NCBI GenBank assembly: GCA_947454255.1
Contig: CANGIU010000007.1
Coordinates: forward strand, 1 to 61,565
From: Micrococcales bacterium
Lineage (GTDB): Bacteria; Actinomycetota; Actinomycetes; Actinomycetales; Microbacteriaceae
Length of the DNA: 61,565 nucleotides
Direction of reading: 5' to 3'
The notes below the pieces were generated by a model. The model saw only the letters and a program-made list of their open reading frames with translations, was not told where the DNA came from and did not search any database. Shown piece after piece: positions 1 through 61,565 of this stretch. The translations under genes were made by a program, and so were the position numbers. Each line of letters opens with the position of its first letter. Within the stretch, counting starts at the first letter, position 1.

Positions 1-2838
1 GCAACCGCTAGTTGATCCACAGCCTTCACAGACGTGACATGAACCAGAAGGTCTCATCTTGATTCCACAGTTGAAACATAGAGGAGCATCTGACTCGGTG
101 CCTTGCAACATTTCAAACAGTTCAGCTGATGAGTGAACCTGGCGAGGAGCTACTGGCGCTTCTTCGACCTTGAGTTCAATTACAACTGGCTTTGACTCAA
201 CTACAGGCTCAGCTGCCGCAACTGTCTCAACAGGTGACTCAGCAATTGCTGGGTAGCTACTTGATGCATCAAGTGCTGCTGATCGCTCAGTTGCTGTGTT
301 GATTCCAAGTGCCTGACGGGTTTCAACCGGTAGGTGGTCAATAGCCAAGCGACGGAAGATGTAATCCATCAGTGACTTAGCCATACGGATGTCTTTGTCA
401 TCGGTAAGACCTGCCGGTTCGAAGGACACGTTAGTGAACTTCTGCACATAGGTCTCTAGCGGAACACCGTACTGCAAACCGATTGACACTGCGATTGAGA
501 ATGCATCCATTACACCGGCAAGAGTAGAACCCTGCTTACCGAGCTTTAGGAATACTTCACCAAGAACACCATCAGGGTATGTGCCTGCAGTCATGTAACC
601 TTCAGCGCCACCGACAGTGAATGAGGTGGTTGATGATGGGCGTGACTTAGGCAGACGCTTACGCACTGGGTGTGAAAGTGCAACATCAGACTTAGCTGCT
701 GCTGGCTTTTCCTCGGTCTTTGCCTTCGCATCGCTAAGTGGCTGACCAACCTTACAGTTGTCGCGGTAGATAGCCAGAGCCTTCAGACCCATCTTCCAGC
801 CCTGGAAATAGATCTCCTTAACTTCTTCAACAGTTGCAGTCTCAGGCATGTTTACAGTCTTTGAGATTGCTCCTGAAAGGAACGGCTGAACAGCTGCCAT
901 CATGCGCACGTGACCCATTGGCTCAATCGCACGAATACCAACAGCAGTATCAAAGATTGCATAGTGCTCTTGCTTTAGACCTGGAGCTTCAACAACGTGA
1001 CCGTTGGTGCTGATGTGGTCAACAATTGCTTCGATGGTTTCCTGTGAGTAGCCAAGACGGTGCAGTGCGAAAGGAATTGTCTGGTTAACAATCTGCATTG
1101 AACCACCTGTAGAGAGCTTCTTGTATTTCACCAGTGAGAAGTCTGGTTCGATACCCGTAGTGTCACAGTCCATCATGAAACCGATAGTTCCAGTAGGAGC
1201 TAGTAGTGATGCTTGTGAGTTTCTCCAGCCATTTGTTGCACCAATTGAAGTGTTCAATGCCCACTCGCGTGTTGCAGCTTCTAGAACTGAACGGTCTACT
1301 TCGGTTACAGGGCGAATAGTTGCGTTCGCTGCTTCGTGCTTGCGCATGATGCGATCGTGACCTGCCTTGTTGTGTGCGTAACCTTCGTAAGTTCCGACAA
1401 CAGCAGCTAGTTCTGCTGAACGACGGTAAGAAGAAGCGCTCATCAATGAAGTGATAGCAGCAGCTAATGCCTGACCTTCAGTGCTGTCGTATGGAAGGCC
1501 GATAGCCATAAGCAATGCGCCAAGGTTCGCGTAACCAATACCTAGCTGACGGAATGCACGTGTGGTTTCACCAATCTTTTCGGTTGGGAAGTCAGCGAAA
1601 CAGATTGAGATATCCATTGCGGTGATGATCAACTCACAAGACTTTGCAAATTTCGCGCTGTCAAATGTGCCGTCTGGGTTCAAGAACTTCAAGAGGTTCA
1701 AGCTCGCCAAGTTACAAGATGAGTTATCCAAGTGCATGTACTCAGAACATGGGTTAGATGCTGTGATACGACCTGATTCTGGAGTGGTGTGCCAGTCGTT
1801 GATGATGTCGTCGTACTGGATACCAGGGTCAGCACAGGCCCAAGCAGCTTGTGCAAACTTGTCCCACAACTCACGTGCATCTACTTCTTCAATAACTTCA
1901 CCGTTTGTTCTAGCGCGAAGACCGAAGTTTGTACCGTGCTCCACTGCGCGCATGAACTCTTCGTTTACACGAACGGAGTTGTTTGCGTTCTGATACTGAA
2001 CAGAGTTGATGTCCTTGCCACCGAGCTCCATGTCGTAACCTGCATCGCGTAGTACGCGAATCTTGTCCTCTTCACGAGCCTTTGTGTCAATAAATTCTTC
2101 GATGTCTGGGTGATCAACATCAAGAACAACCATCTTTGCTGCACGACGAGTCGCACCACCAGATTTGATAGTTCCTGCTGAGGCATCAGCACCGCGCATG
2201 AATGAAACTGGACCTGAAGCTGAACCACCTGATGAACGAAGAAGTTCCTTAGATGAACGGATACGCGACAAGTTAAGACCTGCACCCGATCCACCCTTGA
2301 AGATCATTCCCTCTTCGCGGTACCAGTTAAGAATCGATTCCATTGAGTCATCTACCGACAAGATGAAACAAGCTGAAACCTGTTGTGGGCTTGATGTACC
2401 GACGTTGAACCAAACCGGCGAGTTGAATGAGAAGACCTGGTTTAGCAACATGAAGGTTAGTTCGTGCTCAAAAATGGTCGCGTCTTCTTCTGAAGCGAAG
2501 TAACCGTGGTCACGTCCACCCTGGGTGTATGTCTTTACAACCCGGTCAATCAACTGACGAAGGCTGAATTCGCGAACTGCAGTGCCTAGAGCCCCGCGGA
2601 AATATTTTGTGGTCACGATAGTAGATGCGTTCAAGCTCCAGAATTCAGGGAATTCGACACCGCGCTGTTCAAAGATGTTTTCACCCGTCTTCCAGTTGGT
2701 CTGAACTACGTCACGGTATTCCCAGGTGACCTGGTCGTATGGGTGAACCCCCTCAGTTGTGTAGATGCGCTCGATCTTGAGCCCCTTACGCCCCTGACTA
2801 GCTGCACCGGCGTCGGTGTATGCCGATGTGTCGGTCAT
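1..2838 (-). CDS. nrdJ: Adenosylcobalamin-dependent (class II) ribonucleotide reductase, 3' end cut by window
   Basis: Reduces ribonucleotides to deoxyribonucleotides for DNA synthesis, using vitamin B12 to start the radical. The visible 946 codons run from ATG at 2838 to the window edge without a stop. The last visible residues form a cysteine-rich zinc-ribbon-like tail (CFNC, then CHVCEGCG), normal for the NrdJ C-terminus, so probably only a few codons are missing. Seen: NPCSE at residues 362-366, containing the thiyl-radical Cys and the catalytic Glu, and the family block PTGTIGFMMDCDTTG near 548. A TSCPD-like domain follows before the tail. A Shine-Dalgarno-like AAAGG lies just upstream. 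It is downstream of nrdR with about 50 bases between them, so likely co-transcribed and repressed by NrdR. Family call certain; missing end inferred. Confidence 0.96.
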   Translation of the reverse strand, partial: MTDTSAYTDAGAASQGRKGLKIERIYTTEGVHPYDQVTWEYRDVVQTNWKTGENIFEQRGVEFPEFWSLNASTIVTTKYFRGALGTAVREFSLRQLIDRVVKTYTQGGRDHGYFASEEDATIFEHELTFMLLNQVFSFNSPVWFNVGTSSPQQVSACFILSVDDSMESILNWYREEGMIFKGGSGAGLNLSRIRSSKELLRSSGGSASGPVSFMRGADASAGTIKSGGATRRAAKMVVLDVDHPDIEEFIDTKAREEDKIRVLRDAGYDMELGGKDINSVQYQNANNSVRVNEEFMRAVEHGTNFGLRARTNGEVIEEVDARELWDKFAQAAWACADPGIQYDDIINDWHTTPESGRITASNPCSEYMHLDNSSCNLASLNLLKFLNPDGTFDSAKFAKSCELIITAMDISICFADFPTEKIGETTRAFRQLGIGYANLGALLMAIGLPYDSTEGQALAAAITSLMSASSYRRSAELAAVVGTYEGYAHNKAGHDRIMRKHEAANATIRPVTEVDRSVLEAATREWALNTSIGATNGWRNSQASLLAPTGTIGFMMDCDTTGIEPDFSLVKYKKLSTGGSMQIVNQTIPFALHRLGYSQETIEAIVDHISTNGHVVEAPGLKQEHYAIFDTAVGIRAIEPMGHVRMMAAVQPFLSGAISKTVNMPETATVEEVKEIYFQGWKMGLKALAIYRDNCKVGQPLSDAKAKTEEKPAAAKSDVALSHPVRKRLPKSRPSSTTSFTVGGAEGYMTAGTYPDGVLGEVFLKLGKQGSTLAGVMDAFSIAVSIGLQYGVPLETYVQKFTNVSFEPAGLTDDKDIRMAKSLMDYIFRRLAIDHLPVETRQALGINTATERSAALDASSSYPAIAESPVETVAAAEPVVESKPVVIELKVEEAPVAPRQVHSSAELFEMLQGTESDAPLCFNCGIKMRPSGSCHVCEGCGSTSGC

Positions 2839-2890
2839 TTGTTGCCTTTCTTTTATATTTTTTTAGTTTTTATGTTGTAATCGCACTTGG

Positions 2891-3361
2891 CTAGGCCAGT
2901 TGCGAAACCTGATTTTCGCGCTCAACCTTGAGCACTGCTATTGCTGCTTCGAAATCCTCTAAGCTTTCCCATCCCTGATAAACACTGGCAAATCTCATGA
3001 AAGCCACTTCGTCTAACTTGCGAAGCGGTTCAAGGATGGCTAAACCAACCTCATTTGCTTCTACTTGCGCAGATCCTGTTGCTCTGATCGTTTCTTCTAC
3101 TGTTTGAGCCAACATAGCTAGGTCAGACTCTGTAACCGGTCTGCCCTGGCATGCCTTTCGAACGCCATTGACAATTTTGTCTCGGCTGAACGGCTCAGTG
3201 GACCCTCCACGCTTAGCAACTAAGAGGCTAGAAGTCTCTAAAGTCGAGAAACGAGAGCCACACTCTGGACATTGACGCCTTCTGCGGATGCTAGATCCGT
3301 CGTCAGAAGTGCGCGAATCCATGACCCTGGAGTCGATATGGCGGCAAAAAGGACAATGCAC
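2891..3361 (-). CDS. nrdR: Transcriptional repressor NrdR
   Basis: ATP/dATP-sensing zinc-ribbon and ATP-cone repressor of ribonucleotide reductase genes. The 156-residue length is typical. The N-terminus has the zinc ribbon (CPFC at 3-6, CPEC near 31-34) with the basic stretch RRRRQ between them; the ATP-cone follows from about residue 46 ([16 protein letters not shown]). The start is GTG at 3361, with GGAGG seven bases upstream. It is first gene of a likely two-gene unit with nrdJ, and two NrdR boxes lie 60-110 bases upstream, so it probably represses itself and nrdJ together. Confidence 0.96.
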
Positions 3362-3423
3362 GTTTTGCCTCCAATCTTCTAGGGTCGTTTCCGCTTAATT
3401 TACGCAAGAGAAACCTAATATAC

Positions 3424-3439
3424 ACACAAGATGTGGGAA
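3424..3439. promoter_or_regulatory. NrdR box 1 (distal to nrdR start: second box further upstream)
   Basis: A 16-base site, ACACAAGATGTGGGAA, matching about 10 of 16 positions of the NrdR box consensus ACACWATATATWGTGT. Its centre is 31 bases from the centre of the second box at 3455-3470, about three helical turns, which is the classical spacing for cooperative NrdR binding. A TATATT -10-like hexamer lies next to it at 3417-3422 on the minus strand, so binding would cover the promoter of nrdR-nrdJ. Confidence 0.75.
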
Positions 3440-3454
3440 TATTTCACTTCTCCG

Positions 3455-3470
3455 TCCCTATATCTTGTGG
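3455..3470. promoter_or_regulatory. NrdR box 2
   Basis: TCCCTATATCTTGTGG is the better match of the pair to the palindromic NrdR box (12-13 of 16 positions, including the TATAT core and TTGTG arm). It lies about 95 bases upstream of the nrdR start, with a 15-base gap from box 1. The pair is the expected signature of NrdR control. No cobalamin riboswitch is visible in the same leader. Confidence 0.8.
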
Positions 3471-3605
3471 TTTTCTACTCCCAGAAGCAAATTTCACTTC
3501 CAGTCGGCGTGTTGCCAATAAATACGGGCAATTTCATTCTGAAACCATAACCTTCAACCAAAGATTTAACCTTTTTGTTATCAAATCATTGGTAAAGATC
3601 TAGAG

Positions 3606-4916
3606 CTAAATACGGGCTTTTACCGCGTCACCATGGGCTTGTAGGCTCTCTTGGTTGGCGATAGCGATAACACTATTGGCCACCTCTGACAGCGCTGCCT
3701 GATCATAATCAATGAGTTGCTGAGCCTTCAAAAATGTGTGGACACCTAAACCCGAGCTAAATCTTGCCTGGCCACCGGTCGGTAAAACGTGGTTTGAACC
3801 AGCTAGATAGTCCCCTAGAGAAACAGGAGAATAGGGGCCAAGGAATATGGCTCCCGCGCTGTGAATCATGTCACTGACGACCTTGCTGTCTCTGGTCTGA
3901 ATTGAGAGATGTTCAGCCCCGTAGAAATTGGCAATAGAAATTGCCTCAGCCAAACTTGAAACAAGCACAAAGGAGCTTTGCTGGCCCGACAGAGCGGCTA
4001 AAACACGCGTTTTATTGGGAGTGTCAGTCACTTGCCTATCTATTTCAGCACTTACTGCCCTAATGAGCGATTCGGAGTCTGTAACTAGAACCGCTGCCGC
4101 CAATTCATCGTGTTCTGCCTGAGAAATTAGGTCAGCTGCAATAAATCCTGAATCAGCAGAGTCATCAGCCAAAATCATGATTTCTGTTGGCCCTGCCTCT
4201 GAATCAATAGCGATTCTCCCCTGCAGAATCCTTTTTGCCGCTGCCACATAGACATTTCCTGGCCCTGTAACCAAATCAACCGGGTGAAGTCCAATTTCGG
4301 GTACGCCATAGGCAAAAGCGGCCACTGCTGCCGGCCCACCAATTACATAAACGTCCTGAATGCCAAGCAAAGCTGCTGTAGCCAGGACTGTTGGGTGCGG
4401 CCTTCCTCCGAAATCCTTCTGGCCAGGGGTAGCAATAGAAATCTTCCGAACGCCAGCAACCTGAGCGGGAACAACGTTCATTACGACACTTGATGGATAT
4501 ACCGCCTTTCCCCCTGGCACATACAAACCAACCGATTGAATTGGGACCCAACGTTGGCTGACTATCGCTCCTTGAGAAAGTTCGGTGCTGGATCCTTTAG
4601 GCATATTTGCCTTCGAAACCTTTCGGACCCTCTCGATGGCAATTTCCAGGGCAATCTTTAATTCTGGAGCTAGTTCCTGAAGCGCGCGCTCAAGCTCTGC
4701 CGCGGTTACCCTTATCGGTTCAATTTCAATGCCATCTAAAGTTTGAGCAATTTCGATGATCGGCCTTGCGCCATCGGTACGAATTGATTCAACTAGTGGC
4801 CGAATGCTTTCAACAGCTGCCGCCACATCGATATTTGCTCTAGGGATTTGGGCATCAACGAGTTCACGGGTGATTCGCTGCCCTGTGAGGTTTATCGTTT
4901 TGATGCTGCTAGTCAT
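3606..4916 (-). CDS. hisD: Histidinol dehydrogenase
   Basis: Catalyses the last two steps of histidine biosynthesis, oxidising L-histidinol to L-histidine with NAD+ and a bound Zn2+. Family motifs are present: SEAGPTEI near 237, the QAEHDE segment near 265, AEHLS near 333 and SNHVLPTGG near 375, which carry zinc and catalytic His/Glu residues. I chose ATG at 4916 (436 residues, beginning MTSSIKTINL). The longer GTG frame from 4958 would start upstream of a good -10 hexamer at 4944-4949. hisD is alone here, with no other his genes beside it, and is divergent from the flavin reductase. Confidence 0.95.
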   Translation of the reverse strand: MTSSIKTINLTGQRITRELVDAQIPRANIDVAAAVESIRPLVESIRTDGARPIIEIAQTLDGIEIEPIRVTAAELERALQELAPELKIALEIAIERVRKVSKANMPKGSSTELSQGAIVSQRWVPIQSVGLYVPGGKAVYPSSVVMNVVPAQVAGVRKISIATPGQKDFGGRPHPTVLATAALLGIQDVYVIGGPAAVAAFAYGVPEIGLHPVDLVTGPGNVYVAAAKRILQGRIAIDSEAGPTEIMILADDSADSGFIAADLISQAEHDELAAAVLVTDSESLIRAVSAEIDRQVTDTPNKTRVLAALSGQQSSFVLVSSLAEAISIANFYGAEHLSIQTRDSKVVSDMIHSAGAIFLGPYSPVSLGDYLAGSNHVLPTGGQARFSSGLGVHTFLKAQQLIDYDQAALSEVANSVIAIANQESLQAHGDAVKARI

Positions 4917-4943
4917 TGGTGGCTTTACTTTCTTATTTTGATT

Positions 4944-4949
4944 ATTGTA
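4944..4949 (-). promoter_or_regulatory. Probable -10 element of hisD
   Basis: Read on the minus strand this is TACAAT, a close match to the bacterial -10 consensus, placed to start RNA about 20 bases upstream of the ATG at 4916. I could not identify a convincing -35 hexamer. It helps decide the hisD start, because the longer frame would begin upstream of this promoter. Confidence 0.5.
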
Positions 4950-5006
4950 AGCGAACACTGCCTTGCTGAACTAAGTTAGCCTTGGAACACGTTAGAAGGA
5001 TAAATT

Positions 5007-5507
5007 TTGGATCACATCAATAACCCCACTGAAGCCCTGAAAGCAGCCTTTAGAAGGCACGCATCTGGAGTCTGCGTCATTACCCTAAATGACGTCGACG
5101 GTAAGCCTGTCGGCTTCACAGCGACCTCAGTGACATCGCTGGGTTCAGAGCCCGCACTAGCTACGTTCAACGTTGCTAGGGGCGCAAGTAGTTGGCCAGC
5201 ACTTGCTGATGCTGAGTATGTTTCTATTCAAATGTTGAATGAAGCAAGTCTCCCCCTAGCCATTCGGATGTCTCAAGATCACACCCAACGCTTTGTTCCA
5301 AATGACTGGTTTAGAGAATCAAAAACAGATCTACCAATTTTTGAGAAGGTTAACGCTGCTTTGATTTGCAGAATCAGGGAACGCTACGAAGTTGAAAAAA
5401 ATGCAGTGGTTGTTGTGGAGATCATCGAAGGGTTATTCCCCGAAGAGCTCTCCAGTCTTCTCTACCACCAGCGCGGGTACGTCATCCCCGGTGATCGGAT
5501 CAGCTAG
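5007..5507 (+). CDS. Flavin reductase-like (FMN-binding) family protein
   Basis: A 166-residue protein of the flavin reductase-like split-barrel family, whose members reduce or bind FMN/FAD, often supplying a monooxygenase; the substrate here is unknown. Seen: the N-terminal pattern FRRHASGVCVITL, then GFTATSVTSLGSEPALATF with the family's FTxTSxxS(L) motif, and the usual end LLYHQRGY near 151-158. The start is TTG at 5007 with AGAAGGA six bases upstream. It is the only plus-strand gene between hisD and dnaE. Its last 75 bases overlap the 3' end of dnaE on the other strand, including its own conserved C-terminal motif. Confidence 0.85.
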   Translation: MDHINNPTEALKAAFRRHASGVCVITLNDVDGKPVGFTATSVTSLGSEPALATFNVARGASSWPALADAEYVSIQMLNEASLPLAIRMSQDHTQRFVPNDWFRESKTDLPIFEKVNAALICRIRERYEVEKNAVVVVEIIEGLFPEELSSLLYHQRGYVIPGDRIS

Positions 5508-8500
5508 TAAATCTTCGCCAGGTTCAAAAACATCTAACGCAGCGGTACCAAAATACTGCTTGATCTCAGAAATAAGCGCGTCGCTTACGAAGACTCTGTG
5601 CTTGAGCTTAAAAGTTTTCAAATCTAAATCATTTTTCAACAAAAGTTGAACTTCAGTCTGGCCAGGATATTTCTTAAAAATAGAATCAAGTAGTTCGATG
5701 TTGCTGCGCGTAGCCAACTGCTCAGCAATGACAACTTGTAACGGTCCAGCAAACCGATTTTCATCCTTCTCAAGGACTTGAATGTCATTGACATTCAAGG
5801 CGAAACTCTCATCACGCGGCCGCATACGGCCTCGGACCGCAACTAAAGAATCGACTTTCAACTTGTCAATATTCTCCAAATAAGTTTTGCTAAAAATCAT
5901 CAAAGTAACTTCAGCGTCAAGATCTTCGAGTGTGACGTTAGCGTAGACATTTCCAGAAGATCTAGCTGTCTTAACATCTACCGCGGTAATAAGTCCTGCC
6001 AAAGTCACTGCCTCTGCTTCAGAGAAATCCTTCCGAGTGATAAATGAAGTAATTGGTTCAGTTGCACTTGAGCGTAATTTACTTTCAGCTCCCTGCAATG
6101 GATGTGCACTGACATACAGCCCAAGCATCTCTCGCTCGAGGCTTAGAAGTTGACGCTGAGGCCACTCTGCAAGGGCTGGAATCGAGTGTGAATGATGCTG
6201 ATCCTCAAAATCATCAAACAAATCGATCTCGCCAGTTGATTTTGACTTCTTAGCTTTCAATTCCGCATCGATGATTGATTCGTGAGCTTCAAATAGAGAT
6301 CTTCTGCTCATACCGAACGAATCAAATGCGCCCGCTTTGATTAGCGATTCAATTACTTTTTTGGAGCAAACTGAGGCTGGAACTTTGGATATGAAGTCTT
6401 GGAAAGAAGTGAAGCGTCCTTCGCTTTCTCTCGTTTTTACAATTTCTTGAACTACTCCGATGCCAACATTTCTAATTGCCTCAAGACCAAAACGAATATC
6501 ATTACCCACCGCTCTAAAATCAGCAATCGAGTCATTCACATCCGGTGCCAGAACTTGGATGCCAGCTCGACGGGCCTCACTTAGGTAAATGCTCAACCGA
6601 TCCCTTGAACTCTTAACCGAGGTAAGCAGTGCCGCCATATATTCTTGTGGAAAGTTCGCTTTCATATATGCAGTCCAATATGAAAGCACACCGTACGCAG
6701 CGCTGTGAGCTTTGTTGAACGCGTAGTCAGCGAAAGGTAATAGAGTCTCCCAAAGTTTTTCTATCGCTTCATCGACATAGCCGTTTTCTTTCATACCCTG
6801 AACGAAGCTAACCTTCTGCGCGTCTAGCTCTTCTTTCTTCTTTTTACCCATCGCACGGCGGAGCTCATCCGCCTTTGCCAAACTAAAGTTCGCGACCTTT
6901 TGAGCAACAGCCATTACCTGCTCTTGATACACAATCAGCCCATAGGTTGGGTCAAGCACCTCAGATAGAGGTGCCTCAAGACTTGGGTGGATTGGAATGT
7001 TTTTCTCTTTACCGTTTTTACGCTGTGCGTAAGAGGTATGAGAACCCATACCCATCGGCCCTGGTCGATACAAAGCAATAGCTGCAGATATATGTTCAAA
7101 CTTGGTTGGCTTCAAAAGTCGAAGAAGTGATCGCATCTGGCCACCATCAAGTTGGAATACACCTAAGGTGTCCCCTCGAGAGAGCATCTCGTAAGTTGTC
7201 TCATCACCGTCTAGGTCTAAATCCTCTAGAACCACTGAGACACCACGGTTAGACATCGCGTTTTCGATTGCTCGATCTAGCACCGTTAGATTTCTAAGCC
7301 CAAGAAAATCCATCTTCACGAGCCCAAGCTCTTCGCAAGGATGTTGAGCGAAAGCAGTGATGATAGCCCCATCATCGTCACGTCTAATCAAAGGAATGAC
7401 ATCAAGAAGCGGTTCTGCGGACATGATTACACCAGCTGCGTGAACGCTGGTCTGCCTCTTAAGCCCTTCGAGGCCCCTTGCCAATTCAAAGGTCTTTCGT
7501 GCATCTGGATCCTCTTCAAGAATTCTCCTGAACTCAGCCGCTTCTTTGTATCTACTCTTTGAATCGAGTGCTGCTGGCTCAATTGCTACTGGTTCGAAAT
7601 CTGGAGTCTCTTCGTCAAAATCATCTTCCGACAAATCATCAGTAGCACTCTCAAGAACTGGTCTGTTATTTGGATCTTCGACCATCTCACTGAGAGTCAT
7701 ATCTTTTCCAAGCACCATTCTTGGCATTGCCTTGGTAAGTTTTTCTCCAACTGAGTAGTCCATGCCAAGAACACGAGCTGCATCCTTAAGCGACTGTTTA
7801 GCTTTGATAGTTCCGTAGGTAATGATTTGGGCGACTCGGTCATCACCATATTTCTGTGTGACGTATCGAATCACCTCACCACGTCTTCGATCATCGAAGT
7901 CAACATCGATATCGGGAAGGCTTACTCTCCCAGGGTTTAGAAAACGTTCAAAAAGCAATCCATACTTAATTGGATCCAGAGCCGTAATACCAAGTGCAAA
8001 GGCAACCAGTGAACCTGCTGCTGAACCACGACCAGGACCAACACGAATACCTTGAGCTCGCGCCCAAGCAATAAAGTCTGCAACGACGAGGAAGTAACCA
8101 GGGAAATTCATGTTCTTAATAACTTCTATTTCAAAGGCAACACGTTCTAAATACTGCAGGTCAATCTCTTTGCCAAATCTCTCGTGCATGCCTCGCATTA
8201 CTTCTGCTTCAAACCAAGAAGCTTCTGTTTCACCTTGAGGGACGCTGAATCTTGGCATGAGGTTACGTTTAGCGAAGTTGATGTCTGATCTCTCAGCAAT
8301 CAATAGTGTGTTATCACATGCTTCTGGGAACTCTGCGAAGAGTTCTCGCATCGCTTTCGCACTCTTTAGGTAATAGCCTTCGCCATCAAACTTAAAACGC
8401 TTCTCGTCGGTTAGCTTGGTGCCGGTTTGGATACATAACAATGCCTCTTGGGCATCAGAGTGACCTGCGTCCGTGTAATGGAGATCATTAGTGGCTACAA

Positions 8501-9143
8501 GAGGAATACCTAGATCTTTTGAGAGTTTAATAAGATCGGAAAAACTTCTTCGCTCAACAGATGCCCCGTGGTCCATGATTTCGATGTAATAGTTTTCTTT
8601 ACCAAAGATATCTCTGAACTCAGCTGCAGTTTCTAGTGCCTCCTTGTATTGACCAAGTCTTAGTCTTGTTTGCACTTCTCCACTGGCACAACCCGATGTT
8701 GCGATGATTCCTTTGGAGTATTTTGAGAGCAGCTCTCGATCCATACGAGGCTGGAAATAGTAGCCTTCAAGCCAAGCATAGGAACTGAGTTTGAATAGGT
8801 TCAGCATGCTGTCGTTGTCAGTTGAAAGCATTGTTAGGTGGGAATAGGCACCTTTAGATAAATCATCATCTCCGCCGTCGGCCCAATAGGTCCTCGATTT
8901 ATCGAGTCTTGATCCTGGCGCAAGATATGCCTCAATGCCGATAATCGGCTTTATACCCTTTTTAGTTGCCTGCTCCCAGAAGTCAAAGGCACCGAAGTTA
9001 TTGCCATGATCGGTAATTGCTATCGCGGGCATTCCAAAATCGACAGCTTTATCCAGCAGTTTGTCTACTTTGGCTGCACCATCGAGCATGGAATATTCAG
9101 TGTGCACATGCAAGTGCACAAAGTTACCGTTTTCGCTCGACAT
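5433..9143 (-). CDS. dnaE: DNA polymerase III alpha subunit
   Basis: Replicative DNA polymerase (1236 residues). Domains in order: PHP domain beginning HLHVHTEYSMLDG (residues 10-22), polymerase palm with catalytic PDIDVDFDD near 409-417, finger motif NKAHSAAYG near 810, tandem helix-hairpin region, and an OB-fold near 1030-1110. An acidic insertion sits near 500-530. It is the last gene of the long dcw-dnaE block. The last 24 residues or so (from LADPITG) are encoded by DNA that on the other strand specifies the conserved end of the flavin reductase; they lie beyond where I expect the DnaE1 core to finish. ATG start at 9143. Confidence 0.96.
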   Translation of the reverse strand: MSSENGNFVHLHVHTEYSMLDGAAKVDKLLDKAVDFGMPAIAITDHGNNFGAFDFWEQATKKGIKPIIGIEAYLAPGSRLDKSRTYWADGGDDDLSKGAYSHLTMLSTDNDSMLNLFKLSSYAWLEGYYFQPRMDRELLSKYSKGIIATSGCASGEVQTRLRLGQYKEALETAAEFRDIFGKENYYIEIMDHGASVERRSFSDLIKLSKDLGIPLVATNDLHYTDAGHSDAQEALLCIQTGTKLTDEKRFKFDGEGYYLKSAKAMRELFAEFPEACDNTLLIAERSDINFAKRNLMPRFSVPQGETEASWFEAEVMRGMHERFGKEIDLQYLERVAFEIEVIKNMNFPGYFLVVADFIAWARAQGIRVGPGRGSAAGSLVAFALGITALDPIKYGLLFERFLNPGRVSLPDIDVDFDDRRRGEVIRYVTQKYGDDRVAQIITYGTIKAKQSLKDAARVLGMDYSVGEKLTKAMPRMVLGKDMTLSEMVEDPNNRPVLESATDDLSEDDFDEETPDFEPVAIEPAALDSKSRYKEAAEFRRILEEDPDARKTFELARGLEGLKRQTSVHAAGVIMSAEPLLDVIPLIRRDDDGAIITAFAQHPCEELGLVKMDFLGLRNLTVLDRAIENAMSNRGVSVVLEDLDLDGDETTYEMLSRGDTLGVFQLDGGQMRSLLRLLKPTKFEHISAAIALYRPGPMGMGSHTSYAQRKNGKEKNIPIHPSLEAPLSEVLDPTYGLIVYQEQVMAVAQKVANFSLAKADELRRAMGKKKKEELDAQKVSFVQGMKENGYVDEAIEKLWETLLPFADYAFNKAHSAAYGVLSYWTAYMKANFPQEYMAALLTSVKSSRDRLSIYLSEARRAGIQVLAPDVNDSIADFRAVGNDIRFGLEAIRNVGIGVVQEIVKTRESEGRFTSFQDFISKVPASVCSKKVIESLIKAGAFDSFGMSRRSLFEAHESIIDAELKAKKSKSTGEIDLFDDFEDQHHSHSIPALAEWPQRQLLSLEREMLGLYVSAHPLQGAESKLRSSATEPITSFITRKDFSEAEAVTLAGLITAVDVKTARSSGNVYANVTLEDLDAEVTLMIFSKTYLENIDKLKVDSLVAVRGRMRPRDESFALNVNDIQVLEKDENRFAGPLQVVIAEQLATRSNIELLDSIFKKYPGQTEVQLLLKNDLDLKTFKLKHRVFVSDALISEIKQYFGTAALDVFEPGEDLLADPITGDDVPALVVEKTGELFGE

Positions 9144-9177
9144 CTTCTCTAAACTTTCAAATTCTTTAGGGCTTGGG

Positions 9178-9205
9178 GAAATAGCCTAACTTGACCCTAC
9201 GTCAA
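9178..9205 (-). promoter_or_regulatory. Possible dnaE promoter
   Basis: On the minus strand TTGACG (9200-9205) is followed 16 bases later by TATTTC (9178-9183), in the 86-base gap between rluD and dnaE. An 11-base string GTTAGGCTATT (9180-9190, minus strand) in the same place is identical to one just ahead of the idsA-like gene on the plus strand. Alternative -10 elements overlap (TAGGCT or TATTTC), so the exact promoter is uncertain. Confidence 0.35.
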
Positions 9206-9229
9206 CCAATTTTGCCACTCCGACCACGG

Positions 9230-10156
9230 CTATTCAGACCTTAGCAAAGCAAGGGATTCCACTAGATCTCTGGGGTAAGAGCTTTCAAAAGAAACATACT
9301 CTCCCTTGGTTGGATGAATAAAACCTAGTTTCATGGCATGAAGCCACTGTCTTTCCATTCCAAGTCGTGATGCTAATTTTGGGTCACAGCCATACAAGGT
9401 ATCCCCTACCAATGGATGCTTGAATGCAGAGAAATGAACTCTGATCTGATGTGTTCGCCCTGTTTCAAGTTCAATTTCTAAAAGAGAAGCAGCGGTGAAG
9501 GCTTCTAGAGTTGTGTAATGGGTAATCGAAGGCTTGCCATCCTGTGCAACTGTAAATTTATATTCGTGCTTGGCGTGACGACCAAGGGGTGCGTCAATGG
9601 TGCCAGACGATGGATCTGGATGACCCTGCACAAGAGCGTGGTAGGTCTTATCCACTACCCGGTCCCGAAATGCCTGCTTCATCTTGCTGTATGCAATCTC
9701 AGTCTTGGTAAGGACCATCAAACCACTTGTGCCAACATCTAAGCGACTGACGATTCCTTGTCGCTCTGCTACCCCACTGGTGGACATTTCGATGCCCATA
9801 GCCAGCAACGCTCCACCAACACTTGGACCATCCCAACCAACAGATGGATGAGCCGCTACACCAGCGGGTTTATCAACTACAACGATGTCCTCGTCTTGGT
9901 AAATAACTTTTAGATCTGGCACTAATTCAGCAATAAGTGCAAGTGCAGGCTTTGCAGCCGGCAAAGTTATTTTTAGCCACGCATCGGCAATTAAGGAGTC
10001 TGACTTTCCTAGCAGCTGGTCACTCTGCAGAACTAAACCAGACTCCAACATATCAGCAACAGAACTTCGACTTAGACCAAGAAGTTTGGCAATACCCGCA
10101 TCAGCTCTTGAACCGGCTATTCCCTCAGGAACTTGAATGAGACGGTCTTCAGTCAC
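9230..10156 (-). CDS. rluD: RluD-type 23S rRNA pseudouridine synthase
   Basis: Converts uridines in ribosomal RNA to pseudouridine. The 308 residues contain an N-terminal S4 RNA-binding domain (about 14-60) and the RluA-family catalytic domain with SRLDVGTSGL near 132-141, where the Asp is the nucleophile. A GRTHQIRVH motif lies near 228. The start is GTG at 10156, overlapping the lspA stop by four bases (GTGA), so translation is probably coupled. The lspA-rluD pair is a common arrangement downstream of wag31. Precise target uridines cannot be read from sequence. Confidence 0.92.
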   Translation of the reverse strand: MTEDRLIQVPEGIAGSRADAGIAKLLGLSRSSVADMLESGLVLQSDQLLGKSDSLIADAWLKITLPAAKPALALIAELVPDLKVIYQDEDIVVVDKPAGVAAHPSVGWDGPSVGGALLAMGIEMSTSGVAERQGIVSRLDVGTSGLMVLTKTEIAYSKMKQAFRDRVVDKTYHALVQGHPDPSSGTIDAPLGRHAKHEYKFTVAQDGKPSITHYTTLEAFTAASLLEIELETGRTHQIRVHFSAFKHPLVGDTLYGCDPKLASRLGMERQWLHAMKLGFIHPTKGEYVSFESSYPRDLVESLALLRSE

Positions 10157-10656
10157 TTACTACCACCGAGTTTTTCACCACGGATAATTCTGATGGCAAT
10201 GATTGCAGCTGAAATGGTTATCGCCGAATCCGCGATGTTGAAGATCGGAAAATTGAAAGGTATCTGGATGAAATCAACTACATGCCCACTTGGAAATCCG
10301 GGGTTGCGGAATAATCGATCAATCAGATTACCGACCACCCCTCCTAAAGCGAGACCAATAAGTATTAGCCATCCCCTGGTCCTAAACTTTGGACCGAACC
10401 AGAGCAGTGCGAGAGTGGCCATGGACGAAAGAACAGTAAATACCCAAGTAGCTGACCCTCCCAGAGAAAACGCCGCACTGTCATTAAAAACTAAGTTGAA
10501 TCGAATGATGTCAAAGAGAAAAGACACCGATTCGAAAGGGTGCAGATTTGCCACAGCCAAAAACTTTGTTAATTGGTCAATTAAGACAACAAATACAGCA
10601 ACCCCTAGGAAGAGTAATGTCTTGCCTAACTGGGTTTTATTTGGGTTAGTACTCAC
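10153..10656 (-). CDS. lspA: Lipoprotein signal peptidase (signal peptidase II)
   Basis: Membrane aspartic protease that removes signal peptides from prolipoproteins after lipid attachment. The 167 residues hold four predicted membrane segments and the two catalytic Asp motifs: GNLIDR near 109-114 and FNIADS near 138-143. The start is GTG at 10656, five bases after the wag31 stop; no strong ribosome-binding site is visible, so coupling to wag31 is likely. Confidence 0.95.
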   Translation of the reverse strand: MSTNPNKTQLGKTLLFLGVAVFVVLIDQLTKFLAVANLHPFESVSFLFDIIRFNLVFNDSAAFSLGGSATWVFTVLSSMATLALLWFGPKFRTRGWLILIGLALGGVVGNLIDRLFRNPGFPSGHVVDFIQIPFNFPIFNIADSAITISAAIIAIRIIRGEKLGGSK

Positions 10657-10661
10657 CTAAA

Positions 10662-11309
10662 TCAGATTTGGTAAGTGTTGGTGATAGCAGTTGGCCCTGT
10701 TGATGGCTTCTGAGAGTTGCCAGCAGCACCTTCAAGATCACTTAACTGAGATTCGATGTATGCTTTGAGCTTTGCTCTGTAGTCCTTCTCAAAGTTACGC
10801 AAAGTTTGAACATCGTTTTCAGCAAGAGCTTTCTCTTGCTCCAGACGGTTAAGGTCTGCCTTGTGTTGAGCTTCAGCCTCTCTTACGATTCTTGATGCGG
10901 TGGCATGACCTTCAGCAATCAATGCATCGCGCTTCTCAAGCCCTTCACGAACGTGCTCCTCGTGCAATTTTCTCGCCAACTGAAGCAAGTTATTGGTGTT
11001 ATTTGATTCGAAGCCGGACATATCAGGTGCAGCCTGTGGGAAGTCAGAGTTAGGTGTTGTACTCGCTGGAATAGAAGCTTCAGCACTGTTTACTTGAGCG
11101 ACCAGTGAAGCGCCACTTCGTTGCAACTCTGCGATTCTTCCGTCTGCAGCCAATAGGCGTTGACGAAGATCTTCGTTCTCCTGGGTAACGCGACGCATCT
11201 CTAGAACAATTTCGTCTAGAAAATCATCAACTTCGTCCTGGTCGTAACCTTCACGGAACTTGGTTGGTTGAAAACGCTTGTTTACAACATCTTCTGGAGT
11301 CAATGGCAT
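10662..11309 (-). CDS. wag31: DivIVA/Wag31 polar growth and septum-site protein
   Basis: Coiled-coil protein that marks poles and septa and recruits the wall-elongation machinery in Actinobacteria. The N-terminal lipid-binding DivIVA domain is clear (LTPEDVVNKRFQPTKFREGY, then DQDEVDDFLDEI). A linker rich in Ser/Asn/Pro follows (about 75-110), then a long coiled coil (about 115-195). The 215 residues are in family range. ATG at 11309 has GAAGGAG upstream. Its position behind sepF and yggT is the standard actinobacterial arrangement. Confidence 0.95.
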   Translation of the reverse strand: MPLTPEDVVNKRFQPTKFREGYDQDEVDDFLDEIVLEMRRVTQENEDLRQRLLAADGRIAELQRSGASLVAQVNSAEASIPASTTPNSDFPQAAPDMSGFESNNTNNLLQLARKLHEEHVREGLEKRDALIAEGHATASRIVREAEAQHKADLNRLEQEKALAENDVQTLRNFEKDYRAKLKAYIESQLSDLEGAAGNSQKPSTGPTAITNTYQI

Positions 11310-11375
11310 CGCCTTCTCCTTCTTTTACGGGTTTGATTCAGTAGTCAACTCTCAAGATTACCCTAACTAGGCCCG

Positions 11376-11663
11376 CTAGAGCAGTGTTCTTAACAGCTGT
11401 TCTAAGCCAATCAGGATCAAAAGGAGCACCAGAAGAGATAAATCTATGTATCCTGACCCAATTCTTACTGGTTTTATCAGCCTAGACAGTGGCTTTATCG
11501 CCCAGTCGGTGAAAGTGTATGAAAGTTCAGCTAGGACTAGAAAAATGCCCTTTGGTCTAAACCGTGGGTTCATACCCCTAATGAGATCCAGAACTATTCG
11601 AATCCAAAGAACAATTCTAAATATTTCAATCAGCCAAAAGCCAATTTGAACAAATAGTCGCAT
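11376..11663 (-). CDS. YggT family membrane protein
   Basis: A 95-residue membrane protein with two hydrophobic stretches (about 5-28 and 72-94) separated by a basic loop (PRFRPKG, KPLSRLIKP). The YggT family regularly sits between sepF and divIVA and is thought to act with the division or wall machinery, but its biochemical role is unproven. It follows sepF after ten bases, with no strong ribosome-binding site, so expression is probably coupled. Confidence 0.88.
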   Translation of the reverse strand: MRLFVQIGFWLIEIFRIVLWIRIVLDLIRGMNPRFRPKGIFLVLAELSYTFTDWAIKPLSRLIKPVRIGSGYIDLSLLVLLLILIGLEQLLRTLL

Positions 11664-11673
11664 TTGCAGCTAA

Positions 11674-12096
11674 CTACGGTCTGATGATCAGTTTGTCGCT
11701 TTCAGCTTCAAGAACATCATCCGAATCGCCATCAACATCAACGCCGTAAGGCGCAAGTAAATAAACCTGCTCTGCAACGCGCTTTGATGTGCCAAGCAAC
11801 CCAGCCTTTAGGCCTGCCATGAAATCCACAAGTCTGCGGGTGTCGGTATCAGTTAGGTTTTGAACGTTTACAACAACTGGGATTCCGTCACGAAGGACCT
11901 CAGCAATAAGGCCGGCATCTGCAAATGAAGACGGAGTGACGGTTTCGATGCTTGAGACATCGTTACCACGACGCTGAGGTCTAGGAGCTCTTGCCTGACG
12001 TTCATTGGATGCTGCAGCTCTAGGCGCAGCTGGTTGAGTTTTTGTTGAACCACTGACATTGATTAACTCTTTAAACCAATTGGTAACCGCGGACAT
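11674..12096 (-). CDS. sepF: Cell division protein SepF
   Basis: Membrane anchor and bundler of FtsZ filaments; essential in many Actinobacteria, which lack FtsA. The N-terminus (MSAVTNWFKELI) can form the amphipathic membrane-binding helix. A Pro/Ala/Arg linker (about 18-45) leads into the conserved SepF core (about 52-140), including GIPVVVNVQNL and DTRRLVDFMAGL. ATG at 12096 has AGAAGGAG five bases upstream. It lies two genes downstream of ftsZ, as in relatives. Confidence 0.95.
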   Translation of the reverse strand: MSAVTNWFKELINVSGSTKTQPAAPRAAASNERQARAPRPQRRGNDVSSIETVTPSSFADAGLIAEVLRDGIPVVVNVQNLTDTDTRRLVDFMAGLKAGLLGTSKRVAEQVYLLAPYGVDVDGDSDDVLEAESDKLIIRP

Positions 12097-12144
12097 AGTT
12101 TCTCCTTCTAATGAAACCCCGATATTGCTAGATTAAGGCGAGAA

Positions 12145-12834
12145 TCAGCGGTTTCCAGTAATTGCGGTACCTATTCGCAAGTGTGTCGCACCAAAGCCAA
12201 TGGCTTCCTCGAAGTCTCCCGACATGCCTGCTGAGATAAATTTAGCCTCTGGTGCTATCTCCATAAGCACCTGGCTGGCTTTGGCTATTCTCTCGAAGTC
12301 CACCTCCGGCTCAACTCCTAACCCGACTACCCCCATGACTCCAAGTAACTGAATCTGTGGGTTAGCAAGGACGAGTTCTGCAAACTCTTTGAGAGACGAT
12401 GGATCAAGACCACCACGGTTAGGGTCTGCTGTCAGGTTTAGCTCAATAAAGGCCTGTAATCGCGACTCAGAGTCTTTAGCAAGTTGCTTGTTCAATTCTG
12501 TAAGCAGCGATGTCCTATCGAGCGAATGGAGCACAGCTGTGTATTCCAGCATGGATTTAACTTTGTTGGACTGCAGTTGGCCAACGAAATGCCAAATAGC
12601 TCTACCTGGATTTTGTTCACTGACAAGACGAGCCTTTGCAGATGCCTCCTGATCTCGGTTTTCACCAAAGTTACTTTCCCCTAATTCGAGCAAAGCAAGA
12701 GGCAACTCTGCAGAATGATTTTTGGTAACTACCACCAACTCAATGTCAGCAATACCTCTGTGAGCTTTTGTAGCAGCAGAACTGATTCGATCTTTGACTG
12801 CCTCCAAGCGTTGAGCCAGAGTGAGCTCAGTCAT
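12145..12834 (-). CDS. YggS/PROSC family pyridoxal-phosphate homeostasis protein
   Basis: A 229-residue single-domain alanine-racemase-fold protein that carries PLP and buffers vitamin B6 and amino-acid pools. The PLP-binding Lys is probably K38 in VVVTKNHS. The family segments FGENRDQE (near 76) and WHFVGQLQSNK (near 101) are present, as is the phosphate-binding end SAGMSGDFEEAI (near 202). It starts at ATG 12834, immediately next to the ftsZ stop, which fits translational coupling in the ftsZ-yggS-sepF order. Confidence 0.93.
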   Translation of the reverse strand: MTELTLAQRLEAVKDRISSAATKAHRGIADIELVVVTKNHSAELPLALLELGESNFGENRDQEASAKARLVSEQNPGRAIWHFVGQLQSNKVKSMLEYTAVLHSLDRTSLLTELNKQLAKDSESRLQAFIELNLTADPNRGGLDPSSLKEFAELVLANPQIQLLGVMGVVGLGVEPEVDFERIAKASQVLMEIAPEAKFISAGMSGDFEEAIGFGATHLRIGTAITGNR

Positions 12835-14046
12835 TTACTGTTGAAGAAAGTCAGGAATGTCTAAACCATCATCAAAACGATTAGTTTGCTTAGGGGCAAC
12901 ATAAGCGCTAGGAGTTGGCTCTTCTTCTTCGTAACTCGAAACCTCTGGAACTGCAGAAATTGCATCGGTGTTTCCTGCAAACCAGCTTGGTGCAGCGACT
13001 AACTCTTCTTCAACTTCTTCAACAGTTTCAACAATTGCGATTGGTCCTGAACTCGGTGCAGTGAAACCGGTGTTTCTCAGACTTGGTCGAGGTGTTACTT
13101 CATCAAAGCCCGCACCGATTACTGTTACCCGCATCTCGTCACCAAGAGCATTGTCGATAGATGTTCCGAAGATGATATTTGCACTTGGATGAACAACTTC
13201 CTGAATCAAACGTGCAGCTTCATTGACCTCAGCGAGCTTCATGTTAGATGCAGCAGCAAACTGAATTAGTACGCCTCTTGCATTGTCGATGCTGGATTCA
13301 AGCAGTGGGTGGTTGATTGCCTGTTCAGCTGCGCGAATCGCACGATCTTCACCTTTGGCAACACCGATACCCATAAGCGCAGTTCCCGCACCTTGCATAA
13401 CTGACTTAACGTCAGCGAAGTCAAGGTTAATAAAGCCAGGCTCGGTAATTAGGTCTGAGATGCCTTGGACTCCGGCACGAAGAACATCATCAGCCATGCT
13501 GAAGGCATCCTGGAATGAGAGCTCTTCGTCTTTTAGTTCAATAAGTTTTTGGTTAGGAACGATGATTAAAGTGTCAACTTCTGCGCGTAAAAGGTCAATA
13601 CCTGCTTGTGCATTTTCTGCTCTGCGACGTCCTTCAAAATCAAATGGTCGGCTGACAACTCCAACTGTTAGCGCACCTGATTGTTTAGCAATTCTTGCTA
13701 CCACCGGCGCTGCTCCAGTTCCAGTTCCACCACCTTCACCAGCTGAAACAAACACCATGTCTGCTCCACGCAAAACCTCAGCGATTTCATCCACGTGATC
13801 TTCAGCTGCTCGCCTACCAACTTCAGGATCTGCACCAGCACCAAGGCTCTTAGTACTTGCTCCACCGATTTCAAGCTTTACGTGTGCTTCGGACTTTAGT
13901 AAGTCCTGACCATCGGTGTTGATTGCAATGAATTCAACTCCGCGAAGCCCCTTCTCGATCATCTGGTTCACGGCATTACCGCCGGCACCACCAACTCCGA
14001 CGACCTTAATAACTGCTAAAAAGTTATTGAGCATTGGGTCTGACAT
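12835..14046 (-). CDS. ftsZ: Cell division protein FtsZ
   Basis: Tubulin-like GTPase forming the Z-ring. The 403 residues include the GTP-binding signature GGGTGTG at 105-111 and the synergy-loop region FADVKSVM near 212. An acidic, variable linker (about 320-390) ends in the conserved terminal peptide DDGLDIPDFLQQ, the docking site for SepF and other partners. ATG at 14046 has GGAGGAA five bases upstream. A 143-base leader separates it from ftsQ and holds a conspicuous inverted repeat, so ftsZ probably has its own promoter in addition to readthrough from the dcw cluster. Confidence 0.98.
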   Translation of the reverse strand: MSDPMLNNFLAVIKVVGVGGAGGNAVNQMIEKGLRGVEFIAINTDGQDLLKSEAHVKLEIGGASTKSLGAGADPEVGRRAAEDHVDEIAEVLRGADMVFVSAGEGGGTGTGAAPVVARIAKQSGALTVGVVSRPFDFEGRRRAENAQAGIDLLRAEVDTLIIVPNQKLIELKDEELSFQDAFSMADDVLRAGVQGISDLITEPGFINLDFADVKSVMQGAGTALMGIGVAKGEDRAIRAAEQAINHPLLESSIDNARGVLIQFAAASNMKLAEVNEAARLIQEVVHPSANIIFGTSIDNALGDEMRVTVIGAGFDEVTPRPSLRNTGFTAPSSGPIAIVETVEEVEEELVAAPSWFAGNTDAISAVPEVSSYEEEEPTPSAYVAPKQTNRFDDGLDIPDFLQQ

Positions 14047-14076
14047 ATTCTTCCTCCGAATTACCTAGATTTGCTA

Positions 14077-14101
14077 AACCCTAAACCTCTTGTTGAAGGT
14101 T
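14077..14101. promoter_or_regulatory. 25-bp inverted repeat ahead of ftsZ (candidate operator)
   Basis: Two ten-base arms, AACCCTAAAC and GTTGAAGGTT, face each other across five bases (CTCTT). Eight of ten arm positions are complementary. The element ends about 31 bases upstream of the ftsZ ATG, in the only sizeable gap inside the 3' half of the dcw cluster. MerR-family proteins bind such repeats, and an FtsR-like MerR gene, whose relatives control ftsZ in Corynebacterium, lies at 44319-45002. The link between them is inference. Confidence 0.5.
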
Positions 14102-14189
14102 AAAGAATCTAAACAAATGCACTAGCGCCAAGAAACTAAACGCTAAGAGACTGTTTTTCCCGTAAATCCGCAGGTGTGTCTAAAAGAAG

Positions 14190-15035
14190 TTATTTGATCA
14201 CACTAGGGGTCAGCGGAGAAGAGACATCAAAAGTTGCACGTATCTTTGTCGAAGTCTTCAAGAGCAAAGTCTTCAGTACCTTAGATTTCAGTATTGAGTT
14301 CTCTGAATCTCCCCAAATAATGTTTTGAGCTGAAGCTCCCCTTAGCCGCAGAGTTACGTTATCCCTTGTCTTGGCCTGAATATAGGCAACTCGATCTAGC
14401 AATTGAAGAGGGAGAGCAAGAATCACGTCTATTGCTTGTTTATAAGTCGTTGAGTTCCGTGGATTTCCAGTAACAATGACGGTAGGCAATTTCTCATTGC
14501 CTTTGGCCATCCCTAATTTAACTCCTGCGGGGTCATAAAGATACTGCGTTCCATTCTGAACAACTATCGCGATTGGGGTTCGCTCGGTCACTCGAATTTC
14601 CAGGACATGTGGTGGCCGACTGACTAGAGCAATGCTCTCAATAATCGGGAACCCTTTTAGGTCTGCAGCCACTGAAGATTCATTGATTGTTGTTAGAGGA
14701 GTTCCAACATATTTCTTCAAGATGTGCTGAATTTGCTTCTCGGAGACTCTGGACTCTCCAGAAACAATGATCTTGTCAATTGCTAAAAGCGGTGTGAAGG
14801 TAGTAGCCAAAACCAGAATTACAAGCACTGAGATAGCAACCATGAGACTTCTCAAGAAATACTTACGAGTTGGATTTTCCTTGGTAAACCTACGAGCTTC
14901 TTTTCTTCCAACCCGATCTTGAGAAGAGCGCTTTAATCTTGTGCTGATTGGGGAAGGAATTTGCTTCACCCGTTTAGGTTTAGCTCCCTTGGCTTTATTG
15001 GCAGGTAACGAATATCGATTCTTGGGTGGACGCAT
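14190..15035 (-). CDS. ftsQ: Cell division protein FtsQ
   Basis: Bitopic division protein of the FtsQ-FtsL-FtsB complex. The 281 residues have a long, very basic cytoplasmic N-terminus (1-60), one membrane span (about 62-83), then a POTRA domain (about 85-155: IDKIIVSGESRVSE) and the FtsQ beta domain. ATG at 15035 is one base after the murC stop. No ddl gene lies between murC and ftsQ. Confidence 0.92.
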   Translation of the reverse strand: MRPPKNRYSLPANKAKGAKPKRVKQIPSPISTRLKRSSQDRVGRKEARRFTKENPTRKYFLRSLMVAISVLVILVLATTFTPLLAIDKIIVSGESRVSEKQIQHILKKYVGTPLTTINESSVAADLKGFPIIESIALVSRPPHVLEIRVTERTPIAIVVQNGTQYLYDPAGVKLGMAKGNEKLPTVIVTGNPRNSTTYKQAIDVILALPLQLLDRVAYIQAKTRDNVTLRLRGASAQNIIWGDSENSILKSKVLKTLLLKTSTKIRATFDVSSPLTPSVIK

Positions 15036-15036
15036 C

Positions 15037-16428
15037 TTATTTCTCTAAAGCCTGAAGTATTCCAGGGACCTGTCTATAGACATCTCCACAACCCATAGTG
15101 ATGATGAAATCTCCGGGTCTAGCAATCCTTGCTGCAGTTGCCGGCACATCATCCCAATTTGGAACATAGTGCATACGGTTTTGGTCTAGGAAGGCATCTG
15201 CGATTAGAGCACCAGTAACTCCTGGTTCAGGATCTTCTCTTGCTGCATAAATATCAAGCACAACAACCTCGTCGCTTGCTGCTAACGCTTCTGCAAACTC
15301 TTTGGCAAACAATCTTGTTCGACTGTATAGATGAGGCTGAAAAACCGTAATTAGGCGGCCATCGCCAACTACTGCCCTTGCGCCTTTGAGAGCTGCACTA
15401 ACCTCAGTTGGGTGGTGAGCGAAGTCGTCATAAACTTTTACACCCCGATACTCACCATGTAACTCAAACCTTCGCTCTGTACCAGAGAATGTAGCAATTG
15501 CATCAAGCGAAGCCTTTGGGTCAAAACCTAAACCAACCAGCACAGCAAAAGCGCCTGCAGCGTTAATTGCGTTGTGCTCCCCTGCGATGTTTAGTACTGC
15601 ATTATAGTCAGCATCTTCAAAACTGATACTAAAACTAACCTGAGGCCCGGTTGCATCAACTGAATGCAATCTCACCTCCGCTTCAGAAGCAAAGCCAAAT
15701 CGAATTATCTTCTTGCTTGCTATCAGCTTTTTAACACGAACAGCACCTGCGTCATCCGAGCTAATTACAACAAAATCAGATGCCCCATTTGCAAACCTTG
15801 CAAATTCAGCTTCAAAGTTCTCTAGTGACCCGTAGTGATCTAGGTGATCAGGGTCGACGTTTGTAATCAATGCAATTGCAGTCTTGTAATGAAGGAAAGA
15901 GCCATCTGATTCATCTGCCTCGATAACAAACAACTCAGAACTTCCACCCTCGGCCGACTTACCGTAGGCAGCTATGACTCCACCGTTTACGAAACTTGGA
16001 TCCTCACCCAAAGCTCGAAGACCAGTAACAACCATTCCTGTGCTGGTTGTCTTACCGTGCGCACCAGCAACAGAAATTAGCTTCTTACCCTCTGTCAAAT
16101 ACTTCAAAGCCTGAGATCTATGAAGGATTGGCAGTTTCTTCTCCTGAGCCAGGACATACTCTGGGTTAGTTGGCCAAAGCGCTGAGGTGACTACAACTGT
16201 GTCGCAATCTCCCAAGTTATTGGCATCATGACCGATGTTGATTACAGCGCCAAGTTTCCTAAGTTCTGCAATGTTGCCAGATTCACGAACATCGCTGCCG
16301 GTGACATTATGTCCGGCTTTGATCAGCATCCTGGCGATACCACTCATCCCTGAACCGCCGATGCCGATGAAGTGCACCTTGCCTAGATGCTCTGGCACCT
16401 GCTGCGAGTAATCGGGTTTGATGGTCAT
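15037..16428 (-). CDS. murC: UDP-N-acetylmuramate--L-alanine ligase
   Basis: First Mur ligase; adds the first amino acid to UDP-MurNAc in the cytoplasm. The 463 residues show the N-terminal Rossmann motif GIGGSGMSG (22-30), the ATP loop GAHGKTTS near 119, and [10 protein letters not shown] near 199. The C-terminal domain begins [10 protein letters not shown]. Relatives in Microbacteriaceae often place glycine rather than L-alanine first in the stem peptide; specificity cannot be judged from sequence alone. It lies between murG and ftsQ. Confidence 0.96.
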
Positions 16429-16477
16429 AAATTCCTAAGGTTTAGCTTTAAGACTAGGTTGGTCAATCAGATCGACA

Positions 16478-17548
16478 TCAAAACAACACGCCATTTACAA
16501 GTTTCAATAAATCCTGAGACCCTGTGACAATCCCAACTGATCTTGATTTTTCTTGCATTTCAAGAATCACTTTCTTATTACTAAGAAGCGGAATAAGCGT
16601 GCTCGAGACAAACTCTGGAGTGAAGTCTTCGTCTAAAACTATTCTTGCCCCACCAACAGCGACGACGGCTTCAGCATTAAGTCTTTGCTCCCCATTGCCA
16701 ACCGGGTAAGGAACAAAGATTGCAGGAAGCCCAACAGCTGAGAATTCGGAAACTGTTGCAGCTCCAGATCTAGCAACCGCAAAATCTGCTGCCGCAATAG
16801 CTAATTCCATCCTTGAACAATATGAAATGCGTCGGTAGCCCCCAACACTTTCATCTGCCAAGCCTGCACGATCACCAACAATGTGAATCACCTGAACACC
16901 GGCAGCTTCAAGTATTGTTCTGGATTCTTCAATCGTTTCATTTATTTTCTTGGCACCAAGCGACCCCCCGGTAACGAGCAAAGTGGTGAGTTTTGGATCC
17001 AAGCCAAAGAATTGGTTAGCTTCAAAACGGTGATCGGTTTTTGTAAGCTCAACTATTTCTTCACGTAGGGGCAAGCCAGTTAGCTTTGCGTTTGGAAGCT
17101 TGGTGTTGGAGAAAGTAATTGCGACAGCGCTAGCATTCCTTGCACCAACTTTGTTTGCGTAACCCGGTAAAGCGTTTGCCTCGTGAACAACATAAGGAAT
17201 CCTAAGTGCCTTTGCAGCTCTATATGCAGGAGCACTTGCATATCCACCAAAGCCAACAACAACATCGATTTTGTAATCCACGATGTATTGCTTCACGACT
17301 CTAATCGCCTTTGCGAATCTAAATGGAAAGGAAAATGCGTAGGCGTTCAGTTTTCTTGGCATTGGTAACCGATCAACGGTTAGCAGCTTGATCCCTCTTT
17401 CAGGAACTAGCCGTGACTCCAAGCCTTCAATAGTGCCAAGTGCCCAAACCTGTTGCTCCCCGGCTTGGTCTTTGATTGCATCGGCGAGGGCTAAAAGTGG
17501 GTTAACGTGCCCAGCAGTTCCACCACCAGCTAATAGGTAACGTGTCAT
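16478..17548 (-). CDS. murG: UDP-GlcNAc:undecaprenyl-PP-MurNAc-pentapeptide GlcNAc transferase
   Basis: Membrane-associated glycosyltransferase making lipid II from lipid I. The 356 residues show GGGTAGHVNP at 8-17 and the second glycine-rich loop VTGGSLGAKKINE near 195. A donor-binding stretch SRSGAATVSE lies near 261. ATG at 17548 overlaps the ftsW stop by four bases (ATGA), indicating translational coupling. Confidence 0.96.
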   Translation of the reverse strand: MTRYLLAGGGTAGHVNPLLALADAIKDQAGEQQVWALGTIEGLESRLVPERGIKLLTVDRLPMPRKLNAYAFSFPFRFAKAIRVVKQYIVDYKIDVVVGFGGYASAPAYRAAKALRIPYVVHEANALPGYANKVGARNASAVAITFSNTKLPNAKLTGLPLREEIVELTKTDHRFEANQFFGLDPKLTTLLVTGGSLGAKKINETIEESRTILEAAGVQVIHIVGDRAGLADESVGGYRRISYCSRMELAIAAADFAVARSGAATVSEFSAVGLPAIFVPYPVGNGEQRLNAEAVVAVGGARIVLDEDFTPEFVSSTLIPLLSNKKVILEMQEKSRSVGIVTGSQDLLKLVNGVLF

Positions 17549-18780
17549 CTTTTTCTTGCACTACTCGCTATAGGTGCTTGCACTCTTTCAAAGGCTAAAA
17601 CAATTCCCAACGCCATTAAGACAGCCACGATGGATGAACCACCCTTTGATATCAATGGAAGTGGAACTCCAAGCACTGGTAGTAGGTGCAGCACTACAGC
17701 AATGTTGATAAGCGCTTGCAAAAGCACCCAGAGCATAACGCCCGTTGCAGCAAGTGAGGCAAAAGCATAGTTATTGTTCTGAGCAATGTTCCTGATGTAT
17801 TTCCCTAACAACAAGAAGCAGAATAGAACTAGTAACCCGCCGAGCATTCCCCATTCTTCAGCAATGTTGGCAAAGATGAAGTCATTTTCAACTTCAGGAA
17901 TCCAACCCCAGTTCAAAGTCGAGTTACCTGGTCCAACTCCAAACAAACCTCCGTTAGCTAATGCCCAGATGCCATGCTTTACCTGCCAGTCAGCGCCATC
18001 AACAGTAGATTGCCCTTGTTGGAAGAAAGCGATGATACGCGCAACTCTTGAGGGACTCGAGAGCGCCCCAACCAAAACTCCACCAAGGGTCAGCAATAAG
18101 AATTTGTTGAAATGCTGAGAAGGCATACCTGCCAGATATGTCATTCCTAAGACAATTACCAAGAAAACTAACGCAGTTCCCATATCTTTCGAAGTTAGAT
18201 AAACCAGTCCGGCGGCACCAAAACCAGCAACCATTACTTGCTTTGCTCCGGTGTGAAAATCCCAAAGTTCATCCTTATAGTGACCAAGCAAGTGAGCTAA
18301 GTAAAGGACCAGACCGATTTTTAGAAACTCAGAAGGTTGGAGAGTTTGTCCCAAAATTCTGATCCAGTTAGTGTTACCTCCGACCGAAACACCGACTCCT
18401 GGCACTAGGACTAGTAGTTGACCAAATATTCCTAAGTAAAAAGCCAGCTTTGAGATTGACTCAAGCCACTCAACTGATCGTGTTGAAAGTAAAACCATTG
18501 CAACCAACCCAATAAGGGCGAAGGTAAGTTGGCTACCAACTCCACTGAAAGGATTGCCACTCTGTTTGATGTCGACAACGTTTGATGAAGACAAAACGGT
18601 GATCAGACCAAAACCAACTAGAAGCAAAACAAGCATCACCAGACGATAGAACTGCTTACTCTGGTGCAAAAAGTATCGATCAAACCAAAAAATTGAAGAC
18701 TTGACTGGACTTCTCAGGAAACTTCCCAATCCAGAGAGATTGATTTTTGGTTGTTTGGATGAATTAGATCGACTAGCCAT
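17545..18780 (-). CDS. ftsW: SEDS-family septal peptidoglycan polymerase FtsW
   Basis: Multi-span membrane protein that polymerises lipid II at the septum with FtsI. The 411 residues contain about ten hydrophobic helices after a Ser/Lys-rich cytoplasmic tail. SEDS landmarks include QPSEFLK near 146 and KDMGTALV near 200, whose Asp is the catalytic residue expected for the family. Later blocks are ENDFIFANIAEEWG and PLISKGGSS. ATG at 18780 overlaps the end of murD by eight bases. Confidence 0.95.
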   Translation of the reverse strand: MASRSNSSKQPKINLSGLGSFLRSPVKSSIFWFDRYFLHQSKQFYRLVMLVLLLVGFGLITVLSSSNVVDIKQSGNPFSGVGSQLTFALIGLVAMVLLSTRSVEWLESISKLAFYLGIFGQLLVLVPGVGVSVGGNTNWIRILGQTLQPSEFLKIGLVLYLAHLLGHYKDELWDFHTGAKQVMVAGFGAAGLVYLTSKDMGTALVFLVIVLGMTYLAGMPSQHFNKFLLLTLGGVLVGALSSPSRVARIIAFFQQGQSTVDGADWQVKHGIWALANGGLFGVGPGNSTLNWGWIPEVENDFIFANIAEEWGMLGGLLVLFCFLLLGKYIRNIAQNNNYAFASLAATGVMLWVLLQALINIAVVLHLLPVLGVPLPLISKGGSSIVAVLMALGIVLAFERVQAPIASSARKR

Positions 18781-20239
18781 TGTGCTTACTTACCCTTTGT
18801 TCAATTGCCTTAGCAAAGGCATTACCTCGATCTGCATAATCGAGAAACTGATCCATCGAAGCTGCCGCCGGAGCAAGCAGGACAACATCACCTGGTTGAG
18901 CATGGCTCTTCGCAATCTCAATTACTTCCTGCATCACAAGTTCTGCTGAGCAAGTAATTTCAAATTTTGGAATTTGTGGAGCATGATCATCAAAAGCTTG
19001 GACTACGGGAGTTCTATCTGCGCCGATAATGATGGCAGCCTTTACCCTTCCGGCATACTTCTTTACCAAAGGAGATATGTCTACCCCTTTGAGTAGCCCT
19101 CCGACTATCCAAATAACTGATTCAAAAGTCGCCAGAGCAGCAGCTGTTGCATGTGGGTTTGTCGCTTTAGAGTCATCAACCCATCGAATGCCATCTTGGT
19201 CAAGGACCAGCTCAATACGATGCGAATCTAAAGTAAAACTCTTTAGTGCAGCCTTTATCTCTGCACTTTGAATTCCGACAGCTCTCGATATTGCAGCAGC
19301 CGCTGCAACATTTGCCATTAGATGAGGGCCAATAACCGAAATTTTCTCGAGATCTTCAAGAGTTGCTAATTCTTCAGCAACTGCTGGATCCTCAATGAAT
19401 GCTCTGTCTACTAAAAGATTTTCCACCCAACCAATTTCATTGGGAGCAGGTGTATTCACAGTGAACCCGACAGCTTGGGCATTCTCGGTTCCTGAAGAAC
19501 GTGCCACCAGTTTCTCTGTTAGCGAGTCCCCTGCGTTGTATAGGCAACAAATGCTGGAGTTGTTATAGACCTTCGCTTTGGCTTGGGAGTAAGCGTCGAT
19601 TGAACCATGCCAGTCCAGATGATCATCAGCGATGTTTAGCACTGCACTGACTAAAGGTTCGATGTGTCCTAAGTAATGTAATTGAAAACTACTCAGTTCA
19701 ACAACCAAGACCTCAAATGCTGCTGGGTCTCTTATGACATCCAAAATCGGAATACCAATGTTTCCGCAGGCTGCCGCCCTTATTCCTCCAGCATGCAGCA
19801 TAGCCTCGACAAGCTGTGTGACAGTAGTTTTTCCATTTGTTCCAGTAATACAAATCCATTGCGAAGCGAGCCCATTCTTGTCTCGAAGTCGCCAGGCTAA
19901 ATCAATGTCCGTCCAGATTTCCGAACCAAGTGAACTGGCTGCTGTGAGAATTTCATTCTCTGGTCTAATACCAGGAGAGACAATTACTAGCTCCGGATTG
20001 AATTCTCGTAAGAGTTCGAGAGCTTCCTGCTCATCTTTGCCAATTTGATGCTTGACGCCTAAGACATCTAAAACATCGATTAGGTTCTCATCCGCTTTAT
20101 CAGCTATAACTAAAACTTCTGCGCCCAATTCGTGAAGGGTGTCAGCAGCTGAGAAACCAGATACGCCAAGCCCGTAAACCACAACCTTAAGATTATTCCA
20201 GTCAGCATGCCAGCTGTTTAATTGAACGAGCTTACTCAT
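18773..20239 (-). CDS. murD: UDP-N-acetylmuramoyl-L-alanine--D-glutamate ligase
   Basis: Second Mur ligase, adding D-glutamate. Motifs: VYGLGVSGFS near 21-30, ATP loop GTNGKTT near 131, ADDHLDWHG near 206 and DDSKATNPHAT near 322. I chose ATG at 20239 (488 residues, MSKLVQLN), which overlaps the mraY stop by four bases (ATGA); an upstream frame from 20260 would add seven residues inside mraY. Part of the mraY-murD-ftsW-murG-murC run. Confidence 0.96.
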   Translation of the reverse strand: MSKLVQLNSWHADWNNLKVVVYGLGVSGFSAADTLHELGAEVLVIADKADENLIDVLDVLGVKHQIGKDEQEALELLREFNPELVIVSPGIRPENEILTAASSLGSEIWTDIDLAWRLRDKNGLASQWICITGTNGKTTVTQLVEAMLHAGGIRAAACGNIGIPILDVIRDPAAFEVLVVELSSFQLHYLGHIEPLVSAVLNIADDHLDWHGSIDAYSQAKAKVYNNSSICCLYNAGDSLTEKLVARSSGTENAQAVGFTVNTPAPNEIGWVENLLVDRAFIEDPAVAEELATLEDLEKISVIGPHLMANVAAAAAISRAVGIQSAEIKAALKSFTLDSHRIELVLDQDGIRWVDDSKATNPHATAAALATFESVIWIVGGLLKGVDISPLVKKYAGRVKAAIIIGADRTPVVQAFDDHAPQIPKFEITCSAELVMQEVIEIAKSHAQPGDVVLLAPAAASMDQFLDYADRGNAFAKAIEQRVSKHNG

Positions 20240-21366
20240 GCAACAGAGCCGTAGATCCACTCAACATAGAACAATCCGATACCGGATAGCACTAACAATC
20301 CACAGATGATCCAGAATCTAACCACTACTGTGACTTCGTTCCAACCCTTTTCTTCAAAGTGATGGTGCAGCGGACTCATCAAGATAATTCGCCTTGGTTT
20401 ACCTGTAGTCCATTTCGTGATTTTGAAAACACTTCTCTGCAAAATTACAGAGCCAGCTTCAATAGCAAACAAACCACCGACAAGTAGAAGCAGGACTTCA
20501 GTTCTAGAAAGAATTGCAAGTGCAGCTAGAGCTCCACCTAGACCTAGGGACCCACTATCACCCATGAATATTTGAGCAGGGTTGGTGTTGAACCAAAGGA
20601 AACCAATGAGTGCTCCAACTATCGCGGCTGCAATAACCGCTAGATCAAGTGGGTCTCTTGTGTCGTAACAGTTGGGGCTCAAGTTTGTCAGATCACACGC
20701 TTGGTTAAATTTCCAGAAACCAATTACTGCAAATGCTCCGATAGACATAACCAAGGAACCGCTGGCTAAACCATCTAAACCGTCGGTGAGGTTAACACCA
20801 TTGGATGAGCTGGCTACCAAAAGGTATATCCAGAACAAGAAGGTGATAGCACCAATCCAGATTGCGGCGTCTCCCCAACTATTGGGTGCGATGTGTAATA
20901 AATCAATATCAATGTCTCTAAAAATAGAAACTTTGCTTGAGGCTGGACTAAGTCCAGCTGCATCGACATCCTGCAAGGACGCCCAGGCAAAAACAGTTGC
21001 CACCACTCCCTGACCAATGATTTTCATGAGCCCAGAAAGGCCCGCGCTGTTTTGTCTTCTAACTTTTAGTAAATCATCAACGAAACCAACAAGGCCCAGG
21101 CCAACCATCATGAAAATGACTAACAAAGCTGAATAAGTTGGAGTCTCATGGTTGTATAGCTTGCCAATGAAATAGGCAGCTAATGAACTAAGAATGATGG
21201 CAATTCCACCCATGCTAGGAGTTCCACGTTTAGTGTGATGAGCTTCAGGACCGTCCACTCTAATGACTTGACCCCAGCCAAGCTTTTTGAAGAACCAAAT
21301 TAGTGTAGGAGTCAAGATCAATGAGAGTACCAGGCCCGCAAGTCCTGCAAGTAGGAGTGCTCTCAT
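20236..21366 (-). CDS. mraY: Phospho-N-acetylmuramoyl-pentapeptide transferase
   Basis: Integral membrane enzyme that makes lipid I from UDP-MurNAc-pentapeptide and undecaprenyl phosphate. The 376 residues have about ten membrane spans. Catalytic signatures are VDDLLKVRRQNSAGL near 115, NLTDGLDGLASG near 191, FMGDSGSLGLGG near 267 and the cytosolic HHHFEEKGW loop near 336. The start overlaps the murF stop by four bases. Confidence 0.97.
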   Translation of the reverse strand: MRALLLAGLAGLVLSLILTPTLIWFFKKLGWGQVIRVDGPEAHHTKRGTPSMGGIAIILSSLAAYFIGKLYNHETPTYSALLVIFMMVGLGLVGFVDDLLKVRRQNSAGLSGLMKIIGQGVVATVFAWASLQDVDAAGLSPASSKVSIFRDIDIDLLHIAPNSWGDAAIWIGAITFLFWIYLLVASSSNGVNLTDGLDGLASGSLVMSIGAFAVIGFWKFNQACDLTNLSPNCYDTRDPLDLAVIAAAIVGALIGFLWFNTNPAQIFMGDSGSLGLGGALAALAILSRTEVLLLLVGGLFAIEAGSVILQRSVFKITKWTTGKPRRIILMSPLHHHFEEKGWNEVTVVVRFWIICGLLVLSGIGLFYVEWIYGSVA

Positions 21367-22763
21367 TTGTTTTCCTCCAACAGGGCGTCACCTAAGTAGC
21401 GCAGATTCGCAGACTTAGAAGACTTCACTAGGACAATCTCTTCACCTGTAAGCATTTCACGCAGATAGGCTTCTGCCTCGGAGATTTGCTCGAAATACTT
21501 GGATTCGCCATCCCAAGAACCCTCAAGAGAAGCACCCATGTGAACCATCTTGGCCCCAGTTCCGATAACCACTAGTTGACCTAGGTTCAAACGAACGACC
21601 AATCTACCGATGGCATCATGTTCCGCTACCGAGTACTCGCCCAGCTCAGCCATCTCCCCGATAACAGCAACTGTCTTTTTACTGGATTGTCTACCAAGTT
21701 CAGCCAAAGTTTGAAGGGCTGCCCTCATCGAGTCAGGGCTTGCGTTGTATGCATCATTTATTACCGTTAGCCCGTCTTTACGGTAATTCAATTCCATTCT
21801 CCAGCGTTCGGCAATTGGCATTGCCTCTAAAGCTGCAACTGCCGAAACCATGTCAACTGCAAGAAGATCAGCAGTAGCAAGAGCGGCTAAAGCGTTGTAT
21901 ACGTGGTGCTCCCCCAAAATTCGAAGTTGAACTTTTACTGCTTCCTGATTCGGAGAGTGAAAGATAAAACTTGTACCGGCGATAGAAACTGAAATATCTG
22001 AGGCACGGTAAAGCGCAGAATGATTAGTACCAAAGGAAATAATTTTTGCTTTAGTCCTGGCGGCCATCTGGGCAACTCTTGGATCATCAATATTCAGTAA
22101 CGCTGAGGAGTTAGTTGAAATTTCCTCAACAAGTTCTGCTTTGATATTTGCAGTGCTTTCAATTCCACCAAATTCACCAGCATGAGCAAGCCCAACTTTC
22201 AATTCGATTGCTATATCAGGTTGACACATTTCAGTTAGATACCGAATGCTTCCTGGGCCACCAGCACCTAGCTCAACAACCAAATACTTAGTTTGATCGT
22301 TGATCTTCAACATTGAATAAGGTGCTCCGACTTCATTGTTAAAAGATTCTTCTGGAGCGACAGTTGCGCCACTTCTGGAAAGAATCTCCCGCAACATGTT
22401 CTTTGTAGTCGTCTTACCATTTGATCCCGTGACACCAATAACTTGAAGAGAGCCCTTGGACTTCACTTCTGCAACAACATATTTGGCAAGTAAACCCAAA
22501 GCTTGAACGACATCTGACACAACCAACTGCGGAATGTCCTGCTGAACTCGATGCTCTACCAATACAGCAACAGCGCCATTTCTAATCGCGTCATCTACAA
22601 ATAGATGTCCGTCTGTATTCTCACCCGGTTTGGCAACGAACAGCGAGCCCTGAGTAATTTTTCGGGAATCTGTCTCAACATTGCCTGTGATAGCAATTTC
22701 ACCATTGCCATAAAGCTCAGCAGATAAAATCTGAGCAATTTCGAGCGCACTTAGTTTCAGCAA
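21363..22763 (-). CDS. murF: UDP-N-acetylmuramoyl-tripeptide--D-alanyl-D-alanine ligase
   Basis: Adds D-Ala-D-Ala to the UDP-MurNAc-tripeptide. The 466 residues hold the ATP loop GSNGKTTTKNM near 111, NAYNASPDSM near 330 and an AVIGEMAELG segment near 358. The start is TTG at 22763, overlapping the end of murE by seven bases and preceded by a GAGGCAGG ribosome-binding site that lies within murE. No ddl gene is visible in the window to supply the dipeptide. Confidence 0.95.
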   Translation of the reverse strand: MLKLSALEIAQILSAELYGNGEIAITGNVETDSRKITQGSLFVAKPGENTDGHLFVDDAIRNGAVAVLVEHRVQQDIPQLVVSDVVQALGLLAKYVVAEVKSKGSLQVIGVTGSNGKTTTKNMLREILSRSGATVAPEESFNNEVGAPYSMLKINDQTKYLVVELGAGGPGSIRYLTEMCQPDIAIELKVGLAHAGEFGGIESTANIKAELVEEISTNSSALLNIDDPRVAQMAARTKAKIISFGTNHSALYRASDISVSIAGTSFIFHSPNQEAVKVQLRILGEHHVYNALAALATADLLAVDMVSAVAALEAMPIAERWRMELNYRKDGLTVINDAYNASPDSMRAALQTLAELGRQSSKKTVAVIGEMAELGEYSVAEHDAIGRLVVRLNLGQLVVIGTGAKMVHMGASLEGSWDGESKYFEQISEAEAYLREMLTGEEIVLVKSSKSANLRYLGDALLEENK

Positions 22764-24307
22764 GGGTAACCTGCCTCGGTAAGAGCTTTTCTAGCTTCTG
22801 ACCTTGCTGAATACGGAGTTCGAACACCTTCAATATCTCGATAGTCCTGATGCCCAGGACCAGCCCACAAAATGGAGTCCCCAGGGCTAACTAGCTTGAC
22901 TGCAGCACGAATAGCAGCCTCAGGTGGTGAAACTTCTATTATTTGAAGTTCTGGCCTGAAGGCTTTAGCGGCCTCAACAAGTGTCTTGCGAATAGATGCT
23001 GGATCTTCAAATCTTGGATGGTGATCAGTGATTACCAAAATGTCACAACCAGCAGCAGCAACTTTAGCCATGTCTTCGCGTTTAGATGGGTCGCGATCAC
23101 CGTCAGCACCAAAAAGCATTAATACTTTGCCAGATGTCACTTTTCGAACCGCCGCCAAAGTATTTAGAAACGCGTCGGGGCTATGCCCGAAGTCTACGTA
23201 AACGGCAGGCGCACCAGCTGGTGACACTAGCTCCGTTCTACCCGGAAGATAGGCGTCTATCCCATTCGCAATTGCGTTCTTGATTTCAGTGAAAGAGTAA
23301 CCGGCTGTAATGGCCATAACTATCGCCAAACCTGCATTAGCCGCCATGTGCGCTCCAATGATTGGCACTGAACTTTGTAGCACCTGTTCATTTGGGCCAG
23401 TTAGTTTGAATTTGGTGATTCCAGGGAGTTCTTCTAGAACCGCAACGTGCCATTCGGCCGCAATCGAATCACTGCTGGCGATAGTTACTACCGGTACCTC
23501 ACTAAGCTCAACGATCTTGTTTCCATATTCAGTGTCTAGACAGATGACAGCTTGCTTTGATCTACTCTTGGTAAAAAGTGCCGCCTTGGCCTTCAAGTAG
23601 GGCTCAAAGCCTCCATAGTCATCAAAGTGGTCGTGACTCAGGTTTGTAAAGCCGGCAACATCAAAATGAAGGCCATCGACTCGAAGTTGAGTAAGTGCTT
23701 GCGCAGAAACTTCAATGGCAACATCAGTGACTCCTCGCTCGCGCATTCTGGCAACTAAGGCTTGCATCTCAGGAGACTCGGGAGTAGTTAGTCTGCTCAC
23801 AATGATTTCACCTGCAATGTGACGCTCAGCAGTTGAGGTAAGCCCTGTGGTTCTTCCGAGCTGTCTAAGAATTGCTTCGAGCAAATAGGTGGTTGAAGTT
23901 TTACCGTTTGTTCCAGTAGTTGCAAAAAGTGTCGGAACATTTCCAACAGTGTTGCCATAAACGTAAGCTGCCAACTCTCCGAGATGTTCTCTCGGCAGTT
24001 CTAAGACCATTAGAGGGATGGCTGTTTCCCCTATTAGATCTTTGCCTGCTGAGTCAGTAACCACCGCTACAGCCCCAAGTTCAATGGCCTTTGAGATGAA
24101 CATGGCACCGTGAGTCTTTTTACCTGGCATTGCAACGAATAAATCACCAGGACGAAGATCGCCTGTGTTCATACTGATGCCGGTGACCGTGACATCTGAA
24201 TATTCAGGTGATAGTTGTAAACCAAAGTGAGAAGCAAAATCAGTAATTGAAATTGGCTTAACAAAGTCAGGTCTGAGAATAGGTGGTATGGACTGTTTTG
24301 GTTCCAT
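22757..24307 (-). CDS. murE: UDP-MurNAc-L-Ala-D-Glu--third-residue ligase (MurE)
   Basis: Adds the third residue of the peptidoglycan stem peptide. ATG at 24307 (516 residues) is preferred over GTG at 24316: it overlaps the ftsI stop as TAATG and has GGTGG five bases upstream. Motifs: ATP loop TGTNGKTSTTYLLE near 143, NLSHDHFDDYG near 219 and FGADGDRDPSKRE near 399. Where meso-diaminopimelate enzymes carry D-N-P-R, this one reads DHHPR (residues 428-432). The Arg is kept, but the preceding residues differ, so the diamino acid used (DAP, Lys, Orn or DAB) is uncertain. Microbacteriaceae are known for unusual B-type walls. Confidence 0.93.
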   Translation of the reverse strand: MEPKQSIPPILRPDFVKPISITDFASHFGLQLSPEYSDVTVTGISMNTGDLRPGDLFVAMPGKKTHGAMFISKAIELGAVAVVTDSAGKDLIGETAIPLMVLELPREHLGELAAYVYGNTVGNVPTLFATTGTNGKTSTTYLLEAILRQLGRTTGLTSTAERHIAGEIIVSRLTTPESPEMQALVARMRERGVTDVAIEVSAQALTQLRVDGLHFDVAGFTNLSHDHFDDYGGFEPYLKAKAALFTKSRSKQAVICLDTEYGNKIVELSEVPVVTIASSDSIAAEWHVAVLEELPGITKFKLTGPNEQVLQSSVPIIGAHMAANAGLAIVMAITAGYSFTEIKNAIANGIDAYLPGRTELVSPAGAPAVYVDFGHSPDAFLNTLAAVRKVTSGKVLMLFGADGDRDPSKREDMAKVAAAGCDILVITDHHPRFEDPASIRKTLVEAAKAFRPELQIIEVSPPEAAIRAAVKLVSPGDSILWAGPGHQDYRDIEGVRTPYSARSEARKALTEAGYPC

Positions 24308-26058
24308 TATTTCCACCCGGTCGGAATATTTTTTGATTTAGTCGTCGAAGGTGGAACTGCATAAGTCTTGAGGACCTGTTTCATAACTGCAACAAATCCC
24401 GGTGTTGCACCTAAAGAGTTGCTTATGTTTCGAGATTTATACGCAGTGACTGCAACAACATATTTTGGGTTTTCAGCAGGAGCTATACCAACAAATGAAA
24501 CAGCGTGTAAACGGCCGTAACCACTTCCTTCAGCGATCTGAGCGGTTCCAGTTTTACCAGCAACACGGTAGCCATAGATTCTGGCAGTCTTTCCGATAGG
24601 ACCTTTCTCAACTACCTTTTCGAGCATATCCATTGTTTGCGAGGCAGTACTTTCAGAAATGACCCGCACTGGACTATCAACGTGTGTTGGATCCATATTT
24701 CCAGCTCTGTCCCTGCAGCCAGAAATAAGCAACGGAGATACTCGGACACCTTTGTTTGCGAACGTTTGGAAAATGTCTGCTGTTTGAATTGGAGTCAGTG
24801 AAACACCTTGACCGAACATGACGACCTTGTCAGTCATTCGATCCCAGTTCTTATAGCTGTTGAGGACACCAGAAGACTCACCTTCAAAATTGACACCGGT
24901 CTTTTCACCCATGCCAAATTTCTTCATGTAGTCATACCTCGTAGCGGAATCAACCTTGCCACCGATTTGAACTATTCCAGTATTTGAAGACTGCGCCAAA
25001 ACACCTGTGAGGGTTAGTTTCTCCGGTGCGTGCAACTCCGCATCGTTTATGAACTGACCCCAGGGCATCTTTAGGCTCTGCGGGGCAACGACATGTGTTG
25101 TAGGTGTTGCTTTGCCAACATCAATTGCAGTAGCTGCCGCCACTGGCTTCAAGATAGAACCAGGCTCAAATGCTGTTTGGAATATTCTGCTGGCACGGTT
25201 TCTCGCCTTTACCGCTCCAGGTTTATTGGGATCGACTGTTGGTGCTTCAGCGGCGGCCAAGATTTTTCCAGTTGAAACTTCAATTACGATTGCGCTAGCC
25301 CAGTCGGCATTAAGCCTCTTTACAGTAGCGGCCACTTCTTGCTGCGCAGCATATTGCAAATCTGAATTGATGGTTAGAACAACATCGGAACCATCTCTAA
25401 CTGGAGTAATAGTTCTGATCGATGATGGAATCTTAATAAGATCAGCACCTTGTTCATAGGTTTCTTTACCATCATTACCGGCAAGACAACTGTTCATGGT
25501 TCTCTCGATACCAGCAAGTGCTGAGCCGTCAGAGCTCATGAAACCAATTAGGTTTCCAGCCACAGCACCTTGAGGATAATAGCGGGTTTGTTTTCTATCA
25601 AAATAAAGCCAAGGAATTTCTAAGTTCTTAAGTTGTGTGAACTGAGTTGCGGTTGCATTCTTTTTAAGGTTTGCGTAGCGGCCAACTCCGGTCATCTTGG
25701 CGAGAATACTTGCAGGATCAACATTTAAAATAGTGGCGATATATGTTGAGATTTCTTCTTTTGAGAAGGCGGTCTGTTTGCCATCGATGTCTAGCGTTAC
25801 AGGACCAACGTTCACTGGATCTATGTTTACATCCCAGGTAAAAATTGTGGTCGCAAGAATGTTTCCTTGGCTATCAACGATATTTCCTCGGACAGCCTCA
25901 ATTGACTTTGTGACTTCAATAGCCTTTTTTGCTTCATCTCTAAAGCCAGAGGCGGCAACGAGTTGAAACCATGTCAATCGTGCAATAAATGCGAGCAACA
26001 CTAGGAGGACAACAATGTTGATGTTCCTATGACGCTTAAAGGTTCCTTCGTTGAACAC
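24307..26058 (-). CDS. ftsI: Penicillin-binding protein FtsI (septal transpeptidase)
   Basis: Class B penicillin-binding protein that cross-links septal peptidoglycan. The 583 residues include one N-terminal membrane span (about 13-33), a dimerisation/pedestal domain (about 45-230) and the transpeptidase. Catalytic motifs: SxxK as EPGSILKP near 298, SSN near 355 (LAQSSNTG) and KTGTAQ near 508. GTG at 26058 has AGGGG seven bases upstream. It is paired with FtsW and preceded by the FtsL-like gene. Confidence 0.96.
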   Translation of the reverse strand: MFNEGTFKRHRNINIVVLLVLLAFIARLTWFQLVAASGFRDEAKKAIEVTKSIEAVRGNIVDSQGNILATTIFTWDVNIDPVNVGPVTLDIDGKQTAFSKEEISTYIATILNVDPASILAKMTGVGRYANLKKNATATQFTQLKNLEIPWLYFDRKQTRYYPQGAVAGNLIGFMSSDGSALAGIERTMNSCLAGNDGKETYEQGADLIKIPSSIRTITPVRDGSDVVLTINSDLQYAAQQEVAATVKRLNADWASAIVIEVSTGKILAAAEAPTVDPNKPGAVKARNRASRIFQTAFEPGSILKPVAAATAIDVGKATPTTHVVAPQSLKMPWGQFINDAELHAPEKLTLTGVLAQSSNTGIVQIGGKVDSATRYDYMKKFGMGEKTGVNFEGESSGVLNSYKNWDRMTDKVVMFGQGVSLTPIQTADIFQTFANKGVRVSPLLISGCRDRAGNMDPTHVDSPVRVISESTASQTMDMLEKVVEKGPIGKTARIYGYRVAGKTGTAQIAEGSGYGRLHAVSFVGIAPAENPKYVVAVTAYKSRNISNSLGATPGFVAVMKQVLKTYAVPPSTTKSKNIPTGWK

Positions 26059-26079
26059 CTTTATGCCCCTGCCTAGTTC

Positions 26080-26697
26080 TTAGTGAGTTGGTGAGGCTGG
26101 AATGCCATCACTTGGCAAAACTACTTGGACAACAGGACTTTTATTGGTCTTGACACTCGAAACGGTAGGAACATCAATCTGAGCCTTTTGTGAAGCGGCG
26201 AATTTACTCGGGTTGCTCTTTGCGATTAGAACAGCGTTGGCAATTAGGTTGTTTGAAACTCCGGCATTATTAGCTGATACCGGCGAAGAAGTTCCAAAAA
26301 TCTTAGATTGTTTGACACTAAGGAATACAGGGTTTGAGTTAACAACCATGCCTAGAGCCATCGCACTGTTAGCTAGATTCTGTGGCGAGCGTAATGAGGC
26401 CACCTGCTGGTTGATGATTTGAGCCTGAGTTCCAAGCGTCGCAGTTTCCTTTTTCAACTGAGAGATCTGGTAAATCGAAGCGTTTGAAAGTGAACTTAGA
26501 AATAGGTTCAACAAAATAATTAGGACTACCCCGACAATGATCTTAGGACTTAGTGCACGTAGAACAGCGGAAGCATTGGCTCTAGAGGATGTGCGAGGAG
26601 CAACTGCGACTCTAGGTGCACCTGTTGATGGCACCGGTCGTAAGTGCCTTCTAGGTGCGATTGGACGAATTGGCTGAATGGCTCTTACGACGCTCAT
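26080..26697 (-). CDS. ftsL: FtsL-like division protein
   Basis: A 205-residue bitopic membrane protein between rsmH and ftsI, the place of ftsL in the dcw cluster. It has a basic, Pro/Arg-rich cytoplasmic part (1-50), one membrane span (about 54-72), a short coiled coil (QLKKETATLGTQAQIINQQVASL) and then SPQNLANSAMALGMV, the FtsL/FtsB-type end of the coil. A Ser/Asn/Lys-rich periplasmic tail of about 80 residues follows and is not recognised. ATG at 26697 overlaps the rsmH stop by four bases. Identity rests on position and topology more than sequence. Confidence 0.8.
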   Translation of the reverse strand: MSVVRAIQPIRPIAPRRHLRPVPSTGAPRVAVAPRTSSRANASAVLRALSPKIIVGVVLIILLNLFLSSLSNASIYQISQLKKETATLGTQAQIINQQVASLRSPQNLANSAMALGMVVNSNPVFLSVKQSKIFGTSSPVSANNAGVSNNLIANAVLIAKSNPSKFAASQKAQIDVPTVSSVKTNKSPVVQVVLPSDGIPASPTH

Positions 26698-27653
26698 GCT
26701 GCTTTCCTTATTTTCTCAGCGGCACGTAGTCGTACGGAGGCCGATCTTGGGTTCTCTTGAATTTCTTGCTCTGAAGCTTTTTCTGCACCACGAACTACCA
26801 GGCGAAGAACTGGAGCGTGTTCGGCAAGTTCGATTGGCAATTCGATGGGTGCAGAGGAAGTAGATGCTGCGGCTAACGCCTGCTTGACGATTCGGTCTTC
26901 AAGTGATTGGTATGAAAGAACAACCACTCGCCCACCGATGCGAAGCGAATCAATGACAGCCGGAATTGTTTCTTCGAGGATTTCTAGCTCGGAGTTGACT
27001 TCAATTCTCAAAGCCTGAAAGACACGCTTAGCTGGGTGGCCAGAGCTCTTACCCGGAATGAAAGGAACAATCTTTGCAATGATCTCACTGAGCTGCTTAC
27101 TGTTAGCAAATGGTTGTGAACTTCTTACCTTCACGATTTGCTTTGCAATTGGCTTGGCATAACGCTCTTCACCGTAGTTTTTGAAGATGTCAGCTAAATC
27201 TGCTTCAGCGTATTCGTTTAGAACGGCAGCCGCAGTCAGTTCAGCGCTTTTATCCATGCGCATATCTAGCGGAGCATCGAAGGAGTATGCAAAACCGCGA
27301 TCGCGTTCATCCAATTGCATTGAAGAGACTCCCAGATCTAGGAGAACTGCATCTGCAAGATCTAGCCCCAGTTCTTCTAGAACCTCTGGAATCTCGCTAT
27401 ACACCGCTTGAACCAAGTGAATTCTGTCGGCAAATGGAGCGAGACGTTCACCTGCAAGCTTTAGTGCATTCTCGTCACGATCTATACCGACAAGCGTTAG
27501 TTTTGGAAAGCGCTGAAGGAAGGCTTCACTGTGACCCCCAAGACCCAGGGTTCCATCAACAAGAATTGCTGAATCACTCGTTAGCACTTCACCTAAAAGT
27601 TCAATGCAGCGCTCTAATAGAACTGGTTTGTGGAGTGATGAAATCTCGGTCAT
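26694..27653 (-). CDS. rsmH: 16S rRNA (cytosine1402-N4)-methyltransferase
   Basis: SAM-dependent methyltransferase (formerly MraW) acting on C1402 of 16S rRNA. The 319 residues begin HKPVLLERCIELL and show DGTLGLGGHSEAFL near 33-46, DLGVSSMQLDERDRGF near 106 and RVFQALRIEVNSELE near 211, all diagnostic. It is second in the dcw cluster after mraZ, with about 100 bases between them. Confidence 0.97.
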   Translation of the reverse strand: MTEISSLHKPVLLERCIELLGEVLTSDSAILVDGTLGLGGHSEAFLQRFPKLTLVGIDRDENALKLAGERLAPFADRIHLVQAVYSEIPEVLEELGLDLADAVLLDLGVSSMQLDERDRGFAYSFDAPLDMRMDKSAELTAAAVLNEYAEADLADIFKNYGEERYAKPIAKQIVKVRSSQPFANSKQLSEIIAKIVPFIPGKSSGHPAKRVFQALRIEVNSELEILEETIPAVIDSLRIGGRVVVLSYQSLEDRIVKQALAAASTSSAPIELPIELAEHAPVLRLVVRGAEKASEQEIQENPRSASVRLRAAEKIRKAA

Positions 27654-27755
27654 TTGTATTTCTCTTGTTTCCTAGTCCCTAAACCCCATCCATTTGCGTT
27701 CTGGCATCGGGGAAGAAAGCCACAAGCCAAATAGCTGGAGATCAGAAACTAGGAA

Positions 27756-28187
27756 TTAACTGAGCTTCACCTCCCCTGCGCTGAAGTTTGCAAAGTTTTC
27801 TGCACCTGCGGCCATGAATGCTTCACGATCTGCAGGGTTCCAAATCTCAATGTGGGTACCGACACCGGCTACAACAAGTTCGCGTCCTAGGTTTGCCCAC
27901 TCACGAAGACCCTGGGTAACCAAGATTCGACCTTGACCATCAGGGGTTTGCTCATCTGCATCGCCAAAGAAGTTACGCATGATGTTTCTGTATTCAGGAG
28001 TACCAATGGTTACGCCTTCGGTCATCGCCATCGCCCTCGCGTGGTACTGCTCTTTGGTGAAGATAGCGACACAGTGCTCTTGGCTCTTAGCTAAAACAAC
28101 TCCGCCAGCTAAGCGATCACGGAACTTCGCAGGCAAAATAAGGCGGAATTTCTCGTCCAATTTGGGATAGCTAGTACCGATGAACAT
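27756..28187 (-). CDS. mraZ: Transcriptional regulator MraZ
   Basis: Ring-forming DNA-binding protein that autoregulates the dcw cluster. The 143 residues contain two SpoVT/AbrB-like halves, each with the family LDxK/GR-type segment (YPKLDEKFRLILP near 7-19; GQGRILVTQGLREWA near 85-99). I chose ATG at 28187 because AAGGGG lies seven bases upstream; the ATG at 28193 would have that site almost touching it. It heads the cluster, and three direct repeats for MraZ lie 34-63 bases upstream. Confidence 0.95.
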   Translation of the reverse strand: MFIGTSYPKLDEKFRLILPAKFRDRLAGGVVLAKSQEHCVAIFTKEQYHARAMAMTEGVTIGTPEYRNIMRNFFGDADEQTPDGQGRILVTQGLREWANLGRELVVAGVGTHIEIWNPADREAFMAAGAENFANFSAGEVKLS

Positions 28188-28220
28188 CGCCATTCCCCTT
28201 CCTCATTGGACTATTACTTA

Positions 28221-28250
28221 TACTCTCCACATTACACCACTTCCATCCAC
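28221..28250 (-). promoter_or_regulatory. MraZ operator: three GTGG repeats, 10-bp period
   Basis: On the minus strand three units, GTGGATGGAA, GTGGTGTAAT and GTGGAGAGTA, follow each other with GTGG recurring every ten bases (forward CCAC at 28227-28230, 28237-28240 and 28247-28250). MraZ binds direct GTGG-type repeats of this period ahead of its own gene. A TATAAG hexamer (28217-28222) overlaps the last unit and could be the -10 element, so MraZ bound here would block the promoter. Confidence 0.82.
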
Positions 28251-28372
28251 AAAATGCAACAAATTGCTAGTAAACATCTATTTTGGCGTGTCTTGGGCTT
28301 ATTTAGCAAGCCTCAATTGGTGGAGGGAAAATCCAAGAAAAATGAAAAAATCATCAAATTTAGACAGAAAAA

Positions 28373-28395
28373 AGCCCCGGCAAACTGCCGAGGCT
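28373..28395 (-). terminator. Rho-independent terminator after the DUF3040 gene
   Basis: On the minus strand a ten-base stem AGCCTCGGCA / TGCCGGGGCT (one mismatch) with a GTT loop is followed by TTTTTTCTGTC. It lies 35 bases beyond the stop of the DUF3040 gene and upstream of the mraZ promoter, so it separates that gene from the dcw cluster. Confidence 0.85.
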
Positions 28396-28429
28396 AAGAA
28401 ATCAGCTGTTTAGTGGTTGGAAATGGTGT

Positions 28430-28801
28430 TTATTTGCCCTCGTTGCGCTGATCCCAACGATTCTGGAAGAAGCTTCCAGATGACTTATTCGCTCGTTTTG
28501 ACTCGTCAGAAGCAGCTTTGGCTCCCCTAATTGCTCGAGAAGACCAGTTCTGGCTTACCAAATAGAGCCCGAAAAGCATGGTCATGAAAGCAATTACTCC
28601 AAACCAGACCAAATGCACACTGGTGGCAAAGATCATGAGCCCGAGGCCAATAATCACAAGGGTTGAGCCTAGAACCAGAAGTCTGGCGTACTTGGTTGGA
28701 TTCTCGCTAATGGGTGCAACCTTAGCTTTTGGTTCTTTTGAACCGGTTAGCTGACGCTCAAGCTCTGCTAGAACTTTTTGCTCTTGCTCTGATAAACCCA
28801 C
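28430..28801 (-). CDS. DUF3040 family membrane protein
   Basis: A 123-residue actinobacterial protein with the DUF3040 start LSEQEQKVLAELERQL and two adjacent membrane spans (about 44-62 and 66-85), ending in a basic Ser/Lys/Arg tail. The family has no established function, but commonly sits just upstream of mraZ. GTG at 28801 has GGAGGA five bases upstream. It has its own terminator and faces away from the polyprenyl synthase gene, with 58 bases between the two starts. Confidence 0.85.
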   Translation of the reverse strand: MGLSEQEQKVLAELERQLTGSKEPKAKVAPISENPTKYARLLVLGSTLVIIGLGLMIFATSVHLVWFGVIAFMTMLFGLYLVSQNWSSRAIRGAKAASDESKRANKSSGSFFQNRWDQRNEGK

Positions 28802-28847
28802 GGAATCCTCCAGACCTAGGCTTTAATGCTAAACGCTTTTGCCAAGT

Positions 28848-28853
28848 TAGGCT
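28848..28853 (+). promoter_or_regulatory. -10 element for a leaderless polyprenyl synthase transcript
   Basis: TAGGCT fits the TAnnnT pattern of actinobacterial -10 elements. Exactly six bases separate it from the GTG start codon at 28860, so transcription would begin at or next to the start codon. No Shine-Dalgarno sequence is present. The same geometry (TAGCCT, six bases, GTG) is seen at 42559-42573. Confidence 0.5.
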
Positions 28854-28859
28854 ATTCCA

Positions 28860-29984
28860 GTGAAATCCTCAGAATTACTCCTAGGTCAGGTTCAAGAGAA
28901 TCTTGATTCTTTCTGCCACAAGCAGCGCTCGGACTTTGAAGCCATCTCTGCTGATTTGGTGCCAGTAGTGGATTACACCCAGAGTCTTTTGCAGGGAGGT
29001 AAGCGATTTAGAGCCCTCTTCTGTTACTGGGCCTGGCGTAGTGCGCTTAGTCAATCTCTTCACCAGCAAAGCCAGGCTGAGGTAGCAGAATCTGAAGCCG
29101 CTATTGCAGGGATCGCAGCATCTCTTGAGATGTTTCATGCCGCCGCTCTAGTTCATGATGATCTTCTTGATCAATCAGATACTCGTAGAGGCGCTCCAAG
29201 TATTCACAAACGTTTCGAAACCTTGCATGCTGAGAAACAGTGGGCCGGCAGTCCTGAACGATTTGGTGTTGCTGGGTCTGTCTTGGTTGGCGATCTAATG
29301 CTTGGTTGGTCAAGCGAAATCTTTGGTAACGCTCTTCTTCACTCCCCTACACGTGAAATCGAAAGCGCTTGTCGTGACGAGTTCAGCCTGATGCGTGTTG
29401 AAGTGATGGCTGGACAGTATTTAGATGTTCTTGAAGAAAATGCTGCAGCTACTAGATCTCTCTCAGAAGCAGTTGGTAGGGCTGAGAAAGTAATTCTCTA
29501 TAAGACAGCTAAATACTCAATTGAAGCTCCACTTAGAATTGGTGCGGCTTTTGCGGGCGCAGATCAGGCAACTCTTAACTCTTTTACTTCTTTTGGAATT
29601 CCCTTGGGAATCGCATTCCAACTAAGAGATGACATCCTTGGTGTTTTCGGTGATCCAAGTGTGACCGGAAAACCGGCTGGAGATGACCTGCGTGAAGGTA
29701 AAAGAACAGTTTTAGTTGCTCTTACCAAACAATCGCTAGCGGCAAGGTCGACCTCTATGAGCGACGCATTTGAAGAACTACTAACCAGCAGAGAACTTGA
29801 AGCTCAGCAAATTGAATTTATGCAGCAACTCATTAAAGAATCTGGCGCTCTTGATAAGACCGAGAGAATGATTAATGAACTTGCCGACAGGTCACTAGAG
29901 GCTTTGGATGAGGCGAGCCTTGATCCAGAGGCCAAAGAAGTTTTGCGTTCACTAGCTTTGAAAGTAATTAACCGAGACAGCTAG
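28860..29984 (+). CDS. Polyprenyl diphosphate synthase (IdsA/GGPP synthase-like)
   Basis: Condenses isopentenyl diphosphate with allylic diphosphates to make longer prenyl chains. The 374 residues include both Asp-rich motifs of the trans-prenyltransferase family: DDLLDQSDTRRG near 99-110 and DDILGVFGD near 257-265, and the substrate-binding GGKRFRA near 41. Product length (GGPP, or a longer quinone or carotenoid precursor) cannot be fixed here. The start is GTG at 28860 with a -10-like TAGGCT six bases upstream and no ribosome-binding site, suggesting a leaderless mRNA. Its stop interlocks with that of the next, opposite gene. Confidence 0.9.
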   Translation: MKSSELLLGQVQENLDSFCHKQRSDFEAISADLVPVVDYTQSLLQGGKRFRALFCYWAWRSALSQSLHQQSQAEVAESEAAIAGIAASLEMFHAAALVHDDLLDQSDTRRGAPSIHKRFETLHAEKQWAGSPERFGVAGSVLVGDLMLGWSSEIFGNALLHSPTREIESACRDEFSLMRVEVMAGQYLDVLEENAAATRSLSEAVGRAEKVILYKTAKYSIEAPLRIGAAFAGADQATLNSFTSFGIPLGIAFQLRDDILGVFGDPSVTGKPAGDDLREGKRTVLVALTKQSLAARSTSMSDAFEELLTSRELEAQQIEFMQQLIKESGALDKTERMINELADRSLEALDEASLDPEAKEVLRSLALKVINRDS

Positions 29985-30328
29985 AGCGCTAGTGACTGAG
30001 CGATGCGTCTAACTTCAGTCTTCCTACCAGAAACAAGTGCCGACATTGGAGTACCACGAAGAATGTCGTTTTCTGTATAGAGCCAGTTGATGGCACTCAT
30101 GAGAGTAAATCCCGAATCTAAAAGAACCAAAATGGTTCCCCTTAATGAAGGTAAAGCTTCGCCATTGGCAATGAGCTCTGCAGGAATCATAAAGACTCCA
30201 TCTCGCTTTACAGCAATCAGATTGTGCTCTTCGATTAGTCGGCGGACTTTGCCAGGGACAATGCCAAGGCGTTCACCTGCCTCAGGAATTGAAATCCAAT
30301 CGGTTACGTTATCTATAGGTTGACTCAC
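29981..30328 (-). CDS. Rv2175c-like winged-helix DNA-binding protein
   Basis: A 115-residue protein resembling mycobacterial Rv2175c, a DNA-binding substrate of kinase PknL. An N-terminal helix-turn-helix (WISIPEAGERLGIVPGKVRRLIEE, about residues 11-34) is followed by a short wing (LIAVKRDGVFMIPAE) and the C-terminal part ending in the LSxxRKTEVRRIAQ segment. The start is GTG at 30328. It is divergent from the PASTA kinase and ends tail-to-tail with the prenyl synthase gene. The one Thr ahead of the DNA-binding domain is T9; whether it is phosphorylated is unknown. Confidence 0.82.
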   Translation of the reverse strand: MSQPIDNVTDWISIPEAGERLGIVPGKVRRLIEEHNLIAVKRDGVFMIPAELIANGEALPSLRGTILVLLDSGFTLMSAINWLYTENDILRGTPMSALVSGRKTEVRRIAQSLAL

Positions 30329-30478
30329 ATCTCAAGATTGCCACACCTGAAGGCTTCCCGCTATCTACAATTAGGTCGTGGCACGATATTTATGCCCTAC
30401 TAGTTACGGAACAATGACCTCTCTACTTAATCCCAACCCTGTCCTTGGCGTCCTTTGCGCCCAGAGAAGGGTCGGCGC

Positions 30479-32311
30479 ATGAGTGACCTGCTGGGAAGAA
30501 CCCTTTCATCTAGGTACTTAGTTCAAGAGATAATCGCTCGCGGCGGTATGTCAACGGTTTATAAAGCCAAAGACCAGAGGCTAGACCGTCAAGTGGCAGT
30601 AAAGGTCATCCATCCGCATCTTGCAGCTGATCCGCTCTTTAGAGACAAGTTCTTCAGAGAAGCAAGAATGTTGGCCAAGGTAAATCATGCAAACCTTGTA
30701 AATATTTATGATCAGGGCGATGATTCCGGAAATGCATATATTGTTCTCGAGTTTGTAGAAGGAATTACGTTACGAGATGCTCTTCGAGACAATGGAGCAC
30801 TCACCACCGGACAAATCTTGCAGGTGAGTAAAGCAATACTGTCTGCGTTGACTCAAGCCCATGCCAATGGAATTGTTCATCGTGATCTAAAACCAGAAAA
30901 TGTTTTGTTGTCTGATGACGGGCGAATAAAAGTTACAGATTTCGGGCTTGCTAGAGAACTTAGCGCAGATACTGATACTGGATCTTTGGTTGGCACTGTT
31001 GCCTATTTAGCTCCAGAGGTTATCAAGCGCGGTAAAACTCAAACTCAGAGTGATATCTATTCCTATGGCATCATGCTTTACGAAATGCTGACTGGTAAAC
31101 AGCCATATTTAGGAACTGATGCAATTCAGATAGCTATGCTTCACACAACATCAAGGGTCAGTTCAGCACTTGATAAAAACCCGAGTGCATCAATTGAACT
31201 CAATGAACTGATGCTCTATTGCACAGAACCAAACCCTGATAACAGACCTCAGAATGCAATTGATGCCCTAACCGCACTAGAGAACATCACAAAAAACTCT
31301 GTTAGTTATCCAGAGCAGAACTTAGATGAAACGCTAATTCTTAATGACTCTTTCGAGGACATAAGCTTTACCGAAGTTATTGCTGATATTGGAAAACCTG
31401 AAGACAACCCGTTTGAGCCTTATTCAAAGCGAAACGTTTTCAGCAAATGGCTTATTGCAAGCCTGCTTGTATTTTTACTAGGGTCTTTGGGTGGCTGGTG
31501 GTTTGGTTCTGGACCAGGAGCTTTGGTAGCTATTCCAAATGTCAGCGATAAGACAACTAGCGAAGCAACTAATCTGTTGCAGCCAGTCACCACACAAATC
31601 TCAATTCGTAAAGTCTTTAGTTCAACATTTGCTCAAGGACAAGTTGTTGGCACTGAACCACCGGCTGGTCTTCCTGTTTCAAAAGGTTCTGGGATAACCT
31701 TGTTGGTTTCAAAAGGTAAAGAGATGATATCTGTCCCATCTCTTTTTGGCTTAGATCTAGTTACCGCAACGGCAAAGTTGGTCGGCGCTCATCTCACCGT
31801 TGGTTCAGTAAGCGAGTGGTTTAACTCGGACTACTCACTAGGTTCTGTTTATGGGTACTCAGGCGATGACAAGACCAAGCTTGCAGTTGGATCAAGCGTT
31901 GATCTAAAGGTTTCTTTGGGTGCTATCCCAGTAGTTACTGGCCTTCGAGAAGGAGTCGCTAGAGCAGCACTTGAAGTTGCCGGCCTTACTGTTCGAAAGA
32001 GTGTCTATCATTTCTCAAATACTGTCTCAAAGGGTGAAGTAATCGAAGTTGTCCCAGATGAAGCGCAGGTTGGCAAGGGCTCAACAATAAAGCTTGTGGT
32101 GAGTCGAGGACCAAATACTGTGGTGATGCCAAAGGTTAAAGGTGAAACGATTTTGGCAGCACAAGCGTTACTTGAGTCGCTTGGATTGAAAGTCGTAATA
32201 GATACCAAGTGGCTATCTAAAGATTATGGAATTAAGAAAGTAACTGGAGTTAGCGAAAACGTTGGAGCCACCCTAAAGGTTGGTTCAAGCGTAACTATTC
32301 GATCTCGCTAG
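30479..32311 (+). CDS. PknL-type Ser/Thr protein kinase with four PASTA domains
   Basis: Membrane-bound sensor kinase. The 610 residues start at ATG 30479, seven bases after GAAGGG; the longer frame from 30455 lacks support. Domains in order: kinase (about 6-270) with GGMSTVYKAKD, the ATP-binding Lys in VAVKVIHP, HRDLKPEN, DFGLARE and LAPE; acidic linker; one membrane span (about 325-345); four extracellular PASTA repeats (from about 352, 420, 485 and 548 to the end). PASTA repeats bind peptidoglycan fragments. The neighbourhood (prenyl synthase, Rv2175c-like gene, DAHP synthase) matches mycobacterial pknL. Its likely targets in the window are the Rv2175c-like protein and GarA, by analogy. 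Confidence 0.92.
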   Translation: MSDLLGRTLSSRYLVQEIIARGGMSTVYKAKDQRLDRQVAVKVIHPHLAADPLFRDKFFREARMLAKVNHANLVNIYDQGDDSGNAYIVLEFVEGITLRDALRDNGALTTGQILQVSKAILSALTQAHANGIVHRDLKPENVLLSDDGRIKVTDFGLARELSADTDTGSLVGTVAYLAPEVIKRGKTQTQSDIYSYGIMLYEMLTGKQPYLGTDAIQIAMLHTTSRVSSALDKNPSASIELNELMLYCTEPNPDNRPQNAIDALTALENITKNSVSYPEQNLDETLILNDSFEDISFTEVIADIGKPEDNPFEPYSKRNVFSKWLIASLLVFLLGSLGGWWFGSGPGALVAIPNVSDKTTSEATNLLQPVTTQISIRKVFSSTFAQGQVVGTEPPAGLPVSKGSGITLLVSKGKEMISVPSLFGLDLVTATAKLVGAHLTVGSVSEWFNSDYSLGSVYGYSGDDKTKLAVGSSVDLKVSLGAIPVVTGLREGVARAALEVAGLTVRKSVYHFSNTVSKGEVIEVVPDEAQVGKGSTIKLVVSRGPNTVVMPKVKGETILAAQALLESLGLKVVIDTKWLSKDYGIKKVTGVSENVGATLKVGSSVTIRSR

Positions 32312-33675
32312 CGAGCTGCTAGTTCTTCAGCAACTAGGAATGCTAGCTCTAGCGACTGTGAGTGATTGAGTCTAGGGTCACAAAGTGATTCGTATCTTGA
32401 TTCCAAAGTAATCTCATCGATGTGCTCACTTCCGCCTAGACACTCAGCAACATCATCACCGGTAAGTTCAACGTGAACTCCGCCAGGGAAGGTTCCTAGA
32501 TCACGGTGGACCTCAAAGAACCCGCGGACTTCATTCATGACATCATCGAAGCGGCGAGACTTGTATCCGTTCGCTGTGGTAATGCCATTACCGTGCATTG
32601 GATCTGTGATCCAAAGCGGTTGGAATCCAGCATCTCTAACTGCAGTTACCAACTTAGGAAGTGCTTCGCGAATCTTTTCTGCACCCATTCTGGTGATAAA
32701 AGTTAGTCGCCCAGGTTCGTGATTAGGGTCAAGCTTTTCAATTAGCGCCATAACATCATCAACTGAGGTATTTGGGCCAAGCTTCACACCAAGCGGATTG
32801 CGAACCCTCGAGAGGAAGTCAACGTGTGCCCCATCAAGTTGGCGAGTTCTCTCACCAATCCAAATGAAGTGTGCGCTGGTGTCGTAGGGAGTTCCAGTTC
32901 TCGAATCGATTCGAGTCATTGGACGCTCGTAATCAAAGAGCAACCCCTCATGACTTGTGTAGAACTCAGTCGTTCTTAGCTCATTAAAGTTTGCACCACA
33001 GGCTGCCATAAATTTGATCGCTCGATCAATATCTTTTGCCATAGTTTCGTATCTTGAGTTTGCTGGGTTGTCAATAAACCCTTTGTTCCACTCATGCACT
33101 GAACGTAAATCTGCAAAGCCACCCATGGTGAATGCCCTAATCAAATTCAGAGTTGAAGCTGAGGTGTTATATGCCTGAAGCAATCTCGTTGGATCAGGAG
33201 TTCTAGAAGCTAATGTGAAATCATAGCCATTGACTGCATCACCTCGGTAGGCAGGTAGCGTGAGTTCTTCTCGAGTCTCAGTGTCTGAAGATCTAGGCTT
33301 GGCAAACTGGCCAGCCATTCTGCCCATCTTTACCACAGGCATCGAAGCACCGTAGGTCAATACAACTGCCATCTGCAGCAATGTCTTCACTCGGTTACGA
33401 ATTCGGTCTGCGGTCGCATCCACAAAGGTTTCAGCACAGTCACCACCTTGCAATAGGAATGCTTTACCTTGAGCAGCTTGAGCAAGTCGGTCTTTAAGGA
33501 TGTCCACTTCACCTGCAAAAACAAGTGGTGGGTATTTTGAAAGGATTGCACGAACTTCAGCAACCGCAGCCGCATCAGGCCAAGTCGGCTGTTGAGCCGC
33601 AACGAGGTTGCGGTAGTTATCCAGGCCCACGATGACTCCTGGGTCTGCCGCTACTACTGGTTCAAATGAAGCCAA
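32308..33675 (-). CDS. aroG: Class II 3-deoxy-D-arabino-heptulosonate 7-phosphate synthase
   Basis: First step of the shikimate pathway: phosphoenolpyruvate plus erythrose 4-phosphate to DAHP. The 455 residues are of the type II (plant/mycobacterial) family: GGDCAETF near 78, RMAGQFAKPRS near 119, ANSRYETMAKD near 204 and WITDPMHGNGI near 360. TTG at 33675 has AGGA eight or nine bases upstream. Its stop interlocks with that of the kinase gene. In mycobacteria this enzyme binds an AroQ-type chorismate mutase; the mutase in this window (aroH) is of a different fold. Confidence 0.96.
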   Translation of the reverse strand: MASFEPVVAADPGVIVGLDNYRNLVAAQQPTWPDAAAVAEVRAILSKYPPLVFAGEVDILKDRLAQAAQGKAFLLQGGDCAETFVDATADRIRNRVKTLLQMAVVLTYGASMPVVKMGRMAGQFAKPRSSDTETREELTLPAYRGDAVNGYDFTLASRTPDPTRLLQAYNTSASTLNLIRAFTMGGFADLRSVHEWNKGFIDNPANSRYETMAKDIDRAIKFMAACGANFNELRTTEFYTSHEGLLFDYERPMTRIDSRTGTPYDTSAHFIWIGERTRQLDGAHVDFLSRVRNPLGVKLGPNTSVDDVMALIEKLDPNHEPGRLTFITRMGAEKIREALPKLVTAVRDAGFQPLWITDPMHGNGITTANGYKSRRFDDVMNEVRGFFEVHRDLGTFPGGVHVELTGDDVAECLGGSEHIDEITLESRYESLCDPRLNHSQSLELAFLVAEELAAR

Positions 33676-33702
33676 TTTATGGTTCCTGTCTAGGTTGGAT
33701 AC

Positions 33703-34377
33703 TTAACGACGATCTTTTAATGTTGAGGCATATACGTCGATGTATTCCTGCCCGCTGAGCTTCATCAGCTCATAAATTATCTCATCAGTGACAGCCCTTA
33801 GCACTAGTCGATCGCCCTCCATGCCAGCAAAGCGAGAGAAATCAAGGGGCTCTCCAACCACGACACCAATGCGACGAATTCGTGGCAACCTTCTGCCAAT
33901 AGGTTGGACTTTCTCCGTATCAATCATTGCAACTGGAAAAACTGGGACTTTAGCTTCAAGCACCATACGAGCAATACCAGTTCTACCTCTAAATAATCTG
34001 CCATCCGGAGATCTGGTTCCTTCGGGATAAATACCGAGTAATTGGCTTTGCGCCAAAACGCCGAGACCAGTGTTAAGCGCTGCTTCAGATGCCTTGCCGC
34101 CACTTCTATCAATCGGTAGTTGACCGGTTCCTTTGAAGAACCAACGTGAAAGAGTGCCTTTGATTCCCTTGCCGGTAAAGTATTCGCTTTTTGCGAGAAA
34201 GACTACCGGGCGACGAAGCATCAGAGGTAAGAAGATTGAGTCTGAGAATGAAAGGTGATTAGACGCCAAAATTGCAGCACCATCGGTTGGAATTTTGTCC
34301 GCGCCTTTGACCCAGGGTCTAAATAGCACCTTGAGAATTGGTCCAAGGATGATGTTTTTCAGCAAGAAATACCACAT
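33703..34377 (-). CDS. 1-acyl-sn-glycerol-3-phosphate acyltransferase (PlsC family)
   Basis: Membrane-associated acyltransferase making phosphatidic acid, or a related lipid acylation. The 224 residues show the catalytic H-x4-D motif as NHLSFSD near 40-46, FFKGTGQLPIDR near 80 and the acceptor-binding YPEGTRSPDG near 116-125. ATG at 34377 has GGAGG six bases upstream. It sits upstream of aroG on the same strand, as in mycobacteria; exact acceptor not determinable. Confidence 0.9.
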   Translation of the reverse strand: MWYFLLKNIILGPILKVLFRPWVKGADKIPTDGAAILASNHLSFSDSIFLPLMLRRPVVFLAKSEYFTGKGIKGTLSRWFFKGTGQLPIDRSGGKASEAALNTGLGVLAQSQLLGIYPEGTRSPDGRLFRGRTGIARMVLEAKVPVFPVAMIDTEKVQPIGRRLPRIRRIGVVVGEPLDFSRFAGMEGDRLVLRAVTDEIIYELMKLSGQEYIDVYASTLKDRR

Positions 34378-34419
34378 GCTGAACCTCCATCTCTTCCCGA
34401 ACTTGCTCGAAAGATAAGT

Positions 34420-35370
34420 TTATCGCGGCAGTGAATGTAATCTAGCCAGATCTGCTACGCCTACGACCCCTGCATCATTGATAAGTTCAGCTGTGACGAG
34501 CTTCAGTTCTGGCCTGAAACCTCGGGCTGGAAGGTGCTCTAGGAAAGCCTTACGGATTGGATCAAGCAGCAACTCCCCTGCTGCGCTAACTCCTCCACCG
34601 ATAACTACAAGCTCTGGATCTAGAACTGCCGCTAGTGACGCCACTGCAAGCCCAAGGTTCTGACCCAATTCAGTCAAAAGTCTGAGCGCACCAACATCCC
34701 CTTCTTGGATTGCTTGATACACCTCTACCCCGGTCAATTCACCCTTTTGGCTAGCTAGTTCTCTTAGCCGAGCTCCCTCTTGGGTGTTTTGAGCAATAAG
34801 TTCTTTGGCCGAATTCAACAGCGCTGTTCCAGAACCATACTGTTCCAAGCAACCATGTTGCCCACAACCACAAGCTTTGCCATTCGGGACAAAATTGCTG
34901 TGACCTAGCTCAGCCCCAATACCAAAGCCACCTCGGAAAAGTTCACCATTGGCAACGATTGCCCCGCCAACTCCGGTTCCGATGGTTAGCATCACCACGT
35001 GAGCGCTTCCTCGCCCAGCACCAAAACGATACTCAGCCCAACCAGCAGCATTGGCATCATTCTCTATAAATACCGGAATTTTAAGTTCTGCTTCTAAATT
35101 TGCCTTCAAAGGCTCATTTCTCCAGCTCAGGTTTGGTGAATAAACCACAACAGCCTGATTTGCATCGATAAATCCTGCAGCGGCAACGCCAACAGCGGCT
35201 ATTTGCTCACCTGCTCTAAGTTCATTTACCATCGCCACTACGGCTGCCTGAAGAGCCTTAGGGTCAGTCGCAGGGGTTGGAACCTTGAGTTCACGAAGGA
35301 TTACGCCAGTGTCAGATACCAGAGCACCAGCAATCTTGGTTCCCCCGATGTCAATTCCAACGGTATTCAT
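34420..35370 (-). CDS. ROK-family glucokinase
   Basis: Phosphorylates glucose to glucose 6-phosphate. The 316 residues include the phosphate-binding GIDIGGTKIAGAL (4-16), the sugar-binding stretch IENDANAAGWAE near 100, GTGVGGAIV near 129 and the ROK zinc motif CGCGQHGCLE near 165-174. The absence of an N-terminal helix-turn-helix excludes a ROK repressor. ATG at 35370 follows GAAGGA. Divergent from the acyl-CoA ligase gene. Confidence 0.9.
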   Translation of the reverse strand: MNTVGIDIGGTKIAGALVSDTGVILRELKVPTPATDPKALQAAVVAMVNELRAGEQIAAVGVAAAGFIDANQAVVVYSPNLSWRNEPLKANLEAELKIPVFIENDANAAGWAEYRFGAGRGSAHVVMLTIGTGVGGAIVANGELFRGGFGIGAELGHSNFVPNGKACGCGQHGCLEQYGSGTALLNSAKELIAQNTQEGARLRELASQKGELTGVEVYQAIQEGDVGALRLLTELGQNLGLAVASLAAVLDPELVVIGGGVSAAGELLLDPIRKAFLEHLPARGFRPELKLVTAELINDAGVVGVADLARLHSLPR

Positions 35371-35423
35371 CGATTTCCTTCACTTTTTAACAACTTCGGT
35401 CAGTATATCGGCAAGGGGCGCAA

Positions 35424-35449
35424 TAGCCTAGCGGGCTAAGAATTAGCCC
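35424..35449. promoter_or_regulatory. Overlapping palindromes between glucokinase and acyl-CoA ligase genes
   Basis: TAGCC, GGCTA and TAGCC alternate in 26 bases. TAGCC-TAGCG-GGCTA (35424-35438) and GGGCTAA-GAA-TTAGCCC (35433-35449) are both perfect inverted repeats sharing the middle arm. They lie just upstream of a TAGAGT -10-like hexamer (35459-35464) for the ligase gene, covering its -35 region, so a repressor site or mutually exclusive hairpins are both possible. The regulator is unknown. Confidence 0.45.
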
Positions 35450-35498
35450 TGCCACGGGTAGAGTAGTGAAAAGTTTCATTTACAGTCCGGAGTTAGAG

Positions 35499-37337
35499 AT
35501 GAAGACCAACGAAGTTCCACTGCTTGTTACCTCCCAACCAGGGGCAAACATCACTGATCTCCTAATCGAGCGGGTCAAGCAAGATCCAAAACTGCCTTTG
35601 ATGTCTAAACAAACTCAACCTGGAGTTTGGGCAGATGTGTTAGCGGGTGACTACCTCAAAGAGGTAACCGACCTTGCTAAAGGTTTCATAGCTGCTGGCA
35701 TCGAAGTTGGTCAACGCGTAGGGATCATGAGTCACACCCGATACGAGTGGGCTCTATGCGATTTCGCTCTTTGGTTTGCCGGAGCTGTATCAGTGCCCAT
35801 TTACGAATCTTCCGCCCCGAGCCAAATTGAATGGATTCTCTCTGACTCTGGTGCAACCGCAGCATTATTCGAAGATGCTACTTTGCTTGAACTTTTCAAG
35901 AGTGTAAAGAGCAATCTTCCAAAAGTTACCAAGCAGTGGATTTTTGAAGGTAATGATCTTCAAGAGCTAGTTAAGTTGGGTTCTAAAATCACCGATGCAG
36001 AACTAGAAGCAAGAAGAACTGCGAACGGACTTCAAGATTTAGCCACAATCATCTATACCTCTGGTACTACAGGTCGGCCTAAAGGTTGTGAACTTGTGCA
36101 CCAGGGATTCGTAGATTTATCTCGTAACGCCCAGGCAGTCCTCCCTCAGGTTGTATGCCCAGGTGGATCAACAGTTTTGTTCTTACCAATGGCGCACGTC
36201 TTCGCTCGATTTGTTTCAGTCTTGTGTGCTTCAAGTGGGGTCCAAGTTGGACACCAACCTGATGCAAAGAATGTTGCCCCAGCTATGCAAAGCTTCCACC
36301 CAACTTTCTTGTTGGCAGTGCCAAGAGTCTTTGAAAAGGTTTATAACTCTGCAGAGCAACGTGCAGAAGGAGCTGGTAAAGGAAAGATTTTCCACGCAGC
36401 AGCAGAAACCGCTATTGCATGGTCGATGGCCCTTGACACTAAGAAAGGCCCGAGCCTTTCTCTAAATATCAAGCACAAGCTCTTTGATGCACTTGTCTAC
36501 AAAAAGCTCAGAGCCGCTATGGGTGGCCGAGTGAAGTATGCCATCAGCGGTGGTGGACCACTTGGGGCTCGCCTCGGTCACTTCTACAGAGCTATTGGTT
36601 TGATTGTTTTGGAGGGCTATGGACTTACCGAAACAACTGCACCAGTGACTATTGGAAGGCCAGATAACCTCAAAATTGGCAAGGTTGGTTTCCCGCTGCC
36701 TGGTTGCGGCGTTCATATTGCTGACGACGGCGAAATCTGGCTACGTGGAACAAACGTGCTCAAGGGTTATTGGAATAACAAAGATGCCACCAAGTCGACC
36801 TTTGAAGGTGACTGGTTCAAGACCGGTGACATCGGTGTTCTAGATGAAGATGGTTTCCTCGCAATCACCGGACGTAAAAAAGAACTGATCATCACTGCGG
36901 GTGGAAAAAACGTAGCACCAGCATTACTTGAAGACCCGCTTCGTGCCAATCCATTGGTCAGCCAAGCGGTCGTAATCGGCGATGCGAAACCTTTCGTGTC
37001 TGTATTGGTTTCTATCGATGAAGAGATGCTTCCAATCTGGCTTGAAAATAACGGCATCAAAGAGAAGCTCACTCTGGATGAAGCTCGCTCAAACACCGCA
37101 GTTCTTGCTGAGGTTTCTAAAGCGATTGAGGCAGTAAATTCCCATTTCTCGACAGCTGAATCAATCAGAAAATTTGCACTACTCCCATACGATCTAACAG
37201 AGAAAAGTGGACACCTAACACCTTCGCTAAAGATTAAGCGGTCGACAGTTGTTGAAGACTTTGGAAACCTGATTGATGACATTTATGCCGATAGCGCTAA
37301 GTCAACCTGTCACAACATCGGTGATTACAAGATCTAA
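35499..37337 (+). CDS. Long-chain acyl-CoA synthetase (FadD15-like AMP-dependent ligase)
   Basis: Activates fatty acids to acyl-CoA through an acyl-adenylate. Motifs: YTSGTTGRPKGCEL near 187-200, the YGLTETTAPVT substrate block near 380, TGDIGVLDEDGFLAITGRKKE near 445 (including the adenylate-binding Asp and the hinge), and an IKRST-type end near 587. I prefer ATG at 35499 (612 residues), with GGAG six bases upstream. The GTG at 35466 lies too close to the -10-like TAGAGT to be the start of a transcript from it. Its stop interlocks with def. Confidence 0.92.
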   Translation: MKTNEVPLLVTSQPGANITDLLIERVKQDPKLPLMSKQTQPGVWADVLAGDYLKEVTDLAKGFIAAGIEVGQRVGIMSHTRYEWALCDFALWFAGAVSVPIYESSAPSQIEWILSDSGATAALFEDATLLELFKSVKSNLPKVTKQWIFEGNDLQELVKLGSKITDAELEARRTANGLQDLATIIYTSGTTGRPKGCELVHQGFVDLSRNAQAVLPQVVCPGGSTVLFLPMAHVFARFVSVLCASSGVQVGHQPDAKNVAPAMQSFHPTFLLAVPRVFEKVYNSAEQRAEGAGKGKIFHAAAETAIAWSMALDTKKGPSLSLNIKHKLFDALVYKKLRAAMGGRVKYAISGGGPLGARLGHFYRAIGLIVLEGYGLTETTAPVTIGRPDNLKIGKVGFPLPGCGVHIADDGEIWLRGTNVLKGYWNNKDATKSTFEGDWFKTGDIGVLDEDGFLAITGRKKELIITAGGKNVAPALLEDPLRANPLVSQAVVIGDAKPFVSVLVSIDEEMLPIWLENNGIKEKLTLDEARSNTAVLAEVSKAIEAVNSHFSTAESIRKFALLPYDLTEKSGHLTPSLKIKRSTVVEDFGNLIDDIYADSAKSTCHNIGDYKI

Positions 37338-37831
37338 CGCATAAACCAATCAGATTGGCGTAAGAGCTTCATAGCTTCTTTTCGCTCTTCTGCTGTGAGC
37401 CTGTCTAGATATAACAAACCATCTAAATGGTCATACTCGTGCTGAATGGCCTGGGCCATCAGCCCAGTTCCAGAAATAGTTGTTTCACTTTGATCGAGCA
37501 ATTGCCCAGTCAAAGAGGCTTCAGGATATCTTGTCGTTAGATGCCAGTGACCTGGTACAGACAGACATCCCTCTTCAGTTAGAAATGGTTCCCCGGAAAG
37601 CACGAGGTTCTTTGGGTTGATTAGGTAACCAACTTTGCCTCCGACGTTATAACTGAATGCTCTAAGTGAAACGCCTATTTGTGGAGCTGCAACACCTGCT
37701 CGGCCCGGAATTTTAGTGGTGTCAACGAGATCGGCAATCAATGCTTCTGTTTTGGCGCTGAAATCAGTTATCACATCGCAAGAAGACTTTAGAACTGGGT
37801 CGCCATAGAGACGTATTTCTCGAACTGTCAT
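37334..37831 (-). CDS. def: Peptide deformylase
   Basis: Removes the formyl group from the N-terminal Met of new proteins; a metalloenzyme. The 165 residues carry all three motifs: GVAAPQIGVS near 45-54, EGCLSVPG near 90-97 (metal-binding Cys) and QHEYDHLDG near 131-139 (metal-binding His residues and catalytic Glu). It is downstream of the MinD-like gene with three bases between them. Confidence 0.96.
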   Translation of the reverse strand: MTVREIRLYGDPVLKSSCDVITDFSAKTEALIADLVDTTKIPGRAGVAAPQIGVSLRAFSYNVGGKVGYLINPKNLVLSGEPFLTEEGCLSVPGHWHLTTRYPEASLTGQLLDQSETTISGTGLMAQAIQHEYDHLDGLLYLDRLTAEERKEAMKLLRQSDWFMR

Positions 37832-37834
37832 GAA

Positions 37835-39019
37835 TTAGTTGGACTTGGCCAAACCCTCAACGACCAATGCTGCAAGTTCACGCGCAGCTTCACGAGTATT
37901 GCGATTCAGTTGATCAAACTTAATAACTGATCCAGCTGCCAAAGCTGGGTCATATGGAATCTTGACAACGGCACGAACACGAGATTTGAAGTGCGCTTCA
38001 ATCTCATCCAACTTCACAAGGTTAGTTCCCTGCGTTGCTGTGTTAAGTGCTACTACCGAGCCACGAACTAGATCTCCATAACCGTTGGCCTCAAGCCAGG
38101 TTAGAGTCTCTGAAGCCAATCTAGCTTCGTCAACTGAACCACCAGAAACAATTACTAAACCGTTGGCTCTCTGCAGGGTTGGTCGCATAACTGAGTGGAC
38201 AATACCTGTACCACAGTCAGTAAGGATGATTGTGTAATAACGAGCCGCCATGTCAGCAACGACGTTGTAATCTCCCTCATCGAATGCTTCCGAAAGCATT
38301 GGGTCGCTGTCAGATGCTAGAACGTGAAGTCTAGTTACGTCTCTAGAGACCATGGTTGAGAAATCAGTAAATCCATCAATAGCTGCTGCCCTATTTACAA
38401 CGTCTCTAACTGTGAACCTAGTTGACTTGCTGACACGTTCTGCCAGTGTGCCACGGTCAGGGTTGGCATCAATAGCGATAACTCGATCTTCTCTGGCCAG
38501 CGCCATAGCCATTCCCAGAAGTGTTGTAACGGTAGTTTTGCCAACGCCACCCTTGCGGGTAAGCACTGGCACAAATCTTGCGCCTCCACCTAGGTTGGCA
38601 GCGATTCGAGCATCGATTGCTTTGCGTTCGCGAACGCGTAGGTTATCGCCCAGGTTAATAGATTTTAGAGATAAGAAATAAATGAACCTGCGGAAACCTG
38701 ATTCTGGAGCTGGTCTGGTCTTAGCGTTCACTTCAATAAGACGATCGGCTGTGAGCATAGCGGCGGGCTCTGGCTGATCAAAAGTATCGCCCCGGAGGCT
38801 GTCACGTCTGGAGTAGCCAGTTTGGGAAGCGGCGAGACTTGCAGTTTCAGATGCTCCGCCTGTTGGAACAATCGCTGTGGCTTCAGTAACAACCTTGATT
38901 GATGAAGTGGTTGGAGTTAGATCAACCGTGCTGGCTTCAATACCAATTGCACCTAGGTCCGCATTAGATTCAGATGAATCTTTCGAACGAGAGTTCTTGC
39001 CTTCAAATTTTTCAGCCAA
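37835..39019 (-). CDS. MinD/ParA-like P-loop ATPase with disordered N-terminus
   Basis: A 394-residue protein whose C-terminal 270 residues form a deviant Walker-A ATPase: RKGGVGKTTVTTLLG near 159, AIDANPDRGTL near 188 and LTDCGTG near 267. The first 120 residues are Ser/Thr/Ala/Glu-rich and probably disordered. Such MinD-like proteins occur in Actinobacteria near secretion, pilus or polar systems; no such system is here, so function is unknown. The start is uncertain. TTG at 39019 has AAGGA seven bases upstream; the ATG at 39037 gives six more residues but has no usable site. It lies between def and pyruvate carboxylase, and no ParB-like partner is present. Confidence 0.8.
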   Translation of the reverse strand: MAEKFEGKNSRSKDSSESNADLGAIGIEASTVDLTPTTSSIKVVTEATAIVPTGGASETASLAASQTGYSRRDSLRGDTFDQPEPAAMLTADRLIEVNAKTRPAPESGFRRFIYFLSLKSINLGDNLRVRERKAIDARIAANLGGGARFVPVLTRKGGVGKTTVTTLLGMAMALAREDRVIAIDANPDRGTLAERVSKSTRFTVRDVVNRAAAIDGFTDFSTMVSRDVTRLHVLASDSDPMLSEAFDEGDYNVVADMAARYYTIILTDCGTGIVHSVMRPTLQRANGLVIVSGGSVDEARLASETLTWLEANGYGDLVRGSVVALNTATQGTNLVKLDEIEAHFKSRVRAVVKIPYDPALAAGSVIKFDQLNRNTREAARELAALVVEGLAKSN

Positions 39020-39086
39020 AGCTAATTCCTTATGCATTCCAATTCAAGGCAAATTCAGCCCTGAAACAATAACTTATTGGGTAAGT

Positions 39087-42000
39087 CTATTCGCTAACTT
39101 TAGGTTCAACCACGAGGATGAGATCCCCCGACTCAACCGCTTGAGTCTTGGCAATGGCTAGACGCCTGATAACACCTGAGATATTGGCTGTGATGGTTGC
39201 CTCCATCTTCATAGCCTCAATGGTGGCGACAGGCTGGCCGAGCTCTACCTGAGTGCCTTCAACCACCTGCAAGGTGACAACCCCTGCAAAAGGAGCCGCA
39301 ACCTCTGCTGGGTTAGCCAAATTAGCCTTTTCAGCAGAGACAACAGTTGTTGCTATCTTTCGATCTCTAATGTTGATTGGACGCAATTGGCCGTTGAAAG
39401 TAGCCATAACCGTTCTAAAGCCCTTGGTGTCAGGTGAGCCAATTGCCTCAAGACCAACAAAGATACGAACTCCCTTGGCAATCTCAACAACATGCTCATG
39501 ACCTTGCTCTAAGCCGTATAGGTAATCCAAAGTGTCTACTGGGTCAAGGTTGCCAAATGTTGATCGAGCCTTTTCGAATTCGGCTGTCGGACCTGGGAAA
39601 AGCAATCTGTTGAGAGTACTTCTTCTCACCTTTGCATCACCCGATACTAGATTTTCCAAATCAGCAGGCGATACAGCGACTAGACCAAACTTCGGGCTCT
39701 TGCCTTGCAAAACTTTGGTTCTAAATGGTTCTGGCCATCCACCAGGCAGGTCTCCTAGTTCGCCTGCCATAAAACCAACTACTGAATCTGGAATGTCATA
39801 GTTCTGGGGGTTAGCTGCGAAATCGGCTGGATCAGCATTTACTGCAACTAAGTGCAACGCTAGATCACCGACAACTTTTGAAGATGGAGTTACTTTTGGT
39901 GGTCTTCCTAGAATTTCATTAGCTGCTGCATACATATCTTCAACGCGCTCGAACTGATTACCTAAACCGAGAGCGATGGCCTGCTGGCGAAGGTTGCTCA
40001 GTTGGCCACCGGGGATTTCATGCTTGTATACACGACCTGTTGGTCCTCGAAGACCTGATTCAAATGGTGCGTATACATTTCTAACAGCTTCCCAATATGG
40101 TTCAAGAGCTGTGATCTCATCAAGTGTGATTCCAGCATCTCTATCTGTATTTTCAAGGGCTGCAATCAATGCAGAGGCGGACGGTTGGCTAGTTGTTCCG
40201 GCCATTGGCGCAGAAGCAACATCCACAGCATCGACACCAGCATCTATGGCTGCAATCAAAGTTGCTAACTGACCACCTGCAGTGTCGTGGGTGTGCAGAT
40301 GAACTGGGACATCAAACTCAGCGCGGAGTGCTTTAACTAACTTTGCTGCTGCCTGAGGGCGAAGTAGTCCTGCCATGTCTTTGATAGCAAGAATATGTGC
40401 GCCAGCGTTAACAACCTGTCTAGCTAAAGCTAGGTAGTACTCAAGGGTATATAACTTCTCGTTTGGATGGAGTAGATCACCGGTGTAACAGATGGCTACT
40501 TCAGCAACAGCAGTTTTAGTCTTTAACACAGCGCTAATCGCTGGAAGCATTTGATCAACATCGTTTAGTGCATCGAAGATTCTAAAGATATCAACACCAG
40601 AAAGTGCTGCTTCTGAAACGAAAGCTTCAGTTACCTCAACTGGGTAAGGTGTGTATCCAACAGTGTTCTGACCGCGAAGCAGCATTTGAATACAAATGTT
40701 CGGCATCGCCTCTCTTAGCGCGGTAAGTCTGGCCCAAGGATCTTCACCTAGGAAACGAAGTGCAACATCATATGTTGCCCCTCCCCAGGCTTCTACTGAG
40801 AATAACTTGTGCAGCACTCTTGCCTCGTATGGGGCCACCTGAACCAGATCGCGAGATCTAACTCTTGTTGCTAGCAACGACTGGTGTGCGTCTCTGAAGG
40901 TGGTGTCAGTAATCGCAACTGCTGACTGTTCTCTCAAGGCTTTTGCAAATGCTGTTGGGCCTAGCTCAATCAACTGTTGACGAGAACCATTTGGGGCAGG
41001 TTTAGTCAAGTCAAGCTTCGGCAACTTTGAAGCGGGTGAGATTAGGTCTCCCCTTGCTCCGTAGGGCTGGTTGACTGTGACATCGGCCAACCAGTTCAGA
41101 ATCTTGGTCCCTCTATCGAGTGAAGCATGTGCCGTAAGCAGTTCAGGTCTCTCATCAATGAAAGCTGTGCTTAGCTCACCAGCTGCAAAGCTAGGGTCGG
41201 CAAGAACTCCTTGCAGGAAGGCAATGTTGGTGGAAACTCCACGGATCCTAAATTCAGCCAGCGCACGCTCTGCTCTGTTTACAGCAGTCTTAAGATCCCT
41301 GCCTCTAGTTATTAGTTTCACAAGCAATGAGTCAAAGTGCGGACTAATCTCACTTCCGGTCGAAACCGTTCCACCATCAAGACGAATGCCAGCGCCGCCT
41401 GGTGAACGATAGGTGCTTATCTTTCCAGTGTCCGGTCTAAAGCCTGCAGTTGGATCTTCGGTTGTGATCCTGCACTGAATTGCAAAACCATGCATTTCAA
41501 TCTTGTCTTGGGTCAGTTCCAATTCTGAAAGCGTCTTACCTGCTGCAATCAGCATCTGTGACTGCACTAAATCGATACCAGTAATTTCTTCAGTGACAGT
41601 GTGCTCAACCTGAATTCTTGGGTTCATTTCAATGAAGACGTGCTTGCCTGCATTTGGGCCAACGGTATCGATTAGGAACTCAACAGTTCCAGCATTGACG
41701 TAGCCAACCTGCTTAGCGAATGCAACCGCATCTCGGTAAAGTTCTTCTCTAAGTTCTTGAGAGATATTCGGTGCTGGTGCGATCTCGACAACTTTTTGGT
41801 TTCTTCGCTGAACGGAACAATCACGCTCGAATAAGTGAACTACGTTTCCCTGTCCATCTGCCAAGATTTGAACTTCAATGTGACGAGGTCGAAGCACAGC
41901 TTGTTCGAGAAAAACTCTCGCGTCACCAAATGCACTCTCTGCTTCACGCATAGCCTCACCAAGTGCAGCCGGAAGAGACTGAGCATCTGCAACTCTACGC

Positions 42001-42503
42001 ATTCCTCTTCCGCCACCACCAGCAACAGCCTTTACAAAAAGTGGAAAACCGATTTCTTTAGAATCTTCAATCAGGATTGAAGTGTCTTCTGATTGTCTTG
42101 AAGATTTTAGAACTGGAACTTTGGCGGCGATAGCGGCTTCTTTAGCGTTGACCTTGTTTCCAGCAAGTTCCAAAACCGCCGAGGTCGGACCAATAAAAGT
42201 AATTCCATTGGCTTTTGCGGCCTCTGCAAGTTCTGGGTTTTCAGAGAGGAATCCATAACCTGGATAGATGGCGTCAGCGCCACACTCCAAAGCAACACGA
42301 ATGATTTCAGAAACATCTAGGTAGGCACGAACTGGGTGGCCAATCTCACCGATCTGGTAAGCCTCGTCTGCCTTTAGCCTGTGTGATGAGTTTCTGTCCT
42401 CATAAGCAAAGACAGCAACAGTCTTAGCGCCTAGCTCATAGGCTGCCCTGAAGGCGCGAATGGCTATTTCACCTCGGTTGGCAACCAAAATCTTGCTGAA
42501 CAT
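39087..42503 (-). CDS. pyc: Pyruvate carboxylase
   Basis: Biotin enzyme that replenishes oxaloacetate from pyruvate and bicarbonate. The 1138 residues are full length. Domains in order: biotin carboxylase (MFSKILVANRGEIAIR, ATP-grasp loop AGGGGRGMRR near 161, EMNPRIQVEHTVTE near 293), carboxyltransferase (DTTFRDAHQSLLATRVR near 538, AWGGATYD near 573, metal-binding HLHTHDTAGG near 740) and biotin carrier with the biotinylated Lys in EAMKMEA near 1100. It is flanked by two P-loop ATPase genes of the ParA/MinD family, one on each side. Confidence 0.97.
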   Translation of the reverse strand: MFSKILVANRGEIAIRAFRAAYELGAKTVAVFAYEDRNSSHRLKADEAYQIGEIGHPVRAYLDVSEIIRVALECGADAIYPGYGFLSENPELAEAAKANGITFIGPTSAVLELAGNKVNAKEAAIAAKVPVLKSSRQSEDTSILIEDSKEIGFPLFVKAVAGGGGRGMRRVADAQSLPAALGEAMREAESAFGDARVFLEQAVLRPRHIEVQILADGQGNVVHLFERDCSVQRRNQKVVEIAPAPNISQELREELYRDAVAFAKQVGYVNAGTVEFLIDTVGPNAGKHVFIEMNPRIQVEHTVTEEITGIDLVQSQMLIAAGKTLSELELTQDKIEMHGFAIQCRITTEDPTAGFRPDTGKISTYRSPGGAGIRLDGGTVSTGSEISPHFDSLLVKLITRGRDLKTAVNRAERALAEFRIRGVSTNIAFLQGVLADPSFAAGELSTAFIDERPELLTAHASLDRGTKILNWLADVTVNQPYGARGDLISPASKLPKLDLTKPAPNGSRQQLIELGPTAFAKALREQSAVAITDTTFRDAHQSLLATRVRSRDLVQVAPYEARVLHKLFSVEAWGGATYDVALRFLGEDPWARLTALREAMPNICIQMLLRGQNTVGYTPYPVEVTEAFVSEAALSGVDIFRIFDALNDVDQMLPAISAVLKTKTAVAEVAICYTGDLLHPNEKLYTLEYYLALARQVVNAGAHILAIKDMAGLLRPQAAAKLVKALRAEFDVPVHLHTHDTAGGQLATLIAAIDAGVDAVDVASAPMAGTTSQPSASALIAALENTDRDAGITLDEITALEPYWEAVRNVYAPFESGLRGPTGRVYKHEIPGGQLSNLRQQAIALGLGNQFERVEDMYAAANEILGRPPKVTPSSKVVGDLALHLVAVNADPADFAANPQNYDIPDSVVGFMAGELGDLPGGWPEPFRTKVLQGKSPKFGLVAVSPADLENLVSGDAKVRRSTLNRLLFPGPTAEFEKARSTFGNLDPVDTLDYLYGLEQGHEHVVEIAKGVRIFVGLEAIGSPDTKGFRTVMATFNGQLRPINIRDRKIATTVVSAEKANLANPAEVAAPFAGVVTLQVVEGTQVELGQPVATIEAMKMEATITANISGVIRRLAIAKTQAVESGDLILVVEPKVSE

Positions 42504-42558
42504 GCGTTCCTAACTGCAGTCAGGCGAACAAATAACGGGTTGCGCCTAAATCAAAAGG

Positions 42559-42564
42559 TAGCCT
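42559..42564 (+). promoter_or_regulatory. -10 element for a leaderless parA-like transcript
   Basis: TAGCCT (TAnnnT pattern) ends six bases before the GTG start at 42571, with no Shine-Dalgarno sequence between. The spacing is identical to that at the polyprenyl synthase gene (28848-28860). A leaderless transcript starting on the GTG is the simplest reading. A convincing -35 was not found. Confidence 0.5.
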
Positions 42565-42570
42565 AGACAG

Positions 42571-43602
42571 GTGCAGGTATTAAGCATTAGCGCCTTGAAG
42601 GGCGGAGTTGGTAAAACCACGGTTACCCTTGGTCTTGCCTCTGCTGCCATGTCTAGGAACTTACGCACACTGGTGATTGATTTAGACCCACAGTGCAACG
42701 CAAGCATTGGTTTAGGTGCGGTTGGGGAACATAACTCTTCAGCGGCCGAAGTAATCAAGAAGCCCCGGCACAACACTGTGCTACAGGCAATTGTAGTCTC
42801 ATCTTGGGCTAAGGGGCAGTCAGGGCGCTTAGATATCATGGTCGGCAACCCTAGATTGACCATAGCCAACAAGGGAAATCCCTCTTACCGATCGCTTTGG
42901 CAAATTGAGCGAGCTTTAGCCACTATCGAAGACAAGTATGACCTCGTTCTAATTGACACACCTCCTTCAATCGGAGCGCTGACAAGAATGGCTTGGGTGG
43001 CAAGTGATCGCGTCCTGCTAGTGGCTGAGCCAACCATCAACTCAGTAATTTCCATCGAGACTGCTGTGAAAGCTCTTGTTGAATTGAGGAACAAAGTCAA
43101 TCGTCGAGTTCACCTATTTGGAGTGTTAGTAAATAGACTCCGCGCCAGCGTTGCAGAGCACCAGTATCGAGTCAATGAACTCGAGGAGCTCTTTGGCGAT
43201 TTGATGCTTAATCCCCCGCTCGAGGAAAAGACCGCCCTTCAACAAGCTTCTGGTGCAGGCAAATCAATACATGCTTGGCCCGGCCAATCAGCAGCAAAAT
43301 TAGCCAACCGTTTTGATGTTTTACTAGAGCAGGCATTGAGCGCTTTTCAAGCCGAAGACCCTGGTAGCACCCTTCGCAAACGTAAAACAGACGGTAAGAG
43401 CCGATTCTCTAAACGCAGTCGAGACATTAAACCAAGTTTTCCGGCTAAGCCAGAAGTGATCAAGGAATTTGCTGCCACTGAGCCGGAAGAACCTGTCAGC
43501 GTTTCTCCAGAATATGAAGAGAAGTTCAACGAAGTAATTCGCCAGACACTAACTAAGAAGCAGATACAAGCTCTTACCCAACAATCTGAGGATGAGAATT
43601 AA
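42571..43602 (+). CDS. ParA-family ATPase, orphan, with charged C-terminal tail
   Basis: A 343-residue ParA-like protein: Walker A KGGVGKTTVTLGL at 10-22, Walker A' LVIDLDPQCNASIG near 34-47, and Walker B DLVLIDTPPSIG near 126. The ATPase part ends near 260. A tail of about 80 residues follows, first basic (LRKRKTDGKSRFSKRSRD) then acidic and Glu-rich; it is not recognised and may bind DNA or a partner. It starts at GTG 42571, probably leaderless. No parB or parS-like sequence is beside it. Its stop interlocks with the ResR-like gene. Confidence 0.85.
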   Translation: MQVLSISALKGGVGKTTVTLGLASAAMSRNLRTLVIDLDPQCNASIGLGAVGEHNSSAAEVIKKPRHNTVLQAIVVSSWAKGQSGRLDIMVGNPRLTIANKGNPSYRSLWQIERALATIEDKYDLVLIDTPPSIGALTRMAWVASDRVLLVAEPTINSVISIETAVKALVELRNKVNRRVHLFGVLVNRLRASVAEHQYRVNELEELFGDLMLNPPLEEKTALQQASGAGKSIHAWPGQSAAKLANRFDVLLEQALSAFQAEDPGSTLRKRKTDGKSRFSKRSRDIKPSFPAKPEVIKEFAATEPEEPVSVSPEYEEKFNEVIRQTLTKKQIQALTQQSEDEN

Positions 43603-44207
43603 ATAGCTTTTTTGCTAAGTCTCTTCAGTGTTAGTTCATCAAGATCTTCAATGTGGCTTGGGTTAATGGTGGTCAGAGTTGCCTCTACCTCGCCAAGAAC
43701 CTTGCCAACCGAAATACCGAATACACCCTGACCGCGATCCAGTAGGTCAATGACCTCATCGACTGACGTGCAAAGGTAAACCTTGGCTCCATCAGAGATC
43801 AGAGTGATTTTTGCCAGGTCACTAATCCCCGCTTCACGAAGCTGCTGAATAGCGATTCGAATTTGCTGCAGAGATACTCCAGCATCAATAAAACGCTTGA
43901 TAAGTTTTAGGACCAAGATATCGCGGAAGGAATATAGTCTTTGAGTTCCAGAACCTGATGCGCCTCTAACGCTAGGTTGAACGAGTCTTGTTCGATCCCA
44001 GTAATCAAGTTGGCGATAACTGATGCCAGCTGCACCAGCAGCAGATGTACCTCGGTAACCAACATTCGGGTCATGCCAAGGCTGAGAAACTGCAAACAGA
44101 TCATCCTGCAAGTATGCGAATTCACTGGCTTCGCTAAGAACGATTCGGCCAGTTTCAGTGGTTGGTTCCTTTATGACACCATCAACTTCGGGCTGATTTG
44201 AGTCCAT
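43599..44207 (-). CDS. MerR-family regulator, ResR/McdR (Rv1830)-like
   Basis: A 202-residue MerR-type transcription factor. The winged helix (GISYRQLDYWDRTRLVQPSV, near 62-81) is followed by TQRLYSFRDILVLKLIKRFIDAGVSLQQIRIAI (near 88-120) and a domain of unknown ligand. ATG at 44207 has GGAGG six bases upstream; an upstream frame to 44240 is unsupported. In mycobacteria the homologue Rv1830 controls growth and cell-size genes and is encoded with garA and Rv1828, as here, but the Rv1829-like nuclease gene that lies between the two MerR genes is missing. Confidence 0.85.
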   Translation of the reverse strand: MDSNQPEVDGVIKEPTTETGRIVLSEASEFAYLQDDLFAVSQPWHDPNVGYRGTSAAGAAGISYRQLDYWDRTRLVQPSVRGASGSGTQRLYSFRDILVLKLIKRFIDAGVSLQQIRIAIQQLREAGISDLAKITLISDGAKVYLCTSVDEVIDLLDRGQGVFGISVGKVLGEVEATLTTINPSHIEDLDELTLKRLSKKAI

Positions 44208-44318
44208 GCTGGCCTCCTCTCCTAGTACTCTAAAGCTCAACTTGTTATTGAACCTTTGTTTAATTGTTCCGCCTACCCCTGACCAAAGGGGGTTAATATT
44301 CTTTTTCGGCGTGTCGGA

Positions 44319-45002
44319 CTAGTCGATTTTGTCGATTACAGAACGAATAAGCTCTGCTCTAATGACCGCAAAATGCGACTCAATCTCATTCGCATAGGCT
44401 GCAGCGCGGGATTTTGCAGCGGCATCGCGTTGTTTCTTGACGCTTGCCACAACTCCCTGAATCAAACCGAGGTCTCTGTCCACTGAGGTCTTGATGCCTC
44501 GTAGATGTCTTGCAGAAATTCCAAAACGCTGCAGCTGCATCAGCGATCGTGCAATTTCAATGTCGCTGTATTCAAAAGGTTCGGCACCAATTAACTGAGC
44601 CAATTGTGCTTCTGCTAGCAAAGTTTCGTTGATGCCGCTTTCTGCGACAAGTTCCAACTTGCTGAACTTGCGAGTTACGCTTGGACGCCTAGTTGCACTA
44701 GGCAGAGTTGGTTGCTTTCCAGCATCTAGATCATCCAGATATGTCCGAATTACTTTAAGAGGAAGGAACTTATCTCTCTGCAATTCAAGAATTAATCGAA
44801 CTCTTTCAATGTGTTCGTCGCTGTATTTGCGGTAGCCGGATTCGGTTCTAAATGGTGAGAACAATCCTTGATCTTCTAGAAAGCGAATCTTGGATGGAGT
44901 TAGATCTGGGAAATCACTTTTGATCTTGTCGATTACCTGACCAATTGTAAAAAGCCTGCCCGGTCTGGGTGCAAAGAGATTAGAAGCTTCAGAAACAGCC
45001 AT
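44319..45002 (-). CDS. ftsR: MerR-family regulator, FtsR (Rv1828)-like
   Basis: A 227-residue MerR-type regulator: LFTIGQVIDKIKSDFPDLTPSKIRFLEDQGLF near 17-48 is the winged helix, then YRKYSDEHIERVRLILELQ (near 57). A C-terminal effector-like domain (about 115-225) contains ARSLMQLQRFGISARHLRG. The Corynebacterium homologue FtsR activates ftsZ; a good candidate site is the repeat at 14077-14101. I chose ATG at 45002, which leaves four bases to garA; a TTG frame from 45029 would run into it. It is part of pgsA-garA-ftsR. Confidence 0.85.
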   Translation of the reverse strand: MAVSEASNLFAPRPGRLFTIGQVIDKIKSDFPDLTPSKIRFLEDQGLFSPFRTESGYRKYSDEHIERVRLILELQRDKFLPLKVIRTYLDDLDAGKQPTLPSATRRPSVTRKFSKLELVAESGINETLLAEAQLAQLIGAEPFEYSDIEIARSLMQLQRFGISARHLRGIKTSVDRDLGLIQGVVASVKKQRDAAAKSRAAAYANEIESHFAVIRAELIRSVIDKID

Positions 45003-45006
45003 GATT

Positions 45007-45450
45007 TTAGATGTCCTTCTTTGAAGCAAAGAAAGTCAGGTGATACTTACCGATTTGAACTTCACTTCCGTTTTCAAGTTCTGCTGTTTCAACTCTGGCG
45101 TTTTGATATTGTGTTCCATTAAGTGAGGCGAGGTCAGTCACGGTGAAAATCTTCCCTGATCTTTTGAATTCAGCGTGTTTTCTTGAAACCGTTACATCAT
45201 CCAAGAAGATATCTGCATTTGGGTGACGGCCAACTGTTGTTACATCAGCATCTAGCAGGAATCTTGATCCCTGGTTTGGGCCGCGTCGAACAATTAGAAG
45301 AGCATTGCCAGAAGGAAGCGCATCAACGGCTGATCTTTCTTCGTCTGAAAGTGATTCTAAATCGCTCTCGATTAGGTCCTCCGAGAAGTTGCGAGTAGCC
45401 TCAATGTCTTCGCCTGAATTGGCATCTTGGCCAGCTGAAAACTCGTTCAC
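45007..45450 (-). CDS. garA: FHA-domain protein GarA/OdhI-like
   Basis: Phospho-switch protein that, unphosphorylated, inhibits 2-oxoglutarate dehydrogenase and tunes glutamate metabolism. The 147 residues end in an FHA domain: GRHPNADIFLDD, VTVSRKHAEF and LASLNGTQYQN near 74-115. The N-terminal motif is EATRNF (17-22), where mycobacterial GarA has ETTSVF: the Thr used by PknB-type kinases is kept (T19), the one used by PknG is Ala18. GTG at 45450 overlaps pgsA by four bases (GTGA) and has GAGGAG upstream. The substrate enzymes are not in this window. Confidence 0.9.
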   Translation of the reverse strand: MNEFSAGQDANSGEDIEATRNFSEDLIESDLESLSDEERSAVDALPSGNALLIVRRGPNQGSRFLLDADVTTVGRHPNADIFLDDVTVSRKHAEFKRSGKIFTVTDLASLNGTQYQNARVETAELENGSEVQIGKYHLTFFASKKDI

Positions 45451-46067
45451 ACACGCTCCTCTTTGTCCTTAAGAATAGCCGAATCTAGGAGGGCTGATTT
45501 TCGAATGTTATGAACCTGTCGTAAATAAATGAAACCTGTCCACCAGTAAAGCCAAATACCCCAAAATGCAAATGCCCAAGCAATCGGGTAGATCCAGACT
45601 GCAACTTCCTGAGGGACAACCTCAGGAAGCAGCATCAGTGGGAAGGCGTATAACAGGGCGAATGTTCCAGCCTTGCCGGTGTAGTTAACTGGCAAAGGCC
45701 CATAGCCCTCTTTGGCTAAGAATGGCAGGCTAAAAAAGAGGACCAAGTCTCTGGCTACAATTACCAGAACTAGCCACCAAGGAACCTTGGATGTAATAGC
45801 AAGACCTAACAGCGAAGCGAGGATGAACAATCGGTCAGCTGCTGGGTCTAATAATTGCCCAAGACGAGACATCTGGTTGAGCCTCCGAGCCAGGAACCCA
45901 TCAAGCCAGTCAGTAAAACTTGAAAAGGCAAGAATCATAAAAGCCACTAAATTTTGGTCTATCAATATCATCCAAAGAAAAATTGGCACCAAAACTAAGC
46001 GAAGTGCGGAGAGCGCGTTAGGCCAGGTTAGGACTCTGTCACTCAACTGTAGATTCTGTTCAACCAT
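45447..46067 (-). CDS. CDP-alcohol phosphatidyltransferase (PgsA-like)
   Basis: Integral membrane enzyme transferring a phosphatidyl group from CDP-diacylglycerol to an alcohol, probably glycerol 3-phosphate. The 206 residues contain the family signature in the form DWLDGFLARRLNQMSRLG, then QLLDPAADR (near 53-79), with the catalytic Asp residues, and about six membrane spans. It could also be a cardiolipin or inositol-phosphate synthase of the same family. First gene of pgsA-garA-ftsR, just downstream of tRNA-Pro. Confidence 0.85.
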   Translation of the reverse strand: MVEQNLQLSDRVLTWPNALSALRLVLVPIFLWMILIDQNLVAFMILAFSSFTDWLDGFLARRLNQMSRLGQLLDPAADRLFILASLLGLAITSKVPWWLVLVIVARDLVLFFSLPFLAKEGYGPLPVNYTGKAGTFALLYAFPLMLLPEVVPQEVAVWIYPIAWAFAFWGIWLYWWTGFIYLRQVHNIRKSALLDSAILKDKEERV

Positions 46068-46085
46068 GATTTTCCTAGACTAGCG

Positions 46086-46159
<74 letters not shown>

Positions 46160-46170
46160 TGGGGACAATA

Positions 46171-47679
46171 TTAACGCTTACGCTTCTCTCTAACTCTCAT
46201 ACCAATTTCAACAGGTGAGCCTTCGAAACCATAGGTCTCTCGGAGTCTTCGAACAATGAATCTTCTGTAGCCAGGATCTAGGAAGCCAGTTGTGAAAAGA
46301 ACAAACTTTGGCGGCCTGGTGCTTGCCTGAGTTGCAAACAGAATTCTAGGCTGCTTTCCGCCACGAACAGGGTGAGGAAATTCCATAGCCAATTCTTGAA
46401 TGAATGCATTGAGCTTTCCAGTTGGAATTCTGGTGTCCCAAGAATCCAGTGAAACTTCAAGAGCAGGAACTAACTTCTCCAGGTGGCGGCCAGTCTTGGC
46501 GGAAATATTAACTCTAGGAGCCCAAGAGACGTGAGCCAGATTCTGTTCAATCTCGCGTTCTAAATACTCTCTGCGGTCTTCATCTAAGTTGTCCCACTTG
46601 TTGAATGCCAAAACAAGCGCACGTCCCGATTCAAGAGCCATGTCAACAATTCTGATGTCACCTTCACTAATTTTCTCTGTGACATCTAGAACAACAACCG
46701 CAACTTCTGCACGTTCAAGCGCCGCTGCGGTTCGAAGTGACGCATAAAAGTCTGCACCTTGCGCTAAGTGAATTCTTCTACGGATACCAGCAGTATCAAC
46801 AAAACGCCAAATCTTGCCACCAAGTTCTACCTGCTCATCGATTGGATCTCTGGTTGTTCCAGCCAAGTCGTTAACAACTGCTCGCTCCGAACCAACCGCC
46901 TTATTGAGCAAGGATGATTTACCAACATTTGGACGACCGATAATTGCAACTCTTCTTGGTCCACCGAATTCTTGTTTGGCAACATTTGAAACTTCAGGAA
47001 GAACTTCCATGACCTTATCCAAAACATCGGCAACGCCACGACCGTGGAGTGCTGAAACAGGATGTGGCTCCCCGAGTCCTAGAGACCAAAGTGCAGCTGC
47101 TTCTGATTCGCCTCGTTCATCATCAACCTTGTTGGCGAGCAAGAGCACAGGCTTCTTGCTAGCTCTAAGCATTTTGACTACTCGCTCATCAGTGGCTGTT
47201 GGCCCAACAGTCGAATCAACAACAAACAAAACAGCATCAGCTAGTTCAACCGCGATTTCCGCTTGGATAGCTACTGACTTATCGATACCCTTAGCGTCTG
47301 GTTCCCAGCCACCAGTGTCAACCAAAGTGTATTTACGACCATTCCATTCAGCCTTGTATGAGACGCGGTCACGGGTTACCCCTGGCTTATCCTCCACCAC
47401 AGCTTCGCGTCTGCCAATAATTCTGTTGACTAATGCAGATTTACCGACATTCGGTCTTCCGACGATAGCCAAAACTGGAAGTGCAGGAAGCAAGACTGGC
47501 TGACCATCAGCAGAACTTAGTTCTTCAAGGACGCGAATGTCCTCTTCATCAAGGTCATATTCAGATAGTCCGACTCGAAGTGCTCGAACGCGAGCCTCTT
47601 CCTCTTCAGTTGAAAGCGAATTCAAACGATCGAGAAATTCTGGATCGACCGGATCCGCGTTAAAGTCTTGGTCTTCCAT
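46171..47679 (-). CDS. der: Ribosome biogenesis GTPase Der (EngA)
   Basis: Double-GTPase needed for 50S subunit assembly. The 502 residues have an acidic N-terminal extension of about 65 residues ([11 protein letters not shown]), then G domain 1 ([13 protein letters not shown] near 73, DTGGWEPD near 121, ANKVDDER near 182) and G domain 2 ([13 protein letters not shown] near 247, DTAGIRR near 296, FNKWDNLDE near 360). A KH-like C-terminal domain follows from about 395. Next to cmk, the usual order. Confidence 0.96.
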
Positions 47680-47684
47680 GTTCC

Positions 47685-48332
47685 CTACTTAGTTCTTTCA
47701 ATAATTCTGATGATTGCCTCAACGGTTGAGTCAAAATCTAGTTCTGTGGAATCAACCAACTCGACACCAGTGGCAGGAGAAAGAAAATCGACTACTTTCG
47801 AATCGTTTTGATCTCGTTTGGTGATTTGCTCGGCAATTGAAATGCCTTCGGGGAGCTCCGCAGAACGCCTTCTAAGTCTAACTTCTTCTGAGGCAGTTAG
47901 GAGAATTCTATTTTGAGCACTAGGGAAGACAACTGTTGTGATATCCCTTCCCTCAACGACTACCCCTGCAAAACCTGAGGCATTAACTAGCTCATGGGCA
48001 AGGTTTCTCATGTATTCCCTAATTATCGGCAGCCCAGCAATAGCGCTGACCTTCTCGCCAATGCTGGTTTCACGAATTTCATAGGTGACATCTGTAGAGC
48101 CCACTTTGACCCAATAATCATCTGGGTCAAGAGAAATGCGGTAATCAAATTCTTTTGTTAGGAAATCTAAATCAATAGCAGCCAAGTTTTTGGCTTGGCT
48201 GCTGATAAACCAGGTGAGGGCTCGATATGCAGCTCCGGTATCTAAATAGCCATAGCCAAGCTTTCGGGCAACCGTTTTACTAACACTTGATTTGCCGGAA
48301 CCCGCAGGACCGTCAATAGCGACAATATGCAT
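47685..48332 (-). CDS. cmk: Cytidylate kinase
   Basis: Phosphorylates CMP and dCMP. The 215 residues show the P-loop [11 protein letters not shown] at 8-18, [13 protein letters not shown] near 30, [13 protein letters not shown] near 124 and the LID region RRRSAELP near 152. ATG at 48332 directly follows the tyrA stop, and der follows four bases later, so the genes are probably one transcript. Confidence 0.96.
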
Positions 48333-49415
48333 TTATCCTGCCAGCCGCCAACCATTAGTACGCAAAGTATCGATGAGTTTCTCTTCAATGTTTGGCAGGA
48401 TGTATAGCTCCACTAGGCCAACCTGAGCGCCACTGGCGTGATCTAATTTCAAGTCTTCAACGTTTAATGCAGCCTGACCAATCTCGGTGAGTAGCCGTGC
48501 CAACTCGCCAGGCTTGTCGTCAATCATGACTACGACCTGAGCGTAAGAAGTGTTAGTCGAACCATGCTTACCCGGCAATCTAGCAATGCCTTGATTTCCG
48601 GCCTCTAGAACTTTGCCCAACTTAGCCAAAGCACCAGAAGTTCCAACTTGCTCAAGGGCAGAAATAACCTGTTCCAGATCTTTATCAAAAGCCTTTAATA
48701 CAGGCAGTAATTCCGTTGAATTTGCAGAGAGAATTTGCAGCCAGAGACTCGGGTCACTTGCAGCAATACGAGTGGTATCTCTTAGCCCCTGACCAGACAG
48801 GGCAAGGTCCTTATCTTCTGCAACAGAGAGCTGCGCTGCTAGAAGACTAGAAATCAATTGCGGGGTATGAGAAATAAGAGCAACTGCGTGATCATGTTCC
48901 TGTGCACTCATTCTCATTGGTGTCGAACCTAGATCTAAAGCGAGTTGCTCAATCTTTTGCGCAGCATCAGAGTTAGTGCCATCCTCAACCGCAATAACCC
49001 AAGGTCTACCCACAAACAAATCAGCTCGTCCAGCTAGGGTTCCACCTTTTTCTCGACCTGCCATTGGATGAGAACCGACATACCTTGAAGTGTCAGCGGA
49101 ATTGTTTTTTATTTCAGATAGAACTGTGCTTTTCACACTGGCTACGTCAGTAACAATTGCTTCAGGAAAATCTCTCAATGCACCCAATACTGTCTTTGCA
49201 GTGACATCGGGAGGAACACACACCACTACGACTGCAACCTGATCTCCCGCAATTAGCTTTCTTCCAGCGGCAAAGTCAATTGCAAGTAGTTCATTAGCCG
49301 GGGACGCATCTTCAATTGAGACTTCAATGCCGAGTTTGGTTAGAGCAAGCCCAATACTGGTGCCTAGTAATCCAGCTCCAATAATGTGAATTTGTCCTGT
49401 GGTGCGTGGGCTCAT
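48333..49415 (-). CDS. tyrA: Prephenate dehydrogenase with C-terminal ACT domain
   Basis: Oxidative decarboxylation of prephenate in tyrosine biosynthesis. The 360 residues have a Rossmann motif IGAGLLGTSIG (12-22), the catalytic-domain segments GSHPMAGREKGG near 117 and SAQEHDHAVALISHTPQL near 174, and an ACT domain (about 292-360: VMIDDKPGELARLLTEIG) for probable Tyr feedback. ATG at 49415 overlaps aroH by four bases (ATGA). Sits inside a cluster otherwise devoted to chromosome and RNA functions. Confidence 0.93.
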   Translation of the reverse strand: MSPRTTGQIHIIGAGLLGTSIGLALTKLGIEVSIEDASPANELLAIDFAAGRKLIAGDQVAVVVVCVPPDVTAKTVLGALRDFPEAIVTDVASVKSTVLSEIKNNSADTSRYVGSHPMAGREKGGTLAGRADLFVGRPWVIAVEDGTNSDAAQKIEQLALDLGSTPMRMSAQEHDHAVALISHTPQLISSLLAAQLSVAEDKDLALSGQGLRDTTRIAASDPSLWLQILSANSTELLPVLKAFDKDLEQVISALEQVGTSGALAKLGKVLEAGNQGIARLPGKHGSTNTSYAQVVVMIDDKPGELARLLTEIGQAALNVEDLKLDHASGAQVGLVELYILPNIEEKLIDTLRTNGWRLAG

Positions 49416-49774
49416 TGAGCAATGTCCAATCGCAGAGCGGCTGCTCCTCGCAGGTAGATATGTTGAACTTCAGACCTAAGAACATCCAACTCTGCGTTAA
49501 TCATTACTCGGATGATTCTAGGAAGAGCGCCTTCGACGTTCATTTCGACAAAACACATTAGGGGAACATCCCCCAGGCCAAGTTCTCGCGCTGCTAAAGC
49601 CGGAAACTCTGAAGTGATATCTGGTGTTGCGGTGAAAAGAATAGAAATAAGCTGGTCAGTGTGCATGTTATTGGCATGCATCATCTTTGCAAGTAGTTCA
49701 GCAGTAAGTTTCAGTAGATGTTCGCGATCATCTGTTTCTAATTGGATTGCTCCACGGATAGCTCTAAGCGCCAC
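49412..49774 (-). CDS. aroH: Chorismate mutase, AroH class
   Basis: Converts chorismate to prephenate, the substrate of the adjacent TyrA. The 120 residues match the Bacillus AroH (trimeric barrel) family, not the helical AroQ class: RAIRGAIQLETDDREHL near 4-20, SILFTATPDITSEFPALAAR near 44-63, GDVPLMCFVEMNVEG near 68-82 and the end HIYLRGAAALR near 105. GTG at 49774 overlaps the rluB end by eleven bases. Confidence 0.93.
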   Translation of the reverse strand: MALRAIRGAIQLETDDREHLLKLTAELLAKMMHANNMHTDQLISILFTATPDITSEFPALAARELGLGDVPLMCFVEMNVEGALPRIIRVMINAELDVLRSEVQHIYLRGAAALRLDIAQ

Positions 49775-50582
49775 TTCTTTTTCCTCTCGGCTTCGGCTTG
49801 CTTGCCACTTTGGCTTTAGGTTTTGGAGGCCTCGGTGCCCGAGTGCTCTTACCCTCAGCTGCTTTTAGTAGCGCACCGACTTCAACTTTACTTAGCAGCC
49901 TAGTTTGACCAGGCTTTAGTGGTCCAAGCTGAACGGGACCAAACTGTCTCCGAACAAGGTCCTTTACTGGATGACCAAGTGACTCAAACATTCTTCGCAC
50001 AACTCTGTTCTTACCAGAGTGGATTACAATCTCAACCAGAGATTCAAAAGCATTTGAGTCAACCAGATTAGCCTTATCTGCTTTCATTGGGCCATCCTCA
50101 AGCTCAAGACCGGTAAGCAGTTTCTGAATCTCTTGTGCAGAAACCTGACCTTCAACTTTTGCCACATAGGTTTTTGTGACACCGAACTTTGGGTGAGCAA
50201 GCATGTTCGCTAGTTCACCATCATTGGTAAGAATCAATAGACCTGAAGTGTCGGCATCAAGGCGTCCGACGTTATAGATGCGATCTGATCTCAAAGCATA
50301 TTGAGAAAGGTCAGGTCTGCCATACTCATCAGCCATAGAAGAGATGACACCAACTGGCTTGTTTAGAGCCATGTACACACGGCTGGCATCTAATTGAACA
50401 GGAGTTCCACGTACGGAAACTTTATCTGAGTCTGGGTTGATACGAGTGCCTAGCTCCTTTACTACTTTGCCATTGACTTTCACAGCACCTGAAGTGATTA
50501 GGTCTTCGCTGGCTCTTCTAGAGGCAACACCTGCATTGGCTAACACCTTTTGCAGTCGAACACCTTCGGTTGATTCATTCAC
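49764..50582 (-). CDS. rluB: RsuA/RluB-family pseudouridine synthase
   Basis: Pseudouridylates rRNA, probably 23S by analogy with the scpB-rluB arrangement. The 272 residues include an S4 domain (VRLQKVLANAGVASRRASEDL near 8-28), YMALNKPVG near 71, the catalytic Asp in VGRLDADTSGLLILT near 102-116 and NRVVRRMFESLGHPV near 192. A basic Lys/Pro/Arg tail of about 35 residues ends the protein. GTG at 50582 abuts the scpB stop. Confidence 0.93.
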   Translation of the reverse strand: MNESTEGVRLQKVLANAGVASRRASEDLITSGAVKVNGKVVKELGTRINPDSDKVSVRGTPVQLDASRVYMALNKPVGVISSMADEYGRPDLSQYALRSDRIYNVGRLDADTSGLLILTNDGELANMLAHPKFGVTKTYVAKVEGQVSAQEIQKLLTGLELEDGPMKADKANLVDSNAFESLVEIVIHSGKNRVVRRMFESLGHPVKDLVRRQFGPVQLGPLKPGQTRLLSKVEVGALLKAAEGKSTRAPRPPKPKAKVASKPKPRGKRSGA

Positions 50583-51254
50583 TTAGTTTCCTGCTGCATT
50601 CTCTGCACCAAAGTCAAAATTGGCATCAGGTAGATATGGGCTGATCAGAGGTAGATCGTCTAGAGCATTTATTCCAAGAGTTTCAAGGAATGTTTCAGTT
50701 GTTCCGTAGTTGATAGCACCGGTTTCACTATCTGTGAATACTTCAGTAATCAATCCCCTGCTCAGCAGAGTTCTAACCACAGAGTCCACGTTAACTCCAC
50801 GGATGGAAGCAATCTGGCCACGTGCAATCGGTTGCCGGTAGGCAATAACTGCAAGTGTTTCTAGTGCCGCTTGAGAGAGCTTTGTTGGATTCTCGTTCGA
50901 AATAAATTCTCTAACTGCCCATTCGTATTCTTCTCTTACGAATACTCGCCAACCACCGCCAACTTCACGAAGTTCAAATCCCCTAGGCCTCGTTCCATTC
51001 TCGCCATCAAAGTCAGCTTTTACTGCCAGCACTGCGTCTTTAATATCTGGAACAGGCATGTCCAGTGATGTCGCTAAATGAACAATAGAAAGTGGCACTT
51101 CGGCAACCATAAGAATCGCCTCAACAGCTCCACGAAGAGATTCAGCGGCTATTGGTTCAGATAGCGCTAGCGCTTGTCTGGGATCAGCAGTCGCTTGCTT
51201 TTCTTCTTCGATGTTGCTTTCCATTTCGACCTGTTCTTGATTATCAAGAGTCAT
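50583..51254 (-). CDS. scpB: Segregation and condensation protein B
   Basis: Winged-helix partner of the SMC-ScpA condensin complex. The 223 residues show LRGAVEAILMVAEVPLSIVHLA near 39, SQAALETLAVIAYRQPIARGQIASIRGV (about 127-154) and GTTETFLETLGI near 190, all typical. An acidic N-terminal extension of about 30 residues precedes the first winged helix. Its start overlaps the end of scpA by eleven bases. Confidence 0.95.
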   Translation of the reverse strand: MTLDNQEQVEMESNIEEEKQATADPRQALALSEPIAAESLRGAVEAILMVAEVPLSIVHLATSLDMPVPDIKDAVLAVKADFDGENGTRPRGFELREVGGGWRVFVREEYEWAVREFISNENPTKLSQAALETLAVIAYRQPIARGQIASIRGVNVDSVVRTLLSRGLITEVFTDSETGAINYGTTETFLETLGINALDDLPLISPYLPDANFDFGAENAAGN

Positions 51255-52062
51255 AATCTGCTCCTAGTGCTGAGAGTTGTTCATCATCAAAGACTTCTGC
51301 GCGCCAAGTGATCTGCAGCGGTCCAAGTGATTCTGATTGTTCAAAGCTGACTGCGCTCATTCTGTATAGCTCCAAGATGGCTAGGAATCGTGCCACCAAA
51401 ACAGCTCTGTCTCGAACTGATTCGATCAGTTCTCGGAAAGTAAGCGTCTTAGCGGCTCGAAGTAGAGCAACCACTTCCGCAGCTTGTTCACGAATAGAAA
51501 CTCTTGGTGCGTGCAAGTGGGTTAGCCCAACCATTGGAATCTCACGTGGGGCCATTGTCTCTTCAGCTAATCTTGCGAAATCTTCTAGAGAAACAGTCCA
51601 GACCAATTCAGGTCGCTGAGTTCTAAACCGATCATCAAGTCTTACCGAGCGGTAGACCCTCCTGGATTCCATGGCAATTGCTGTTTGGAACCAGGACGAA
51701 ATGTCTTTGAATGCTCGGTATTGCAGAAGTCTTGCGAACAGCAGGTCCCTTGCCTCTAATAGAGCAACATCCTCTGCATCGACTACCTCACCCTTAGGTA
51801 GTAGTTCTGCAATCTTGATATCTAAAAGAGTGGCTGCGACAACTAGGAACTCAGATGCTTCTTCAAGTTGGTCTGCATCTTCAAGTGTTCGAACATAAGC
51901 AATAAAGTCATTAGTCACCTGGCTAAGCGAAATAGAGGTGATATCTAGTTGATGCTTTGAGATAAGTGAAAGCAGTAAATCAAAGGGGCCTTCGAAGTTT
52001 CCGATATTTAGTGAGAAACCGTTACCGCTGACATCCTCGAGATCGTTATGGAGCACAGCCAC
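51244..52062 (-). CDS. scpA: Segregation and condensation protein A
   Basis: Kleisin subunit bridging the SMC heads. Family start FSLNIGNFEGPFDLLLSLI lies near residues 16-34, followed by EASEFLVVAATLLDIKIAELLP near 75 and a winged-helix C-terminus (about 190-265). The start is uncertain. GTG at 52062 (272 residues) keeps the family N-terminus and overlaps parA by 17 bases; the longest frame from 52122 would add 20 residues lying inside parA. Confidence 0.92.
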   Translation of the reverse strand: MAVLHNDLEDVSGNGFSLNIGNFEGPFDLLLSLISKHQLDITSISLSQVTNDFIAYVRTLEDADQLEEASEFLVVAATLLDIKIAELLPKGEVVDAEDVALLEARDLLFARLLQYRAFKDISSWFQTAIAMESRRVYRSVRLDDRFRTQRPELVWTVSLEDFARLAEETMAPREIPMVGLTHLHAPRVSIREQAAEVVALLRAAKTLTFRELIESVRDRAVLVARFLAILELYRMSAVSFEQSESLGPLQITWRAEVFDDEQLSALGADYDS

Positions 52063-52879
52063 GTTCAACCATCTCTCTTGCAACAGCACGGTAAAGCTCT
52101 GCTGCTTCGGAAGAAGGAGCATATTGGGTAACCGGTCTACCCTGGGCAGATGAATCTTTGAATTTAACTGTCAACTTGATTACTGACTTGAATACTTTCT
52201 TGCCATAGTCTTCGTTGAGCTTGTTCAGCATCTCTCTTGAGTGCAAGGTTCTAGGGTCAAACATCGTTGCGAGAATTCCATCAATTTTAAGATTCTCATT
52301 TAGTCGCTCTTGCACAAGTTCTACGGTGTTTTTGATTAGTAGCTCTAGGCCTCTGAGCGCGAAGAAGTCACAAGCAACTGGGATTAATACTCCGTGAGCG
52401 GCTGTTAGTGCATTGACTGTCAATAGCCCAAGTGAAGGTTGGCAGTCAATCATGATTAGGTCATAGTCGCCAAGAATAGGGCGAAGCACGCCAGCTAGAA
52501 TTTTTTCTCTGCCTGGTTCTGCAACAAGTTGAATCTCCGCTGCAGAGAGTTGAATGTTGGCAGGGATTAGATCAAGGCCTGGAACTTCAGTATGGACGAT
52601 TACATCAGTTGCTTTGAGTTTGCGATCAAGCATTAGGTCATAGATGGTTTTAACATCTTCGTTCACCACACCAAGACCTCTTGAAAGTGCACCTTGAGGA
52701 TCGAAGTCAACTAGTAAGACTTTACGTCCGTACTCAGCTAAAGCAGCCGCAGTGTTGATAGTTGTAGTTGTTTTACCAACGCCACCTTTTTGGTTGCAGA
52801 GAGCAATTATTCGAGCTGGCCCATGGCTGGATAGGCGTTTAGGGATTGGAAACCTGTGGTCGGCACTTTTACCTGACAT
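52046..52879 (-). CDS. ParA/Soj-family ATPase of the scpAB locus (PldP-like)
   Basis: A 277-residue Walker-type ATPase: NQKGGVGKTTTTINTAAAL near 29-47, VLLVDFDPQGALSRGLG near 54 and DLIMIDCQPSLGLLTV near 146. In Actinobacteria this scpA-linked ParA (Rv1708 type, PldP in Corynebacterium) affects division rather than partition with ParB. ATG at 52879 has GAGAGGA about eight bases upstream, better than the longer frame from 52939. A perfect 14-base palindrome lies 37 bases upstream. Part of xerD-parA-scpA-scpB. Confidence 0.92.
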   Translation of the reverse strand: MSGKSADHRFPIPKRLSSHGPARIIALCNQKGGVGKTTTTINTAAALAEYGRKVLLVDFDPQGALSRGLGVVNEDVKTIYDLMLDRKLKATDVIVHTEVPGLDLIPANIQLSAAEIQLVAEPGREKILAGVLRPILGDYDLIMIDCQPSLGLLTVNALTAAHGVLIPVACDFFALRGLELLIKNTVELVQERLNENLKIDGILATMFDPRTLHSREMLNKLNEDYGKKVFKSVIKLTVKFKDSSAQGRPVTQYAPSSEAAELYRAVAREMVERGCAP

Positions 52880-52915
52880 CGATAGCTTCCTCTCTGGCTT
52901 CACAGCAGTAAGTTT

Positions 52916-52929
52916 TGGTCTAAAGACCA
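52916..52929. promoter_or_regulatory. 14-bp perfect palindrome ahead of the scpAB-linked parA
   Basis: TGGTCTAAAGACCA has six-base perfect arms about a two-base centre, in the 79-base leader between xerD and parA. It sits downstream of a TATAAG-like hexamer on the minus strand, so it could be an operator or a small hairpin in the 5' leader. It does not match the bacterial parS consensus. Only the sequence symmetry is certain. Confidence 0.35.
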
Positions 52930-52958
52930 GTAAAGACAATAACTTTAGTGCTTATAGC

Positions 52959-53888
52959 CTACCGCTGAGCACGTGGATGGGCGGTAGCGTAGATCTCCCT
53001 CAGCGCGTCTACGGTAACTAGCGTGTAAATCTGGGTAGTGGCTACCGAGGCGTGCCCTAGGAGCTCCTGGACCACCCTGACATCAGCTCCGCCTTCTAGA
53101 AGGTGGGTGGCAAATGAGTGCCTAAAAGTATGCGGTGAAACTTCCTTTTCGAACTTCGCATTTGAGGCAGCATCTGAAATTATCTGCCAAACACTTTGCC
53201 GACTTAGCCTAGATCCTCTCTGGTTTAGAAAGAGGGCTGGAGTCCCTTTAGCCAAAGCAGCCAAAGAAGGGCGGACCCTTATGAGGTAAGCCTGTAGTGC
53301 AGCCTGAGCATACCTTCCAACGGGGACTATTCGTTCTTTAGAGCCCTTACCAAAAAGGCGGATGATTTCTGGGTCTATTAGATCGTCTAAATCGATGTTG
53401 ACAAGTTCCGAAACTCTTGCGCCGGTGGCATAGAGCATTTCTAGGATTGCTCTGTCCCTTACTCTGATGAGATCCCCTGCTCCACTTATTTCATCAGGTT
53501 CAGGACCAGAGGCCTTTAGGAGCCGTTCAACATCGTTTACTGAGATGGCTTTAGGTAATCTCCGAGGCGCTTTTGGTGGTTTTACCGTTGCAGCCACATC
53601 AACTTCCAGCACACCTTCGAAAAGTAAGAATTTATGGAGACCTCGAACTGCAGCAAGAGTTCTAGCAACAGAGGTAGCCACCATTGCTTTGTTGGTGACC
53701 AATTGTTGAGCAAAGTCTCTAACTTGGCTTTCCTGAACTTGACTAGGTGAATCAATTTCAAGTTTGGCTAAATACGCAATATAAGAATTTAGATCACGAC
53801 GGTAAGCCAATAAAGTGTTCTTGGCCATTCCTCGCTCAATAGTGAGGTGTCTCAGGTAGTTATCAACCGATTGCTGTAATTTAGCCAT
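52959..53888 (-). CDS. xerD: Tyrosine recombinase XerD
   Basis: Resolves chromosome dimers at dif. The 309 residues have the SAM-like N-terminal domain (VDNYLRHLTIERGMAKNTLLAYRRDL near 7-32) and the catalytic Arg-Lys-His-x-x-Arg-His-Tyr set: GARVSELVN near 166, FGKGSKERIVPVG near 190, HTFRHSFATHLLEGGADV near 258-275, LGHASVATTQIYT near 282. The longer frame from 53936 runs into pyrG; ATG at 53888 is preferred although its ribosome-binding site is weak. No dif-like site was recognised in the window. Confidence 0.93.
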   Translation of the reverse strand: MAKLQQSVDNYLRHLTIERGMAKNTLLAYRRDLNSYIAYLAKLEIDSPSQVQESQVRDFAQQLVTNKAMVATSVARTLAAVRGLHKFLLFEGVLEVDVAATVKPPKAPRRLPKAISVNDVERLLKASGPEPDEISGAGDLIRVRDRAILEMLYATGARVSELVNIDLDDLIDPEIIRLFGKGSKERIVPVGRYAQAALQAYLIRVRPSLAALAKGTPALFLNQRGSRLSRQSVWQIISDAASNAKFEKEVSPHTFRHSFATHLLEGGADVRVVQELLGHASVATTQIYTLVTVDALREIYATAHPRAQR

Positions 53889-53901
53889 CAGTTTATTTTT
53901 C

Positions 53902-57326
<3,425 letters not shown>

Positions 57327-57352
57327 GTCTGATGCCGAATCTAATGAACTGT

Positions 57353-58291
57353 TTACTCAGCGGAAGCATCAGGTCCGCGCCAGCCTGAAACAGGAAGCGA
57401 GAATTTACGAACTAGACGGTCGGTAAATGGTCCTTGGCGAAGGCGGGCTAGGCGAACTGATTTCTTAGATCTGCTAACTTCAACACGAGCACCCACTGGA
57501 AGGTCGTGAGTTCTTCTACCGTCGCACCAAAGCACTCCCGTTCCAGCTGAGCGATCCAACACTTCAACTGCCAGCAGGGAACGTGGGCTGATGACCATAG
57601 GTCTCGAAAAGAGTGCGTGTGCAGAAAGTGGTACGAGCAACATTGCTTCAACGCTAGGCCACACTACTGGCCCCCCGGCACTAAATGCATATGCTGTTGA
57701 ACCTGTTGGGGTCGCCATGATCACTCCATCGCAACCAAAACTTGAAAGTGGACGCCGGTCGATTTCAACGACAACTTCGAGCATTCGCTCTGCAGCGCTT
57801 TTCTCAACAGTTGCTTCATTCAATGCCCAAGTTCTATAAACTTCTTTACCCCCGACCAACACTCGAACATCTAGAGTCAAGCGTTCTTTAACTAAATAGT
57901 CTCTAGCAACTACCCGAGCAACTGCATGAGATAAACCTTCTCGTTCACTTTCGGCTAAGAACCCAACGTGACCGAGGTTGATTCCCATGAGCGGTGTTGC
58001 GCTTTCGCGAACGATCTCCGCGGCTTTCAAAATTGTGCCATCACCACCGAGCACCATGACAAGTTCTAATTGATCTTCGGCCACTGAGGTACCAAGTGAC
58101 ATGACCGAACTCAAGAAAGATGAGTCATTAGAGCGATTGCTCAAATACTCTTCTATTTCAGTTATTTGAACCGGAGTCATAACAGGAATGAGGCTAGCCG
58201 CATCAAGCTGCTGGACGGCCTCAATGGTCGATTCAACAGCTTCAGGCCGACCGGTATGGGTCACGAGCAAAACATAGCGTTGCTCAGCCAT
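57353..58291 (-). CDS. nadK: NAD kinase
   Basis: Phosphorylates NAD+ to NADP+. The 312 residues have the signature LGGDGTILKAAE near 80-91, GINLGHVGFLAE near 101, ATPTGSTAYAFSAGGPVVWP near 193-212 and an ISPRSLL-type end. ATG at 58291 has GAGGAGA five bases upstream. Order tlyA-nadK-recN as in mycobacteria. Confidence 0.96.
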   Translation of the reverse strand: MAEQRYVLLVTHTGRPEAVESTIEAVQQLDAASLIPVMTPVQITEIEEYLSNRSNDSSFLSSVMSLGTSVAEDQLELVMVLGGDGTILKAAEIVRESATPLMGINLGHVGFLAESEREGLSHAVARVVARDYLVKERLTLDVRVLVGGKEVYRTWALNEATVEKSAAERMLEVVVEIDRRPLSSFGCDGVIMATPTGSTAYAFSAGGPVVWPSVEAMLLVPLSAHALFSRPMVISPRSLLAVEVLDRSAGTGVLWCDGRRTHDLPVGARVEVSRSKKSVRLARLRQGPFTDRLVRKFSLPVSGWRGPDASAE

Positions 58292-58309
58292 TCTGCTCTC
58301 CTCTACTTC

Positions 58310-59146
58310 TTAGACTCGCTCTTTAGCCAGTTCATCAATTCTGCCAGACCAGTCGATGCTGTGGTTAGTCTCCACAGCACTCAGCCAGACCAAGAATTCG
58401 ATATTTCCATGCGTGCCTGGAAGTGGCGACTTGATCAAACCTTGGACATTCAGCCCAACCGCTTTAGCCTCTTCAAGAACTTGCCTGATGGCACCGGCTC
58501 TAAGCCTGTGATCGTTGACAATACCGGAAGCATCAAGAGACTTCTTACCCACCTCGAATTGGGGTTTGACAAGTAAAACAAAGTTGGCATTTGGCGCAAC
58601 AGCCTTCATTTGCGCTAGCACTAATGTCAAAGATATAAAGCTTAGATCTGCCACTACCAGCTCGATTGTGGTTGGTTCTAACTTTCGATCAAGTCGTTTT
58701 CCAACCACAGCAGACAGCGATTCAGGGGTTAGCTCGCGTGCATTGAAATTCTCGATATTGATTACAAGACGATTATCAAGCAATGATTCAGCTAATTGAG
58801 AGTGCCCAACGTCTAAAGCGATTATCTTTGACGCACCGTAACGGAGCAAAACATCGGTAAAACCTCCAGTTGATGCCCCAACATCGAGACAAATTTTGCC
58901 AACAATCTCTATCTCTGGGAAAGCATCAAGTGCAGCAGCTAATTTATGACCTGCCCTGGAGACATAATCAATAGCTTCAAGGACAACCAACTCAGCCAAC
59001 GGGGTTACCGGCTGCGATGATTTTCTAGCTTCTTTTCCGTCGATGAATACACGACCTGATTCCACAAAAGTAGAAGCTTGGTTTCGTGACCTGGCTAGGC
59101 CTCTTTCGACTAGAGCCACATCGAGACGTACTGAATTCTCATCCAC
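58310..59146 (-). CDS. tlyA: TlyA-type 16S/23S rRNA 2'-O-methyltransferase
   Basis: Methylates ribose in 16S and/or 23S rRNA. The 278 residues consist of an S4 RNA-binding domain (VRLDVALVERGLARSRNQAS near 6-25) and an FtsJ-like methyltransferase with the SAM loop DVGASTGGFTDVLLRYGA near 88-105 and the catalytic-type segments VVADLSFIS near 163 and LVKPQFE near 191. GTG at 59146 follows the small gene's stop after one base. It lacks a clear ribosome-binding site, so coupling is likely. Confidence 0.94.
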   Translation of the reverse strand: MDENSVRLDVALVERGLARSRNQASTFVESGRVFIDGKEARKSSQPVTPLAELVVLEAIDYVSRAGHKLAAALDAFPEIEIVGKICLDVGASTGGFTDVLLRYGASKIIALDVGHSQLAESLLDNRLVINIENFNARELTPESLSAVVGKRLDRKLEPTTIELVVADLSFISLTLVLAQMKAVAPNANFVLLVKPQFEVGKKSLDASGIVNDHRLRAGAIRQVLEEAKAVGLNVQGLIKSPLPGTHGNIEFLVWLSAVETNHSIDWSGRIDELAKERV

Positions 59147-59147
59147 G

Positions 59148-59294
59148 TTATAGCTCAGTTGACTGCTCAGCGGCAGCGTTTAGTTGAGACTCGAGTTTTT
59201 CTCGAAGTGCAGAAAACGCAGCAGGCTGTTCACTCAAATCGAGAGCAGCGATTCTCGCCAACTCTGCTTCTAGTTCTTCTAATCTGTCGCTCAT
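59148..59294 (-). CDS. Small conserved protein (48 aa) between the HAD phosphatase gene and tlyA
   Basis: An ORF of 48 codons from ATG 59294 to TAA 59148 fills the gap exactly, abutting the stop of the HAD gene and leaving one base to tlyA. The protein begins MSDRLEELEAELARIAAL and is mostly helical, acidic and Glu/Leu/Ala-rich, with no cysteine. It occupies the place of mycobacterial Rv1693, a small conserved gene of unknown function in the same order. Its coupling to both neighbours and charged, in-frame coding character support a real gene. Function is not known. Confidence 0.75.
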   Translation of the reverse strand: MSDRLEELEAELARIAALDLSEQPAAFSALREKLESQLNAAAEQSTEL

Positions 59295-60290
59295 CTATGC
59301 CTTCGTTTCATACAGTGCACTTTGCACATCAAGAAAATGTATGTGTTTTCCAGATTCCCAAATCACTAGAGCAGCAGCTCTGAGCGCTTCGATAGAACTT
59401 GGATCTCCTTCAACCACCATAACTTTATCGCCAAGCAGTTCGACGCTTGCTCCCCCACACCGCCAGCCACGCTTTGTTTGAGTTGGTGTGACGTATTCCG
59501 TAAGCAGATCGCTTAGTGTTCGCAAAATGTATTTTGGTCGTTCTTCCCCTTGGGCCGCTAGCACGTCTTTCCTTGAGGCAATACCAGTCAAAACAACGGC
59601 ACTATCTATCCCCGCACGATTGGCACCTAAGATATCTGTTTCTAACCGATCTCCAACAAAAATTGCTGATTCTGAATTGAATCTAGTCAAAGCTGTTTTA
59701 TAAATTGCAGTCTCTGGTTTTCCCGCAACTAGAGGGAACTGCCCAACTGCAGTGTGAACTGCACTGACTAATGTTCCATTGCCGGGTGCAACACCTTTTT
59801 CTTGTGGCAGTGTCCAATCGTTGTTGGTGGCAATCCAAACTGCGCCATTAGCAATTGCGTATGAGGCTTCAGCTAAATCTCGCCATGACACATCAGGAGC
59901 GAATCCCTGTAATACGGCTGCGGGCTTCGCGTCGCTATCGTCAACCAACTCAAAGCCACCAGCTATTACAAAGGCTCGAAGACCTTCTCCCCCCACTACA
60001 AAAACTTTAGAACCAGCTGGAACTTTGCTTGCAAGTAACTCGACTGCAGTAAGTCCTGAAGAAATAACTTCAACGTCTTTGGCGGCAACTCCAAAACCAA
60101 CTAATTGCTCGGCAATTGATGATGGCTTACGAGAAGAGTTGTTCGTAACATAACCAACTGAAATATTTCTTGAATGTAACTCAGCAATCGATGAAGCTGC
60201 ATCAACAATTGATGATTGACCTTCGTAAATTACGCCATCTAAATCTGCAAGAAGTAAATCGTATTGATTCCAAATCTTATTAGCGACCAC
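59295..60290 (-). CDS. HAD-IIA phosphatase (Rv1692/NagD-like)
   Basis: HAD-superfamily phosphatase; mycobacterial Rv1692 hydrolyses glycerol 3-phosphate. The 331 residues have the nucleophile motif LLADLDGVIYEG near 11-22, VTNNSSRKPSS near 49, GKPETAIYKTAL near 190 and FVGDRLETDILGANRAG near 208. A separate C-terminal domain (about 255-331) resembles the acetyltransferase-like end of Rv1692. I chose GTG at 60290, overlapping the stop of the next gene by eleven bases; the much longer frame to 60554 lies inside that gene. Substrate unproven. Confidence 0.88.
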   Translation of the reverse strand: MVANKIWNQYDLLLADLDGVIYEGQSSIVDAASSIAELHSRNISVGYVTNNSSRKPSSIAEQLVGFGVAAKDVEVISSGLTAVELLASKVPAGSKVFVVGGEGLRAFVIAGGFELVDDSDAKPAAVLQGFAPDVSWRDLAEASYAIANGAVWIATNNDWTLPQEKGVAPGNGTLVSAVHTAVGQFPLVAGKPETAIYKTALTRFNSESAIFVGDRLETDILGANRAGIDSAVVLTGIASRKDVLAAQGEERPKYILRTLSDLLTEYVTPTQTKRGWRCGGASVELLGDKVMVVEGDPSSIEALRAAALVIWESGKHIHFLDVQSALYETKA

Positions 60291-61365
60291 GACCTGGGCC
60301 TCTACTTCTTCCCTTTGGTGGTCCGCCGAATCCACGACCACCGCCGGGTTTGAAGCCACCTTTAGGCGGAGGCCCACTGCTTCGTTGTCCTCCATTAAAT
60401 GGTGGACGCTTTGGCTTTTCACCTGAATCTGCATCATCACGGTTGGGTTTTCCTCTATTTGAGGAAGGATCCCGAGGTGTCCTGGCCACGGCATCATGCT
60501 GGGATTTTGAAGGCCGCGCCGATCTGGACACCTCGGGAATCTGTATCTCCTCAATCACTGAGAAGACTTCATTCTCGGGGTTATTGTTCCCGATAAAGTG
60601 TTGCTCTGCGCGTTCTGCCAAGTCTGACCAGCGCTTTGCTTCACTTTCTCTGTTCCCGATTATAAGGGTATTTGCATAGGCGCGGAATAGATTTGTGGAA
60701 AATTCAAAAACTTTTGTTGGATCGAGCTCTGGAATCTCAAGTTCTGCCAGGGCTAAATCATTCTCATTTAGATCTAGTCGCGCACCTGACATAGCAATTG
60801 CAAGGTTAACTCGAACCGAAGGCTGAAGAGATTTTCTATCCACAGATCGGCCTAGTTCAAGAGCCTTTTGGGGTCTGCCAAGCCCTCTTTCGCAGTCAAC
60901 CATGATTGGAAGCTGGTCGTTTGAGCCAGAGAGTCTGCGATATGTCGTTAGTTCTCGAAGAGCTAAGCCATAGTCGCCAACCTGGTATGCCGTAACTCCT
61001 AAAGTCTCTCTCACAATAGCGATACGCCCTGCTCGACGAGCAGCCGCCAACGCATGTAAGTGGGCCAATTCAGGGTCCTGTTCATGCAGAAGGCTAACCA
61101 TCGCCAGGTGCCTTGCTGTCATCTCAGCATTTTCTGCTGTGAGGGTCTTCAATTGAACGCGAATCCCCAGTTCAAGGTCTTGATCCGTGATTTCATCTGG
61201 GATCATTGGAGATTTAGGTGTATCCTCACGAATAGGCTGAGCGACACGAGTCTGCCAATCAGGGCGTTCATCGCGTCCACCACTGCGGCGCTCAGCTCCA
61301 GCTGGCTTCTTTCTGTCATCCCCGCCCGCGCTGCGGCGGTCTTTTGGTCCTAAATTATCGTTCAT
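60280..61365 (-). CDS. TPR-like protein with RG-rich C-terminal tail (Rv1691-like)
   Basis: A 361-residue protein not assignable to a known activity. The first 60 residues are Arg/Asp/Gly-rich (RRSAGGDDRKKPAGAERRSG). The middle (about 70-255) is helical and TPR-like: paired helices such as AHLHALAAARRAGRIAIVRE and DYGLALRELTTYRRLSG. The last 90 residues are disordered and end in a repeated Gly/Pro/Arg tail (GGGRGFGGPPKGRSRGPGRG), as in nucleic-acid-binding proteins. ATG at 61365 has AGAGGAG six bases upstream; the 23 residues in a longer frame would come from the terminator. In mycobacteria Rv1691 precedes the HAD, small and tlyA genes likewise. Confidence 0.8.
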   Translation of the reverse strand: MNDNLGPKDRRSAGGDDRKKPAGAERRSGGRDERPDWQTRVAQPIREDTPKSPMIPDEITDQDLELGIRVQLKTLTAENAEMTARHLAMVSLLHEQDPELAHLHALAAARRAGRIAIVRETLGVTAYQVGDYGLALRELTTYRRLSGSNDQLPIMVDCERGLGRPQKALELGRSVDRKSLQPSVRVNLAIAMSGARLDLNENDLALAELEIPELDPTKVFEFSTNLFRAYANTLIIGNRESEAKRWSDLAERAEQHFIGNNNPENEVFSVIEEIQIPEVSRSARPSKSQHDAVARTPRDPSSNRGKPNRDDADSGEKPKRPPFNGGQRSSGPPPKGGFKPGGGRGFGGPPKGRSRGPGRGR

Positions 61366-61403
61366 GAGTTCTCCTCTAAAAATCTTAAAACATCTGTTAA
61401 ATA

Positions 61404-61437
61404 AAAATGGCCACCCTGTTACCAAGGTGGCCATTTT
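61404..61437 (-). terminator. Terminator of the rRNA operon
   Basis: A perfect 12-base stem, AAAATGGCCACC / GGTGGCCATTTT, around a ten-base loop, directly downstream of the 5S rRNA on the minus strand and followed by TTTTTATTT. It separates the rRNA transcript from the TPR-like gene, whose ATG lies 39 bases further on. Confidence 0.85.
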
Positions 61438-61446
61438 CTAAATTAA

Positions 61447-61565
61447 GTCCGGCGGTGTCCTACTCTCCCACAAGGTCCCCCTTGCAGTACCATCGGCGCA
61501 GAGAGTCTTAGCTTCCGGGTTCGGAATGTAACCGGGCGTTTCCCTCTCGCTATGGCCGCCGAAAC
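61447..61565 (-). rRNA. rrf: 5S ribosomal RNA
   Basis: On the minus strand the sequence begins GTTTCGGCGGCCATAGCG, contains ACGCCCGGTTACATTCCGAA and GATGGTACTGC, and ends GAGAGTAGGACACCGCCGGAC. The ends pair (CGGCGG with CCGCCG). About 119 bases; the 5' end lies at or within a base or two of the window edge, so the rest of the rRNA operon should lie just outside to the right. The 3' end estimate is by similarity, not mapped. Confidence 0.93.

Follow-up and report, generated by a model that had tools for sequence, protein, structure and literature searches.

Four-base interlocks of convergent genes in a small actinobacterial genome: a probable end point of neutral packing set by stop-codon geometry

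Convergent gene overlaps have been surveyed in 58 species, and the part of that survey used here counts 1890 of them, 1218 being at least 5 bases long (PMC2174442), which by subtraction leaves about 36% shorter than 5 bases. The same part of the source describes a jump at length 4, with the tetramers CTAA, TTAA, CTAG and TTAG, names stop-codon mutation as the commonest origin of convergent overlaps, and states that the exponential length distribution of a simple model was not observed. Going by this material, the 4-base convergent mode is already known. A neutral view of gene overlaps is favoured elsewhere (PMC4161906), and some real long overlaps are tolerated in the convergent orientation alone (PMC2478687). 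In E. coli K-12, identical 4-base geometry occurs at zapC/ycbX, yccX/tusE, flk/yfcJ, yicG/ligB and yqfG/yqfH.

Here we report four junctions of this kind in a window of 61,565 nucleotides (the whole stretch of DNA analysed), which is contig C7 of a MAG assembly of 1.24 Mb in 34 contigs (G000). The genome is probably that of a Rhodoluna-like freshwater actinobacterium. A 5S rRNA gene lies at the contig end (61447-61563), so that the contig break is probably located at a ribosomal RNA operon. A sequence-only reading had described four convergent pairs whose stop codons overlap by exactly 4 bases and a fifth pair that overlaps by 75, and all of these coordinates were right. The features are as follows.

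Pair 1, left: 28860..29984, plus strand, polyprenyl (GGPP-type) synthase gene (Pfam PF00348, 162 bits)
Pair 1, right: 29981..30328, minus strand, gene of an Rv2175c-like DNA-binding protein, a regulator (PF18367 and PF21531)
Pair 1, junction: 29981..29984, CTAG, TAG stop on both strands, TA shared
Pair 2, left: 30455..32311, plus strand, gene of a Ser/Thr kinase with PASTA domains (PF00069, PF03793)
Pair 2, right: 32308..33675, minus strand, class II DAHP synthase gene (PF01474, 668 bits)
Pair 2, junction: 32308..32311, CTAG, TAG stop on both strands
Pair 3, left: 35466..37337, plus strand, AMP-binding (acyl-CoA synthetase-like) gene (PF00501)
Pair 3, right: 37334..37831, minus strand, peptide deformylase gene (PF01327)
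Pair 3, junction: 37334..37337, CTAA, TAA stop on the plus strand and TAG stop on the minus strand, TA shared
Pair 4, left: 42571..43602, plus strand, ParA/MinD-like ATPase gene (PF13614)
Pair 4, right: 43599..44240, minus strand, MerR-family regulator gene (PF13411)
Pair 4, junction: 43599..43602, TTAA, TAA stop on both strands, TA shared
Fifth pair: flavin reductase gene (5007-5507, plus strand) and dnaE (5433-9143, minus strand), 75-base convergent overlap at 5433..5507

All ten proteins of the five convergent pairs matched at least one Pfam family above the curated cut-off, and the genes are therefore real. The four short junctions belong to the 4-base convergent kind: a YTAR tetramer is shared in each, and all eight partners are supported by Pfam. 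In tetramers, orientation and modal length they agree with the overlaps described in PMC2174442. Our own gene caller recovered four of the five plus-strand genes in the window and missed the flavin reductase gene; it also missed the genes of NrdR (2891-3361), signal peptidase II (10153-10656) and a DUF3040 protein (28430-28801), all of them Pfam-positive. The pair 2 junction is embedded in a perfect 12-base palindrome (32304-32315, CTCGCTAGCGAG), and the corresponding junction in a related species (L023, L053), CTCGTTAACGAG, is likewise a perfect palindrome.

Enumeration of the stop codons on both strands showed that two convergent genes cannot overlap by 1, 2, 3 or 5 bases, that an overlap of 4 bases is possible solely as YTAR (CTAA, TTAA, CTAG or TTAG), and that the next possible length is 6. 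Whenever C or T stands before a TAA or TAG, a stop is also present on the opposite strand, and such an opposite-strand stop is already present at 133 of 264 non-convergent gene ends in the G000 stretches outside the window. In the 4-base form a single palindromic TA is common to both genes, and the outer C or T and A or G fall at the wobble position of each gene's last sense codon. Two bases lie outside sense codons and no sense codon overlaps another, which makes this the tightest packing that is free of sense overlap and double coding. That the overlap is exactly four bases follows from the genetic code. CTAG was considered as a special site and rejected, since it occurs 1860 times in G000 versus a Markov expectation of 1879 and the junction tetramers are mixed. 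TTAA is found at about half of its Markov expectation in the sampled stretches (743 vs 1517 in G000, 372 vs 791 in G016). TGA stops are present at 3 of 98 convergent ends versus 40 of 264 other ends in the sampled G000 stretches, partly because the 4-base junction excludes TGA.

Gene ends were called with our own script, based on a 3-periodic Markov model, on stretches of seven genomes; the G000 sample outside the window comprised 396,972 bases, about a third of the genome. Compared with the E. coli annotation, the caller found 43 versus 49 convergent pairs and four of the five pairs with a 4-base overlap (offset -4), with yqfG/yqfH missed and wrong partners assigned at a few sites where small genes had been overlooked. 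Outside the window, G000 contained 49 convergent pairs, of which 15 were at -4, 23 overlapped and 15 had spacers of at least 30 bases. Two genomes of the same genus had 8/51 (G016; 8/16 of close pairs) and 5/45 (G006; 5/12 of close pairs) of their convergent pairs at -4, and two small genomes of the same class 6/25 (G076; 6/15 of close pairs) and 4/24 (G113; 4/11 of close pairs). For E. coli K-12 the caller gave 4/43 (4/6 of close pairs) and a hand count of the annotation in the sampled stretches 5/49, so that these interlocks are rarer there than in G000. A relative with 74% GC and mostly TGA stops (G036) had -4 in 0/60 convergent pairs and 0/6 close pairs. The difference from the overlaps in the consulted part of PMC2174442 is one of degree alone: in G000, 15 of 23 overlaps are 4 bases long, which matches the use of TAA and TAG.

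As a geometric null we took the frequency of opposite-strand stops at offsets -16 to +6 of gene ends outside convergent pairs. In G000, a share of 0.504 of the 264 ends had an opposite stop at -4, and the remaining possible offsets averaged 0.050. Among close pairs (-16 to +6) the expected share at -4 was 0.36, or 0.48 if weighted by stop usage, and 15/30 were observed (p = 0.08 and 0.47, respectively); no other sampled genome (G016, G006, G076, G113, E. coli, G036) departed from the null at p < 0.05. The sequence-only reading had proposed a genome-wide count of overlap lengths to separate the pattern from chance: an excess at four bases is indeed present in the sampled stretches, but its height is about that predicted by codon geometry. 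The window alone exceeds the null, with 4/4 close pairs at -4 (p = 0.004; weighted, 0.02), and we read this excess as selection of the window by its pattern. Given the rate of 15/49 outside the window, the probability of at least four of five pairs at -4 is 0.033 (uncorrected, for a pattern picked beforehand), and locally the pattern is weakly more than chance.

The random-extension model of Kingsford, Delcher and Salzberg from 2007 is reportedly the fullest account of such overlaps, with stop loss and capture of the next stop said to explain their uneven lengths. In our data, read-through to the first opposite-strand stop predicts that 18% (G000) and 22% (G016) of overlaps of up to 150 bases have 4 bases. 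The observed shares, 15/23 and 8/12, are higher, and plain read-through capture was rejected as the whole explanation; because it underpredicts four, the longer overlaps must disappear again, through selection or because a new stop arises later. Our version differs from the 2007 model by adding deletion pressure. Forward simulations used random letters and 250 junctions; changes were neutral up to a set number of extra codons, and TGA stops were disfavoured. With deletions and insertions at 2:1 and at most 3 extra codons, -4 accounted for 37% of the 250 junctions and for 0.51 of those that were close. Four settings with deletion bias yielded 14-42% of junctions at -4, and equal indel rates 2-5%. 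The setting that matched the -4 share had too many overlapping junctions, 165/250 versus 23/49 in the genome, and too few long spacers, 5% above 30 bases versus 15/49 of at least 30 in the genome. The simulation, which depends on its settings, suggests that neutral packing would be sufficient and demonstrates nothing more.

We consider it very probable that neutral packing of convergent genes, in a small genome whose genes stop mostly at TAA or TAG, has the 4-base interlocks as its geometric end point. A palindromic TA with C or T before it and A or G after it acts as a stop on both strands, allowing two genes to finish with two bases outside sense codons. Deletions and stop-codon mutations would shift the two gene ends relative to each other, under a presumed deletion pressure, and the -4 offset is available about ten times as often as other offsets because about half of gene ends carry the opposite-strand stop. 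Transcripts would then extend into the partner gene and be ended there by Rho or by a head-on collision of polymerases, or lack a sharp end. The junctions are ordinary members of an already described class, expected in compact genomes, and need no special mechanism. Of the two causes suggested earlier, a repeated mechanism of stop capture holds if it is taken as neutral, half of the other gene ends having the opposing stop ready-made; selection for compactness is not needed to account for the number four, as the geometric null fits and the simulation with a 2:1 deletion bias can give similar frequencies.

The junctions were followed through the genus by a tally that includes the window's own genome and in which both genes were present on the fetched locus. 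The tally rests on the loci listed and covers loci with a genome handle, L052-L064 standing outside the counts. Among the loci listed, pairs 1 to 4 were at -4 in 9/23, 6/29, 10/22 and 10/20 genus genomes, respectively. Mapped on a tree of DnaE with seven genomes from other families as the root (a quick method, with five inner branches open), these states changed at least 4, 4, 5 and 6 times for pairs 1-4 (22, 19, 20 and 18 genomes), and tight and spaced forms of pair 2 were interchanged at least 6 times. At the nearest named loci (78-94% identity in the pair 3 enzyme), -4 was found in 10/10 cases for pair 1 and in 12/12 for pair 3, with the TA fixed and the outer letters changing, and pairs 2 (2/10) and 4 (5/8) varied. 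The reading of named loci left L002-L021 and L206-L225 aside and counted the loci that carry both genes of a pair; at L120 the genes lie on one strand. All four YTAR tetramers occur among the pair 3 orthologues. Read from these loci, the junction history is one of turnover with some persistence, and the -4 state would persist because losing the shared TA by mutation would cost both genes their stops.

The dnaE and flavin reductase genes overlap by 57-147 bases in 12/22 genus genomes (loci L156-L178; overlap ends traced by frame from tblastn matches), with a single recurring antisense phase, as each of the 12 lengths is divisible by three. DnaE of G000, G024 and G020 forms a very long branch relative to the rest of the genus (0.79 changes per column), although the DAHP synthases of the genus share about 80% identity. 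Loss of the DnaE PHP proofreading motif was considered as a cause of compaction in the lineage and dismissed: the motifs HxHxxYS and DHG look intact by eye in a check that excluded the partial DnaE of G004 and G012.

The excess at -4 might instead be driven by direct selection for the interlock, through maximal compactness or a benefit of the shared stop. Consistent with this, the -4 share of overlaps in G000 (15/23) exceeds the 18% predicted by read-through, the unweighted geometric test gives p = 0.08 for G000 and 0.004 for the window alone, and -4 is commoner in G000 outside the window (15/49) than in G016 and G006 (13/96; p = 0.025). Pairs 1 and 3 also keep -4 at every window-like named locus with both genes (10/10 and 12/12), but at the same loci pair 2 does so in 2/10 and pair 4 in 5/8. 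None of the seven samples taken outside the window rejected the null weighted by stop usage (p between 0.12 and 1), and E. coli, a genome without streamlining, has 5/49. Direct selection thus appears improbable.

Intrinsic terminators were sought with our own pattern for a G+C-rich hairpin followed by a T-run, scanned over 80 bases per stop (10 before, 70 after). Across six genomes the pattern matched 0/92 ends at -4 junctions (30 in G000 plus 8 in the window, 16 in G016, 10 in G006, 12 in G076, 8 in G113 and 8 in E. coli), including 0/8 in the window, and a hairpin inside the partner gene within 70 bases of the stop was likewise not matched. The remark of the sequence-only reading that the ends leave no room for a terminator, and that none can be seen, is borne out, yet it is true of all tight convergent ends: other ends with offsets below 20 gave 0/152 in the five small genomes and 0/54 in G036, and 1/12 in E. 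coli. Ends facing spacers of 20-150 bases matched in 37/108 cases in the five small genomes, 10/44 in E. coli and 0/32 in G036, and coding control windows in 9/1265, 6/272 and 0/326 cases, respectively, and in 1/46 in the window. Given 37/108 at spaced ends versus 0/92 and 0/152 at tight ones, hairpins are used where room exists and are absent at tight ends. A looser scan of 27000-46000 returned 20 terminator-like sites versus 19.7 in shuffles, so that none stands out; two could matter to pair 4.

43455-43439, minus strand, terminator-like site inside the ATPase gene, about 145 bases past the MerR stop
44275-44293, plus strand, terminator-like site just past the MerR gene, about 670 bases past the ATPase stop

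Among the loci listed, pair 2 has a spacer of 34-73 bases in 12/29 genus genomes; the minimum folding energies of these spacers range from -13.9 to -39.4 kcal/mol (values without a shuffle control). The G016 spacer, with a hairpin, an A-run before it and a T-run after it, is by its look a bidirectional terminator. In E. coli, head-on RNA polymerase collision is called a prevalent termination mechanism for convergent genes in a preprint (PMC13082048), and such collision would work without a hairpin at tightly packed ends. In Rickettsia prowazekii, site-specific termination was reported to be missing from most of the convergent transcripts examined (PMC3027695). Extensive antisense 3' untranslated regions at the junctions, as the sequence-only reading had proposed, are a reasonable inference.

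The junctions might instead be regulatory, with overlapping 3' ends giving antisense RNA by which the expression of each pair is coupled. The lack of terminator matches at -4 ends (0/92), the presence of both a rho gene and an RNase III gene in G000, and the antisense RNA from unterminated convergent transcripts described in the Rickettsia prowazekii study (PMC3027695) would fit this. On the other hand, the partner genes belong to unrelated families and the kind of junction changes repeatedly from species to species; moreover, Rho-site enrichment was not seen downstream of the -4 ends in G000, where C-over-G (1.135) was close to the value for antisense coding sequence overall (1.122). The authors of PMC2174442 interpret short overlaps, chiefly those on the same strand, as regulatory compression; we see no need for this here, and regard a regulatory role as highly improbable. 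An artefact of misassembly or wrong gene calls, which a MAG assembly in 34 contigs might invite, is already refuted by the orthologues, since other MAGs share the junctions of pairs 1 and 3 and some share those of pairs 2 and 4, and all eight proteins of the four pairs have Pfam matches.

The striking regularity in overlap length comes from the genetic code: four bases is the minimum for a convergent overlap, and about half of the gene ends in this genome offer it free. We further suggest, tentatively and as a rather unlikely extension, that shrinkage in the Rhodoluna lineage of the window removed intrinsic terminators from a large share of convergent ends, where collision, or Rho acting inside the partner gene, would end transcription. 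If this is true, the genus, in which one and the same gene pair has a hairpin in some species and a bare TA in others, would serve as a natural experiment in living without terminators. An orthologous pair that carries a stable hairpin in some genomes and a bare shared TA in others may offer a ready test case for how transcription stops in densely packed genomes.
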